64,000 nt of DNA from Thuidium tamariscinum (taxonomy: Eukaryota > Streptophyta > Bryopsida > Hypnales > Thuidiaceae). The notes below the pieces were generated by a model, which saw only the letters and a list, made by a program, of their open reading frames with translations, was not told the origin of the DNA and searched no databases. The DNA is taken from assembly GCA_947034885.2 (NCBI GenBank), contig OX344756.2, positions 23,915,489 through 23,979,488 of the forward strand, given 5' to 3'. The first letter of the stretch is position 1, and every line of letters begins with the position of its first letter. This document shows positions 1 to 64,000 of this stretch, one piece after another. The position numbers were made by a program, and so were the translations under genes.

Positions 1-699
1 TGAACAAGGAATGACTACTATAGTTATTGGAGACAAATCATTTACACCTTTGCTTTTTTTGAAGTGTTAGCATAATAGCTCCGGTTCTAGATCTTGGTCC
101 TCTGAGATTAGTCTTTGTATCGATCCTTGCATTGATTCACCTTCCTTGCATGGTAACACTAGTCTTCGTACATTAGTCCTATCTAAATTAAGGTTATTAT
201 TATCCTTATCTGCATTTGTAGCAGGGATATCATAGGCCTTATTTACTTCTAGGGCAAGGTATTATGAACCTTATCCGCATTTAATGATGTTTTTTTGGTG
301 GTAGAATCTTCTTCCTTTGTGCATCACTTGAATGTGGAGAATCTTGGTTGGTATTTTGACCTAACAAGAAGATTTCCTTGTCTAATGTCTACAGGCCCGC
401 GTTCTAGATAATTGCACCTCGGGAACTATACCTTGTCCTATGTGGAACTAATTATATCTCCTGGATCCACTTGTCTTTTCCTCATTGGTTCCTTAATATT
501 CAATGTAGTGTTTTGCAACCTTGCCTTCTTTTGGATCAAATTTTGACATGATACCTTTTCTCCCTGTACATTGCTTCTGTCTTTCTTTTTCATGTTTTTC
601 TTCTATTTGGCTAGTACAAATCCATCCTCAGAGGTTCTTGTTTGTCCTTGTTTGATTGTCTTCCCTGTCCCTTCAACCAGAGGTGTGCCCTTAGTCTCC
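1..699. other. Gene-free AT-rich stretch
   Basis: No coding region can be supported here. It lies just downstream, in the minus sense, of a decayed LINE ORF1, so part of it is probably the rotted continuation of that element. I could not recognise endonuclease or reverse transcriptase motifs in it. Confidence 0.4.
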
Positions 700-1570
700 A
701 GTTCTAATTTACTTTTGTTGAGATGACAGTTCATGACCTCATGGCCAAATTTGTGACACCTATTATATTGATTAGGAAACCTTGAATAGCTAACTACTTA
801 TTCTTGGTAAGTAACCATCAATAAATCTTCTACTAGGATGGGAATTTGGATTGCTCCTAGTAGTTGTGTCAGATCTTTAATCCTAACTTGTACCATTGGA
901 CCTCCTGGTCTTTGGCACATTGTATAGGGCTATTCTACTAAGGAAACCTCTCCTATCAAATCTGTTGATTGACATAGCCATGCCATCTTTTGCATGATAG
1001 GATCTATTGCTCGGAATTGCACACGAATTAGAGTTCTTTCCGTTATCTTTTTCACCTCGAGGCTCTCTATCGAGAACCCCTTCTTCGATGGGAAGGTTTT
1101 TACAGTTCTTTCATCCCACTCTTGTAACCCCATGCTCACACTTTTATCTACCAACTCTTAACATTTGAATTCTTAGGAAGTCCGGAGAAGTTTGGTATAA
1201 CTTCCCCTATACTATTCTTTTAAACAGTTCGTCTCTTGTAGTCTTGAGCTTGAGCATTTTCTCTTATGTGAGCTCTACTGTCAACTTTAATTCCGCAAGA
1301 ACTATCGAGGCCTTTTCTGACTTCAGCTCTTCACTAACTCTATTGTTGATGACCTGATTGCAACAGTCTTGAGATTTCCCCGATCCTTCTAACAAAGTCC
1401 ACCCATTCCCTTTTAATACAAGTAACTTTAAAACGTTTGTGTAGCTCATCTTGGACCTGTCTTACGACTATTTTAACCAAGCTATCCTCTCTCCATGATG
1501 GTAACTAGTAACTGCACCTCAAGTTCTTTGAAACCACATCTAGAGGCTAGCACACTTTTCACATGTTGTA
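700..1570 (-). pseudogene. Decayed LINE (L1-type) ORF1 relic
   Basis: Fragments in different frames on the minus strand align in order with the better-preserved LINE ORF1 at 4,892-5,659. Near 1,505-1,560 the read CGFKELEVQLL matches CGFEALTIYLL. At 930-1,154 the stretch LIRVQFRAIDPIMQKMAWL matches AIRVQFPELDPVLQTTEWL. At about 721-785 PNQYNRCHKFGHEVMNC matches the zinc knuckle PNQCNRCRKFRHSTSEC. The first knuckle cysteine has become tyrosine, and stops and frameshifts separate the blocks. The parent protein is the nucleic-acid-binding ORF1 protein of a plant L1 retrotransposon. The copy is clearly dead and older than the one at 3.2-5.7 kb. Confidence 0.75.
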
Positions 1571-2730
1571 GTTGAGAAAATTTTACCTCAGTTTTGGATC
1601 TAGTAGTACTCCAACCTTTGTTGATCTCTAATTACTTAGGAATTGAGCCCCCGAAATCCTTGAACTACTATTCAAAAGGTATTCAAGTTCTTCCTATCTA
1701 CCACCTTAACTGATTTTAAATCCTAAAAATGCCTTGAGATCTCATGAAATTTCTAGCTACATTAGACTCTTATGTATCTCTACAAGTTGAACCCTAGACT
1801 AAAGAACTCTACAACCTCTAATCCGTCAAGTTATGGCATCCTAATTTGCCTTATTCTTAAGAAATTTGATGCTTGTATTTGTTGCTGCCATAAAATTGTG
1901 TGTGACGTAAACTACTTATTTCTCAATAATTTGTAAGCTTCCAATTCATGCAAGAGCTAAAACACCTCACCCCTTAGACTAGGGAATAAGGCACACTCAG
2001 ATCTAAGAAGAAAACACATTCAAATTGCTAGAAATCATCAGTTGTCGGCCCCAACCACTACGCCGCCTTTTGTGGCACTTGATTTAATTTTAGCTATTAT
2101 GAATTTGGACTCCTTGAGATTTGGAATCACCCCACTCTTGTCTCAATCTCATTGCAACAATATTGTAGTCTTGTAAATAAGAGTGGGCTAAAGAGAACAC
2201 TCAAATCCGACCAAAAACCAAGCCAAATCCAGTCTAACGACACTCTCACAACCCAGCAAAAGCTCTGTCTCTCAGGCTTACATGAAAAAAAGTGATTGAT
2301 GATGGTACCTTGTTTTGAATGCCCAGGGGCAAAGTGGAAGGAGCCTTGGTCCGTCCTTCAAATAAAAATAAAAATTGGATTACAACAGCATGCCTGGAGA
2401 AGTGAAGTGTTAGGTTCTACCTTCGGAAGAATAGAAAAGCAAGGTCCATTCCGCATTGAAAATGTTTTTGAGACTAATGACTATATTTCTATATTTAATG
2501 ATGGCGTGATCATATTGCCAAAATGCCATACAAGTATGTAGAGTATCAATCCAAGCTAATGTAAGAATCTTAATACACTAATACTCTCTCTACCATATTT
2601 CTTGCCGCATGTATTCACTAGAAGAAAATTGGCCAAAACTGCATTTTTTTCAACATAACTGTCTCAAGTGGGTTATGTTGAAAACTGTCTTGTAAATACA
2701 GTGAAAATGCAGAAAAATGAAGAATTGATT
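1571..2730. other. Intergenic stretch without a supported gene
   Basis: No gene is supported. The short ORF at 2,296-2,541 has no recognisable domain. A motif pair (agctctgtctctca at 2,261 and gatggtacctt at 2,301) recurs in the same order at 32,812 and 32,861, so this is the ragged left part of the repeat whose conserved part starts at 2,731. Confidence 0.4.
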
Positions 2731-3119
2731 GTCATAGCTTTATTAGTCCCAACCTTAAAAATGGGAAAAAGTACATTCCAAACTGTGATTGGAAATCTCT
2801 TCTAGCCTTGGTTGGAAATGGCAGCATTCTAAAAATTGGGTATAGGTCCTTGATTGGGAATAGGCGGTTCTACTCCTTCCACGAACTGGAATTCTGGATT
2901 TGCATGGCTACAAGAGCATGCACAAATTCATCAAATAATACGTAAGAGAACAACATCTTTCTATATATCCACATTAGCCGATTAGAAGGAACAATTGTGA
3001 TCAACTTTGGACGCTCCAGTGGGGAATTAAGTTACAGAGTACAAGTTTTCCATGACCCCAAACAGAGGGTTTTGAGTGAAGTGACCTTTCGGAAATAATG
3101 TTGAAAAACTCACTGCCTA
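2731..3119 (+). repeat. Dispersed repeat R1, copy 1
   Basis: About 390 bases align in the same orientation with 33,311-33,692, with scattered substitutions and small gaps. Both copies begin with a block reading tttattagtcccaacc and end with gttgaaaaactcact. Neither copy has an open frame or clear terminal repeats, so the class is unknown. Copy 1 abuts the truncated end of the LINE. Copy 2 lies beside a MITE and a TTAA element. Confidence 0.8.
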
Positions 3120-3123
3120 GAAT

Positions 3124-3178
3124 GTGCATAGACGTTGATAATGGATAGTACCTGGTGCATAGACGTTGATAATGGATA
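3124..3178. repeat. 31-bp-period direct repeat, two units
   Basis: A 24-base unit (gtgcatagacgttgataatg plus four more bases) occurs at 3,124-3,147 and again at 3,155-3,178. It sits at the junction between repeat R1 and the LINE and may be a replication-slippage or insertion scar. Confidence 0.8.
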
Positions 3179-3212
3179 CTATTCGTTTTAAGTATGATCT
3201 AATCGTTACATA

Positions 3213-3545
3213 TTAGGCTCTTCCGGGTACTATCATCCCCTCCGTCATTACCAAGTGGCTGATGTTCTTGGAAATTAAGATTCCAGTACCAGCACACGAT
3301 TTTTCTACTGTGCCCTGCAGCGCCTCGTTCCACGATCTGTACCCGTTTAGATATGGGAAAATTCTGGCTCTGGATTGGCATTTGGCAGCATCCATCCAAT
3401 GTTCCTGTATTAATATAACTTGTAGGGACTCTAGCATTCTCTTGAAATACCTCCAAATATGCACCTGCTTTGTGGATCCCTTCGAGCTGATCCCAACACG
3501 GGCCCTAATATTTAGAGTAACGATTGAAATCCATGTCTCAGTCAT
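3213..3545 (-). pseudogene. LINE ORF2 endonuclease fragment
   Basis: This 110-codon open stretch starts with a motif related to the N-terminus of apurinic-type endonuclease domains (SIVTLNIRARVG in place of the usual WNxRG). It contains QEHW, which corresponds to the catalytic glutamate block, and then GTGILISKN, which resembles the core strand that follows. The frame ends before the second half of the domain, and an overlapping frame (3,199-3,456) carries related residues, so a frameshift is present. It is the 5' part of ORF2 of the same LINE as the upstream ORF1. Reverse transcriptase is missing and the copy cannot be functional. Confidence 0.65.
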
Positions 3546-4117
3546 TCTATTGTGGATGTGGTTTGTTTTGACTCTGGCTCCTGCTCAGTATGTGTCTGCT
3601 CCGGCTGTCTTGTCTTCAAGGATCCTCTCGAAGATCCCTTGGCCTTTTTTGACGATTGGATCGGAGAGGCCTGTTGGCTCAGTCTCCATCCAGCTTGAGT
3701 TTCTTCAACCTCGATTCCTGCCCTTTCAGCCAGTAGTATGTTCGCCTTAGATCTCCCTCTCCAGTGTGCTAGCCTTTGGATCGTATCTGTTGCGTGCTAA
3801 GTGTACCTCAGGTTGGTCGGGCATTTCGCCTTCTTAGTGACTTTGACTGCCGCAAGGACCGTTAGTTCATATACTCCATCCTGTTCGTCCCATTTGGCCG
3901 ACCATTGAACCGACTCCCATCTGTGAAGATTGGGTGGTTTTCAGATTGTGGCACGAAGGTATGTCTGGATATTTTCAAAGATCTTGTTCTTGATTGTTTC
4001 CACGTCCAGATCTGCTCCACCGAATACTATCTGCAGTGGCTTGATAATCCCCACTGTGTTTAGTATTTGGTCTAATAATAACACATGGCCTTCCTCGTAA
4101 TCCTTATATAAAACTGG

Positions 4118-4561
4118 CTAGATGGACAGGTATTTCTTCCCCGTGCTGGGAATCTGTAGACCATTTGTTTTGAAGATTTCTGATAATGTGGCATTTCCCC
4201 ACATGTTCCTCCATTCTTGTGGTAGGTGTGTTGATAGTCTCTTTGTTTTCTGCCCCAAAATTTTGCCTTTGAGAGGGTTTGCTTCCATGAACCTAGCTGG
4301 TTCCTCTAACGGCAGTTCTTTGTCTCGACTGATTCCATGCAGGATGCATGCCGGCCCTTGCATCTCCACCGGTTCTTGCTCCTGCTCCCAGTCCGTTTTC
4401 TTCTCTGTCTTGCTGAGACCTCCCTGCCGTTTCAGCTTCTGTGCTCTTTCTAGAGCCGAAAATTCTTTTGTTATTAATGCTCCGGTGAAGCCTTCCCCGG
4501 TCTCTGCTTGTTCCGCTGCTTCTTCCATCTCAAGGTCTCCTGAATCTGGCCCCTGAACCAT
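4118..4561 (-). pseudogene. LINE ORF1 tail/spacer remnant
   Basis: This 147-codon open frame lies between ORF1 and the endonuclease fragment on the same strand. It is rich in Glu, Lys and Gln and has no recognisable domain. It fits the poorly conserved C-terminal tail of plant L1 ORF1 proteins or the spacer before ORF2. Frame breaks separate it from both neighbours. A long ORF on the opposite strand is only a shadow of it. Confidence 0.4.
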
Positions 4562-4891
4562 CTCCGGGGTTGTCTATATTGATTTTGATTCTATGAGTTT
4601 CCTCCACGGATGGATGTTATTCCTCTCCGCCTATTCCATTGCCAAGCTGTCTGTCTGTACGAACACTAGCTACTCCGGGCCCTGTTCGATCTCCGAGTAT
4701 TCCTGTATGGGATAGGTTGCTATCTCCTGAGGGGCTTTACTGATCGTTCTCGGGTCTATTTGTCTCGGTACTATGTGTGTCGAGATCGTGCTCTCTCGCT
4801 GCTCTAGTTGAGATCTCAATCCTTCTACTACTGTTTGTGCTCCTCTGACCTCAGACCTTGGGCCTTTGTCTACACTAATTGTCGCTTTCGG

Positions 4892-5659
4892 CTACCACTG
4901 TTGTATTATCGGTTTGGCTCTGCCTTCCGGACCCTTTGCCCTGCTCTGCTTTTTGTTTTTCACTAGCTTGAATCCGTCCTGCGTTAAGTAGGATGATTCT
5001 TTATCCATTTCCTTCAATCCTGGGCTCTTGGGTCTCGTTTGCTTTTGTTTATTTAGGGGGCACTCTGATGTGGAGTGTCTGAACTTTCGGCATCTGTTGC
5101 ACTGGTTAGGTAGCCCCAAATAGCTAACCCTTCGTTCGATGAGGGATCCTGCTTCTGCCTCTGGTCTGAGGTCTGGGATCATGATTCCACTCGGTAGTGA
5201 AGTCAGATCGACCACCCTCATGTTGACAATCGGTCCCTCTATCCTTTTGCTTGATATTCGGGGAAGTTCCACCTCCTGTACTTCTCCAATTGAAGCCCCT
5301 AGAGTCTTCAGCCACTCCGTTGTCTGCAGTACTGGATCCAGCTCGGGAAACTGAACCCTAATCGCCGTGCCTATCTGCCAGTTCTTCCCGGGTGTATCTG
5401 GTGTAAATCCCTCTATCCAAGCAAAAAGCTTGATCGTTCGATCTTCGCAATCCTTAGTTCCTTTTTGCAGATAGACCGCTACCTTCTCCGGTGTGTCGAA
5501 TTCCAGCCTGAAGAATCTCTTTGGCAGCAGTTGGATTGTCTTGTAACCGACCTTAAGCATGTCCAACAAGTATATTGTTAAAGCTTCGAATCCACACGAT
5601 ACTCCGAAAAGTTTAGCCAGGACTACCGTCATGCACGCCATCTCCGTATCGTTCTCCAT
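4892..5659 (-). CDS. LINE ORF1 protein with DUF4283-like domain and CCHC knuckle
   Basis: The product of 255 residues is the nucleic-acid-binding ORF1 protein of an L1-type retrotransposon. Residues 1-115 resemble the DUF4283 domain usual in plant LINE ORF1: hydrophobic strands, then FRLEFDTPEKVAVYL and AIRVQFPELDPVL. A zinc knuckle follows at about residues 187-200, CNRCRKFRHSTSEC, giving Cx2Cx4HxxxxC spacing. The tail is basic (KQKQTRPKSPG). The start at 5,659 is an ATG. The frame stops soon after the knuckle, whereas homologues usually have a longer tail, so it may be prematurely closed. It is followed by decayed ORF1-tail and endonuclease pieces. It is a relic open by chance or recent age rather than a host gene. 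Confidence 0.75.
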   Translation of the reverse strand: MENDTEMACMTVVLAKLFGVSCGFEALTIYLLDMLKVGYKTIQLLPKRFFRLEFDTPEKVAVYLQKGTKDCEDRTIKLFAWIEGFTPDTPGKNWQIGTAIRVQFPELDPVLQTTEWLKTLGASIGEVQEVELPRISSKRIEGPIVNMRVVDLTSLPSGIMIPDLRPEAEAGSLIERRVSYLGLPNQCNRCRKFRHSTSECPLNKQKQTRPKSPGLKEMDKESSYLTQDGFKLVKNKKQSRAKGPEGRAKPIIQQW

Positions 5660-5974
5660 TGCGCCTCACTACGAGCTTACTACTGAAAGTACAATCTCTT
5701 GTAGGTAACAGCGGTCTCGTTGTGACAACGGACCTAGGGTTTCAGTCGGAGATCGGTGTCTCCTACCTCGACACGAAATTGACCTCCTATCGTAACTGTA
5801 AGTATTGCATCAAGTTTGCAGACTCTCTCCGTCTCCAAAGAGCCTATCCACTCCCTCTCAAACCTCCTACAGACACAAAAAACTTCTCCTGCAAGATTGA
5901 AACTGTCGGGTCAAACCCTAACTGAAGCTCATGAATTTCGGACCTTCTCTGACTCAAATCGCCTTTCTGCTCAC

Positions 5975-8085
5975 CCGGGGAGATTACTCGTGATTTTTAG
6001 AAAACTACGTGAGTTAAAATATAGGGTCTATTTAATTCAAAGGGGATAAATTTTATATATATGTAGAACTACTATAGAGTTCTTGAAATGTCACATATCC
6101 TATTATATATAAATTAGGCTATGTATAAACATCATTTAGTAGGAATTTTTATTAATAAATTTGCCTTTACAAATAGGATTCATATAAAAAGTTTGTAGTA
6201 CAATGAGTATAGATGTAAACAAAATTTTTTAATTGAATGATAAAACTTACACAATTTAGAGATGTTTTTCAGGAGATTTGTTGTTATCATCAAATAATTC
6301 TAGCCTGTACATACAAATCTTTCCTTGAGTATACCAATTATATAACAACATGTAAGAATCTATTGTTTCAAGACAAAATAATTGAGCTGTAAATTTACAA
6401 TGAGGTTGTACTATGGAGATTTGTGTTCATACAAAGTACTCATTAAGAAATTGATGTAGAGTGTGCAACATTTGCATGCAATCTTTTCTATACTTTGACA
6501 CTACAAACTTTAGATTTGCCTCAACTACTTGAACATACACTTGTAAATGTTTAGAATCATCTTCTTTTTACTAGTGTTTAATAAAAATTCTTTTATTTTT
6601 TGATTCTAAATTCAAAACCATTGTAAATGCATATTGAAAAATAAAATATATAGTCTCCATATTAACCCCTAAAGGACCAAGCCCTGTTTTCTACCCAAAA
6701 ACATTAAAAACTGCCAATTCTATAGCAAAGTGTAAAAAATTAATTAATTTCTTTTCACAAATAACCATATGATCTTATACCTCACTAGTCTAAGATAGTG
6801 TGAAAAAAATTTCAGAATTTTTGACCACGTAGATTGCAAGATACTTGCATTTAAAGTGGGAAACACAAGTTTTTCAGAACATTACGGGACTGGATTTTTT
6901 GACTTTGAACATTTTTAACTTAAAAATTTTGCACTAAAGAGTTTTGAGCTTTAATTATTTCTAGTGCAAAATTGAGTTCAAAATCTAGGGAAAAAAAAGA
7001 AATTCAAAAAAGCTTAATTTTCATTCTTAAAAAAATTGTTAAGAAGAAGTAGGTACAAGATAGAAGGAAAATTTAAAATATTAATATCTTTTAGATGGAA
7101 TTAAAATGCACTAATCCTAATGGTGAGTTTGTTCTAGCAAGTAAACTTAACCATGAAAATTAGATTTTTTGAAAAATTGCAAAAATTGCATCCAGAAATG
7201 AATCCTACAAGTTATTTTTTTCAAGAAAATGCTCTAATTGTCCGAAAAACAAGAATGTCTATAATTTTCTCATAACAAATCCAAATAAAATGAATCAAAG
7301 CTTCCTAGATAGACAAAAATATAATATATAAGAAAGAAAATTCAAAAAAAAAAATTCAAAATTTTTCTTCGCTGCCCAAATTGCCCACCGTCCCCTATTT
7401 TGAGGTTATTTGGGCATAACTTTTGTTCCCGGTCACCGATTGAAAAAAAATATTATATTCCCATGAAGATATTCAATTTTTCTATCTCTGTAAAAAGTTT
7501 CAAAAAATTAGGACAAAAATTCAGCCCGTAGGTACCTGCCCAAAATTGCATTTGTCCTCCGAAGGGACAATGGTCCTTTAGGGGTTAAAATAGAGGTTAT
7601 ATTCTTGGGTTAATCTACAATGTTTTTAGAGTGTTGATTTCTCATATTGTTCATGTTATATTACTAGTATTGGTGTTTTTCTTAGTTTTAATATTATAAC
7701 TATATTTAATATTTTTAAGATGTTTATTATTCACCATATTAGGTTGTTTAGAATACATGGCATAGAATTTAGAATATTTAAAACTATTGTTGCATTTTAC
7801 ATCTTTATTTGTCATTTGAAATTGTACTACAATACAAGTAGTGCATATATTAAAAAAATAGTGTATATATAAGACACTACTTTTATAGTGTGTTGTAAAT
7901 GGATATGAAAAAATTAGACATATAAATTTTATATATAAGATAGCCTAACTATAAAAACCAAATGATTAAATTTATATGTAAAAATAAGGTCAATTTAATT
8001 ACTAAAATGAAGGTAAATAGCCCTATGTTAAATACCCTCTCAACTCAAGTGTATGCTTAAAATTACAAGGAGTGATCTCCCCGGG
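5975..8085. mobile_element. MULE-type non-autonomous TIR element with 9-bp target duplication
   Basis: The ends are inverted copies: CCGGGGAGATTACTCGTGAT on the left, and the complement of the right end reads CCCGGGGAGATCACTCCTTG. The similarity continues imperfectly for about 60 bases. The flanks are TCTGCTCAC (5,966-5,974) and TCCGCTCAC (8,086-8,094), a near-perfect 9-bp target duplication, which is the length made by Mutator-like elements. The interior is AT-rich without a transposase. It carries a nested TTAA element at 6,666-7,584. It interrupts what appears to be the 5' leader of the LINE on its left. Confidence 0.75.
6666..7584. mobile_element. TTAA element, CCCCTAAAGG family (member A)
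   Basis: The element is 919 bp, flanked by TTAA on both sides, with inverted ends CCCCTAAAGGACCA that match perfectly over 14 bases. The interior is AT-rich and noncoding. It shares a block reading agattgcaagata with members B, C2 and F. TTAA target duplication and CCC-starting ends are hallmarks of the piggyBac superfamily, so this is best read as a non-autonomous piggyBac-type element. It is nested inside the MULE element and is therefore younger than it. Confidence 0.8.
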
Positions 8086-8284
8086 TCCGCTCACTGTCTG
8101 CTAGACTACAGATCTCTCTCAACTTGAATCCGTAAGAAGATCCTGCTGAGACCACCTAAATTCATGCGCGAATCAATTTCCGTGACTTGCGCCACTAAAG
8201 CCGCCGACTGCCAAAACCCTAATATCCGGTATCTGTCCTCTCTTTGTACTCAATTCCGACACAAATATGCTCTTAATGACCGCA
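8086..8284. other. Possible continuation of LINE 5' leader
   Basis: After the right-hand target duplication of the MULE, GC-moderate sequence resumes that resembles the composition of 5,660-5,974. It may be the other half of the interrupted LINE leader. No ORF is supported. Confidence 0.3.
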
Positions 8285-8288
8285 TTAA

Positions 8289-8838
8289 CCCTTTAGGGCC
8301 TAAGGAGCCCCAAGCAACCTCTTGAATTCTTTTAGAATCAAATTTTCATATTAAAATTTTATAATTTAATTTAAATTATTATTTTTCTACAAATAATAAT
8401 TTGTATCTTCTATCTAATGTGATTTTTAATTTATTTTTGGAGAAAAAATGAAATTTATATGATTTTTTAAAGTTTATGCCTTTGAAAAATCATAGTAATT
8501 ACAAAAAAGCTCAATTTCCCATGAAATTTTTATTGAAAATAGAGTTCATTATATTGAACACTATGGTGAAGTTGGCATGCTCTCTTTAGTTATACACAAA
8601 TAAATTCAATAGAGAAACATGTTCCACAGTGCATTATGAAACTCTAAAATTCCCAACTTCAAATTGCAATAGACAAATCATCATTGCTCCAAATTTGATG
8701 GCCAATGGCTCATTGGAAGCGGAATACTCGTGCCCTCACATCTTGTTCATACCCCAAAATGAACTAAGGCCAAGAGAGTGTTCCAATTCCCAAAATTCAA
8801 TTTAAAAGAACCAAATTGGTTTGCTAGGCCCTAAAGGG
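8289..8838. mobile_element. TTAA element with CCCTTTAGGGCCTA ends
   Basis: The element is 550 bp, flanked by TTAA at 8,285-8,288 and 8,839-8,842. The inverted ends CCCTTTAGGGCCTA match over 14 bases. It has no ORF. The ends differ from the CCCCTAAAGG family, so it is a separate piggyBac-type MITE family. Confidence 0.8.
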
Positions 8839-8842
8839 TTAA

Positions 8843-9308
8843 TGTCCTGAATCAGATTTCGACAAGAAAATGGATAAGATCCAGCCTCATTAATGAATGC
8901 TGGCACGATTAACACTAAATTCGTTATTTTTGCACTCGACCATATAAAATTGCACTTATGACTTGTACGAGCCAAATTGACCTCATTGCCAAAAGGGGGG
9001 GCCTATTCCCCCCATTTTTTCTTTTGGTTTGTACAAAACAAAAGAATGTTTTCTTAAGAATTTGTGTAGTACTATTGTTCTTATATTTCTTTGGAGCCTA
9101 CAATTTGGGAAGAAATGCATTGGATGATTTTTGGAAAAACATTGAACTTCATAGCTTCAATAATACATTTTAAAGATGCATGAAATAGTTTTCACCAATG
9201 CTTTAAGTTGAAAATACATATCACTTTACATTTCCATATATTGGAAACCATTTCACTAAATACCCCTACCACAACCTCTATATACCAAATATACTAGGCT
9301 TCACTATA
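8843..9308. other. Intergenic; carries a short dispersed repeat end
   Basis: No gene is supported. Bases 8,907-8,936 (core cgttatttttgcact) recur in inverse orientation at 32,760-32,790. The shared stretch, about 30 bases with a few changes, looks like the terminus of an element whose other end I could not locate. Confidence 0.45.
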
Positions 9309-9873
9309 CTATTGTACGCTGCTACAAACTAAAAATGCGCCTACATCATTCTCCAATTGTTCATTGTCCAAGCACTCTAGATGCAATGCTATATACTCCA
9401 ACATATGAGGTTTTGCAAAAGCTAGAATGTTTATTTCTTTCTCTGTTATAACTCCGCGCACTCGTACATTATTCTCTTGCAATGACCCACTTCTTGTTCT
9501 TCTTGGCATGTCATTCCAAGAAAATATAGCTGCTTCTTTGTACACCCAACCGTGCTTCTCACTAGAAGGTTCCCACAATTTTTCCATACAATTTGTGTAT
9601 CGTTCTTCTATACTGAGATCTCCCTTCTCTTCCATCTCTCATCCTTATCATTGGCCAATACCATACAACCTTCATCTCTCTTGCTCGCTTGCGTTGACCA
9701 AATATTAACACTTTCTCAATATAGAATGGCACTCCTGCTCTTACTTCAGTGGATTCCACATGCAAGGCCACAAATTGTCCAATGTCTAGGTCTTCTTCGG
9801 GGTCAAACATAGGAAACGGATCTTGGCTTCCATCCACGCTTCCATCCACGCTTCCATCCACGCTTCCATCCAC
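9309..9873 (-). pseudogene. Broken gene fragment with VDGS repeats, function not recognised
   Basis: Two overlapping minus-strand frames join into one protein-like stretch if a frameshift near 9,600-9,640 is allowed. The first part begins with VDGS repeats, then acidic residues, then DIGQFVALHVES and MKVVWYWP. The second contains CMEKLWEPSSEKHGWVYKEA and IFSWNDMPRR. The aromatic-rich pattern suggests a folded domain, possibly a small barrel of the kind attached to transposon proteins, but I do not recognise the family. Upstream sequence is interrupted by TTAA element B at 9,917. It is a pseudogene, probably transposon-derived. Confidence 0.45.
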
Positions 9874-9874
9874 G
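9827..9874. repeat. 12-bp tandem repeat, four perfect units
   Basis: The unit cttccatccacg is repeated four times without change. On the minus strand it encodes Val-Asp-Gly-Ser repeats at the start of the broken gene fragment. Perfect identity points to recent slippage. Confidence 0.9.
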
Positions 9875-9916
9875 CTATATGTGAGGATTTCAGTGTATAT
9901 TGTCTTTGTTATTTAA

Positions 9917-10841
9917 CCCCTAAAGGACCAACATGCCTTTTTTGGCAACATACCGATTTTGGGCAGGTACGTGTGGCTAGAGATTTCCATGTTTTGGAAC
10001 CAAACTTTAATAGAAGGTGTGGACGAGGAGTATCTTCAAAGCCCAACAATTTTCGTGACTTTTGACTACATACTTGAAAAGTTATTGCATAAAATGTTGT
10101 TTGTTTCTCAACTCGGGCAGTTTGGGCAGATAAAAAAAAATCACTTTTTTTGAAAATAAAAATTTGAAATTTGTTTTATAGATTTATATATACATGGAAA
10201 TCTTTGAATCATTCCATTTGGATTAATGAGTCAAAAGTTATGAAGAATTTTAGTTTGCGGGTAGTTATGGATTCTCTTCTCTAAAATAAACTTTGAAGTC
10301 CTTTATTTTACTCAATTTTCAATATTTTTGAAAAAAAATAAAAACATTGGGTTTAGGTTGTTTATTAAAACATTTGAACCATTGGGATTGGCATTTTTCA
10401 ATTCAATAAATAAATTGTTACCATTTTTGTATTTTGAATCACTCTCTACTTCTTTCTATTTACTATTTTTTTTGTACATGTTGTACAATTCCAAATGATA
10501 TGAAAATTTTCAAGCATGTAGCCAACTTGAATTGGAGAATTAATCCAAAGAGTTGCAATCATTTTGGACAATTTTTCATACAAATGTGGCCTTCTGAAGT
10601 GCAGCTGCCCGGATTTTCGCAGTGGAAAAAAAATGATTTTTGTAACTTCAAACACTAATATCTTGCAATCTACATGGTGGAACTTTCTGAAATTTTTTCT
10701 ACATCTTCCCAAACTAGTTCACTAAAAGATCCTACGGTTACATATGTCAAAAAATGTTTTTTTTCTGAAATTTGGTAGCTGTCCTAGAAATTACAGTTTT
10801 GGAGCAGTTTTTGTGGAAACATAGTTGCGGTCCTTTAGGGG
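9917..10841. mobile_element. TTAA element, CCCCTAAAGG family (member B)
   Basis: The element is 925 bp with TTAA at 9,913-9,916 and 10,842-10,845 and inverted ends CCCCTAAAGGACC. Its interior, read in the reverse sense, matches members C2 and F, including ccgtaggatctt and agattgcaagata blocks. The short ORFs at 10,434-10,712 follow no domain and lie inside a noncoding repeat, so they are not called. Confidence 0.8.
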
Positions 10842-11078
10842 TTAAAGTCTTGTTTATTGGTAAATGTCATCATTTTCTTCACAAAATGACCTCAAAGATT
10901 GAATTTTCACTACAAATTTTCCTAAACCTTTTTAAAAACATGCCGCATTGTTTACTTTTCTTGTTATAAATATTTCACCATTGGGGTTACTTAGTGCATT
11001 CTACGTAACATATAAGACATAATAGTTATTTAACTATTCATTCTACATTATACCTCCTTCTCTGTAACAATCTTTTAA

Positions 11079-11994
11079 CCCGTGAAGGACTGAAGTCCAC
11101 TCGAAGGACAGTTGGAATTTTCAGCATGCTAGTGTGACCTAGATTTTTGCTATGATTTTCTGAAAACTTTTTTGAAGATAGGGAATCAGATTAGCTTCCC
11201 AAAAACATAATTTTTATTCCAATGGGTACGTGGAAGCAAAAGTTATGCCATTCTAAGTGCAAAAAATAGTTAACTGGGCCAAAAATATATATGTATACAT
11301 TTTTTTTAATTTTTAATTTCTTTTCTCAAACATTATGTTCTGTTCCACATTTGAAGCTTTGGTTCATTTCATTTGGATTAACAATGAAAAACTTATGGAC
11401 AATCTTGTAATTTGGGCAATGTAAGCACCTTCTTCAAAAAATAACACATACAATTAATTTTTCAATGCAATTTTACAAATTACTCAGATTTTCTTTTTTA
11501 TAGGGTTCAGGATGTTTGCAAGAACAAGCTCACGAATTGGATCATGGTTTTTCAATGACATCTTAAACTTCCTGAGAACTTAGTTTTTTGTTCAATTTTG
11601 GATCTACTTCTACTTAACAATTTTTTAATGAATGGAAATCAAATTTTGTTTCATTAGAATTTCTTTCCCTAATTCTCAACTCAAATATTCAACATAAAAT
11701 ATTTTAACTTCATGGTCTATAGTGCAAAAAAATTAAACAAATGGCAGTCGAAGTCATTTGAAATTGCAAGTCAGAGTTCAAAAAAACTTTTTTTTCTAAC
11801 TTTGAATGCTAATTTGTTTCAATCTGTGCAATCAAACTTCATGAAATTTTGAAGACATGATCTCCAACAAGTAATTTATAAGATCTTTTGGTTACATTTT
11901 AAGGAAATTATTTTTATGGTTTCTTCGGGTGGAAGCAGCAGACATCGCAGTTCCAAGAGGTTTAGAAGGCAGAGAATGCCTTAGTCCTCTCGGG
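11079..11994. mobile_element. TTAA element, CCCCTAAAGG family (member C1, decayed right end)
   Basis: The left end is TTAA followed by CCCGTGAAGGACTGAAG. The complement of the right end reads CCCGAGAGGACTAAGG, and the flanking TTAA on that side has been lost (attcaa). The 916-bp length matches the other family members. It is an older copy. Confidence 0.6.
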
Positions 11995-12752
11995 ATTCAA
12001 GCTTAATAAATAAGTTCTTCTATCCTTTTCTTCTCCTACTTTTTTTCCAAAGTACAATGTACCACAGAGATTCGAAGCCCACAACATTAAAAAAACGCAA
12101 AGTATCTTCTTATACAGAATCTTCAATAGAAGAAGTATAGTCAATACATTTCAAGATTATTTTCACAAAGCCAAACTTAGACTTTCAAAAGAATTTTATA
12201 TAAAATAAAAATTCATTAAAAGAAGAACTTCCTTTTACTTCAAAACTATGCAAATACCAAATTTTGGTCGCTTTCGCTTTCAACTTTCAAGATAATCAAA
12301 GTGTTCCGTTTTTGAAAATGTTAAATGAGCTATATGATTTTTTTGAAATTTTGATCTATTTTCAATGTCAATTGCGCTCTAATTAAGAAAGAAATATAGT
12401 TCTCTTTAGATCGTGTTTTAAAAGTGTATTGTACTGTGTTGACCTAAAGAATTCTTTTTACTTTTTGAGATGATTTTGTTTTCAATATAATATTCTCTTC
12501 ACTTTCACTTCATTAACTTCCATAAAAACAACAAACTCTTCTAGTTAGTTACAAGTTCGCATTTAAGGACTTATAGGCTTTAAAAACATCTAAATTGCGT
12601 AAACCCGACGAAGTTCTTGTGGGCACTAAGTGTTTTATGAATTCCATTGAATTTTTACATGTTCTAGAAGATTTCAATTACTCATCCGAGAAATCCTATT
12701 AAGTATTTCCAGAAATCATGATTTCTGTAACCGTGGCAATCATGTACTTTGA
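11995..12752. other. Spacer between two TTAA elements
   Basis: AT-rich DNA without a supported gene, lying between members C1 and C2 of the TTAA family. I see nothing else in it. Confidence 0.4.
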
Positions 12753-13693
12753 CCCTTGAAGTTTTTTCACGATATTTTCACCAAAAATGCTCCGAAACTA
12801 CCATTTCTAATACAAGTGCAATTTTTTTAAAACACATTTTCGACTCATCTAACCGTAGGATCTTGTAGTAAGGTAGTTTGTAAACATGTGGAAAAAATTT
12901 CAGAAATTTTCACCGTGTAGATTGCAAGATATAAGCGTTTGAATTGACAAAAATTGTTTTTTTATCCCTGCGACAATCTGGGCAGCTGCACTTCACAAGG
13001 TCATATTTGTGTGGAAAAAATTTCAAAATGGTGGTTACTCTTTGAATTCATACTTCAATGCAAGTTGGCTACATTCTCAAAAAATTTCACACCATTTGGA
13101 ATTGTACGACATATAGGAAAAAATAAGTAAGTAGAAAGAAGTAAAAAATGAGCCAAAATACTAAATTGTGAACATTTTATTCATGGAATTGAAAATTTTC
13201 AATCCCAATGGTTAAAATGTTGTAATAAACAATCTACACCTTCTGTTTTTATTTTTTTTCAAAAATATGTAAAATTGAATTAAATGAAGAATTTCAAACT
13301 TTTTTTGTATTGTAGAGATTCTTTAACTGACCGCAAACTACCGCAAACTCAAAATCTTCATAACTTTTGACTCATTGATCGCAATGAGTCAATTCAAAGC
13401 TTTCCATGTCTGTATAAACCTAAAGAACCAATTTCAAATTTCACTTTTTAAGAAAAAGTTTTTTTGAATAAGTTTTTCCATCTGCCCGGGCTGCCTACCA
13501 AGTAAAGAAAACAACATATCCTATCATAGCTTTTTAACCATGAAGTCAAAAGTTATGAAAATTGTTGGGCCTTAAAGCTACTTTTTGAACACACATTGTA
13601 TTAAAATTTCAAAGGAAAAAAATAAAAATTCCATCCGTAGTGAGCTGCCCAAAAAATTTATAATCTCAGAAAATGTTGTTTAGGCTTTAGGGG
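12753..13693. mobile_element. TTAA element, CCCCTAAAGG family (member C2)
   Basis: The right end is intact (complement CCCCTAAAGCCTA, then TTAA at 13,694-13,697). The left end is decayed, CCCTTGAAG after TTGA. The interior is a close relative of the reverse complement of member B, sharing taaccgtaggatcttgtag and the gattgcaagata block. The length is about 941 bp. Confidence 0.65.
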
Positions 13694-13697
13694 TTAA

Positions 13698-14981
13698 AAT
13701 ATTCAGAAATGTTCATTGGACATCGAACTACTATTTTTTTTCATTGTTCTTCATCCTTATGTTTGCACACACTCAACTCAATTCCACAATTAATTTCTTA
13801 CATTTTATGACATACTCTTTCAACTAACTTTTCATAGAATTTTCCTTCCATTCTTCTTCAAAAACTCGCATAAAAAAAATTTCCCTTTAAAATATCTACA
13901 TTCTCTATGAAGTCCATGACATGTACTTCCATCTTTGTTTATTATTTTTAATTTTTTAGGCTACATATCTACATCCAAAATGACAAAAAATTGAGTTCTC
14001 TACAAATATGCTTGAAATGAGTGTTTCAAGATTATTCCTTTGAAGGGTCAACCGTGGGACGCACCCACGTCCCATTTTTGGACAATAAATACATTCTAAA
14101 TTCACTTTTCTGTCTTCTTAATGCTTGGATGGAAGTCATCTTCATTTTCAGAATTTTTTTATCACGTGTCTATTCTATCCAAGGGTTGGATTTGGTATAC
14201 CTAAAGTATACAACTTTCCAAATTTACAAATGTGTAAGTATATCGAGTGCTTAACTTCCATTGATAGTAGTTCAAAACCTAATTTGAACAATTGAAAAAC
14301 TAAAATTGAAGAACAAAAAAATTCAAAAAATCACCTCATGAAGATAACCTCATTTCAAAACAAACTCACACATGTTTCACTTCAAAAATGACAATATTAT
14401 ACACATAATTGAATTTTGAAGGAACTATGAAATTTTCTTTTTAGAATTTGTAAAGAAATATTTTTGAAAGCATTTGGGAGCCCTAATCTAACTTTGTAGA
14501 ATGACAATAAAGTTCAAAATTTATAATTTTCTTTTATATCACAATGTCAAAATATACTTTCAAATAAGACTTTATAATAATTCTTTCGAAATCATCAATT
14601 CTGGACATGATTCGAGACAATGCTTTTTTTTCTTGTGATGCTAGGCAAAATTGCACCAAATTTTTGGACTTGGCACCAAGCCTATAGGAAGAAATAAATA
14701 AAACTTTGGATGAAATTGCGAATGAATTTTACATTTTCTTAAAATATGATGAAATCACAAAATAATGGATGAAAATAAAATGATAGATATATATTACATG
14801 CTAATATGATATTTTACATTCAATACATGGATGAATGTTGAGATTTGGAGCTTCACAATACAATGAAATATTTCCACTTCGACATTTTTCATGAAATGAA
14901 AAAAAGAAACACTGATTCCAGATGCTCTTGATTTAATAGACTGGAATAAGATAATAAAGAAGAAAAAATAAAAAATAAAAA
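13698..14981. other. Gene-free AT-rich stretch
   Basis: No gene or element boundary is supported. A short hairpin (tgggacg/cgtccca with a 6-base loop) lies near 14,053-14,073. The small ORF at 14,021-14,254 has no recognisable content. Confidence 0.4.
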
Positions 14982-15003
14982 TTGTCCCCAAGACTCACCT
15001 CTT

Positions 15004-15029
15004 CGACCCCGCGCAGCTGCGCGGGGTCG
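15004..15029. repeat. Perfect 26-bp palindrome
   Basis: The sequence centred on agct, with arms cgaccccgcgcag and its exact complement, reads identically on both strands over 26 bases. It is very GC-rich and marks the abrupt switch from AT-rich DNA to a GC-rich stretch. Confidence 0.9.
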
Positions 15030-16150
15030 GACAAGGATTCCCGTCCCCTCTGTCGCTGCGGTCTTGGGCTCCTCCTCTCCCACGCGGCTGGTCTTCTTCT
15101 CCGGTCGTGCCCATCCTCTCCTTTGTTCCTCGTCAGTCTTCGGCCGCGCTACCTGCCTGCCTGGTCACGGCCGTACCTTCCCGGCTCAAGACGCCTCGCA
15201 CTCCGTTGCTGCGCCACAGGAATCTCCCTCACCCTGCTTCGCTCTTGGTGCGCTCACAAGCTGATGCTCCAAGGTAATTACATCGTCTAATCTAAATGTG
15301 ACTGAAGTTGTTGTTTACATAGTTTTGAGAGTTAGGATAAGATTGTGGTCTTTGATCTTTCAAACATCACCTTTGTATGGAAGTGAGATTTGCAATTAGG
15401 GTTCCGTGTTAAGTCTGGATCGCACGGCTGTTCAAGTAGTCGTTGTAAGTGGAGTACCGTAGTTGCGGTTTAGGCTTTGGTGTCGGAGATTGCAACTGAA
15501 AATTAGAGTGGGTTTAGCCTGGTTTCGAAAACATTTTTCCTCGGATGCTTTGGCTCAGTGCGTAGCGACCCAACTCCAGTCCCGCAAGCTGGCTCCGTTA
15601 CTGGAAACCATTTCAGAATCCATGGAATCCTGTGGAGATCTCAATAACTGATGTTTAACTAGATGCTGCACTGTTGCCCATATACACACGACCTTCACAG
15701 AGTTTTTGGTTCACAAGCCCGTTTACAAGGGAATCTCGAACTTGCTCTGCGTTACTGACTGCGATTCTTGTCCTTTCTGATCCGTCGTTGATTCCCGGGG
15801 TGCGTTCCGACGCAACCTCAGTCCCACAAGCTGGCTCTGTGCGCCGCGACCGAAACTCAGTCCCCGAAGCTGGCTCCATGCGCCGCCACCCAACCTCGGT
15901 GCCGTAAGCTGCCTCCGTGCACCCCGACCCAACCTCAGTACGCCCTAAAGTCTCCTTTTCCAGAGACCACCGCTCCAGTGCGTCTCCTCACCCTTGCTTT
16001 TCCGTGTCTTCACAGGTTTTCCAAAAATGGCAAGTAGGCGCCCACGCGGTATCGCAGCCTCATGCTTGGAGCATCCGAAGGTTTGAAAAGGTTCACAATC
16101 ACAGAAGACCTCCCGCTAGATCGGAAAAGTTTTTAGCTTTTTTTTAACAG
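15030..16150. other. GC-rich stretch, gene remnant or promoter-like region
   Basis: Base composition rises sharply compared with both sides. Short open frames exist on both strands (for example 14,982-15,290 and 15,674-15,907 on plus), but none shows a known domain. A possible splice donor (caag/gtaatt) follows the first. The stretch could be a captured gene fragment or the 5' end of a dead gene. I do not assign a function. Confidence 0.35.
15800..15955. repeat. 39-bp tandem repeat, four diverged units
   Basis: Four consecutive 39-base units start at 15,800, 15,839, 15,878 and 15,917, each of the form gtgcgyyscgacccaacctc followed by agtcccryaagctggctcc. A fifth, isolated unit lies at 15,558-15,596. 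Since 39 is a multiple of three the repeat keeps frame, reading as 13-residue repeats (VRSDATSVPQAGS and variants), but a stop in unit three closes the plus-strand frame. Confidence 0.8.
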
Positions 16151-16767
16151 GCATTACACTCACATATTGTAGTCCTGCCTGTAGCCAAAACCTTACTTCC
16201 AAGAACATGCAAGGCACCAGATGTCCTCGACTTCTTCTTCCTCATCACCAAGTCCGAAAATATCGTTTGCAACAAATATTGTCAGTGCGAATGCGTCTGT
16301 AGTTTGAGATTACTTAAGGTTTGCCTTACTTAGATATTGCCCAATAGTCAAGTTCACCTAAAACCAACACAAATCCTGAAGTGAAGTTGATATACATTCT
16401 CAAAATCAGTTTATGCTTCTCCAGCAAATTTTGAGAGTGTCACATTGAGGTTTGCACTTCAAGAAAGATAGTGCTTTCGAAACACACCTGGCCATGGACA
16501 TTGGTAATTTAATGTCAATGTAACACTAGTGGTCTGATCACGGAAATCGGGGATGGAGGAGTGCGGCCCTGGAAATGGCGGAGCGGAGGGGGAGACTGGT
16601 CTCTGCTCTTTTAGTCTGATGTTGTTTGGAAATAAATCCTTTGCTTGCTTTATCCATGTCTACTAGTATCTCTTTGTGAAGCTTATGTTTGCCTGACAGC
16701 CAACTCGATGAGATACTACCAACTCGATGAGACGTTCAGGCCATTCTTTAATTCAATCCAAAACAGA
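16151..16767. other. Intergenic stretch left of the piggyBac pair
   Basis: No gene is supported. A small direct repeat (ccaactcgatgaga twice) lies near 16,700-16,730. The last bases before the transposon are aaaacaga followed by the TTAA target. Confidence 0.4.
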
Positions 16768-16771
16768 TTAA

Positions 16772-19700
16772 CCCTTAAATGACCCTGTGATTTCTGGGTG
16801 AAGCACGCGTCCTCAGAGAAGCTTATAGATCCGGAATTTCTGGAATTATTTGCTGCATGTTTTGGTGTACGTCACCGTACTGATTGAAACTAGGGTCTTC
16901 ACACGACATACAGAAAATTTTAGTCACAAATTTGGGTCCAAAACGACATCAAATTCAGGGGTGATTCGGGGGGTTTCTGGAGTCGTTGCAAGTAGTTTTC
17001 AGACCTCCGTTGCACTTCGAGAGCTCCTGCTAACTTATGAAGGCAAATATCAAGATGAAACTTGTTGCTTTTGGTAGGGCTCAAGATACTCTTTGCTTAT
17101 GCCAAAAAAAATTTTGGGATGAGACATCGTACATTGCCTGCGGAAAGGCTAAACTTACAGGTGTCAAACAAAGCCGATGCATGGAAAGCAGCTTCCGAAA
17201 TTTATTGAAAAAAATTGGGGATGATGAAGGGTGATCCGAACGGTGTGCATAAAGTCTGTGAATATACCCCATGCCCCAAAAAATTTCATACCAATCTAAC
17301 CGTGCATTTCACTGAAAATCAATTAGCAAAACAACGAAGCAGACAACCCGGAGAAGCGAAGGGTGGCTACGGCGGGAAGCTGCCGTGGCAGTTCACGATC
17401 GAACGAGAGACCCGCGCATAAGGTGTCCTGTCAATGGAACTTGGCGGGGTGGGTTTGCCAGATAAGCGCTCGTACTAACTGCTTCCCGCGCCCCCACTGC
17501 GCTAAACGCACGACAGTTACAAAGTCGCAACAAGATGGGCGGGCGTAGACACAGAGGACTAAATTCTCTCTGAAAATCAACATGGCTTCACAGTAAAAAA
17601 ACATGTGTATACACTTGCTCCAAAATTGAAGTAACCCACAACATCATTATGCAGAAAATTTCATCGCATTCATGACTGTTTCAAAAACATCGTTTATCTC
17701 TTCCAAAATCACGACTACTGATCATTCATGCCAATTCTAAATAGTTCTTCGACAAAATCATCTGAAAATGCTGAAGGTTGCTACCCTGAAATTCCTGCAA
17801 AAAAAACAAAAGGACACCTATCCAAACCTAACAGATGTCCTAACCAAACTCCGATAAAGACTCCGAACAACAAGGCTACCATGCTAGCGTGAAGGGAAAC
17901 ACACTCTACATCAAAATTGCAATCGCTGCAACCAAGCGTCCAACCCGCCTGTCCAACCCGCCTAAAAGTATCGATACTTGCCGCTGCACTCTCCGAAGCG
18001 TCCACTGGAAGAATTCATGACGGCCAGATTGCCAGCGACACTTCTCTTCACCGTCACACCTGAATTCGACCTGCAAGAAATTTTCATTTGAGAACTTTTG
18101 CAACATATTTGGGGATTGTATGAACCCTTATGAAACACTCTCCTTCGCACATATATGCGCCCCTACATCCTGGACAGATTCGTATCTGCTTTCTTCTGCA
18201 TATTACACATTTGGCACGAAGTCGTGAGTGCCTTGCGGAGTAGTGCAGTCCATGGTCAATCCGATTGAAGGAGGCAGCAGTTCGTCCAGGCACCACTTGA
18301 GGGTCACACAAATACGTTGCCACTTCATAATGGAATTCAACTCGAGAAACAACATGCTTCTGCCCGGTTGCGATTGCATGAGCCTTGTAGAGTATGTAGG
18401 CATTTCCCAAGCTAGAATCCAAGATAAATAGTAGCAAACGATGCCACCACTTGTGGCTGCGCAATTGAGCTGTATACTCCATACGGCATTGGTCTACTAG
18501 GTCAACCCCACGCATCATTTTCTGATACTCCACAGCTATTGGAGAAGTGTGGTACTGCCTTCTCCCCTCAAACTTCGTCCATCTATAGCACAATGTGCCT
18601 TTCTGAACTGGATCAGTGGATGTACTCAGAAGACATACGGGAATGCGATCATACCAAACTACCGCTGCCATGCGGCGAGAGCGGTGCATAAACACTATCA
18701 AGCCACCGCGGTCAGCAGATGCATGCGCAAAGGTTCCCAAATTGGGTGGCATCCCAGTTCTCTTTGGTAGAACCGTCCCAGTTGCATGGAAACCTTGCTG
18801 TAAGAGGTCATCGAAAAGATGCGGTGAAGTAAAGAATCTATCCGTAATTATAATGTGACCTAGTCCCTTGAGGTCTGATACCAAGTCTAGCACTACCTTA
18901 CGGCCAAGATCTTTTTCAGCCTTACTACCCTTCCGTCCAGTGTATACTTGCAAATTGTATACATATCTGGTCTCACTATCTGCACAACACCATACTTTGA
19001 TACCATATTTAATCGGTTTATTCTTCATGTATTGCTTTATATTGCACCTGTGGCCACTATAAGGGATCATTACTTCATCAACGCTAAGATAGCACTTACA
19101 GTTATACAATTGCTTAGAAATCAACACGAAGGACTCTACTAACCAACGAACCTTAGCTATCTTATCGTAATTTGGGTCAGCTTTATCTGTCACTAACGTG
19201 GAATTATCGACCAAATGGATGTTCCTACTAATCGCTTCAAAGCGAGCTCTTCGCATAGCAGCTTTGACCAAAGGACACCCAAAAAAGTTTCTTTGATCCC
19301 AGTACAAACGGTTGTTTGGAAGTTTCTTTAGTCCTAGCATTATACATACCCCAAACCAACACTTCAGTTCCTTCGGAGATAGGTCCTTCCAATTCAACCC
19401 TCCATTCGATTTCAATGGATTACGATACCTTAGTTGTCGAGCGTAGAGATTAGTTTGGTCACAAATTTTCGTCAATGTCTCTACTGACCAGAACTGATTG
19501 AAGAATTCATGCATGCTTATAGGGCGGCGGCTCATTCGACGAACAGGCCCGGGAGTTGGGCCTGTAAACGGATAGCGATCTGGTAAAAGAGTGGTATTGA
19601 GGTCCTCCCAATGAATAGGTGCGTAGCGGTCCTCAAACTCTAATGACTCAAAATCTATATCAGGTTGCGAAAGGATAGTATCATCTACGACTTCAGGATC

Positions 19701-22379
19701 ACTTCCCGCATCAGACACCATCCAGTCAGAATTACCTGAGTCCGAATTACCTTGCCAGTCCACAAAATCCGCCTCCCAGTCTGGATCGCTGCCTTCCTCG
19801 TCAATTCGGTGCACTCCATCATCGAAATAAGTGGGCAGGTTCAAAGTGAATGTGCAATCCGCAATTGCCTCTTCACTGCTAGTCATGAGTCCTTCTTGCC
19901 CTCTCGTCCGAGCAATAGATCCTTCGGCAACAACATATGGACCTTCTTCTGCAGTAGCAGATACACCTCCTTCGCCAGTTGTAGGAACATCCCCTTCCGC
20001 AGCAAGTACACAACTTTCCTTTGCAACGGCATGAGCCCCTAACACTCCGCCAAAATCCACTTTGTACATTTCAAAACCTGTAATGGTATGCACAAATTCA
20101 CGTAATACCTCCCCTAGAAGGAAGTTCTCTGATTCAGCAGTAGGACTCAAGCCCAAGACATGACACGGCACCCAGACATGAGTGGCAACCGTTGCGCTGG
20201 ATTGAAGTAGAGCCGCTTGAAGACCTCCAACATGCATACAAGCTCCTTCATCGCCGCAGGAATCGTACCAACCGAGGCTATCTCGCACTCTTCCAGAACT
20301 GCTTCGATCAGAGCTGACGGACATAGGCCGCTTCCCTTCACGGATCATGCGAAGACGCTGGGCACTCTCACATCCCGATCCAGGGGCTTCCTTACAATCT
20401 GCAAGCGGAGTCGTTACTTCAGCAGTGTTCATGTCGCCAAGTGAAACAACGTCTTCCTCTTCAGTGTCAGTGAGCCCCAAGGTATGCAACCCATGTCGCT
20501 CATCAGCCATTCGGAAAATCAAATTCCGACGCACATTCGTCCTTATGGGTCGAGGTGTCTGGTGATTCTCCACCTGAATTTGAGGCCGAATCCAACCCTC
20601 TGGCGTCCGAATGCCTTGGGGTGGAGCAACAGTTGCAGTCTTCCGAATCTTCTTGCCACGTCCCCGACCGCGTCCTCGACCTTGATCCCTCCCTCTCGGA
20701 ATCGCACTATCAAAATTGTGACCTTCAGTTGAAGGTGCAGGTAGTCCTTTACCTCTTCCGCGCCCTCCTCGTCCCTTCCGAATTACCTCCTCGCCCTCCG
20801 CAGATTGTCCCCCCCCCCTTCACATGCCCCATCCGCCCACCAAAATCATCATCCACGGAATTTTCATAGGGCAAGTGATTTACCCCTCTGCCCTCTTCCA
20901 CCTGGACTTGTTCGTCTACCATGTTTGCATTGCCCCTCTGCCGCCTGAATTGATTGCTTGTCTTCGGCTTGTTTCCAGCAAAACTCCCTTTTTCGACAAG
21001 GTCTGAATTTTGAGTGCCCAGTTGATTCATCGCTATCGGAAGACTTTGAATTGATGCGACATCCACCAATGCTTGCTGCCCGATTGCGAACAAGTCCAGC
21101 CTCCTTCGGTTGGGGTGGTGGCGCAATTGGGGGGACGAAGGGCTCGTTGGATTTTCGCACGGTCTCCCCTGCGACATGGGTGACTCTGCCGAATTCGGTC
21201 CTCCGAAGCTTGCCCCCTCCTGCGTCAGCTTCTTCAATCGCTCTCTCTCCTTCCGCTTCACCCGCCTTCTGCAAGTTGGAGAGCGGATGAGCAGCCTCCC
21301 CTGCGCTGCTACGCGGGCCGCCTCCTTGGCCGATAATTGGCCGCTCATCTTCGTCCGGCCAGACTTCTCTCGCAACGTGGAATACCTCGTCAAGAAAGTC
21401 ACGCCTCTTCTTCCAACCAAGGATGAAGGCGATATTGCTATAAAATAGAATTCGGAAATTCCTGGCCCTCACTACCTCAGGTAGACGATGAATTCTTTTG
21501 CAGCGGGGAAGCGACAACAAGTGCCTATCGTCTAACAAATTGAGGATCCGCTTCACCTGATTCTCTGTTGCCTCTATGCCTACAAGCCAAGCGTGAAGCA
21601 CAAGCGCTTGCTCAAGTCGAGAGGGAGGGAATTGACATTCAAAGGCGCTGCATAAATTCTCCATGGCGCAGAGTGCTCAATTCTATTGGCAGTACGCATG
21701 AAAGCAAAACTTCGAGGATGAGAAGTAGTGCGGAGTGAGAAAAAAATCGCAGACAATCCTTCAAAACCCGAACCCACTACCTGGATTGATGAGCCGCAAG
21801 CAATCCCCGCCTGACGGATTGTGACCTCGCCGCTTTCGCTTCCTCACGCGGTCGATTGTCGCCATCGCTACGGCACAGCCTTCTCCTCCCTCCCAATTTC
21901 CACTCCTCCCTCTCATATGTCCTACCTTGGATCCAAAGCTTGAGAACAACGACTTGCTGCAATTTGGACACAGTACGAAACCCTTGTCCTGCATTTCCGT
22001 TTTGAAAATTGTTTCCAAAGTGTCTCTGCAGCGCTCAAGCTCAAGCTGTGCAATAAAAAACAATATTTGCGTGGCGGGAACGCAATGTCATTGTCGACGG
22101 AACGCAACGGCCTTTCCCCGGGTCGTGCCACCTCGTACCCGAGTAAACATCTGAGCTGGCAAGGTCCCGCCAACCCTAACCAGGGACCCTCCCTACACAT
22201 TTTGCCCTACCCTAAATGAAATACACATCAGTTGTAAAATCTGATTGCACCTGTGGATTCCTCACTGTAAGCGCTTCAATTCTTATGTTTTCAACTTGGT
22301 CTAAAAAATTCCAGATTTTGCACTATTTAGCTTACAAAAAAGCTCGAGGACGTTTTCTGTCCCCAGGGTCATTTAAGGG
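16772..22379 (-). mobile_element. piggyBac-superfamily transposon, left copy
   Basis: The element is bounded by TTAA at 16,768-16,771 and 22,380-22,383 and has 16-bp inverted ends CCCTTAAATGACCCTG at both termini. The transposase gene runs leftwards. Both the TTAA duplication and CCC-starting ends are standard for piggyBac. It is a near-identical copy of the element at 22,697-28,303, so both moved recently or one arose from the other. Its transposase frame is broken by one extra base in a run of C on the plus strand near 20,809-20,818. Confidence 0.95.
18084..21664 (-). pseudogene. piggyBac transposase gene, frameshifted copy
   Basis: Read on the minus strand, this is the same gene as the intact copy at 23,412-26,991. 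A run of ten C residues (plus strand, about 20,809-20,818), against nine G in the sister copy, shifts the frame. The upstream piece (to 20,749) therefore ends early. The downstream piece (829 codons open from 20,573, first ATG at 20,510) still contains the complete catalytic core and the C-terminal finger. The catalytic domain could be translated from an internal ATG. One replacement (Ala for Val, base 20,401) and silent changes separate it from the sister. A sequencing or assembly error in the homopolymer cannot be excluded. Confidence 0.85.
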
Positions 22380-22383
22380 TTAA

Positions 22384-22692
22384 GGGAGGAGGTCCTACAA
22401 TGGATCATCTAAGGGCTGAAACAGAATTCCAGGGAAGTAAAACTTCTAGAAATATTCTTCAGCAAATTTTCCTTGAAAGACAAGTAGAATTGACATCTAA
22501 CCCAATTTGTTTCATATTTTTTGGAGCTTTGTGGAATTAGTTATCAAATTTTGAAGTTGAAGTGGCATAGGGCTCTAAAATGGAGCATTGCCTAAAATGT
22601 ACACAGTTTTTACACCACTGAAGGCTATGAAAAAGAAACACGTACAAACTGTCTACATCTAAGATAGGGCTCCATTTTTAGGACCTCCTCCC
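22384..22692. mobile_element. MITE M1, copy 1 (spacer of the palindrome)
   Basis: The 309-bp sequence starts GGGAGGAGGTCCTA and ends with its inverse TAGGACCTCCTCCC, and is flanked by TTAA on both sides. Its reverse complement aligns along its length with 33,778-34,100, sharing a block such as cttcaacttcaaaatttgat. It has no ORF. TTAA and GGG-starting ends leave the superfamily open. It lies exactly between the 5' ends of the two piggyBac elements. Confidence 0.85.
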
Positions 22693-23411
22693 TTAACCCT
22701 TAAATGACCCTGGGGACAGAAAACGTCCTCGAGCTTTTTTGTAAGCTAAATAGTGCAAAATCTGGAATTTTTTAGACCAAGTTGAAAACATAAGAATTGA
22801 AGCGCTTACAGTGAGGAATCCACAGGTGCAATCAGATTTTACAACTGATGTGTATTTCATTTAGGGTAGGGCAAAATGTGTAGGGAGGGTCCCTGGTTAG
22901 GGTTGGCGGGACCTTGCCAGCTCAGATGTTTACTCGGGTACGAGGTGGCACGACCCGGGGAAAGGCCGTTGCGTTCCGTCGACAATGACATTGCGTTCCC
23001 GCCACGCAAATATTGTTTTTTATTGCACAGCTTGAGCTTGAGCGCTGCAGAGACACTTTGGAAACAATTTTCAAAACGGAAATGCAGGACAAGGGTTTCG
23101 TACTGTGTCCAAATTGCAGCAAGTCGTTGTTCTCAAGCTTTGGATCCAAGGTAGGACATATGAGAGGGAGGAGTGGAAATTGGGAGGGAGGAGAAGGCTG
23201 TGCCGTAGCGATGGCGACAATCGACCGCGTGAGGAAGCGAAAGCGGCGAGGTCACAATCCGTCAGGCGGGGATTGCTTGCGGCTCATCAATCCAGGTAGT
23301 GGGTTCGGGTTTTGAAGGATTGTCTGCGATTTTTTTCTCACTCCGCACTACTTCTCATCCTCGAAGTTTTGCTTTCATGCGTACTGCCAATAGAATTGAG
23401 CACTCTGCGCC

Positions 23412-24212
23412 ATGGAGAATTTATGCAGCGCCTTTGAATGTCAATTCCCTCCCTCTCGACTTGAGCAAGCGCTTGTGCTTCACGCTTGGCTTGTAGGCAT
23501 AGAGGCAACAGAGAATCAGGTGAAGCGGATCCTCAATTTGTTAGACGATAGGCACTTGTTGTCGCTTCCCCGCTGCAAAAGAATTCATCGTCTACCTGAG
23601 GTAGTGAGGGCCAGGAATTTCCGAATTCTATTTTATAGCAATATCGCCTTCATCCTTGGTTGGAAGAAGAGGCGTGACTTTCTTGACGAGGTATTCCACG
23701 TTGCGAGAGAAGTCTGGCCGGACGAAGATGAGCGGCCAATTATCGGCCAAGGAGGCGGCCCGCGTAGCAGCGCAGGGGAGGCTGCTCATCCGCTCTCCAA
23801 CTTGCAGAAGGCGGGTGAAGCGGAAGGAGAGAGAGCGATTGAAGAAGCTGACGCAGGAGGGGGCAAGCTTCGGAGGACCGAATTCGGCAGAGTCACCCAT
23901 GTCGCAGGGGAGACCGTGCGAAAATCCAACGAGCCCTTCGTCCCCCCAATTGCGCCACCACCCCAACCGAAGGAGGCTGGACTTGTTCGCAATCGGGCAG
24001 CAAGCATTGGTGGATGTCGCATCAATTCAAAGTCTTCCGATAGCGATGAATCAACTGGGCACTCAAAATTCAGACCTTGTCGAAAAAGGGAGTTTTGCTG
24101 GAAACAAGCCGAAGACAAGCAATCAATTCAGGCGGCAGAGGGGCAATGCAAACATGGTAGACGAACAAGTCCAGGTGGAAGAGGGCAGAGGGGTAAATCA
24201 CTTGCCCTATGA
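23412..24212 (+). CDS. Overlapping 5' ORF of the piggyBac element, possible N-terminal exon
   Basis: An ATG-initiated frame of 266 codons overlaps the start of the transposase frame in another phase. Its first 110 residues look protein-like (RIHRLPEVVRARNFRILFYS, then WKKRRDFLDEVFHVAREVW), while the rest is low in complexity. It may supply the N-terminus of the transposase through splicing. A donor after GAG at about 23,690 (gag/gtattc) and an acceptor in gtcgcag/gggaga near 23,910 would join the two frames in phase. Further upstream, a CPNC-containing stretch (from about 23,013) ends in a donor-like aag/gtagga at 23,151. I cannot tell whether it is a separate small protein or an exon. Confidence 0.45.
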   Translation: MENLCSAFECQFPPSRLEQALVLHAWLVGIEATENQVKRILNLLDDRHLLSLPRCKRIHRLPEVVRARNFRILFYSNIAFILGWKKRRDFLDEVFHVAREVWPDEDERPIIGQGGGPRSSAGEAAHPLSNLQKAGEAEGERAIEEADAGGGKLRRTEFGRVTHVAGETVRKSNEPFVPPIAPPPQPKEAGLVRNRAASIGGCRINSKSSDSDESTGHSKFRPCRKREFCWKQAEDKQSIQAAEGQCKHGRRTSPGGRGQRGKSLAL

Positions 24213-26991
24213 AAATTCTGTGGATGATGATTTTGGTGGGCGGATGGGGCATGTGAAGGGGGGGGGACAATCTGCGGAGGGCGAGGAGGTAATTCGGAAG
24301 GGACGAGGAGGGCGCGGAAGAGGTAAAGGACTACCTGCACCTTCAACTGAAGGTCACAATTTTGATAGTGCGATTCCGAGAGGGAGGGATCAAGGTCGAG
24401 GACGCGGTCGGGGACGTGGCAAGAAGATTCGGAAGACTGCAACTGTTGCTCCACCCCAAGGCATTCGGACGCCAGAGGGTTGGATTCGGCCTCAAATTCA
24501 GGTGGAGAATCACCAGACACCTCGACCCATAAGGACGAATGTGCGTCGGAATTTGATTTTCCGAATGGCTGATGAGCGACATGGGTTGCATACCTTGGGG
24601 CTCACTGACACTGAAGAGGAAGACGTTGTTTCACTTGGCGACATGAACACTGCTGAAGTAACGACTCCGCTTGTAGATTGTAAGGAAGCCCCTGGATCGG
24701 GATGTGAGAGTGCCCAGCGTCTTCGCATGATCCGTGAAGGGAAGCGGCCTATGTCCGTCAGCTCTGATCGAAGCAGTTCTGGAAGAGTGCGAGATAGCCT
24801 CGGTTGGTACGATTCCTGCGGCGATGAAGGAGCTTGTATGCATGTTGGAGGTCTTCAAGCGGCTCTACTTCAATCCAGCGCAACGGTTGCCACTCATGTC
24901 TGGGTGCCGTGTCATGTCTTGGGCTTGAGTCCTACTGCTGAATCAGAGAACTTCCTTCTAGGGGAGGTATTACGTGAATTTGTGCATACCATTACAGGTT
25001 TTGAAATGTACAAAGTGGATTTTGGCGGAGTGTTAGGGGCTCATGCCGTTGCAAAGGAAAGTTGTGTACTTGCTGCGGAAGGGGATGTTCCTACAACTGG
25101 CGAAGGAGGTGTATCTGCTACTGCAGAAGAAGGTCCATATGTTGTTGCCGAAGGATCTATTGCTCGGACGAGAGGGCAAGAAGGACTCATGACTAGCAGT
25201 GAAGAGGCAATTGCGGATTGCACATTCACTTTGAACCTGCCCACTTATTTCGATGATGGAGTGCACCGAATTGACGAGGAAGGCAGCGATCCAGACTGGG
25301 AGGCGGATTTTGTGGACTGGCAAGGTAATTCGGACTCAGGTAATTCTGACTGGATGGTGTCTGATGCGGGAAGTGATCCTGAAGTCGTAGATGATACTAT
25401 CCTTTCGCAACCTGATATAGATTTTGAGTCATTAGAGTTTGAGGACCGCTACGCACCTATTCATTGGGAGGACCTCAATACCACTCTTTTACCAGATCGC
25501 TATCCGTTTACAGGCCCAACTCCCGGGCCTGTTCGTCGAATGAGCCGCCGCCCTATAAGCATGCATGAATTCTTCAATCAGTTCTGGTCAGTAGAGACAT
25601 TGACGAAAATTTGTGACCAAACTAATCTCTACGCTCGACAACTAAGGTATCGTAATCCATTGAAATCGAATGGAGGGTTGAATTGGAAGGACCTATCTCC
25701 GAAGGAACTGAAGTGTTGGTTTGGGGTATGTATAATGCTAGGACTAAAGAAACTTCCAAACAACCGTTTGTACTGGGATCAAAGAAACTTTTTTGGGTGT
25801 CCTTTGGTCAAAGCTGCTATGCGAAGAGCTCGCTTTGAAGCGATTAGTAGGAACATCCATTTGGTCGATAATTCCACGTTAGTGACAGATAAAGCTGACC
25901 CAAATTACGATAAGATAGCTAAGGTTCGTTGGTTAGTAGAGTCCTTCGTGTTGATTTCTAAGCAATTGTATAACTGTAAGTGCTATCTTAGCGTTGATGA
26001 AGTAATGATCCCTTATAGTGGCCACAGGTGCAATATAAAGCAATACATGAAGAATAAACCGATTAAATATGGTATCAAAGTATGGTGCTGTGCAGATAGT
26101 GAGACCAGATATGTATACAATTTGCAAGTATACACTGGACGGAAGGGTAGTAAGGCTGAAAAAGATCTTGGCCGTAAGGTAGTGCTAGACTTGGTATCAG
26201 ACCTCAAGGGACTAGGTCACATTATAATTACGGATAGATTCTTTACTTCACCGCATCTTTTCGATGACCTCTTACAGCAAGGTTTCCATGCAACTGGGAC
26301 GGTTCTACCAAAGAGAACTGGGATGCCACCCAATTTGGGAACCTTTGCGCATGCATCTGCTGACCGCGGTGGCTTGATAGTGTTTATGCACCGCTCTCGC
26401 CGCATGGCAGCGGTAGTTTGGTATGATCGCATTCCCGTATGTCTTCTGAGTACATCCACTGATCCAGTTCAGAAAGGCACATTGTGCTATAGATGGACGA
26501 AGTTTGAGGGGAGAAGGCAGTACCACACTTCTCCAATAGCTGTGGAGTATCAGAAAATGATGCGTGGGGTTGACCTAGTAGACCAATGCCGTATGGAGTA
26601 TACAGCTCAATTGCGCAGCCACAAGTGGTGGCATCGTTTGCTACTATTTATCTTGGATTCTAGCTTGGGAAATGCCTACATACTCTACAAGGCTCATGCA
26701 ATCGCAACCGGGCAGAAGCATGTTGTTTCTCGAGTTGAATTCCATTATGAAGTGGCAACGTATTTGTGTGACCCTCAAGTGGTGCCTGGACGAACTGCTG
26801 CCTCCTTCAATCGGATTGACCATGGACTGCACTACTCCGCAAGGCACTCACGACTTCGTGCCAAATGTGTAATATGCAGAAGAAAGCAGATACGAATCTG
26901 TCCAGGATGTAGGGGCGCATATATGTGCGAAGGAGAGTGTTTCATAAGGGTTCATACAATCCCCAAATATGTTGCAAAAGTTCTCAAATGA
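23728..26991 (+). CDS. piggyBac transposase (DDE_Tnp_1_7 family)
   Basis: The enzyme cuts and pastes the element at TTAA sites in the nucleus. From the first in-frame ATG (23,728) the product has 1,087 residues; the frame is open further up to 23,656. Residues up to about 300 are disordered and basic, with an Arg-Gly-rich AT-hook-like stretch (RGRGRGRGKKIRK). The middle is acidic (TEEEDVV, DPDWEADFVDW). The catalytic domain follows, with aspartates at D757 (LSVDEVMIP), D836 (IIITDRFFTS) and D949 (RGVDLVDQ), the family's DDD triad. The C-terminus carries a cysteine-rich finger with CVIC, CPGC and CEGEC, the family's DNA-binding module. The protein is longer than animal piggyBac transposases, mainly through the N-terminal extension. 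N-terminal exon structure is uncertain. Confidence 0.92.
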   Translation: MSGQLSAKEAARVAAQGRLLIRSPTCRRRVKRKERERLKKLTQEGASFGGPNSAESPMSQGRPCENPTSPSSPQLRHHPNRRRLDLFAIGQQALVDVASIQSLPIAMNQLGTQNSDLVEKGSFAGNKPKTSNQFRRQRGNANMVDEQVQVEEGRGVNHLPYENSVDDDFGGRMGHVKGGGQSAEGEEVIRKGRGGRGRGKGLPAPSTEGHNFDSAIPRGRDQGRGRGRGRGKKIRKTATVAPPQGIRTPEGWIRPQIQVENHQTPRPIRTNVRRNLIFRMADERHGLHTLGLTDTEEEDVVSLGDMNTAEVTTPLVDCKEAPGSGCESAQRLRMIREGKRPMSVSSDRSSSGRVRDSLGWYDSCGDEGACMHVGGLQAALLQSSATVATHVWVPCHVLGLSPTAESENFLLGEVLREFVHTITGFEMYKVDFGGVLGAHAVAKESCVLAAEGDVPTTGEGGVSATAEEGPYVVAEGSIARTRGQEGLMTSSEEAIADCTFTLNLPTYFDDGVHRIDEEGSDPDWEADFVDWQGNSDSGNSDWMVSDAGSDPEVVDDTILSQPDIDFESLEFEDRYAPIHWEDLNTTLLPDRYPFTGPTPGPVRRMSRRPISMHEFFNQFWSVETLTKICDQTNLYARQLRYRNPLKSNGGLNWKDLSPKELKCWFGVCIMLGLKKLPNNRLYWDQRNFFGCPLVKAAMRRARFEAISRNIHLVDNSTLVTDKADPNYDKIAKVRWLVESFVLISKQLYNCKCYLSVDEVMIPYSGHRCNIKQYMKNKPIKYGIKVWCCADSETRYVYNLQVYTGRKGSKAEKDLGRKVVLDLVSDLKGLGHIIITDRFFTSPHLFDDLLQQGFHATGTVLPKRTGMPPNLGTFAHASADRGGLIVFMHRSRRMAAVVWYDRIPVCLLSTSTDPVQKGTLCYRWTKFEGRRQYHTSPIAVEYQKMMRGVDLVDQCRMEYTAQLRSHKWWHRLLLFILDSSLGNAYILYKAHAIATGQKHVVSRVEFHYEVATYLCDPQVVPGRTAASFNRIDHGLHYSARHSRLRAKCVICRRKQIRICPGCRGAYMCEGECFIRVHTIPKYVAKVLK

Positions 26992-28307
26992 AAATTTCTT
27001 GCAGGTCGAATTCAGGTGTGACGGTGAAGAGAAGTGTCGCTGGCAATCTGGCCGTCATGAATTCTTCCAGTGGACGCTTCGGAGAGTGCAGCGGCAAGTA
27101 TCGATACTTTTAGGCGGGTTGGACAGGCGGGTTGGACGCTTGGTTGCAGCGATTGCAATTTTGATGTAGAGTGTGTTTCCCTTCACGCTAGCATGGTAGC
27201 CTTGTTGTTCGGAGTCTTTATCGGAGTTTGGTTAGGACATCTGTTAGGTTTGGATAGGTGTCCTTTTGTTTTTTTTGCAGGAATTTCAGGGTAGCAACCT
27301 TCAGCATTTTCAGATGATTTTGTCGAAGAACTATTTAGAATTGGCATGAATGATCAGTAGTCGTGATTTTGGAAGAGATAAACGATGTTTTTGAAACAGT
27401 CATGAATGCGATGAAATTTTCTGCATAATGATGTTGTGGGTTACTTCAATTTTGGAGCAAGTGTATACACATGTTTTTTTACTGTGAAGCCATGTTGATT
27501 TTCAGAGAGAATTTAGTCCTCTGTGTCTACGCCCGCCCATCTTGTTGCGACTTTGTAACTGTCGTGCGTTTAGCGCAGTGGGGGCGCGGGAAGCAGTTAG
27601 TACGAGCGCTTATCTGGCAAACCCACCCCGCCAAGTTCCATTGACAGGACACCTTATGCGCGGGTCTCTCGTTCGATCGTGAACTGCCACGGCAGCTTCC
27701 CGCCGTAGCCACCCTTCGCTTCTCCGGGTTGTCTGCTTCGTTGTTTTGCTAATTGATTTTCAGTGAAATGCACGGTTAGATTGGTATGAAATTTTTTGGG
27801 GCATGGGGTATATTCACAGACTTTATGCACACCGTTCGGATCACCCTTCATCATCCCCAATTTTTTTCAATAAATTTCGGAAGCTGCTTTCCATGCATCG
27901 GCTTTGTTTGACACCTGTAAGTTTAGCCTTTCCGCAGGCAATGTACGATGTCTCATCCCAAAATTTTTTTTGGCATAAGCAAAGAGTATCTTGAGCCCTA
28001 CCAAAAGCAACAAGTTTCATCTTGATATTTGCCTTCATAAGTTAGCAGGAGCTCTCGAAGTGCAACGGAGGTCTGAAAACTACTTGCAACGACTCCAGAA
28101 ACCCCCCGAATCACCCCTGAATTTGATGTCGTTTTGGACCCAAATTTGTGACTAAAATTTTCTGTATGTCGTGTGAAGACCCTAGTTTCAATCAGTACGG
28201 TGACGTACACCAAAACATGCAGCAAATAATTCCAGAAATTCCGGATCTATAAGCTTCTCTGAGGACGCGTGCTTCACCCAGAAATCACAGGGTCATTTAA
28301 GGGTTAA

Positions 28308-30627
28308 GGACCTCTAACCTTACGAGATGGGATATGAACAAAATTACATCCACATTTCATACTCCTCCCCAAAGATTCCCACCTTCAAGAAAAGAAGGGA
28401 CATAATTTAATATTTAAGAATTACTTAAATTAATGCTGGTAAAAGTATGACAATTTGAAAATTTCCTGGGAAACCTCAAAAAAACACTTTCTGACTATGT
28501 TTTCACTTTTCAGCAATAATTCAATACTTTGAAGTTGGAATTCGAAGATGTTAAAGCTTGCAGTTTTGAAAGTGTCTTATTCTTCATTCGAATTAAATCT
28601 CTGGACATATCAAACAAAATTATAGTGAAAGAATGCAATGATAGTGACAGTTCCCTCTAGAATCTACTAGAAGATTGTAAGATGATGTGCAATTCCTTTA
28701 GGACTATATACTATCAAGAATGCCAATTTAGACGGAGTACTTATTCATAGTACTAACGATAATGGTAATTTAAAAAACATTGAAAGTTACTAGTGATTTG
28801 AATTAGTGAATCTATTTGAATCTAATTCCTTACACTTTGTAGATATGAGATCAAAATATTTACTGTGGAAAAAATTAGTTGAGAGTGTAAGGGAAAGAAA
28901 AGAGTACAAAAGAACTTGATTTTCATTCTCTGAAATTTTCTTAAGTACAAGTAGGTATACAATGGAAAGAAGATTTATATTGTTTGTAATTTGGAACATG
29001 TCAACATACTAGTCTTAGTGATATTTGAATTTATTTTATAGTCACTTTTCCTTTTTTATGGTTTTAAATATAACTTGTCATTTGTTACATTTAAAAGAAT
29101 TCTCAGTTTCCAATAACCACTGACAATTTCTCTTATGTCATTGGAATGTAGAGCATGTACTATTCAAAATTGAAAGGAAGAGGAGCGTGTACTTAGTGAA
29201 AAGCACAAGAGAATTCGGAGGTGGAAGCAGAAGTTAGAACGGTATGTGTAGTGAATTTAGAAGGTTATTCAATTACTCTACATAAAATGCAATGGTACTT
29301 CCTCAAAGAAATTGAGAAATCCAAAATCAACCACTCAAAGTCTAAAGCCTTTTCTAATGATTTAGAAATTTGCTTTATCTTTAGAAAGAATTAAGCATTT
29401 TGATAAGGTTTTGGGTAAAGAACGTGTTATAAATCACTTAGGAGAAGGAAATACAATGTTACTTATGCATTGAAATATAGAAAACTTTGATCATGGAGGT
29501 GTTGAAAATGTGAAAGTGACTTCAAACCTTTCAATCCTGATTACGCATGTGTAACTTGAAATTATAGTTCCTAAAAAAATATTAAATTGAAGGGCTTAGA
29601 CTACATAACTCCAATCAATCTATGACTCTTCTAAAGTAATTTGTAATATTTGTAAATGAATTTCAAAACTTATTTTTCCAACAACATCTTTAATAATGTG
29701 GAACTTCAAGTGTCTTAAGTATATATGACTACTATAAATCATGATCCATTTGCATTCACATGATATATATGCATTGGGTTGTGAAAAGTTATGGTCTTCA
29801 ATGCTTATGCACAATAACAATGTCCCAATACGCTTATATAGTTGATTTGAAGTCCACTCAATTTGAAGTCATGCTACATTTGAACTATATTATGGACAAG
29901 AAGTAGAGTTTGATTTAAGCGATGTAAGATTTTAAAACTATATTCCTAAACTACATAACTATGTTGGAAAGAAGTTGAATTCTAGAGCATTACATCTCTT
30001 TCCACTGTACAATACAATTTGAAGAGTAAAAAAATGTCCAAAAAAATTTATAGCATTTTTAATAGTTTGGACTACCTTCTTCACAAATCTTAAGTCATTC
30101 AAGGTCAATAGAAGCTATAGTGTTCACTAAAAGAGATGTCCTCTAGAGTCCAATACTAACTATGCAAACATGAGTAAATATACCCTATATTTAATGTCCA
30201 AAAAGAGAAAGAAGTATGAAAGAAAGGAATGAGAAGTATGTTATTACTTTTAAATTTTGAAACTCCATATGTTGATGCTTTTGTTTTTTAATTTTATGTA
30301 GGTACATATTTTTGTGTGGAAACATTGTTTGTATAGATGTAAATTACTAGAGCACACCTATTTTATATAAGAATAAGAAGTTGAAAAGCAAAACAAGAAG
30401 AAATTAAAGGTAATGAAGGATTCAATTTACTTAAAGATTCACATGATGCAATTTCAAATAGAAAGAAATCTCAGAACATGTACGAGCCCCAAAACATACA
30501 ATTCCAATTAATTGCACATAGTGTTCCATAAATTTTTGAATTTGACATCATGGTTCAAATTGGAGTGAAAATAAGTCTTCAGGCACTATTAATTTGGTTG
30601 GATATATGTGATGTGTTTTGAAGTATA
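28308..30627. other. Gene-free AT-rich stretch right of the piggyBac pair
   Basis: The sequence after the TTAA (ggacctctaacc) is the right half of the ancestral insertion site. The 2.3 kb hold no supported ORF, element ends or RNA gene. Short ORFs at 28,790-28,999 and 29,620-29,820 are chance openings. Confidence 0.45.
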
Positions 30628-32019
30628 GGTTATTGCAAGAAACACCTATCAATTTTGTTGCGTTTTGCAACAATGCTCATGACTTTTTCAAGACTACTAT
30701 AAAATTAGAAAAATAATTTCAAAAAAATTAAAAAAATTTGAAAACATTATGTACCTCCAAAATGAAGGTATTCACCAAAGGAAATTGATAGAAAAATTCT
30801 CTAAGTAGGAGAACCTGAAAAGTGCCAAAACTTAGGAAAATAGGCACTTTAATTCAAAAATTAGGGAAAAATAGTAAAAATAAGAATTTTCAAAAAATAT
30901 AAAGTGAATGTTAGTAAAATTTTTATAGAGATGGTCATTCACCAAAAAACCCACTGAAATCATATTTTATATGTTTCAAAATACAAGGAGAAAGAAGCTC
31001 ACTTTGTGGACCTCTACATCACAGAAAATTAATTGTTTTTGAAAAAATTTCCCTGGAAAGGTAGCAGCCTACTAGAAGACCATTTCATCCAAATTTCATC
31101 TCAAAATCATTAAAAAAAAAGGTATTCCATAGTACTAGAACCCCCTGAACTGCAAAGTGTGACATTCAATTGGGTTCTATTTTTGGATAGTAAAATATTT
31201 TTGAAAATTATGAAAAAATCAAGGAAGGTTTATAATAGGTATGAGTACCTATCCTATAAATCTTGAGCTTTGTGGAGCCAACACACTAAATTCATGGCCA
31301 AAAAACAGATCAGCATGCAACGTGTCATACAAAGTAGTATAGTTTTTTCTTGTAATGACCCGTATAAATGAAGATATTCCAAAGAACTATAAAGACATCT
31401 AATTGTTCTGCAATGTAAATGTTCAATGTCTTCATCATGGGTTTGTAGACATGGTTTTATCTAAATGTTTCAGATTAATAAAAAAAAATAGAGTAAAGAA
31501 AATACATATATTGATATTTTAATTTGTAAAAAATAGGAAAAACATTTTTGAACAAAATTAAAAATTGTCCATTTGAGAAGACTTTTTGGTGATGAGGTTT
31601 GACTAAAAAAATGAGTTAAAAACCATTTCTAATGTTTTGAAGTGTGCGCGCAAGGGAGGCCTGTTTGCACTAATGTAGAGGTCAGAAAATAATGTTTTTT
31701 TAGATTCCCTTTGGTAGGGACATGTCTACCTACTATAAAAACATACCACAAAATTTCAACCAAAAATCATTAATTTCAACCAATCAATAGTATAAAAAAT
31801 CCCTAATATTGAAAGTACGACAAATTAACAAAAATAACTTTTAAATATAAAATGATTTTTTTTTAATTTTGAAAAATACAGAATATGATTGCAATCAAGA
31901 ATTCTAGAAATAGTTTTTTTGGTTTGGGCATTGGATTTATCAATCAAAAGTTATAGCATTAGACAAGAACAAATTTTACAAAGCGCTACAAAAGTGGTCA
32001 GTGTTTCTTGCAACGACCC
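30628..32019. mobile_element. 1.4-kb TIR element, GCAAGAAACAC family
   Basis: The left end reads GGTTATTGCAAGAAACAC; the complement of the right end reads GGGTCGTTGCAAGAAACAC. Both are flanked by TA. The interior is AT-rich with no transposase. The same ends occur on the 756-bp element at 44,462-45,217, so this is a second member of one family. The superfamily is not settled: TA flanks would suit a Tc1/mariner-like source, while the other copy sits at TTAA. Confidence 0.6.
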
Positions 32020-32856
32020 TATCGTCGCACTGGAATAGAAGGGGCATATACATTTGAACCAGTGACATCAGTTCTAAACGACACAGCACTCATGGATGCG
32101 ATACCTTCCCTAGAAGTTGAAATCGAGGGAAGTAGGGAAGATGCGGAATTTGTATACCCCCTTCAAATTCCAGCAACATTGAATACAGAATTGGCAAGTA
32201 CTGAAGAGAGGCAAGAGATTGGCACTCAATCGTCAGGGATTATAGCAGAGACACCAGAGGCAATGGATTAAAACAGGGAGACAGTTGCTAGTTTTGTATG
32301 GAAAGTTATAGTAGTATATAGTAATATATTTAGTTTTATTTATTAAAATATAATTTGATTAAGTGAGTTTATTTTAGCAAGCAATATATTTCAGTTTCAT
32401 GAGTGAGTGATAGTAAGTTTATGGTGTGCAATGTTCTAAAAGATGGATAGTTTTGAAGTACAAAAGACAACAAGGTTTCAAGAACTCGATCAACCAAAGA
32501 CACACCATGTGTCTTTTGTACAAAAACAATGTACTTTTTGAATGGTTTCATAATAAAACAAGATGTAAATAGTACGGAATTGACATGTACATTTGTTCTA
32601 TTTGGCAAGCCATTATTGTATTATTTGCTTTTGAAATGAAATGTTTGTATAGCAACATTGCAAAAAGAAGTCCATAAAATTCTTATGAAAATGGTATACC
32701 ACATTTACAAAGGTCTTAAAAACCCATGTTTGTTAGTGTCGTATGATTGCACTTAGCCAAGTGCAAAAATAACGAATTCCGTGTTGATTGGCATCTACTT
32801 ACCCTAGCGGCAGCTCTGTCTCTCACTCACAGGGAAGCTTGGAAAACTGATTGACG
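32020..32856. other. Spacer with a short dispersed repeat end
   Basis: No gene is supported. An 87-codon open frame (32,008-32,271) starts inside the neighbouring element end and has no recognisable domain, though its acidic composition is not obviously random. Bases 32,760-32,790 are the inverse of 8,907-8,936. Confidence 0.35.
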
Positions 32857-32918
32857 GTTTGATGGTACCTTGCTACTCAAATAATTATATTAATTGTAGA
32901 GCTAATACATGCACAAAC
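32857..32918 (+). pseudogene. 18S rRNA-derived fragment
   Basis: The first 22 bases (gtttgatggtaccttgctac plus tc) are identical, as far as I can recall, to the 5' region of eukaryotic 18S rRNA just before its GGATAACCGTAGTAATT block. The following bases (taattgtagagctaatacat, then gcacaaac) continue that alignment with a moderate number of changes. Only about 60 bases are present, so it is a remnant and not an rRNA gene. A shorter trace (gatggtacctt) at 2,301 suggests that the fragment travels with repeat R1. Confidence 0.75.
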
Positions 32919-33310
32919 TTCCACCTGTCTTTGCTTATGATTGTATTTTGTGAATTTCAAAGGATCAACCTCCAACGTGTGATTTTGATTTAAAAATTCA
33001 TGAATGATTTGTTGTTACTCCCTTATTCTCTATGAGGTAGAACCACCTATACCTGATCACTTAAGCAATTCTGGGACAAATCATGATGAGTGTGAGGCTA
33101 TGTAAATATTTCCCATGTAGAAAGATAGGAAATATGAGGATTGCAATTTTTTCATAATTTTAATTCCAAAGCTAAAATTACTATGATTTTGGAAGTCCAA
33201 AATGACTTTGAATCCATAGCCAATGTCTAGAATCTTCTAATACGGATCATAGCCGAGACTACTTTTATACTTAGTACTTCCCACACACTGTATGACACTT
33301 TGGAACATGT

Positions 33311-33692
33311 GTCATGGCTTTATTAGTCCCAACCTTAAAAATGGAAAAAAGCACATTCCAAACTTTGATTGAAAATCTCTTCTAACCTTGGTTGGAAATG
33401 GCAGCATCCTAAAAAGTGGGTATGGATCCTTGGTTGGGAATAGGTGGTTCTACTCCTTCTACGTACTGGAATTCTGGATTTGCATGACTACAAGAGCATG
33501 CACAAATTCATCAAATAATGCGTAAGAGAACAACATCTTTTTATATACCCACATTAGCCGATTAGAAGGAACAATTGTGATCGACTTTGGAAGCTCTGGT
33601 GGGGAATGACAGTACAAATTTTCCATGACCCCAAATGGAGGGTTTTAAGTGAAGTGACCTTTCAGAAGCAATGTTGAAAAACTCACTACCTA
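33311..33692 (+). repeat. Dispersed repeat R1, copy 2
   Basis: This copy aligns in the same orientation with 2,731-3,119. Shared long blocks include acaagagcatgcacaaattc and the segment from attagccgattagaaggaac onwards. No ORF and no terminal repeats are visible. Confidence 0.8.
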
Positions 33693-33777
33693 TTCGATTC
33701 CTAGCCTGCAACTGGGACGAGAAGATTGCTAAAGTTCAACGATGGGAGGAAGAATTTTGCAAGCGGATGACTCTTAG

Positions 33778-34100
33778 GTAGAAGGCTCTTAAATGGAGTG
33801 GGTTCTAAAATGGTGTCCTACCTTAAATGTATGGTATTTGTACATGTTGCTTTTTCATAGCTTTCAGCAGTGTACTAAGAGTGTACATTTTAGCTAGGAC
33901 ACCATTTTAGAGCCCTATACCCTTTCAACTTCAAAATTTGATAACTAATTCTACAAAGCTCCAAAAAAATGAAACAGCTTAAGTTAAATGTCAATTCCAC
34001 TTATCTTTCAAGGAAAATATACTGAAAAATATTTCAAGATGCTTCACCTTCCCAAAATTCAGTTTCAGTCCTTAGATGGGTGATTACTAAGCCTCCTACC
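33778..34100. mobile_element. MITE M1, copy 2
   Basis: The ends GGTAGAAGGCT and the complement of AGCCTCCTACC are inverted copies of one another. The 323-bp body aligns with the reverse complement of the MITE at 22,384-22,692, with shared blocks such as aacttcaaaatttgataact and catttta-gagcccta. The flanks are TTA and GTA, so the target duplication has decayed. It is more diverged at its ends than copy 1. Confidence 0.75.
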
Positions 34101-34182
34101 GTAGTATATCTTGTAGTCTAGCTACAGATCGATCATTAGGTGATCTTTGATATAATTCCTTTCTACCGTTTGAAGACATTAA

Positions 34183-34403
34183 CCTTGAAGCGCGCCGGCG
34201 TCCATATTCTGGACGATGAACAGAGGGCTTCAAGGCCCTATTTCATCCAATTAACCTCTGATTTGTCAAATGTAATACTTGAATCTAGAAAAAACAATCT
34301 TCTTTAATGATCAAATTCATTAAATTCTGGAGAATGATATATCTGTACAAAGCTATAAGCAAAAATGTGCAAAAATTCAAAAAAGGATTGAGACGCTTAA
34401 GGG
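34183..34403. mobile_element. Short TTAA element (221 bp)
   Basis: TTAA flanks both sides (34,179-34,182 and 34,404-34,407). The left end CCTTGAAGCGC and the complement of the right end CCCTTAAGCGTC are imperfect inverted repeats. There is no ORF. It is a candidate piggyBac-type MITE, weaker than the others because the terminal match is short. Confidence 0.5.
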
Positions 34404-34407
34404 TTAA

Positions 34408-35527
34408 ACTAGACATTGAAAACAATGTTAAAAAAGAATCATGTTTGTGACGACGCGTGTTACTTGGAACTGCTGTAGCGAGCATTATTGTGAGCAACTT
34501 GGTTTCTTTTTTTATCGGTGCGCCGACTGATAATATGGTACTGCACTTTTTGAAGAATTTTTTTTTTCCTGCACGTTACGGACGTACGGGTCGTGCCGTG
34601 TTGAATTCGAGGAAACCGGCAAGCCAGGAATTGGGCGTCGTACACTATGACGATGAGGGAAGGTACGCCGCCAGTCGAGCAAGCAGGATTGGTTTTCAAG
34701 CACAGCAATGGCGTGCAAACAGTCACGAAATCACGGTCGCTGATTTTCTAAGTCTTTTTTTTTCAGGTGTTGGTAGCGCGACACATTCCGTAGAATGCAA
34801 CCCCAGAATTGCAACCAGGGCAGAGAAAGATTTCGTCCACGTTTGTTCACCCATCCATCTCTCAAAAGTTCAGTTTCCATCAATAATTTTATTCCAAAAG
34901 TGGAAAACTTCATACTTGCATCCACTATCTTCTGTTCCTCGTGTGAAGGTTGAGTGGCCAGCTCCAAAATCAAGTAGGATTTCATTCAAAATTTGCCAGG
35001 AAAAATAGGCCTTGAAGCCACACGAGTGAAACCAAGATTGGGAATCAGATTGATTGTCCCGGAAGCATTCAAGAGGAAAAATTGCCGTTTATCGAGTAAT
35101 CGAATGTGATACAATTCAGTGTATAATCAAAGATGCTGAGAAAATTTACATGTTCCTGAAGCCCATCTACAAGACTCTCTTTCCATTACAAGGCATGAGC
35201 AATCCACCCGAGCGACCGATTCTGGGCTCAAACGACCTAAACCCCAAGTAGTAGACTCTACACATTGCCCACATCGCCTCCCCTCTCGAAGCACAATTCT
35301 TAAACCCTGACACCGTCGAATATGCTTGCGAGGCCAAGATATCGACGTCAATTTTGTGTTTTGCTTGGTGAGACTCAGAGCACCAAAATTGTGACATAAA
35401 ATTGGAAAGCTGCTATAAAAACCAGCATGGAATCGATTTGAGGGTTTAGCCCCCGCCTTTGCAATGCAAAGTGCTACTGCCATGAATTTCGGGCGAGCTG
35501 GCGAAAGTGCCGATTTGTGCCGATTTG
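34408..35527. other. Downstream region of the subtilase gene, no supported gene
   Basis: A plus-strand open frame of 183 codons (34,457-35,008) lies here, but it starts at a non-ATG codon, contains homopolymer runs and a strong acceptor-like tract (tttttttttcag at about 34,755-34,766), and shows no domain. The block right of 35,300 may hold the 3' untranslated part of the minus-strand subtilase gene. Confidence 0.35.
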
Positions 35528-37867
35528 TTAGGACAAGACGACGAAATGCGCGACAATGGGCGTCTGCACGATGTGTACGCCATCGCTCCACACCAGCGTG
35601 GCGAACGAGAGCGTGTCCACCGCCACGCCCGTCACGGTCGTTGTGACGGTAACCGTGAAGCTGAGCTGCTCCCCGGCCGCGGTGAATGCGAGCGTGGAGG
35701 GCGCCACCGCCACCGTAATCCCGGGGGACGGCTCGACCAGCGCTGCGGTGTACGTGCCACCCGTGCTCTCCACATTCGTCAGCGTCCTCGCGAACGTCAC
35801 ATTGGGTGTGGTCACCACCCCGCCCGTGACGTAGTAGAGCGCGTAGAACGAGGGCAAGTTGGTATCTTCCACGCGCAGCGGCGTGAGCGGGCACGGCGGC
35901 GCCAGGGGATCCACCCTCAGTAACATGTCAAGCGAATACCCCACTGCGCACAGGAAATTCAAGTAGTCCGGGGCGCCCATGTCATACACTAGCCCAGGGT
36001 TGATCGCGCGCTCGGGTTGCACGAATCCCGCCCCGAAATGCGTGGGGAACGCTTTCGATCCATTTTCCTCGGTGGTGATCGCCATAGTTGCGCTGTTATC
36101 AGCCGTCGTGGCGGTCGTCATGAGCGCGGATTTGATCATCGCCGGGCTCCACGTCGGGTAAATCGCCTTCACTGCGGCTGCGATCCCCGTGATGTGAGGG
36201 CACGACATGGACGTCCCCGACTTGAATGCGAACTCCGCGTCGCGAATCCCCGCCGCGAGGATGTCCACTCCTGGTGCAAGGATATCAGGCTTCAGCCATT
36301 GCGCATGGTACCGTAACGGCCCGCGGGAGGAAAAAATCGCCACCTCAGGAGCGGGCACCACGCCCAAAACCGACTTAGTGGGCAACAGAGCCGCCACGCC
36401 GGTGCCCGGATTCGCTTGCAAGTACGCCTCGATGACCGCGCGGGCGCGATAGCCCACTTGCGTGAACGGATAAGAAGAAGGCACGTCCAACATGGACAAA
36501 CCCTCGCCCCTCGCTTCCGAATTCGCGAAGATCACACCCGCCGCGCCGGATTCGAAAACGTACCCCAAGTCTGAATAGTCGGGGTTGAATTCACAGAGAA
36601 TGATCTTCCCCAGCACAAGAGACTGGTCGAGCGCGCCCCTTTGACACACACTCGCGTTCCAGATGTAATTCGAGTACAGCGGCGCAGCACCGGCAGCCAG
36701 CAGCGGCTTGGGCCCGTTCGCCATCCCCGTGCCATCAAAATTCGACCTTCCAATCACCACCTGCCCATCCCCCAGCGACACATTCCCCTGATTCTCCCGA
36801 TCCTGCGTCGCCGCCGCGACTGTCATAAACCACGGCGCCACATTCTCCACTGTGAACAGACTCGGCCCATCATTCCCCGCCGACGCCGAAACGAACACAC
36901 CGCGTTTCACCGCGTTGTACGCACTGATCGCCATCACGTCGTCAGAGAATTCCGTCACCTCGGATCCTGGAGTTGCTCGCGCACCAATGCTGAAGGAGAT
37001 CACGTCCACTCCATCGGCTAACGCGGAGTCGTATCCCGCGAGGATATCACTATCCAAGCAGCCGCGACCGTCCCAACAAACTTTGTACACCGCAATCCGC
37101 GCGTTGGGCGCCATTCCGTAGGCCGTTCCGGCAGCCAATCCGGCCGTGGAGCTCGCGTTCCGCACGGCGCGCCCCCCGGCGGTACCCGCGCAGTGGGTGC
37201 CATGACCATCGAAATCTCTTGGAGACAAATACTCCAACGTCTCATTGATCGGCCCCAAATCAGCCACGTTCCCCGCGACGAAGTACTTCGCACCGATCAG
37301 CTTGTTGTTGCATTGCAGCAGCGGATCAAACGCCGTCCCATTCACGCAGCTCCCATTCCAGCGGGCCGGGATGGGTGCCACATCCACGCCACTGAAACTG
37401 AGACGCTCCGGCCAAATTCCCGAATCCAACACCCCAATGATCACATCCTCGCCGCCTTTACTCTTCGGCCACAACTGTGAGGCGTTCTGCGTCAGGCCTA
37501 GAAAATCAGCGGAGCGCGTGGTGGCGGGCTGGCGGACCTTGTCTGGGTAGAGCGCCATCACGCCAGGCAGACGTTTCACATACTCCGCTTGCGCAGTTGT
37601 CAAGCGCGCGGAGAATCCGTCGAGCGCGTGCTCATACACGTGGTGCAGAATGTTCTGCATCACGTGTTGCCCGATCAAGGCCTTGGCGCCGTCGAGGAGG
37701 GCGTTGTAGTGAGCGGCCCTCTCAACCATGTTCGTGTGGGAGGCGTTGCGGCACATGTGAATGATGTAGTTCTTGCTGGAATCCTCCCCATTTGCGACAC
37801 CATTGCCAAAAATTAACAACGAAAACACGAATGGAATCAACAACGAAACACTACTTCTCAGTTCCAT
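35528..37867 (-). CDS. Subtilisin-like serine protease (plant SBT type)
   Basis: The 779-residue product is a secreted serine endopeptidase of family S8A. Residues 1-26 form a signal peptide with a hydrophobic core (LLIPFVFSLLIFGNGVA). The inhibitor I9 propeptide covers about 34-110. The catalytic domain shows the triad D148 (VLDSGIWP), H222 (FDGHGTHCAGT) and S553 (KSGTSMSCPH), with the oxyanion asparagine N332 (SASAGNDGP). A protease-associated insertion lies at about 385-495. The C-terminal 110 residues form the fibronectin-III-like domain (TFARTLTNVES). The length is typical and all key residues are present. The frame runs from an ATG to a TAA without introns. Codons are GC-rich compared with the AT-rich surroundings. 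Substrate is unknown. Confidence 0.95.
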   Translation of the reverse strand: MELRSSVSLLIPFVFSLLIFGNGVANGEDSSKNYIIHMCRNASHTNMVERAAHYNALLDGAKALIGQHVMQNILHHVYEHALDGFSARLTTAQAEYVKRLPGVMALYPDKVRQPATTRSADFLGLTQNASQLWPKSKGGEDVIIGVLDSGIWPERLSFSGVDVAPIPARWNGSCVNGTAFDPLLQCNNKLIGAKYFVAGNVADLGPINETLEYLSPRDFDGHGTHCAGTAGGRAVRNASSTAGLAAGTAYGMAPNARIAVYKVCWDGRGCLDSDILAGYDSALADGVDVISFSIGARATPGSEVTEFSDDVMAISAYNAVKRGVFVSASAGNDGPSLFTVENVAPWFMTVAAATQDRENQGNVSLGDGQVVIGRSNFDGTGMANGPKPLLAAGAAPLYSNYIWNASVCQRGALDQSLVLGKIILCEFNPDYSDLGYVFESGAAGVIFANSEARGEGLSMLDVPSSYPFTQVGYRARAVIEAYLQANPGTGVAALLPTKSVLGVVPAPEVAIFSSRGPLRYHAQWLKPDILAPGVDILAAGIRDAEFAFKSGTSMSCPHITGIAAAVKAIYPTWSPAMIKSALMTTATTADNSATMAITTEENGSKAFPTHFGAGFVQPERAINPGLVYDMGAPDYLNFLCAVGYSLDMLLRVDPLAPPCPLTPLRVEDTNLPSFYALYYVTGGVVTTPNVTFARTLTNVESTGGTYTAALVEPSPGITVAVAPSTLAFTAAGEQLSFTVTVTTTVTGVAVDTLSFATLVWSDGVHIVQTPIVAHFVVLS

Positions 37868-40048
37868 GATCCCTCACGAGTTGCAGCTACTCCCATTCAC
37901 TGCCCACAAACTGCTTGAACTGAATTCCGAACTTCTTCAAAACGATTATTGCGCAATTCCGATAAGGACTCGGAACCGGTCGCAAAAAGTGCGCAAAACC
38001 ATGAGACTGTCACTACGAACTTGCGAGATGAGTCTAACAGCGAAGCCCGCTTGAGGACACTACTTGAGAACAGCAAAGCCCGACTGAGCTCGATTGCCCA
38101 CTCCGAATCCTCAGAACTCAACGTCGCAAAAAATGGCCAAAAAATTTTGAATATAGATTGTGCGCTCCACTCGCCACGAAGCTCGCGCACTCAGCTGCAA
38201 ACTCTCTATCTGCTAGCAAGCTCCCGGGTCCAAGCTAGCCATCCCAACCTGGTACCGACAATTGCTCGAGATCAACCGAAGGCCGCGTTGACATGGCGTT
38301 CGAGACACGGCGCGGGCAAAACCGACCCAAATGTTGGATCGGGTGGTGGTGTTCAGAGTTCACCAGCAAAGTCCACTTGCGTTCCAAAAAACAAAAGTCA
38401 AGCGCGCCTGATCTGCTCCCTCCGACGATCCTTCCTTTGCTAAACCTGATCCCCCCCATTAAGTGCAGAGAATCTATATTCGGCTACAAACAAAATTACC
38501 ACATATCTACACCGTGTACTTTGCCGCGATTATCGTTCCACTAGACTATCTAAAGTCAACGAATCTTTCTCACCAGCGTTTTTCTTTTCTTTTTCTTCTT
38601 GACGCCAATGCTCGTGGACAGCCCATATCCCACCAGCGTTTCACAGTGGTGGTTGTTCTTGCCATGTTCTTCGGATCGTGGTTTTGGGTAAACCCAAAGC
38701 GCGCAGCTCACGCCAACTTATCACTCAAGGAAGCTTCAAGGAAAGTCATGGAATATATCAACAAAGAAAATGGTAAGAAGAAAGAATGGCACTCCAGTAC
38801 AATACTCCGTACGGTATGATGCAGATATGTTGGAGTTTCAAATTTGTCTTAGAAACTTCGAAAAGTCATCTCTCTAGCTTTTCCGGGGTGGGCCTCGCTT
38901 GCTGTCGGTCAATGTAAAAATTTCCGCAGGGGACTTGTCTGTTTCCTTTTTCAATGGAAAAATTGTCCATTTGTTAAAAGAAAATGGTCTAGTAGCTATC
39001 TTACGGGAGAGCACTTCGCCTCAAAGTTTAAGCATTTCCAATTATGGATTGTGGTTAAATTCCATGAGTTTCATCGGTTATTATTATGTACTCCAGGTAT
39101 AATTCGCTTCTCTGAATTTCGGACAATGAGCACGATTTCATTTTTCTTTCTGTTGTGGGCGCCAATTGAACCAGTACATATTCAACTGGGGAAATCATGA
39201 AACAACTAGCGCATGAGTTAGTCGATAGTCGGTACTTGCTTCTCCTCCGTTCCTTGAGCTCACTTCCTCCAGTCAAATATTCTGGAAATTCCGCACCTCC
39301 AATTGCATGTCCTCTACTGTGCTGCACAGTGTCTCCCAGAAATTTTTGCGGGCGTGGTTCAAGGTGGGTGGCAGAGTAGCCGCAAAAACTTCGGTGAGGG
39401 CACCGTACTGTACAGTACAAAAGAATAGAAAAACGAGAAAGTACAACGGGTAGTACACACTCATCTCCCCCAAAGTCCAAGGCTTTTGAATTTCTCAAAC
39501 ACTGGCTCCACCACTCCAGAAACTCACTCTCTCACGTTTGTTTCCTCGATCATATCATCCTGATCATGAAGCACACTGGCTATTGTAGCTACTATGAAGA
39601 TTGGCTACATTTAAGCATGAAAAAAAAAACTCTGCTTTTGATGTCTGGGCTTTCGGAGAAGCGAAGCTAGGGGGAAAGATTTCGCTGTTGTTGTCGTTGG
39701 CACACTTTGAAACTGTATTCGCTGAAGTGACCAAGAAATGATCTCCTTTGGAGAAGTTTGTATTTGGAAACGCACCTGCTGCAAGTCTGCAACTTGGATG
39801 AGAAGACCGAAGCTGGTGATCGACTGATGAGGGAGGTCGAAATTATATTAGCAAGCGGGCGGGATGGCCCGAACTGGGCGGAGCATGTAATGCCAAGGGA
39901 TCCTGTCTGTAAAGCTGACTGCTTGGCGTCCTGGCCCGCTGCATGTGGTCACACGGATCCTAAAAGAAAAAATGAGATGCGAAACTAACTCGGATTCTGA
40001 AAAATCTAGTGGATAAGAAACTAATTCTATCCCACCAGTGATTAACCC
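37868..40048. other. Upstream region of the subtilase gene with unassigned small ORFs
   Basis: The first several hundred bases left of 38,450 probably contain the subtilase promoter and leader. A plus-strand frame (ATG near 38,661; VVVVLAMFFGSWFW, then LKEASRKVMEYINKENG) has a membrane segment and ends at a donor-like gaaaatg/gtaaga. A minus-strand frame (39,473-39,273) begins with a signal-peptide-like segment (YPLYFLVFLFFCTVQYG) followed by LPPTLNHARKNFWETL and a donor-like gag/gtgcgg. Either could be a first exon of a small secreted or membrane protein. I recognise neither family and do not call a gene. Confidence 0.3.
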
Positions 40049-40052
40049 TTAA

Positions 40053-41280
40053 CCCCTAAAGGACTAAGGACCAGCTTCCATGTGAGCCGGGCCGGTAGAA
40101 CTTGCAAGGGAGAGCTACAGTGACAAGTGAGTGATGACACTTCTATGTGAACCCGGTGGGTGGGGAGATGTCGAGTAAGAATAGCACATGTAACGATTCC
40201 CTTGAAGTTCAATCAATCTCCACCAATCCCCTCGTCCACTGATATTGGTGAAGTTGGAACTCCTGCTTCTCCATTCACTGAGGCCGGCAAGAGAATCAGT
40301 AGGAGCTTCTTGTCCTCTTCCTGCTTTCTTACCGGCCCGGCTCACATGGAAGGTGGCCCTAAGAGGACACAGTGTGTCTTCTTCAAAGTTTTCAATGGCA
40401 ATTTTTCGGAAGGGTGAAACAAATCTTCATATTTTGTAAACTAAGATCTTGTAGAAAAAGAAGTTTACATACTTTTGCATTTTCCGATTTTCTCATTTTG
40501 AATGTGAGAAGTAGTTAAAGATTCATTTAGGAAATGTAGTCGAGAATGTAGTCAAGAATGTAGTCTAGTAGGAAAAGGGAGCAAAAATTTTAAAAAATTC
40601 ATGAAAAGAGTAGTACATATGGAAAAAAAAACATTTTCTTATACATTTCTATTCCATAATCCACACAAACAAACAAAATTTGAAAAACAAAAAATCGATT
40701 TTTTGTTTTTAACAATTTTAAAAATAAAAGTTTCAATTTAGTGTAATTAATAATACAAAATGATTAAAATGATTCCAAATTCTTTTGAGATATTCCAAAC
40801 AATATGATAATAACATTGGTTGTTGAATTTCAAAAATTTATCCATATATAAAATTTTAAGAATTTTGTAGGATCCAATTTGCTTAAATTTGACTTTCTAG
40901 TCTTCATGTTTGAAAATGTGTACAAATTTGAGGGAGTTTTTTATTTTTCAGATTTTTTAATATAAAAATACTACATTTGCTTTGGACTACAAATAAATTT
41001 TTCTAGGGGGGTAAAAAATCTTTATTCATCTTCTTATAAAAAAACTTCTCCAAAAAATGCGTTTTTTGCCTATGAAGATGATCATTAAAAATTGTTATAA
41101 TCTAAAGATCTAACAATTAAAATTTTCTACCATTAATTCCATGCATACTAGATATAGTAATCTTTACTTTTTTATGGTTAAAATTAAAATATTTTAATTA
41201 TATCTATGTGCCAAAAAATATCAAAGTGGTAGAATTGATTGAAAACCTCCATTGTCAAAATTGTGTTAGTCCTTTAGGGA
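40053..41280. mobile_element. TTAA element, CCCCTAAAGG family (member D)
   Basis: The 1,228-bp element has TTAA at 40,049-40,052 and 41,281-41,284. The left end CCCCTAAAGGACTAA and the complement of the right end TCCCTAAAGGACTAA match at 14 of 15 positions. It is longer than the other members because a separate 278-bp inverted-repeat element lies just inside its left end. No ORF is present. Confidence 0.75.
40075..40352. mobile_element. 278-bp inverted-repeat element nested in member D
   Basis: The arms at 40,075-40,097 and 40,330-40,352 are perfect 23-bp inverted repeats (cttccatgtgagccgggccg plus gta), very GC-rich in an AT-rich host. Similarity continues imperfectly outwards for about ten more bases on each side. 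No target duplication could be fixed. It is a foldback-type or MITE insertion. Confidence 0.7.
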
Positions 41281-41284
41281 TTAA

Positions 41285-43469
41285 AGGAAAAGGCCATTTT
41301 TATGTCAAAACCACTTATAACTGACAATTGGCTATGTTCGTTCATGAAAATGAAAAAAATCATTAAAAAAAATCTAATTATAGGATCTTGTACTTAACTT
41401 GTTAGAGATTATGTGGTAAAAATTTTATAAAGTTTGACTATATAGATTGAAAGATATGAGCAACCAAAGTTATTTTTTGAAGAAGATGCTAAAACTACCT
41501 AAGAAACAATATTGTTTATACCTTTCTCATTACTAATCCTAATAGAGTCATTCAAAGCTTAAAATTTAGAAAAAATATATATTCTTTCAAGAAAAAAATT
41601 TAAAAACATTAATTTTGTCTTTTTACCAAAAAAAATTTGTTAGAATTAGGAGTCTACCCTTATGCCACAACTGAAAATAAAGACAAGTGTTGAATACTAC
41701 AAAAACAATTGATATTATATTTTTTTGACAAAATATAAATTTACTTTGAATTATTCAAGTGTTCAATCCACAAGAATTTGTAGACCACCTCAAAACCAAC
41801 ATGCAATAGCATCGATAAATGCTCACCTTAGTCTTCTAAAGTAATCATAAATGTGAAAAAAACTTCAAAAGTCACTTTTTACAATGATTTACACTAAAAT
41901 AGTTAGGTGTTTTTAATGAGGTCTTTAATTTCTTTACTAGTATACAATAAGACATTGCTTGTGGCCTAAAAAAATATTATGGAATCATTAAGTGTTTGTC
42001 ATGGGTCATTTGACAACAATGGGTTGTTCTACCTTAAGTCTTATGGACTTAAACAACAAATTCCATCATTTCTATCTTATATAGGAAGTAACCTTTGTAA
42101 AGAACCAACATAATCTATTTCATAAAAAATTCTTAGTTCTCTATATAATAGCAAGGTGATTTGACTTCCTATCCTAGACTATGGTGCACAAGTTTTAACT
42201 CATGACCCCCTCAATTTAGAAAGTATGTCCCATCTAATACAAAATACAATATAGATTGTTACATCTTTCCATATTTGAAGCAACAAGGCATGCAATAAGG
42301 CAATCTCCCTACCATTTGATGTTTTCTAAAAAGAAAAGAGAAAAAGTGAAGAAGGGGCAGAAAAAACAAAATAAAAATGTATTTATGTATTTATGTATGA
42401 ATGAAAAAATGCAAGTTGCTTGACAATTGGGAAAAAGTAAATTGATTGGATATTATATTTGTTGAATCTTCAACTAATAAGAGATTTTAAAGTTGTGCCT
42501 TCTTTATTTCCCTTTTTTTATTTTCATTTTTTAAATTGAAATATGAATATTTGAATACGAGACTTTTCTACTACAAGGCAAAGAAAATCCTTAGTTAGGC
42601 CACTAGGGAGTATATGGAACACCCTAAATTCGCCTTCCAAGAAATTTATTCCAATAATTTTGATAATATTTTAATTAAACAACTCTAAGTGAAATATAGG
42701 TAGTACCCCTAAATTGCCCAAATGTTTGTTTGAAAAGTCTTAAATTGCCTAAGTATAGATGTTCAAGGAAATTTGATTCAACCTCCTAGACCCTAATGCC
42801 CATAAAATAAACTCCAATTTGGAACCAAAATTGCCCAAATGGAGTCCTAAAAACTAATTATAGCACATAAATCATCTACACCTATGAATAAAACTCATAC
42901 GTACCTTTTGATTGAATTCCCTTGAGTCTATAAATTTAATGATAAGGCATATACCACCTCACTTCAAGTAATTAATTTATTAGTTCTTTTTCATCATTGA
43001 TACTTTTCAACATTAATCTTTATCCAATTTGGGCAATGCTTCCACCTTTATTCTAACACCCTAAAAGAAACTCAAGATTCATGCATTCCTAGATACAATC
43101 CAAAACACCCATGGTACCTCTCATTCGGTAGACAACATTCACCAATCTATGAATTTCCATCTACAAACCATTATAAATGAAATCATATAGCGTCCCCCAA
43201 ATCAAGAATCTTATAAAAGGTGCAATGAAGGTTGCAATTTGAAACAAGTAGGGAGCTAAAAAAAAGTAGAATCTTGGATTTTATAGTAGACCACTTGTCA
43301 CTAAAAAGGTCATTGTTGCCTCAATTTTGCTCCAAATGGGATAAGACTAAATTTTTGGGAAAGCTAAGTTTGACGTCCACCATCTCACCACATTTCAATT
43401 TTATTGCATTAAATCATAACCCTTCAAAGGCACATATCTAAATTCTTTGAGGCAACAAAATCCTTTACC
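41285..43469. other. Gene-free AT-rich stretch
   Basis: A block at about 41,380-41,460 (ggatcttgtac, then atatagattgaaagatatg) resembles the interior of the CCCCTAAAGG family, so a decayed member probably starts just after 41,284. Its right end cannot be placed. Bases 43,308-43,440 resemble the flank repeated at 43,485 and 45,640. No gene is supported. Confidence 0.4.
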
Positions 43470-43770
43470 ATAAAAACAATTGTCATTGCCTTGTCCGTGC
43501 TCCAAATGGATTGAGTCTAGTCTATATAGAAATTGAGCTTGAGAATACAACCTCTCCTCAAAAATTAGCTCAATTTAACCTCCAAAGGTTTTGACTATGT
43601 TTTCACCAAATGCATTCTAAAAATGCCATCTTTAGTACAAATACCAACTCTTAGAAAAAATAATAATTTTAGACACATGCAACTATAGAATTTTGTTGAA
43701 GTTAGTCCAAATAGATGTAGAAATTTTCTTAGACATTCCTATCATTAGATGAAATCTAAGGCCTCGAAAG

Positions 43771-43800
43771 GGCCGTTTTGGGATTGATCCCAAAACGGTC
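43771..43800. repeat. Hairpin with 13-bp arms
   Basis: The left arm ggccgttttgggat faces its complement atcccaaaacggtc with one mismatch and a two-base loop. It is a strong stem in AT-rich DNA and lies in the part of element E that has no counterpart in its relatives. Confidence 0.75.
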
Positions 43801-44461
43801 AATTGTTGTTGGGCTAGCATTTAAAAAAAATTTATGGGGTCGTGAAATGAAAATAGAAGTCCAAAAAAATTTCAAAAATAAAATAAAATGACATGGCATT
43901 GCCCTAGCTACATCAAATTCTTGCAATTATGTACTTCACTGCGTTCCCAAATTTTGGGAACTTGCACTCTTTTAAACCCCCTCAAATCTCTTCTAATGTG
44001 TGTAGATCTAATATTAGAATTTGAATTGACAAAAATTATATATATACACCTTAAAAAAACTAGGCAATTATACTTGAAATGGTCATATTTATGTGAAAAA
44101 ATGTCTAAAATGGTGGTTATTCTTTGGATTTGTTCTTAAAATCAAGTTGAATATATCCTTGAAAACTTTCAAATCATTTTGAATTTGCATAATGTTCATA
44201 TAGGATAAAATAGTAAGTAAAAAGAAGTAGAAAATCATTCAAAATACTAAATTGTAAACAATTTATTTATAGAATTGAAAAATGCTAATCCCAATGGTAG
44301 TAATGCTATAAGAAACCACCTACACCTTATTTTATTTTATATTATTTTAAATATTAAAAATAAAATAAAATAAAGAACTTAAAAGTTTATTTTGAACTAG
44401 AAATTTTATAATTAACTGCAAACTATCTACAAACCAAAACTCATAATTTTCATTTCATTAA

Positions 44462-45217
44462 GGGTGATTGCAAGAAACACTTCATGTTTTGGTCCAGAAA
44501 CGTAGTTTTTGGCACCAAGATTGGTTGTACTACACAATATTAGTAGTACCATGTGTCAATAGCGCGCCTGTAAATCTAAGTCGTTGATTCACAACACCTA
44601 TAGATCTAGATTGTAAATTTAATACTATGCATTATTAAAGACTACTACAAAATACTACAAGAATCCTTGGGAGTATAAAATAACAAAAAAGTTGTCTAAG
44701 AAAATTTTAATTTTTAGAAATTAAAAAAAATTATTTAAAAGAAATCCATTTTTATAGACAAGATTGCCTTCACATTACGATAAAGAATACTTCTAGGAAA
44801 AGTTTCTGTGTTCATAGACTTTGTGCAAAAAAAGGTTACTTTGACCCCATGTGGCATGTGCACAACAAACATGTTACTATTTTCATAAAAACTCATTTTC
44901 AATCCTTGTAATGTTAGTAGACCTCCAACTTGTCGAATTTGTGGCTTCAAATTCAAATTTTTGGATAAAAAATAGGACTACCTCCACCTCCATCCCACCT
45001 TGAACGGCTAACGTAGACGCCCAATCATGGGCAAGTTAAAATAGTAAACTAATTTTTTTTAAACTTAAAAAAATTTCAACATCTAAAACTTTTGCATATA
45101 CCTGTATTCCAGATTTCAAGCCCAAAAGAAAAAATATGAAAAAGTTATGAGCAAAAAACTACCTATTAAAGGTCAAGGAGACAAAAAAAAAGACAAGCAT
45201 GTATCTTGCAATCACCC
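44462..45217. mobile_element. 756-bp MITE nested in element E, GCAAGAAACAC family
   Basis: The ends GGGTGATTGCAAGA match perfectly as inverted repeats over 14 bases, and the flanks are TTAA on both sides. The uninterrupted sister F reads tttaattaatcaaaatgg at this point, so the filled site gained exactly one TTAA (or TA/TTA) copy. The ends match the 1.4-kb element at 30,628-32,019. A 73-codon ORF inside has no recognisable content. Confidence 0.8.
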
Positions 45218-45718
45218 TTAATCAAAATGAAATGATTCAAATACTTACATGTACATATTAATTCAATAAAACAATTTCAAATTTTCATTTTTCAAAGAAA
45301 TGTTTTTTGAAGAGTTTTTTAGCTCCAGAAGCTACTCATTAAGCAATGAAAAGCACTTGTCATAAAATCATTTTTTAACCATAAAGTCAAAAAATAAATA
45401 AATTGTTAAGAGTTAAATTTACTCCTTGGGCACACGTTGTGTGAAAATTGCAAAAAAACAAAACAAAAACTCAATCTATAGTGAATTGTTCAAAATTGTC
45501 ATATGTAGTACCAAAATAAATGAAGTTTAAAGGGCTTTAGGAGTTAACTTGTCATTATTCCAATTTTGCTTGCTAAAGTTAGTAGTTCATCTATTTGAAG
45601 GCTGTTACAAACCTTCCTCCACAAAAACATCCACCATTGCCTTGTCCTTACTTTGAAGTGGACAATCTAGGTCTCTATAGAAAGTACAAGTGAGAATGTA
45701 AATCCTTCCAAATATTAA

Positions 45719-46654
45719 CCTCTATAGGTTTTGAATATGTTTTTACTAAAAAAACTCTAAAACCATCTTTTTTTTTTTCACAAATACAAAATTTTAGAAA
45801 AAAAGCATTTTTTGATACATCAAACCATAAGATCTTGTAGTAAGCTATTTTGAAAAGATGTGGAAAAAAATTCAGAAATTTCCATTGTTTAGATTGCAAG
45901 ATATTAGCATTTGAATTGATAAAATTCTTTTTCTTGGCCCTACAAAAAACCAGAATGCTGTACTTTACAAGCTCACATTTGTATGAAAAAGTGTAGAAAT
46001 GGTTGCAATTCTTTGGACTCATTTTTTCATGGAAAATTGGCTACATATTTGTGGGCATATTTGAAGATTTTCAAATCATCTAGAATTGCTCAACATATAC
46101 AAAAAAATAAGAAGTAGAAAGAAGTAGAGAATGATTCAAAATACTAAATTATTAATAATTTATTTATGAAATTGAAAAATGCTAATCCCAATGCTTTTAA
46201 CATTGTTATAAACAATCTACAACTACTATTTTTTTCCAAAAATATTAAAAATTGAGCTCAATAAATAAGTTCAAAGTTTATTTTAGAGTAGTGAATCTAT
46301 AATTGCTTCCAAACTAAAACTCCTTATTATTTTTGTTTAATTAATCAAAATGGAATGATTCAAAGCTTTCCATCCTTGTACAAATTTTGAGAATCAATTT
46401 CAAATTTTTTAACATTCAAAAATGTGATTTTTTCAAATGTTTTTTTTGGAGTGCTTGAGTTTATTGAAAATTACATATCATACAATAACTTTTTAATTAT
46501 GTAGTTAAAAGTTATAAAAATTGTTGGAACTCAAAACTAATTTTCTAGAATATATTGTACCAAAATTTGAAAGAAAAGTAATATAATATCTAGTTATAAG
46601 TACCTAGCCAAAATTTCTATGCCAAGCAGAAAATGCAATTTGGTCCTTTATATT
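45719..46654 (+). mobile_element. TTAA element, CCCCTAAAGG family (member F)
   Basis: TTAA lies at 45,715-45,718 and 46,655-46,658. The left end is CCTCTATAGG; the right end reads tggtcctttatatt, a decayed form of the family end. The 936-bp length matches A, B, C1 and C2. The interior shares ataagatcttgtagtaagct and the agattgcaagatatt block. Confidence 0.65.
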
Positions 46655-46740
46655 TTAATTTCCATTTGCTTTCCCTGGTTCCCCAAATATGGCTAGCTAA
46701 AGTTGGTAGTTTCTTTCCAATTTCAAAGAACCTTAGTTCC

Positions 46741-49547
46741 CTTATATTCTTCAATCAAATTTTCCATCTCACCTAAGTAAATGATTTTTTCATGGTTCTC
46801 ATTCCTACATGGTTTTCTTTTCTAAATTCTAATTAACTCTACTTTAAAATATACAATTACAAAAATTGCTTACAAAACGAATTCTCATCCAAAAGTTAAA
46901 AGAATTGGAAGAGTCAATGTCAAACCTTAACCTTTCCTATAATAAAACCCGTCAATGGATTAATGTCCCCAACTTCTTTCATCCACCCCTATTTATTAAC
47001 AGGGTGTATTCTTTACTATTTTGTTTATTCTAATGGAATATCAATGTTATTTTTATACACCTTTCATCATTACATATATTAGTACTTCTTAGTTCATTCA
47101 CAAGGTGTACTCTTTACTACTTTGTTGGACATTATTGAGAATAGACATGGAATTCAAAGTTCTCTTACTATATATGTATTTTTTGTCACCTTATGTATAA
47201 ACTATGTGTTAATATAATGATGAAAGATGCATAAAAATCAAATGTAGGCTCTTATGTCCTAAAGAAGTGCATATTTTGTAAGAATTTAGATTAGTCTATT
47301 TTAGTTATGTCAAAATTAAGTATACTAACCATGTTTTGGATAGTTCAATGGAAAAACATATATCCAATAGAATATCAATGTTATTTACATCAATGGATTT
47401 ATATGAATGATATAAACTATTGCTATTGTATCATACATTCATCAAAAATAGAACCAAATTATCCCTAGATGTTATAGCTTTTCATCAATTACGTCCTCTT
47501 AGGCCCTTAAAAACTACGGCATTGTCTTTTTTGCAAAATTTGACAAAACTTCTAGGTCACAAAAATGGGCTTGCTTGTGGACATGTATTGGAAGATGAAA
47601 GACACTTATATTTTGAAAACCAATTCAAAAGATGAGTAGAAAAGATTAATACCTAAAAGTGTGTTGTTCTCAAATTCTTTTTGACATTTCTTTTTGACAA
47701 TAAAGCATCAAAAAAGAAAGATGTCTAAAAATTCAAAACAATTCAATGTCAATAATTATAGTAAAGTCAAAAAAAGTGCCAAAAAGAGTACCAAAAAATG
47801 TATCAAAAAGAATACTGAAAAAAAGATAAAAAATTGTGCTTCACTTGGAAGATTCATAGGTAATTCTATAGTGGTTTGGACAATCCATGATTTTCTAAAA
47901 AAATGACTAAGATTGCTTGCAAAAGAAAAAACTTCATTGCTTTTGGAAAATACAATCTATAAGAAATAACCTAAAACTATTATTTCAAATTTTTTTGTTT
48001 TTATTTGTTACTCACCCTTGCCTAGTTTGGGCTTATTGTGACATAATTTTCTTATACCTCCAATGAGTTGGAAAAAAAATATTCTATAAAAGCTAATGAA
48101 TTTTCCTATCTTAAAAATAAGCTTCAAAAACTAGTTTTGTCAAAATTTGAGATCATAATTACGCATCTAAACTTCCAAAGAGTCTTATAAAGGGACTCTT
48201 AGAACTTTAGATTTTGATTATTTTTAATTTATAAATTATTTTCTCCTAAGTAGCTTATGGTATATTCCATTTTATTAGTTGTTGGTTTCAAATTTGAGTC
48301 ACCATTTTATCAAATCCATACGGATATTTGATGACTATTAAAAAATAAAAGAAGGTTAAGAAAGAATAGGATTGGTCGATTTTTCAATCTTTAAAAGGAC
48401 TCTTGGTCAATCATTACCTTTTAAGAATTGTTGATATACCCATTGTCTTGACATAATAGATAATCTCTTTGAACATAGGTGCAAAATGAAGATTTAAAAT
48501 TCTACTTTAATATTTTTTGGAGTCATTCTACATTATCTTCATAGAAAACTTCAAATTTCAATTAGTTCTGATTTCATTATAAGAAGCTAAATAATAGAAA
48601 TTCCTTTGAAATAGCAAAATCAAACATCCAATAGGAGGATTTTAATAAATGTATGCCAAAACAAAGTTGTAAGGTTTAGAATGGTCTTGTGTACATGAAG
48701 TACAAATTCATGATCTTTTGGAGGTCTATTCCAAAAATAATGGCCAAAAAACACTTGTAGATTGATAGAAAATAATTCTAAAAGAACTTTATTCATCCAT
48801 GCACAAAAATAGTCCACAATTTTTTTGTATTTACTTATAAAATATCATCATTTTGCATTGAATGTGCAAGCATTTGAAATATGTAGCTAAACTAGCTTAG
48901 ACCCTCAAATCATTCAAGTATACAGACTGTGGCTGGGCACATTCAGATTCTCTACTCAAAAAGTGTGCTATGTTTGAAAAGTATTTGAAGTCAATGGAAA
49001 TTGTCCATGTGTTTCAAGGAAAAAAGTCTTTGAAGTACACTATCAAGCCATTATCGAGGCCCAGTTGCTGAGCCTACATTTAAGTCCACAATTTAAAGAG
49101 CAAGGAGTATTCATGTGCTCCTCATGGATGGAATGCTCCAACAGCGCCAAAATGAAACAATTCGTCCTCTCTCCTATTTATTCGTTGTAGATCTGTTCTG
49201 TACAGACGCGTTCTTTAACACTTCACCTCCAGTTTCTCAATAGTTGTGTCATTACACAACCGTATCAGGAGGCTTTCAGCCTTTCATCACCCAGGATGTG
49301 GGATCTATATGAATGACGGATTAACCGATTATAAAAGCATGACGCATGATGTGTCATGAGCCTGCAAACTGGGGCAACCGTGAAGATGATGAAATCTGGC
49401 AGGACTTGGGATTGACTTGTGGAATTTCATGAGGGCAATTCGGACAAAAGAATTTGTGAATGGTTTCGCGAGAGCATGATGTCGGACTTTCGAAATCGGT
49501 CATTTGGACGAGTCAGACGAGCTACTTAATTGAAGCTGCGATGTGAG
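46741..49547. other. Gene-free AT-rich stretch leading to the F-box gene
   Basis: No gene is supported. A lysine-rich ORF at 47,694-47,906 is what A-rich DNA produces by chance. From about 49,085 the composition becomes gene-like, and the last 400 bases probably contain the promoter and leader of the F-box gene. Confidence 0.4.
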
Positions 49548-50693
49548 ATGGGCGACATGGAAATGGACACGAGGTGGAGCAACTTGCCTCCAGATCTGGT
49601 GAAGAAGGTGTTGGCCAGATTGCCTTTGGCATGCGTAGCTCGATTTCGGATAGTCTGCAAAAAGTGGTACAGCATGGTGCACTCATGCCACTTCCTCCGA
49701 ATGAGACGAGAATATCACTGGAGTCCGGAATCGTACCTCTTTCTGTACTGGGAACGGGAAAATGGCCAAGTGTCGGTGTACAACGCCGTTGAGAGGAAGT
49801 GGCAGGCGACGTTCACGATTTCCTTTGTACCATTCCTGATGTGCGTGCCTCCCATTGCCGGCTCTGGCGGCCTCTTCTGCTTTGCTTGCACGGAGTCCTT
49901 GGTCATCTGTAATTTTCTGACAAGGAAGTGGCGAAAGCTTCCTCCTTTGCAAGGCTTCAAACCAGCTCTCAACCCCTGGACTTTCGCACATCTCGTGTTG
50001 GACTCTGACAGACTGGGATACAAGATCATTCTGGGCCGCTATGAGTACTCGCATCTCGAGCACCAGCCCAGCAACTTCAGGATCAAGGTATTTGACTCGA
50101 GGTCGAGCAGTTGGAGGGCGGAACCGAGCCCACCACCACCACTGGAGGTATCTCTCCGAGGTAGCGTTGGAATTAACTCCCAATCGTTAAGCGGCCATGG
50201 CACAACCTCTCAGATTCTGGGCGACAGTCTCTACTGCCTCGACAATGAATGGCGACATGTGATAGCGTACAATGTAGAGCTTAGTGTTTGGATCGGAGAG
50301 CCTATCCGACTCCCTCGAAGCTTTCGCAGCACATGGTTTCCTCCCTGCCTCCTGGAGCACCGAGGTCGCCTCTGCCTAGTCGGAGCGCAAGACGTCTATG
50401 GCGATACGTCATCTCGCCGAATTATCGTCCATACCCTAGACTTGCAAACAAACGATTGGAATGAGACAATTTGCATACCACAAGAGCACTGCAAGGAGCT
50501 CGATGGCGCCCCCTACATTTACAAGTGCTTTCTGCATGACGATTTCATATGTTTCGTAACAAAGGACGCAGGAGTTGTGTACAGCTTTCACGATGGTTCT
50601 TTCACCACCCTGCCGATGGCCTACAATTACAACTGGTCCTTGCTCTACCTCAGTGAATGCACCCTCGATCCGGTGTGGAATGTTATCTTGTGA
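49548..50693 (+). CDS. F-box protein with beta-propeller-like C-terminus
   Basis: The 381-residue product is a putative substrate receptor of an SCF ubiquitin ligase. The F-box covers about residues 9-52 (WSNLPPDLVKKVLARLPL, then RFRIVCKKWYSMV), which would bind the SKP1-like subunit. The remainder has repeated blade-like segments, such as VYNAVERKWQATF, NFLTRKWRKLPPL, VFDSRSSSWRAEP and TLDLQTNDWNETI. These are the pattern of Kelch/galactose-oxidase-type F-box proteins in plants. I start at the ATG at 49,548; the frame is open 18 bases further, but only from a TTG codon. There is no intron. The target is unknown. A closely related alternative is the FBA/UFO-like group. Confidence 0.85.
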   Translation: MGDMEMDTRWSNLPPDLVKKVLARLPLACVARFRIVCKKWYSMVHSCHFLRMRREYHWSPESYLFLYWERENGQVSVYNAVERKWQATFTISFVPFLMCVPPIAGSGGLFCFACTESLVICNFLTRKWRKLPPLQGFKPALNPWTFAHLVLDSDRLGYKIILGRYEYSHLEHQPSNFRIKVFDSRSSSWRAEPSPPPPLEVSLRGSVGINSQSLSGHGTTSQILGDSLYCLDNEWRHVIAYNVELSVWIGEPIRLPRSFRSTWFPPCLLEHRGRLCLVGAQDVYGDTSSRRIIVHTLDLQTNDWNETICIPQEHCKELDGAPYIYKCFLHDDFICFVTKDAGVVYSFHDGSFTTLPMAYNYNWSLLYLSECTLDPVWNVIL

Positions 50694-51547
50694 AATCCGT
50701 TCGTCAACTTAACGCCACTTGGATTAGTTCTTGAAAGCTGAATGTGCTTGAAATACCTGAGCAGAGCAGACCTTCCGGATTCAAACTCCAGGTTAGTGAA
50801 GAAAGCCTTGAAACTACTACGTTCTTAAATATGCTTATAGATTGGAGTGATTTGAGAGTTTAGTTGTTAACATAAGAAAGACTAACGTGCTGGTGTCCAC
50901 CAAGCATTGAAAACAAACTCCTAAAATTCGCAAGCTAATTGATCCAGTAGACGAGACTCAAGCTGCTATCCTTGCTCCAAGATAAGACCTAAACTAGGTT
51001 AAATTCAAGGATACTTGAATGCAGTGCTGAGGTCTTGCATACATTTCTATCAGAATGAAGTTTTTATTTCAACGCCTTTCAGGAAATGTTTGAAAAAAAT
51101 TCAAATTTCAAAGACTGACCTGGTCATAATCGCAGGTTTAGAACGCCGTGATGGAAACACCAACCACACGAAATTTATATAGCAAATTCGATAACAAGAA
51201 GGGGAGAAAACTCTCGCAAAAGTTGGCCAAGACCACCTTAATGATCACGATTATGAACCAAGACTCCGTGCAGCAGTATTCACGAAGCAGATTGTTCATC
51301 AATGATAAGTCAAGTTCATCTCGCATGACAATGTTGCGCTATTCTCTCAATGACTCTTGGCAGTGTTCGGCTCACGAAGATCCATCAAGATTTCCACTAA
51401 CCGACACAATGCTAAGTCTGCTGAAGAGTCCAAAAATGTAAGGATATGAATTATATAACGTTTGAATTGATACTCATTTCGTCAGTCAGTAGACACAAGC
51501 AGAAGTGTACATGAGACTAGTGGTTGACCAATCGAAGAAGTGACCTA
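50694..51547. other. Convergent intergenic region
   Basis: This region lies between the F-box gene (+) and the IGPS-like gene (-) and should hold both 3' untranslated regions. A 97-codon plus-strand ORF (51,148-51,441) follows an acceptor-like aatcgcag, but its content is unrecognisable and it is not called. Confidence 0.4.
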
Positions 51548-54500
51548 CTAATCGTCACCGGACATGGCATCCCGCAGGTCTTCTAGAAAAACTTGAGGGT
51601 TCTGCTCTCTGGCTTGGGGACCCTGGAAAACTTCATGTCTAATATACAGAGCATCAGCACCTGCTAACTTCATTGACCTTGCTTCTTCGATGGAGTAAAC
51701 GCCCTGAGGTAGTGCAAGAATTAGTGCAAAAGAATTTCAAATTGACGAACCAAACAAAGAGGTCAAGGTAAATGGGAGTTGTTATCCTTAGAAAGGAGAG
51801 CATCTTGTGAAAAAGTCTCACGCAAACGATCCACACTAATATTGATGATTGTAAATTACACAGCTTGATAGCAAAACTTACCACCATCGATGAAGCTCCG
51901 AAAGGGATTTCCTCAATGAGCGACTTGGAGATGTCTTTTCGTATTGATGGCATGGATATCTGCAAGACAAAATACAGATGAAGTTCAATGTCGGCAAAAA
52001 AAAGTACCCTACTACAGATATGCTGGAGGCATTTGAAGAAAATTGAAAAAATCATGGAAAAGGAAATACAACTGACATAGGAAGGTATACAAGAGCACAC
52101 ATACCGCAAGACCGACAGAGAGGTTGAAACCATAGATGGGTACACCAAGGGTGGCAACTTCCTGCAGCTCCTTCATGTTGATTACCTGGCATTGTCCACC
52201 ATTTCTACATGACTTTTCCAGAGAACTTTAAAATACAATACAATTATAAAAAATTTGGACGATAATGTAAATTATTTTGGACGGTTCAAAACCTCGTTAT
52301 GTAGAGGCCACCAAAAGACTTCACTCTTCAATCATATTGCACAATACGAACAACTTGTTCTGACTTGACCGTAATCACTTGGTCAAATGCTCTTAAAGTA
52401 GAAATTATAGCACTCCTTTGCTGCATCGGTGAGAAAAGCACTAAGCAGTGTACACAAATTTCTTTGAGTGCCTTGCAAACGTGCATGAGTCAGCGGAATC
52501 TGCACTACAATCTTTCACCAATTTGATGTAAGGAATAGGAAGAATGATGAGTGCACTGACCTCAACGACAGCATCAAGTCCTAGTGAGACTGCGTAGTTC
52601 AAGATGGCTGGCAAACCTACATGTCAGAGAAGAATTCGTTCACATGTCAACTCCTGTTGTTTTCGTCATCTCGTCAAACTAATACGTTCACACTGGAGAA
52701 AATATGAAAGATCACAGGCCCATTACTGCGTTCCTGTCACTCATCATCAACACGAAGTTGTAAACAAGAGAGCGATAATGCATAATCCCTTTTTCAAAGA
52801 ACTATTATATTCTTAGTGAAACGATTCGGACTCACTCATGATTTCTTAATTCAACCTGCTGACTCTGGCCATTACCCCATTGACTGGAGATTCCCGAAAC
52901 ATTCATATAGTTTGTACTGGAAAGTCTCGATTGTCACCTTTGCTAAGGACAGAATAGACTGCTGTCAAGGCAGAAGCACCTGTCTCGCAAGTATCTGCAA
53001 TCTTTAAAATACAAGGTCGATTGTCAGTTCAATTGTCTTCATAAAGTTATGGTGCTATGCCTCTCGGGTGTTGCTCACATCATACTCTGTAGAAACTGCT
53101 TGACCACAATGAATTCAAATTGACCTAAGATCTCGATTCCTATGTATCGACTATGGATACCAAGCTCCGAGTAAAGTGGCATATCAATCAGACAACCTGC
53201 ATGCTTGATATCAAATCCATCAAATACTTAAAAAGAGAATAGATACCTTACCCTAATGGATTCTAATGGATCTAGATGTCATGTAAGAAAGGCACTGAAT
53301 AGGTAATGCACCCCCAAAGATGCTCAGTTTCTTACCTGCAATGGATGGATGATCCAATCCCTCCGAAGAATAGGTACTTTGACAGCTGCAAAAACAGAAT
53401 TCGGTATCCCCAGATCAATTTCTATATAAGGTGAAGACATTCTTATGTCAGGCTCGGAAGATTCAGAAAACCAGGGCTTCTCTAATTTGAGGCACAATTG
53501 AAGCCAAGCTGCCGCAGCAGTTTCTGAAAGAGCCATATTAGTTTGGAAAGAGGCCACACCTTGACAAACCGCACTCAAGTCCGCCAAACCATCCGGGGAA
53601 TTCTCCTCGTCTGTACAAATTGCTATAGCAGAGGCTCCTGTTCACAGCAACAGAATGGTTCTCAATGTCGTACTCCTTTATTGGAATTAAAAAGGATGCT
53701 AACAGCGCTGCAACGAAGTAGTTTGTTTACTCGTGGCCACGAGAGACCAAGCGAAAAATTACCTACGCATTTTAGTGCAGTCCAGTCGTCATCTACGTCA
53801 TAGGAATCACGGTCGTATTATGTGACTAGACAATTACATTTCCCTCTACATAGTAAGACTAGGTCCTCTATCAGTGTTTGCACTTCATTAAAATACAAGC
53901 GCTCACAATCAATACTCTTCATTCTGTATTCCATTTCAATTCAGTCCAACGTCGTCTTCCTTGACATAAAATATGAAAACACTGCCAACAAGCGGACACA
54001 AAATGCACGACTAGATTTTAGAGAATCGGAGCGAGCAGATGAGCATAGAAAGCCTGATCCTACAAACGCAGAGGACATTCTGTAACGTGGAATATGTAAC
54101 TCGGCAGAGATGCACAGATATACTGACTCTGAAAAGACTCATATATGAGCATGTCGTACCCCATTCCACGTATTTCACACAACGCTCTGCAAGCATCTCA
54201 GGCGTTTCCGCTGGCGATAACCGAGCAACTTCGACAACAACCGCAGTGCGCCCTTCAAAAATCTGCTGCGCAATAGTATCCAGAAGACTATATGGTTTCG
54301 TCACTGCTTTCGTCAATGCCAACCTCGACTCAAGCTCCCCTTCCGCCATTGACCTCAATTGCGACTCTAGAATCCTCTGCTTATTTCTTATTATACTCCC
54401 TAGCCTGCTACTCTGTTTCTCCCCCTCGCCTTCACTTCCACAGACAACACGCAGGCTCCGACCTTGCTTTCGGCCAATTTCACCCCGAGACAAGACCTTG

Positions 54501-54736
54501 CAATCCATTCGATTCAAAGAACCTAATCTCAAATGAGACTCATCGTGCCCGCTACAACAAACAATTCCGGCTGCAACCGATCCAGGTGGAGCCTGCACCC
54601 TCTCGTGAGCCACGTTTGATCTTCGTTTGCATATTGTAGATGGCTTTAAATTCCTATATCTCGATCCAATTTCATGACTGTGAAGGGAACGAATTCCGCA
54701 AGGACTGGCGGGCGCAGGCCGCAGAATGTCCACCAT
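51548..54736 (-). CDS. Plastid-targeted indole-3-glycerol-phosphate-synthase-like TIM-barrel protein
   Basis: I read seven exons: 54736-54160, 53637-53336, 53001-52938, 52607-52561, 52185-52105, 51959-51882 and 51703-51548. All have GT-AG borders and join to an in-frame 434-residue protein. Residues 1-100 look like a plastid transit peptide, rich in Ser, Arg and Ala. The barrel then follows the IGPS order: IIRNKQRILE, VVVEVARLSP, GASAIAICTDEE, VPILRRDWIIHPLQ, GASALTAVYSVL, LGLDAVVEV and AGADALYI. IGPS closes the indole ring in tryptophan synthesis. However, the two lysines needed for catalysis are replaced (A171 in EVARLSP, R285 in LRRDW) and the ESG phosphate motif is absent, while E330 is kept. 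It is therefore probably a non-canonical paralogue. It is head to head with the LRR-hydrolase gene. Confidence 0.85.
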
Positions 54737-55482
54737 CGTTGAATGCTGCAAATTGAAATCGCTAACCCGCACCAGCAGCTCAAATAAGCTGCAATAGCTC
54801 CAGGTCTCGTTCGTTAGGTGTGGGACGAAAACAGAGATGGCTCCTAAGATATCGTCCATGCCTGCCCTATCTACAAACCCGTCGTCCTCTTCTGTCCATT
54901 TTCGTCGTTCTTTCGTCCAACGAAAACTGGACGTCGTCTCGCCCCTCCAAACATGCGGTCTGCACGCTTCAAATCTTGCGGCAGCTTGAATGCCGCAGTC
55001 GCGGATTTCATTCCATTGTCGTAGCTACATCGGTGCAATGCAATGCTTTTCGCAGGGTTTTTGAGTCAAATTGGTGAAGAAACCGTAAGGATTGGGGTGG
55101 CAGGAACCATTGGACCTCTTTGAAGGGATAGTTTGTTCACAGGGTGCGGGCATGAAGAATTTGAGTTCAATTCTAAACTGTATTGTCGCTGATTTATTTG
55201 AGTGTTCTCCCTTACTAATCTGGATAAATAGCTATTGATGTTGTCAATTTAAGAGCAATGTTCTTACGATGTGATTCTCCTACTCGGAAGCTGTGCTCAT
55301 ACTTGTCGAATTCTTTCGGAGATAAGCGATTATGAGGCACTGTAGAGCGAGAGGTGTAGTTTGGCGCAGCTGTGGTTTGTATTAATCGGTAGCCTCTCTG
55401 TTTCTTGGCTTTCATCGAGTGAAATGCGATTTGGCAATCGTCTATTGATGTTTCAGTAATTCCCGTAACACTAGTCGGCATC
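54737..55482. promoter_or_regulatory. Shared upstream region of two divergent genes
   Basis: These 746 bp separate the start codons of the IGPS-like gene (-) and the LRR-hydrolase gene (+). The layout implies a bidirectional promoter or two back-to-back promoters. Both products have transit-peptide-like N-termini, so co-regulation for plastid function is possible. I could not assign specific elements. Confidence 0.45.
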
Positions 55483-58400
55483 ATGGTTGCTCACTCGGCG
55501 TGCTTGTCGAGTCACTTCCCCCTCACGCCGTGGACCTCTTCCTCTTCTAGTTTTTTTCTTAGACGGCGAGGGCGCTATACTTCGCGGTCCAATGCACACG
55601 TTACTGGCCTACACAGGAAGGCGCTTGCAGTGCCCTCTAAGCTATGGCCGCGTCCTTTCGAAGCTAGGGAGCGACTGGGGAGTTCGTTGAGGGTGAATGC
55701 CTCTACAACTTCAGTGACTGGTATGTGCCATAGCCGAATTTTGGATTTTTTTCATTTTCTCGTTTGCGCTGTCCTGAGACTCTCATTTCTCTGTTCCAGT
55801 AGTCAAACTCAATCTTCATTCCTTCCGAGTATTCTCTTCAAGGCTTGACCTATTTGATCCGGAAATTTTTGTCAAGGTTTAAATTTACTCAATTGAGACC
55901 TCATGTGCTGAGGATACATAGCACTCTCGTTCACCTCTGCTTTACCAGGGAGAGGATACCATGAGCAGTAGATCGTAATCTTTCTGGTGATTTTGTTGTC
56001 ATCTCTATCTTCTATCTATTTTTTCTCATTGTACTTCAGTTTTCCTGAAAGTGTCACCCCGCTACTATTGTCAGATCAGGATTTCCTCGCAAGATGATAA
56101 CTTAGAATTCTTCATCGCTCTCCAAGATAATGTCACAGCCCTAGTGATTCGTCTGTAGTTTTGTAGAGTGATCTAAATGGCATAGAGATTGCTTGTATGG
56201 AATTCAGAGACTTCACTTTCTTTCTTTCTATACTGATAAGTTATATTTGCAATAGCCTTTTACTAGAAGTTCTGCTGGATGTATGCGTTTGAGAAGCAGC
56301 TCCTTGGTGTTGTATTTCACTTTTCCTCATTTAAAAGACTGAAGCCAATTAAGCACAGTTAAAAGTAGCTTCACGATGCCCTTGTCTTTGTTTATAGTGT
56401 CCTTCATAGTTCTCTCATGCACTTACTGGAATGCTCTACAGAGAATGTGAAGCACAAACTTTATTGTGGAAACATGTCTTGCAGGTCTGAATGCAGAAAT
56501 AGAGGCCCGCATATCATTGGCAGTCAGCACTGGTCGACTAGATCTCAGTGACTGTGGTATGTCCTCATTTTCTTTCGCTTTTCATTTTGACGTTTGACTT
56601 AATATACTTCATCTTGCATGCTACCAGTTTCAAGAACCCCAAAAGTGGTTTAGGGTTTTAGGGTTTAGGCCTGTTGTCCAAATACTGGCTTTCATTTTTC
56701 CTTGCATTTGTATTTCCTCTCTGTCAGTGACAGATACCTTGATGATCTATGCTTAATACGGAACATTCAAAGATAATGCCTCAAATATGCCATAGTATGT
56801 TGAGAAATACAACATACTTTATTGCTTAGTGCCAAGACTAAGATCTCAAATAAAATATTATTCTACTCATCTTAATTTTTTACTATCGTTAATCTATTCC
56901 CCGCAGGACTTGTGGAAGTGCCTTCCCGGATATTTGAGATAACTGACCTTGTTGATCTCTCCCTCGCTGGAAATAGAATTACCTCTTTGCCAGAAGACAT
57001 CAAAAACCTGCGAGCTGTATGATTCTTCTCCTCTCCACATGCACGACTGTATCACTTGTCAATTGACTTCTGATTCCAAATTTTCTCGTTAAAGCCCCGT
57101 GTCAGTAGTAATAGACTTTGCACTGAGGCAGGCAGGTGCTTAGCGATTTGGCAAGCCGCATACGTTACATGTATCATGTCGTAACAATGGTCATTTGAGA
57201 TTTCACTAAGTGACTGGTACCTTTTTGCCAGATCATAATAGCTAAGTGTGCATTACCATTTTAAGGGAAAGATGTCAGCTCTCATTTCTTATTAGTAGCA
57301 TACCCACATCGTTCATATAAATACTAATATATGAGTGATTCTTATCTGCCTTGTGCATTTCTTGAATCATCTATCTGTAATTGAGAGCAGCTGCGCAGGC
57401 TGGGTTTAGCCGGCAATTTGCTGCCGGAACTGCCGGAAGGAATCGGCAATTTACAACAGCTAGAGGGGCTTTGGGTTCACGGAAATGTCCTTCATTCCTT
57501 GCCACCTCAGGTTAGAAATCATGATTACTCTTCTGGAAATCATGTTTACTTCCACCCGCTTCTCATTAGGTAGGACTTTAAAGACAATATATGCATATTT
57601 CAATATCTATTCTTGTAAATTTGTTTGAAAAAAGAAGTTTAAAGGGCCTACTGTTCCTGGCGGTAAACTGATGTAATTTAATGGTGCATCATCACAGATT
57701 GGTGACCTACGACAGCTGCGTATGCTTGCACTTGCGGGCAACAAGCTAACTGAGCTCCCAGAGTCTATTTCTGGCTTAACAAATCTCCAAGTATATTCTT
57801 GGAACGTCGCCTCTCTGTCAATATTTTTTTTTTTATAAGTTTTGAAATTTTGATTTGTGTGCATTAGACATTAAGGTATTCCATTTTTGGTAACAAATTT
57901 GTTGGGTTGTGATTTGTTCGTAACTTATGATCACTTGGTTGTTGCTCACTAGGTCCTCTCAGTTGCAGGCAACAAATTATGCGAGCTACCCTCTGGTAGT
58001 TTCCTTGTCTCCATTTCACCAATCGTTAATTGGTACCTCCTTGCCTCAGAAGATTCAGTCTTCCTAATTATATGCAGGCACCAGTAGATGAAGAAATAAG
58101 GCAATGTCGCCCAACTTCCTGTTTTGTCTTGTGGAGTTCAAAGATGTGCCAGTCTCCGCTTTAATTGTTTGAAGTGAACAAGTCTACCAGTTTCAGATTA
58201 TAGGAGATGGCTTTTCCTCTTCATTGTCTGACTACTTGCTCTCGAGTGTAATTTGTAATCTTGTACGTCTTCTACTGTCATAATCTTCTTGTAGGAATCT
58301 CAAAGATCAATCCTGTTTGTGATAGGTATTGGTAACCTGAAGGCGCTGAATGTTCTAGCAGCTTATGGGAACGCTTTGTGTTGTCTTCCCACCAGCTTGA

Positions 58401-61400
58401 CGAAGCTTGCATCCTTGCGCGACCTTTGGCTTCAGGTTTGGAGAGAATTTCTCACGTTATTTGCTTATTCCATTACTTTCTACAAATGCTCACTTGAAGG
58501 CTATACTGTAAAAAGGCTGATGAGTGTTATCGCACTCGTTGTGTCGTGCCCGTTTTTCTTATCCTGCCAATCTTGCACCGTGACGTATTTCAATTGAGGT
58601 TTTCAGTATTAACACGGATATGTTTCAATTACGTTCTAGCCTTTTAACAGGTGATTGGCACGTGCTCTATGCAGGGGAACAAACTTGAAGTTCTTCCTAA
58701 ATCATGGAGGGATATGTGCTCTTTGAAGCAGTTTTCTCTAGCTGACAACCGACTTGAAGTTTTGCCTGACTCTATTGCAGAGCTTCAATCGTTGGAGACA
58801 CTTTGGATGTGAGTACTATCTTCTCATTTTGCCTGCCATTAATTATGCAGAATGTACTCAATTCATTTTGGTTCCTGGAGGTACGATTTTGGCATGTAAA
58901 CCAAAGCAAGGGTAGACATATGCCTGTTTTAATTGATCTCATGATAATTGGTAATATTTTCTCGTAAGAAATTGAACCGAAAACATCATTTGTGTGGACC
59001 TTAGAAATCCGAAAATCGTGCATCATCTCGAAGCGACATACAAGTGCTTGAAGTATAGCAAATACTAAGAAGTTTGACACGGAAATGCGCACTACTAATG
59101 TTCGTATAAGGTTGAGATTGAGGTGCCTAAGTTGAGCTAAAACTTATTTCTTAAATTATTCATGACTTAGTTCTGGTTCGATTTTCTAGTGGAGAGTCAT
59201 ACAGGATTCTGACCGTTTGCTGTTATTTTTATTCAGTTCAATGAGGATATGTGCTAACTCATGTTTGGTTCTGTGCTAACCTTCAGATACTGCAACAAGC
59301 TCAAGAATATACCCAGAAGCCTTGCAACAATAGAAAAGCTTCAATACATATGGTCAGAGGTAGGCAGTTATTGCGCAAGGAACCCATCTCTCTATGGTAG
59401 AATACAGTGGACACTTCACAACTGATGACAAGAAGTTGGGTTCGTTTAGATTTTCTCATCATGCATGAATGTTGGAAGTTGGAGCCATATATTGTTCATT
59501 TCAAGGAGCCTGTGGTCTGCAATTTATGGAAATTTTGTAGCCTTAAGACCCAATCGTTTACCGATTTGCGTGTTAATTATTCAGTCGTACGAAGCTTATT
59601 GTCGCAATCACAGGGAAATCCTCTGGAGAGCCAACCTCTTTTGGAAGCGTTGACATCATTTTCTAGTTTAAAGATTCTGGGTATCAGCTCCAATGTGGTA
59701 ATTATGCAACCTTCTCCGGATGTTGGAAATAAACTCTGATGCACTTCTTTACTGAATACCTAGAAATTGTGATATTGTGGCTTGGCATTAGTTTTAGTGG
59801 CAACTTGGTTGTGAGTAAAGTATGTGGGATGTTAATGGCCTCACAGTGTTCCTGACGCTTTTTTTACTACAAGAGAATGAGTGGATAACTTTTGTTTCAT
59901 TCCTTGCGCAATCCATTATGTTTTCATGAAATCTTCATTGCAGGTCTCTCCAAACTTAGTGCCAGAATCAATGGCTAAGGTTTTGTCCCATTCAGAAATC
60001 AGTGGTTCCGGTGAGGCATTAGGGCATGGAGGTTACTTCAAGGTACATCAGGATAAAATTGCAACGTTTCTTATGATATGATGAGATGTTGGCATGAATT
60101 CCATGTTTAATAGATCTTCCATTAAATATCAGAAAAATCATGGTAAATATCAGAAATATCGAAGCAAAGTAATTCGTGTCTAATAATGGTATTTTATCGA
60201 ACGAATATCCTTTACAAATGATTCACTTAACATTTCAGTGTGACTGATATCCAATGCATGAAAGTCATTATTACTGTGCTCCGTTTCTAACCATTATTGA
60301 TAGGAATATAGGTATAGACTCAACTGATGAGTTGTATGGGAATGGGTGTCAGCTTCAACAATGGGACTTGAGAAAGAAAGCCGACACGGTGATTGTGGCC
60401 TTTGGTAGTGCCCCAGGCGTCCCCAACTGGTGTGTTTCCTAAACATGTCAGCCACCTGTATCCATTTATTGATGCACGTCGAGCTGGGGTTGAGTTTAAA
60501 TGTTTTTTATGATTACTTGGATCAATTTCTTGGAGGGCTCCACTTTCTTAACTTTACTCGCTGCTAAATGTGGTATGGAACTATTGGGCAGGGCTGGCTT
60601 ACTACAAAAGGTGAAAGCAGAAATGAAGAAGAACCAAGCAACGTCAACCTTCGACATCCTGTTCGTTGTTGACAGCAAGAGATCTTGGTATACACATGAA
60701 GATGATGTGGAACTTACCAACGATGCGGAATCACTCCAACGAATGCAGTCATATTCCAGTGCACCAAGAAACTATTTACCTGGACTAGGAAGTTACTACA
60801 GACGAGAGCTGAAGGTTGCATTGAGACCTTACAAGCAGGTGATAATGCTTGGTGATTCCATGGGTGCCAGCGCGGCGCTTATGTTTTCCCCATTGGCAAC
60901 AGCTGTTATTGCTTTTTGTCCACAGGTACATTTCAAACATGATACGTTGACACTTAGCTGCAATCGGCTGAACAGAATGCTCCTCTTTTATTATTGGTTT
61001 TCGAACTTTAATTTGTTTCTTCAAGATTTTGAAACATAACTAGGTACCGGACCGTAGAAAGTTTCGATAGTCTGTTGGGATGCTGGTGGAGGTTGGCAAA
61101 GTTCTATGTATCCACTGTAGTGAAAATGTTGAACAGATTGCAAAATTTTCTGCTAGTTTTTTGATGATCCGTTCATTGTCTGATCTGCAGGTTGATTTGA
61201 GTACCTCTTCTATCAGACCAGGCCATTCTCAAGCCTGGCTTCAGACTTATAAGGAGGAATTACTAAGGGCTGTATCATTGTCGTCTGCAAGAATATCAGT
61301 TCACTCTGGTACATGGTCACATGATGTCGATCAGGCGAAACTTCTACCGTCGGACAAGGTTATCAATGTTGCCTTCTCCTTCGATAGTTACATCTTGTCT

Positions 61401-61660
61401 CCTCTCGTAGCCAGACGTCAATTTGCTAGTAAATTCTGAAGGATTCTTTGAACAACACTTAATTGTGGGATTCAAGCTCATGTTAGTTATTTATCCTTTT
61501 CCTTGCTCTGACACCCATTTAACACTCCAATATTCAGGTGAAACTGGAGATCCATGATGTAGATAACCACCGTCTAGCGTTGGAGCTGAACACGCGGAAC
61601 TCTTTACTCAAAATCGTCTTACACGAAGTGAAGGTGTGTGGTAGTGTCGAGGAGCAATAA
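55483..61660 (+). CDS. Leucine-rich-repeat protein with alpha/beta-hydrolase-like domain, probably plastid-targeted
   Basis: The model has fifteen exons: 55483-55720, 56485-56556, 56907-57016, 57391-57510, 57698-57790, 57953-57995, 58326-58435, 58675-58808, 59287-59359, 59614-59694, 59944-60031, 60312-60429, 60592-60925, 61191-61358 and 61538-61660. It gives 634 residues. The junction 60031/60312 is the weakest; a stronger-looking donor at 60,042 does not keep frame. The N-terminus is Ser/Arg-rich and transit-like. Residues about 85-360 hold eight or more leucine-rich repeats (LVDLSLAGNRITSLPEDI, LRMLALAGNKLTELPESI). The C-terminal part reads VIVAFGSAPGVPNW, FDILFVVDSKRSWY and a nucleophile-elbow-like GDSMG (S516). 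The order suggests a protein-binding platform fused to a hydrolase-like domain; activity and substrate are unknown. Confidence 0.82.
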
Positions 61661-62678
61661 TCAGGAAGTGAACTTGGTAAGAAATGAACTGTGACTAGAC
61701 CAGAAATGTCCCTTTCAATCTGCAGTGTCACCAAATTTTTCTACGGAAAAACGTGCTGCGACAATAAATCCAATCCTGCAGCTTGTTGTGGAGCTGGAGC
61801 ATAGTTTTACTTTCCGTGCTTCGCTTCACCAATGTTAATACCCCGGACAGAATCAGAGTTCTTTGAAGCCAATTATATCTTTATTCCGATTCTGAAGGAT
61901 CAGGGTTCTTTGAATATGAAAGGTGGAATGATCTGCCAATTCCGAAACTGTCAAGCATGATATGTGGTTGCATCTAGGGGTAAAAGCGATTACACAATTG
62001 ATTGCAGGATTTGCAGCTTATATGTGAAGTTTGAACTCAGTGTTCCAGCCTTCTAACCGTATCTGCACTACCACTTCACGGATAAAATAGAAATGTCCTC
62101 CAAACCTAGACTCCACGCAATTCATACAATTTTCATCAAGACAGCATAAATCTTCAAAGCTTACACCCCAAATTATGAACACAAAAAAATGACGCGCACC
62201 CAACTGCTGTTGCACAGCAACTAGGACGACGGGCAAGACAGGCCTCATAGCTGCAAGATCTACGAGAAGTAGAACTAGCTGGATCTGTGTACTCACTGAA
62301 AGCACGGCAAAGGAATTAACGTAAAGCCGAATTTCAAACAGGGATTCAAGACGTGATTGATTTGAGTGTCCCCCAATCTCGCAGGGGGACTACTCAACAG
62401 GACAGTAAACGAAAAAGGTTGAGGGTGAGCTTGATCAGGTATCAAAAGATTTGTGTAAATGTTGTGTCTGTACAAGTCCAGTTCTTCATCACAAATACAA
62501 GAGATCAGATTCCATGCCGGCAATAAAGAAGAGCTAATTAACCTGATTCACCGATTTCAAGGTCGTTAGTGTCTTCGACGTTTCTGTGCTTCATCCTAAT
62601 CATCATCTGGTAGTGTAATTATCTTACATGCTAGCCGTTGTACCAGATAAGTCGAGGTCTGTCTCCCTCATGAATGTA
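61661..62678. other. Convergent intergenic region
   Basis: This 1.0 kb lies between the 3' ends of the LRR-hydrolase gene (+) and the C78 peptidase gene (-). No gene is supported; both 3' untranslated regions should lie here. Short minus-strand ORFs at 62,018-62,523 show no domain. Confidence 0.4.
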
Positions 62679-63970
62679 TCAGTACATGTACCGCACGCTG
62701 CTCAGTGTTTTCAGGCTCTCGAGCTCCTCCCCCTTCGCAATGCCAGGATCAATATAACACATCTGGTACTCCGCTTGATTCAACGTGTGCATTCCCCGCT
62801 TGACTAGCTCCTCCCATCCCTGCTTCATCTGTAGAGCCGTGATAATGTCTCGAGTTCTCTGTGAAGGATCCAACACAATCAAGTAATCTTCCTCTTTGTT
62901 GGAACCTTCCTTCTTGCACCGCTCAATGCCAACGATGGTGCGGGAGTGACCCCGGTGCTGGAAGTAGAGTGGAGAACGGTTGCTGAAATTGTTGGGTCTG
63001 TCTGAGTGCCCGACGTCGGCAGAAAAATAGTTCCATATCCAGTCAGTCATGTATTTATGATTCAGAGGAACATCTGCAGGGTTTGCACCACCGCCACCTC
63101 CAGCGCTGGAATGGAAATGTCGTTGCGCTCCTGAGATCTCCGAATAGTACCCGCTGGGAAAGCTCTTTTCTTTCCCAGTTGAAGCGTGGAGGTGGCTTGC
63201 AGCAGATATGTTGTGCTTCCGCTCCTCCACACATATGAGACAGATATTGGGGTCATCAGGACTTGGTCGAAGGAAATGCAGCTCTTCCTTCTGGTCGGGA
63301 AGAACGATGACAGAATTCTCTTCCGGAGAGGCGCCATCGGGGTCTGAAGTATGAGAGGACGGATTCTCCTCAGATGAAGAGTCGCTGTCGGCAGTGGGAT
63401 TTGGGGTATTAGGGCGGCGAGAACGAGAACCGGAGACTGTCATCTGGTTGAAAAGGCCCGAAATATCTTCCCTGTCGTCCCTGTCCCTGGGTTGGTCAAG
63501 ACGGGAACCACCGCCCTTGGAGCCGCCCACCTTGCTCACAATGTTGTCCGTCCCTCGCTTGCTGCCCGCAGTGCGAAAGTCTACGACGCGGGCTCGCACG
63601 CCGAAGGAGCGGAGTAAAGCGGCGCACTCTGTTGTTCCAATCCATTTGTGCGTCCCAGAGATTTTCCAGTCGAAGTAGTCTGCGCCCAAGACGTCAAATC
63701 CCTTTAGCCACGCGATTTCTAGCCATTGTTGCATCGCAGGAATGTCCGGGACGAATCCTGCTCCGCCGAAGAGCGCTTCCTTGCACTCGGTATTCTGGGC
63801 AATGATATAGGAGCTCAGCATCTGGATGTTCCGCCACCCGCAGCCCCAGCCGAGATCTTCCTCAAACCTGCTCTCGAAGTGTTCAATGTAGCCCGAGAGT
63901 GAAACAATGGAGGATCGTCCCCGGTGACCTGTTTCCAAGCATGCCTTCAGCAGTGCCATCAAGGATAAGC
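62679..63970 (-). CDS. C78-family cysteine peptidase (ZUFSP/UFSP type), 3' part
   Basis: The protein is a thiol peptidase of the family that cleaves UFM1 or long ubiquitin chains. The catalytic cysteine lies in LGWGCGWRNIQM near the start of this part (about residue 47 of the open frame). The conserved GTTECAALLRSFGV block follows. The histidine lies in HRGHSRTIVGIE (about residue 345) and the aspartate in LIVLDPS (about residue 371). Between them is a long Ser/Gly/Glu-rich insertion (about 180-300). The ATG at 63,980 is probably not the start: the reading tttatgcctgcag/gcttatcc looks like a splice acceptor, making 63,970 the first coding base of this exon. Upstream exons, likely with the zinc fingers usual in ZUFSP, lie beyond the window. 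Confidence 0.88.
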
Positions 63971-64000
63971 CTGCAGGCATAAAACGAAACTCCCGAATTT

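Follow-up and report, generated by a model that had tools for sequence, protein, structure and literature searches.

Within the 64,000-nucleotide stretch of the Thuidium tamariscinum genome analyzed here (the window), two near-identical piggyBac elements lie head to head with MITE sequence between them, forming a large palindrome. The reading that we tentatively prefer, at a little short of an even chance, is that the right arm arose as a local copy of the left arm, joined precisely at its outer TTAA and by repair on the inner side, where a scar of the donor would remain; the sequence of one locus is what this reading is built on.

Comparison of the window with itself (blastn) revealed that positions 16768–22404 and 28307–22671 constitute a single large inverted repeat, with 99.894% identity over 5,638 columns. 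As placed by this self-comparison and by alignment, the left element, presumed to be the original, is 5,608 bp long (16772–22379, minus strand), and the right element, presumed to be a local copy, is 5,607 bp long (22697–28303, plus strand). All four element ends consist of TTAA followed by CCCTTAAATGACCCTG (16768–16787, 22364–22383, 22693–22712 and 28288–28307), with the TTAA itself at 16768–16771 for the outer (3') end of the left element, and, in the alignment, at 22380–22383 and 22693–22696 for the inner (5') ends of the left and right elements respectively. Three substitutions separate the two elements when these are aligned, at 18987/26088, 20401/24674 and 20857/24219, along with one indel at 20809/24267, where a run of C is one base longer in the left arm; two extra mismatched columns in the alignment of the arms fall within the MITE, outside the elements. 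The preliminary description of this DNA had proposed a near-identical head-to-head piggyBac pair forming a palindrome around MITE sequence, with complete arms bearing TTAA and matching 16-bp ends and with three substitutions and one indel between them, and it is borne out on each of these points.

In the genome that was searched (G000; 363 Mb in 19 contigs, including the window), the piggyBac superfamily is abundant and the exact family of the arms is scarce. The exact 20-mer end occurs six times, four of these in the window (0 for the reversed control), and elements with exact ends number three in the 363 Mb, the third being a single copy on contig C1 (L007, C1:14574031–14579645), which is also inserted at TTAA at both ends. 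When up to three mismatches are allowed, there are 1,316 places in the genome with such ends, versus 32 for the reversed control. A search with the transposase protein returned 50 matches, with three copies at at least 99% (best 42 of 797 candidates scored). Two piggyBac-like ends, with four mismatches each, were also observed at 6662–6681 (plus strand) and 7569–7588 (minus strand) of the window, inverted and ~0.9 kb apart, perhaps marking a non-autonomous element. Such ends are plentiful in this genome, yet plant piggyBac is scarcely mentioned in those portions of the literature found; a fern genome paper gives it one table row in the portion available (PMC6890710), and in the corresponding portion of a moss paper the only match was the word "piggybacking" (PMC10619864).

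At 20 sites the two arms share a base that the C1 copy lacks, and between themselves they differ at the three substitutions and the indel; the two arms are mutual closest relatives among the three copies. One of the arm substitutions is private to the left arm and two are private to the right. The three copies show 23 substitutions in total, and every one is a C/T difference at a CG or CHG site; such sites account for 37% of C/G positions (p = 1.4e-10), and the pattern is one that would be expected from cytosine methylation. If each C/T difference arose by loss of a C to T, the C1 branch takes 11 of the changes, the branch shared by both arms nine, and the individual left and right arms one and two, which, conditional on that polarity, suggests a late split of the arms.

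The transposase frames in both arms point outward from the center. In the right arm, the ORF list, Pfam and alignment to structure chains identify an uninterrupted transposase ORF of 1,087 aa (23728–26991, plus strand), which matches Pfam DDE_Tnp_1_7 at 6.4e-80 and has three catalytic aspartates that align with the solved piggyBat and piggyBac chains 9c0f_C and 6x67_C (SVDE, ITDRF and GVDLVDQ); the catalytic positions of piggyBac are given as D268, D346 and D447 in the portion of the source available (PMC7351741). The C-terminal tail, which lies beyond the part aligned to solved chains, appears Cys-rich by eye. In the left arm the transposase frame runs for 808 aa from its first ATG (18084–20510, minus strand) and is severed from its upstream part by the C run, which is one base longer here than in both the right arm and the C1 copy, and the protein search indicated one internal TGA in the left-arm copy.

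A further ORF lies upstream (23412–23765, plus strand; mirrored in the left arm), with a conserved part of ~118 aa, and overlaps the transposase ORF in another frame, as indicated by matches in relatives and by the codon pattern. This frame of 110–120 aa has matches at 35–68% identity in 13 relatives beyond the three copies (16/20 loci searched), and, counted by eye, is interrupted by a stop before residue 105 in five of the 13, while in all 13 the overlap contains a methionine read in the transposase frame. The codon-position pattern against L057 tracks the upstream frame up to 23760 (0.26/0.22/0.50) and after 23770 shows a weak switch to the transposase frame (0.32/0.32/0.40), and the two ORFs could be joined by reinitiation, frameshift or splicing. 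The upstream ORF is without a Pfam match and is predicted to be all-helical (mean pLDDT 81.5 in the best of five models, which ranged from 51.9 to 81.5); a Foldseek search with the predicted structure gave 45 matches at E ≤ 10 and none at E ≤ 0.001, and thus no confident structural neighbor. Insect piggyBac and piggyBat share with these elements the TTAA target, the DDE_Tnp_1_7 domain and the three aligned catalytic aspartates, but differ in that the host here is a plant, the ORF is 1,087 aa long as opposed to 594 and 578 aa in the solved chains, and a conserved upstream ORF is present in another frame.

The sequence from 22384 to 22678 (plus strand), between the two elements, was assigned through a family search and an empty site as the left inverted repeat and body of a MITE from a TA-duplicating family, which we take to be Tc1/mariner or Stowaway-like by name. 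This family gave 4,842 first-look candidates in the genome, of which 40 were scored. Copies L009–L037 start mostly with TA|AGGTAGAAGG and finish with CTACCT|TA, which points to TA as the target duplication, and together with the empty site they display the short inverted repeats, TA duplication and high copy number of TA-duplicating MITEs; the central copy differs from these in being split or flanked by two piggyBac elements.

The left target flank, CAGATTA, occupies 16764–16770, with the TA at 16769–16770 being the MITE target duplication, so the outer TTAA of the left element is made up of a T, this TA and the first A of the MITE. Outside the right element, at 28304–28322 (plus strand), is a MITE-like right end, TTAAGGACCTCTAACCT, followed by the TA duplication, with the TTAA at 28304–28307 forming the outer junction of the right element; here TTAAGGACCTCTAACCTTA is identical at 17 of 19 positions to the MITE end TTAAGGACCTCCTACCTTA, as found in L010. 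A short piece of each 700-bp flank also matches C2, at adjacent positions, and the stretch there (L076) reads CAGATTACGAGATGGG uninterrupted, with the flank halves joining at CAGATTACGAG. L076 agrees with the left flank at 57 of 61 columns, as far as the last A of CAGATTA, and with the right flank at 43 of 43 columns, starting from TTACGAG, and is, on this comparison, a paralogous empty site inside a shared repeat of ~100 bp. The match implies that the 16 bases after TTA, up to CGAG at the right side, are an insertion, and, judged against this site, everything between CAGATTA and TTACGAG is shown to be inserted sequence.

Whilst the preliminary description had the MITE lying centrally between the elements, this is correct only in part, as MITE sequence is present there but the MITE-like right end and TA lie outside, at 28304–28322. 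For the same reason its statement that the composite carries the central MITE does not hold, and on the preferred reading the MITE would be split by the right element. A late insertion of the MITE into a finished head-to-head pair was also considered and would fit the T-TA-A context, but was set aside: the MITE body has private sites against the family consensus (18 columns, eight of them in the misaligned right end) where the arms differ at three, no other scored MITE copy exceeds 96% (40 of 4,842 scored), and a MITE-like end also sits outside the right element.

Several other features were observed in the window. A diverged copy of the MITE family, ~82% identical and inverted relative to the central one, is present at 33792–34078, and copies of another repeat, 74–84% identical and in both orientations, are present at 10002–10762, 12829–13609, 44000–44450 and 45785–46433. 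The region 3213–5665 (minus strand) may contain LINE remnants, with a DUF4283-like ORF scoring 24.7 bits, under the cut-off of 27.2, and with a zinc-knuckle-like stretch and an endonuclease-like frame recognized by eye. Pieces of NAC domains (27), one subtilase and one F-box gene were detected, a gene content that points to a land plant.

The inner flank of the right element contains a 14-nt tag, TAGGACCTCCTCCC (22679–22692, minus strand), at the place where the close copy L010 has AATGCCCGCTCCAT. The tag matches, at 14 of 14 positions, the inverse of the left MITE end GGGAGGAGGTCCTA at 22384–22397 (plus strand), which adjoins the left element and which sequence comparison suggests as its source; alternatively, the tag may be a natural, unusual MITE right end. 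A clean insertion in the usual MITE end would be expected to give ...GGGCTCCATTTTAATGCCCGCTCCAT-TTAA, whereas the observed flank is ...GGGCTCCATTTT-TAGGACCTCCTCCC-TTAA, and the MITE part and the tag together account for every base of it. With the right arm omitted, the MITE aligns to L010 over its whole length, apart from a single 14-nt gap. Of 30 loci of the close family that were tried, 29 had a readable right end, and all 29 ends are of the AAGG/AAAG type, with none of TAGG type, which suggests that the inner flank is foreign to the close family's right end; the outer piece TTAAGG, outside the right element, is of the usual type for a right end of the family.

The end variant TAAGGGAGGAGGTCCT was found at 12 places in the genome, versus 727 for the pattern with two free letters, and the ten other places are not near one another, with only L039 being a close relative of the central MITE. 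A genome search for other copies of the junctions, as proposed in the preliminary description, found the 19-mer at the junction exactly at this locus only, with four places within two mismatches, this one included (control two). A MITE end running on into AAGGACCTC, which would be the mark of an older nested MITE, was found at no place in the genome at 0 or 1 mismatch, at one place at two mismatches and at 14 places at three (control 0), with the latter half holding most of the mismatches, as expected of random flanks. MITE ends do resemble one another, and L052, a diverged relative whose body is 81% identical, has a natural right end that matches the inner flank at 23 of 24 positions, compared with 17 of 24 for the inverted left flank over the same stretch. 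The exact 14-mer is also present at MITE-like ends in L044, L045 and L049, and these cases together suggest that the tag may be an ordinary, if unusual, MITE end.

On the preferred reading, the left piggyBac would have inserted at a TTAA created where the TA-duplicating MITE met its target, and an inverted copy would later have been made from it, ~300 bp away, at a TTAA inside the right inverted repeat of the MITE family. The right arm would have been donated or templated by the left arm, perhaps by its sister chromatid, with the 3' end joined to the target TTAA by transposase and the other side joined by host repair, in the course of which 14 nt of donor flank may have been gained and 14 nt of MITE lost. 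Such an event would be an aberrant (one-ended or imprecise) local transposition, probably linked to replication. At its outer junction, the right element has TTAA and then a MITE-like end, and its inner flank equals 14 nt of the inverted flank of the left element; the donor-tag reading is kept as the best one because none of the 29 family ends has TAGG, the outer piece is of the usual type, and no doubled end exists at 0 or 1 mismatch. An unbiased local hop would produce the mirrored placement about once in 36 among the TTAAs within 1 kb, and once in 306 within 10 kb.

Cell assays have yielded single-ended piggyBac products, in which a liberated end attacks nearby DNA, according to the portion of the source available, which also reports local hopping of piggyBac to be lower than that of Sleeping Beauty, something that counts against the preferred reading (PMC3952818). 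In mosquitoes, piggyBac hopped locally from one donor line and not from another, as reported in the available portion of that study (PMC6169391). It is possible, albeit doubtful, that piggyBac here multiplies locally by a replicative one-ended route more generally, with the 3' end attacking a TTAA in the vicinity and repair copying the rest together with a few bases of donor flank.

Among the alternatives, an unlikely but not negligible one is a clean local hop beside an unusual MITE, in which a right end of the L052 type already existed, with an older MITE-end remnant beyond it, and the right element entered by a clean insertion at the intervening TTAA. The fit of the L052 right end to the inner flank, the exact 14-mers at the ends of L044, L045 and L049, and a second inverted pair on contig C9 (see below), which consists of clean local insertions, are in keeping with such a hop, and a deletion between GCTCCATTTT repeats would yield the junction from an L052-like end. 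Slippage between these repeats in an L052-like copy is absorbed into this explanation, as is the case where both MITE ends are one rare variant by chance or conversion, and the remnant could stem, for example, from partial deletion of MITEs that had inserted into each other. Several separate quirks are required, however, namely an end type absent in all 29 close relatives, a 17-bp deletion and a MITE-end remnant outside; in addition, no other doubled end occurs in the genome at 0 or 1 mismatch, and the complete identity with the left end becomes a coincidence. A clean insertion at the TTAA of the right repeat, followed by a later break at the inner end that was repaired off the left arm, adding 14 nt of inverted left flank, would account for the tag as well as for the outer TTAA with no need of a one-ended event and would leave the same scar as the preferred reading, and a TCCATT string adjoins the junction in both partners. 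This requires two events, though, and the private changes kept in both arms mean that any conversion was partial or old, and we regard it as improbable.

The TCCATT string near the junction in both partners would equally suit a fold-back template switch without transposase, whereby repair synthesis left the right side of the MITE for the inverted left end, used the left arm as its template and returned at the TTAA, but the chance of this seems slim, as the copy must stop exactly at the outer transposon terminus and at the MITE TTAA, with 4-nt microhomology. Large palindromes are prone to assembly errors, and the preliminary description had raised the prospect that the second arm is an artefact of haplotype joining, to which a fold-back chimaera may be added. 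Either is very unlikely, since the outer flanks are unlike each other and diverge exactly at the element ends, the left and right arms both carry private changes, and each 700-bp flank has a single full-length place at 100% in the genome (9 of 9 and 40 of 72 candidates scored). Two independent ordinary insertions from elsewhere would agree with the outer junctions, both of which resemble ordinary TTAA insertions, but with exact ends on three elements per 363 Mb, any two of the three would lie within 400 bp by chance at ~7e-6, which makes this origin barely credible.

The second inverted pair, at C9:19499872–19505250 and C9:19516383–19521761 (L061 and L062), consists of inverted copies of another, decayed piggyBac with 58% protein identity, which show five differences in 5,379 bp, precise TTAA ends and unrelated flanks, and lie ~11 kb apart. 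No scar was found at the element ends of this pair, which speaks for locality and not for one-endedness. No natural inverted piggyBac pair was found in the literature, as searched by titles and abstract openings. In maize, double Ds, Ds being of the hAT kind, was reportedly traced by English in 1995 to aberrant transposition on sister chromatids, linked to replication, which leaves close inverted copies of one element; close inverted copies are common to both cases, but here they flank a MITE body. The single-ended or bimolecular piggyBac events observed in cells, as presented in the available portion of the source, would be alike on the preferred reading in that one end is transferred and the other junction is aberrant, and would differ in that those were plasmid assays, whereas the palindrome would be a natural, inherited product (PMC3952818).

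The preliminary description had also considered the outer termini fit for moving the composite as a unit. TTAA and the 16-bp repeat are indeed present at both, but by gene orientation both outer ends are 3' ends, which presumably correspond to the piggyBac right end, and a compatible left/right outer pair is not present. No second composite was found either (exact ends on three elements; three copies at at least 99% in the best 42 of 797 candidates scored; the C1 copy single). For native insect piggyBac, RE/RE excises and does not integrate, LE/LE does neither, and a hyperactive enzyme relaxes the rule, according to the available portion of the source (PMC7351741). The composite may conceivably move as a unit, but no sign of this was found, and the consequence of its ends would be as in insect piggyBac, from which it is extrapolated. 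The end typing is based on gene orientation because in the element itself a left-end palindrome is not among the six best-scoring palindromes listed; such a palindromic internal repeat near the left end is plain in the relative L058, with 10 of 11 pairs at bp 14–36, and more weakly in the C9 copy, with 8 of 11. The suggestion that hairpin RNA would arise because the two transposase genes diverge is not sustained, as two genes reading outward give RNAs of the same sense, which do not pair with each other; a hairpin would require transcription running through the palindrome, or antisense transcription.

Large palindromes can promote rearrangement, and transcription across them can yield double-stranded RNA. 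A clean cut-and-paste copy retains no trace of its donor, but here a short donor flank may have travelled along, and if so, this single locus could reveal the donor, the target and the succession of events, with the empty site as a control. If the clean hop beside an unusual MITE is instead correct, the locus would still be a neat example of local inverted insertion, with a second such case in the genome. Should the replicative route hold, inverted pairs and palindromes would be products of a transposon that is nominally of the cut-and-paste kind. If the preferred reading, local copying of the right arm from the left, is right, the locus would be the natural counterpart of a piggyBac failure so far described in vector assays, and would offer a testable way for piggyBac to make large palindromes.
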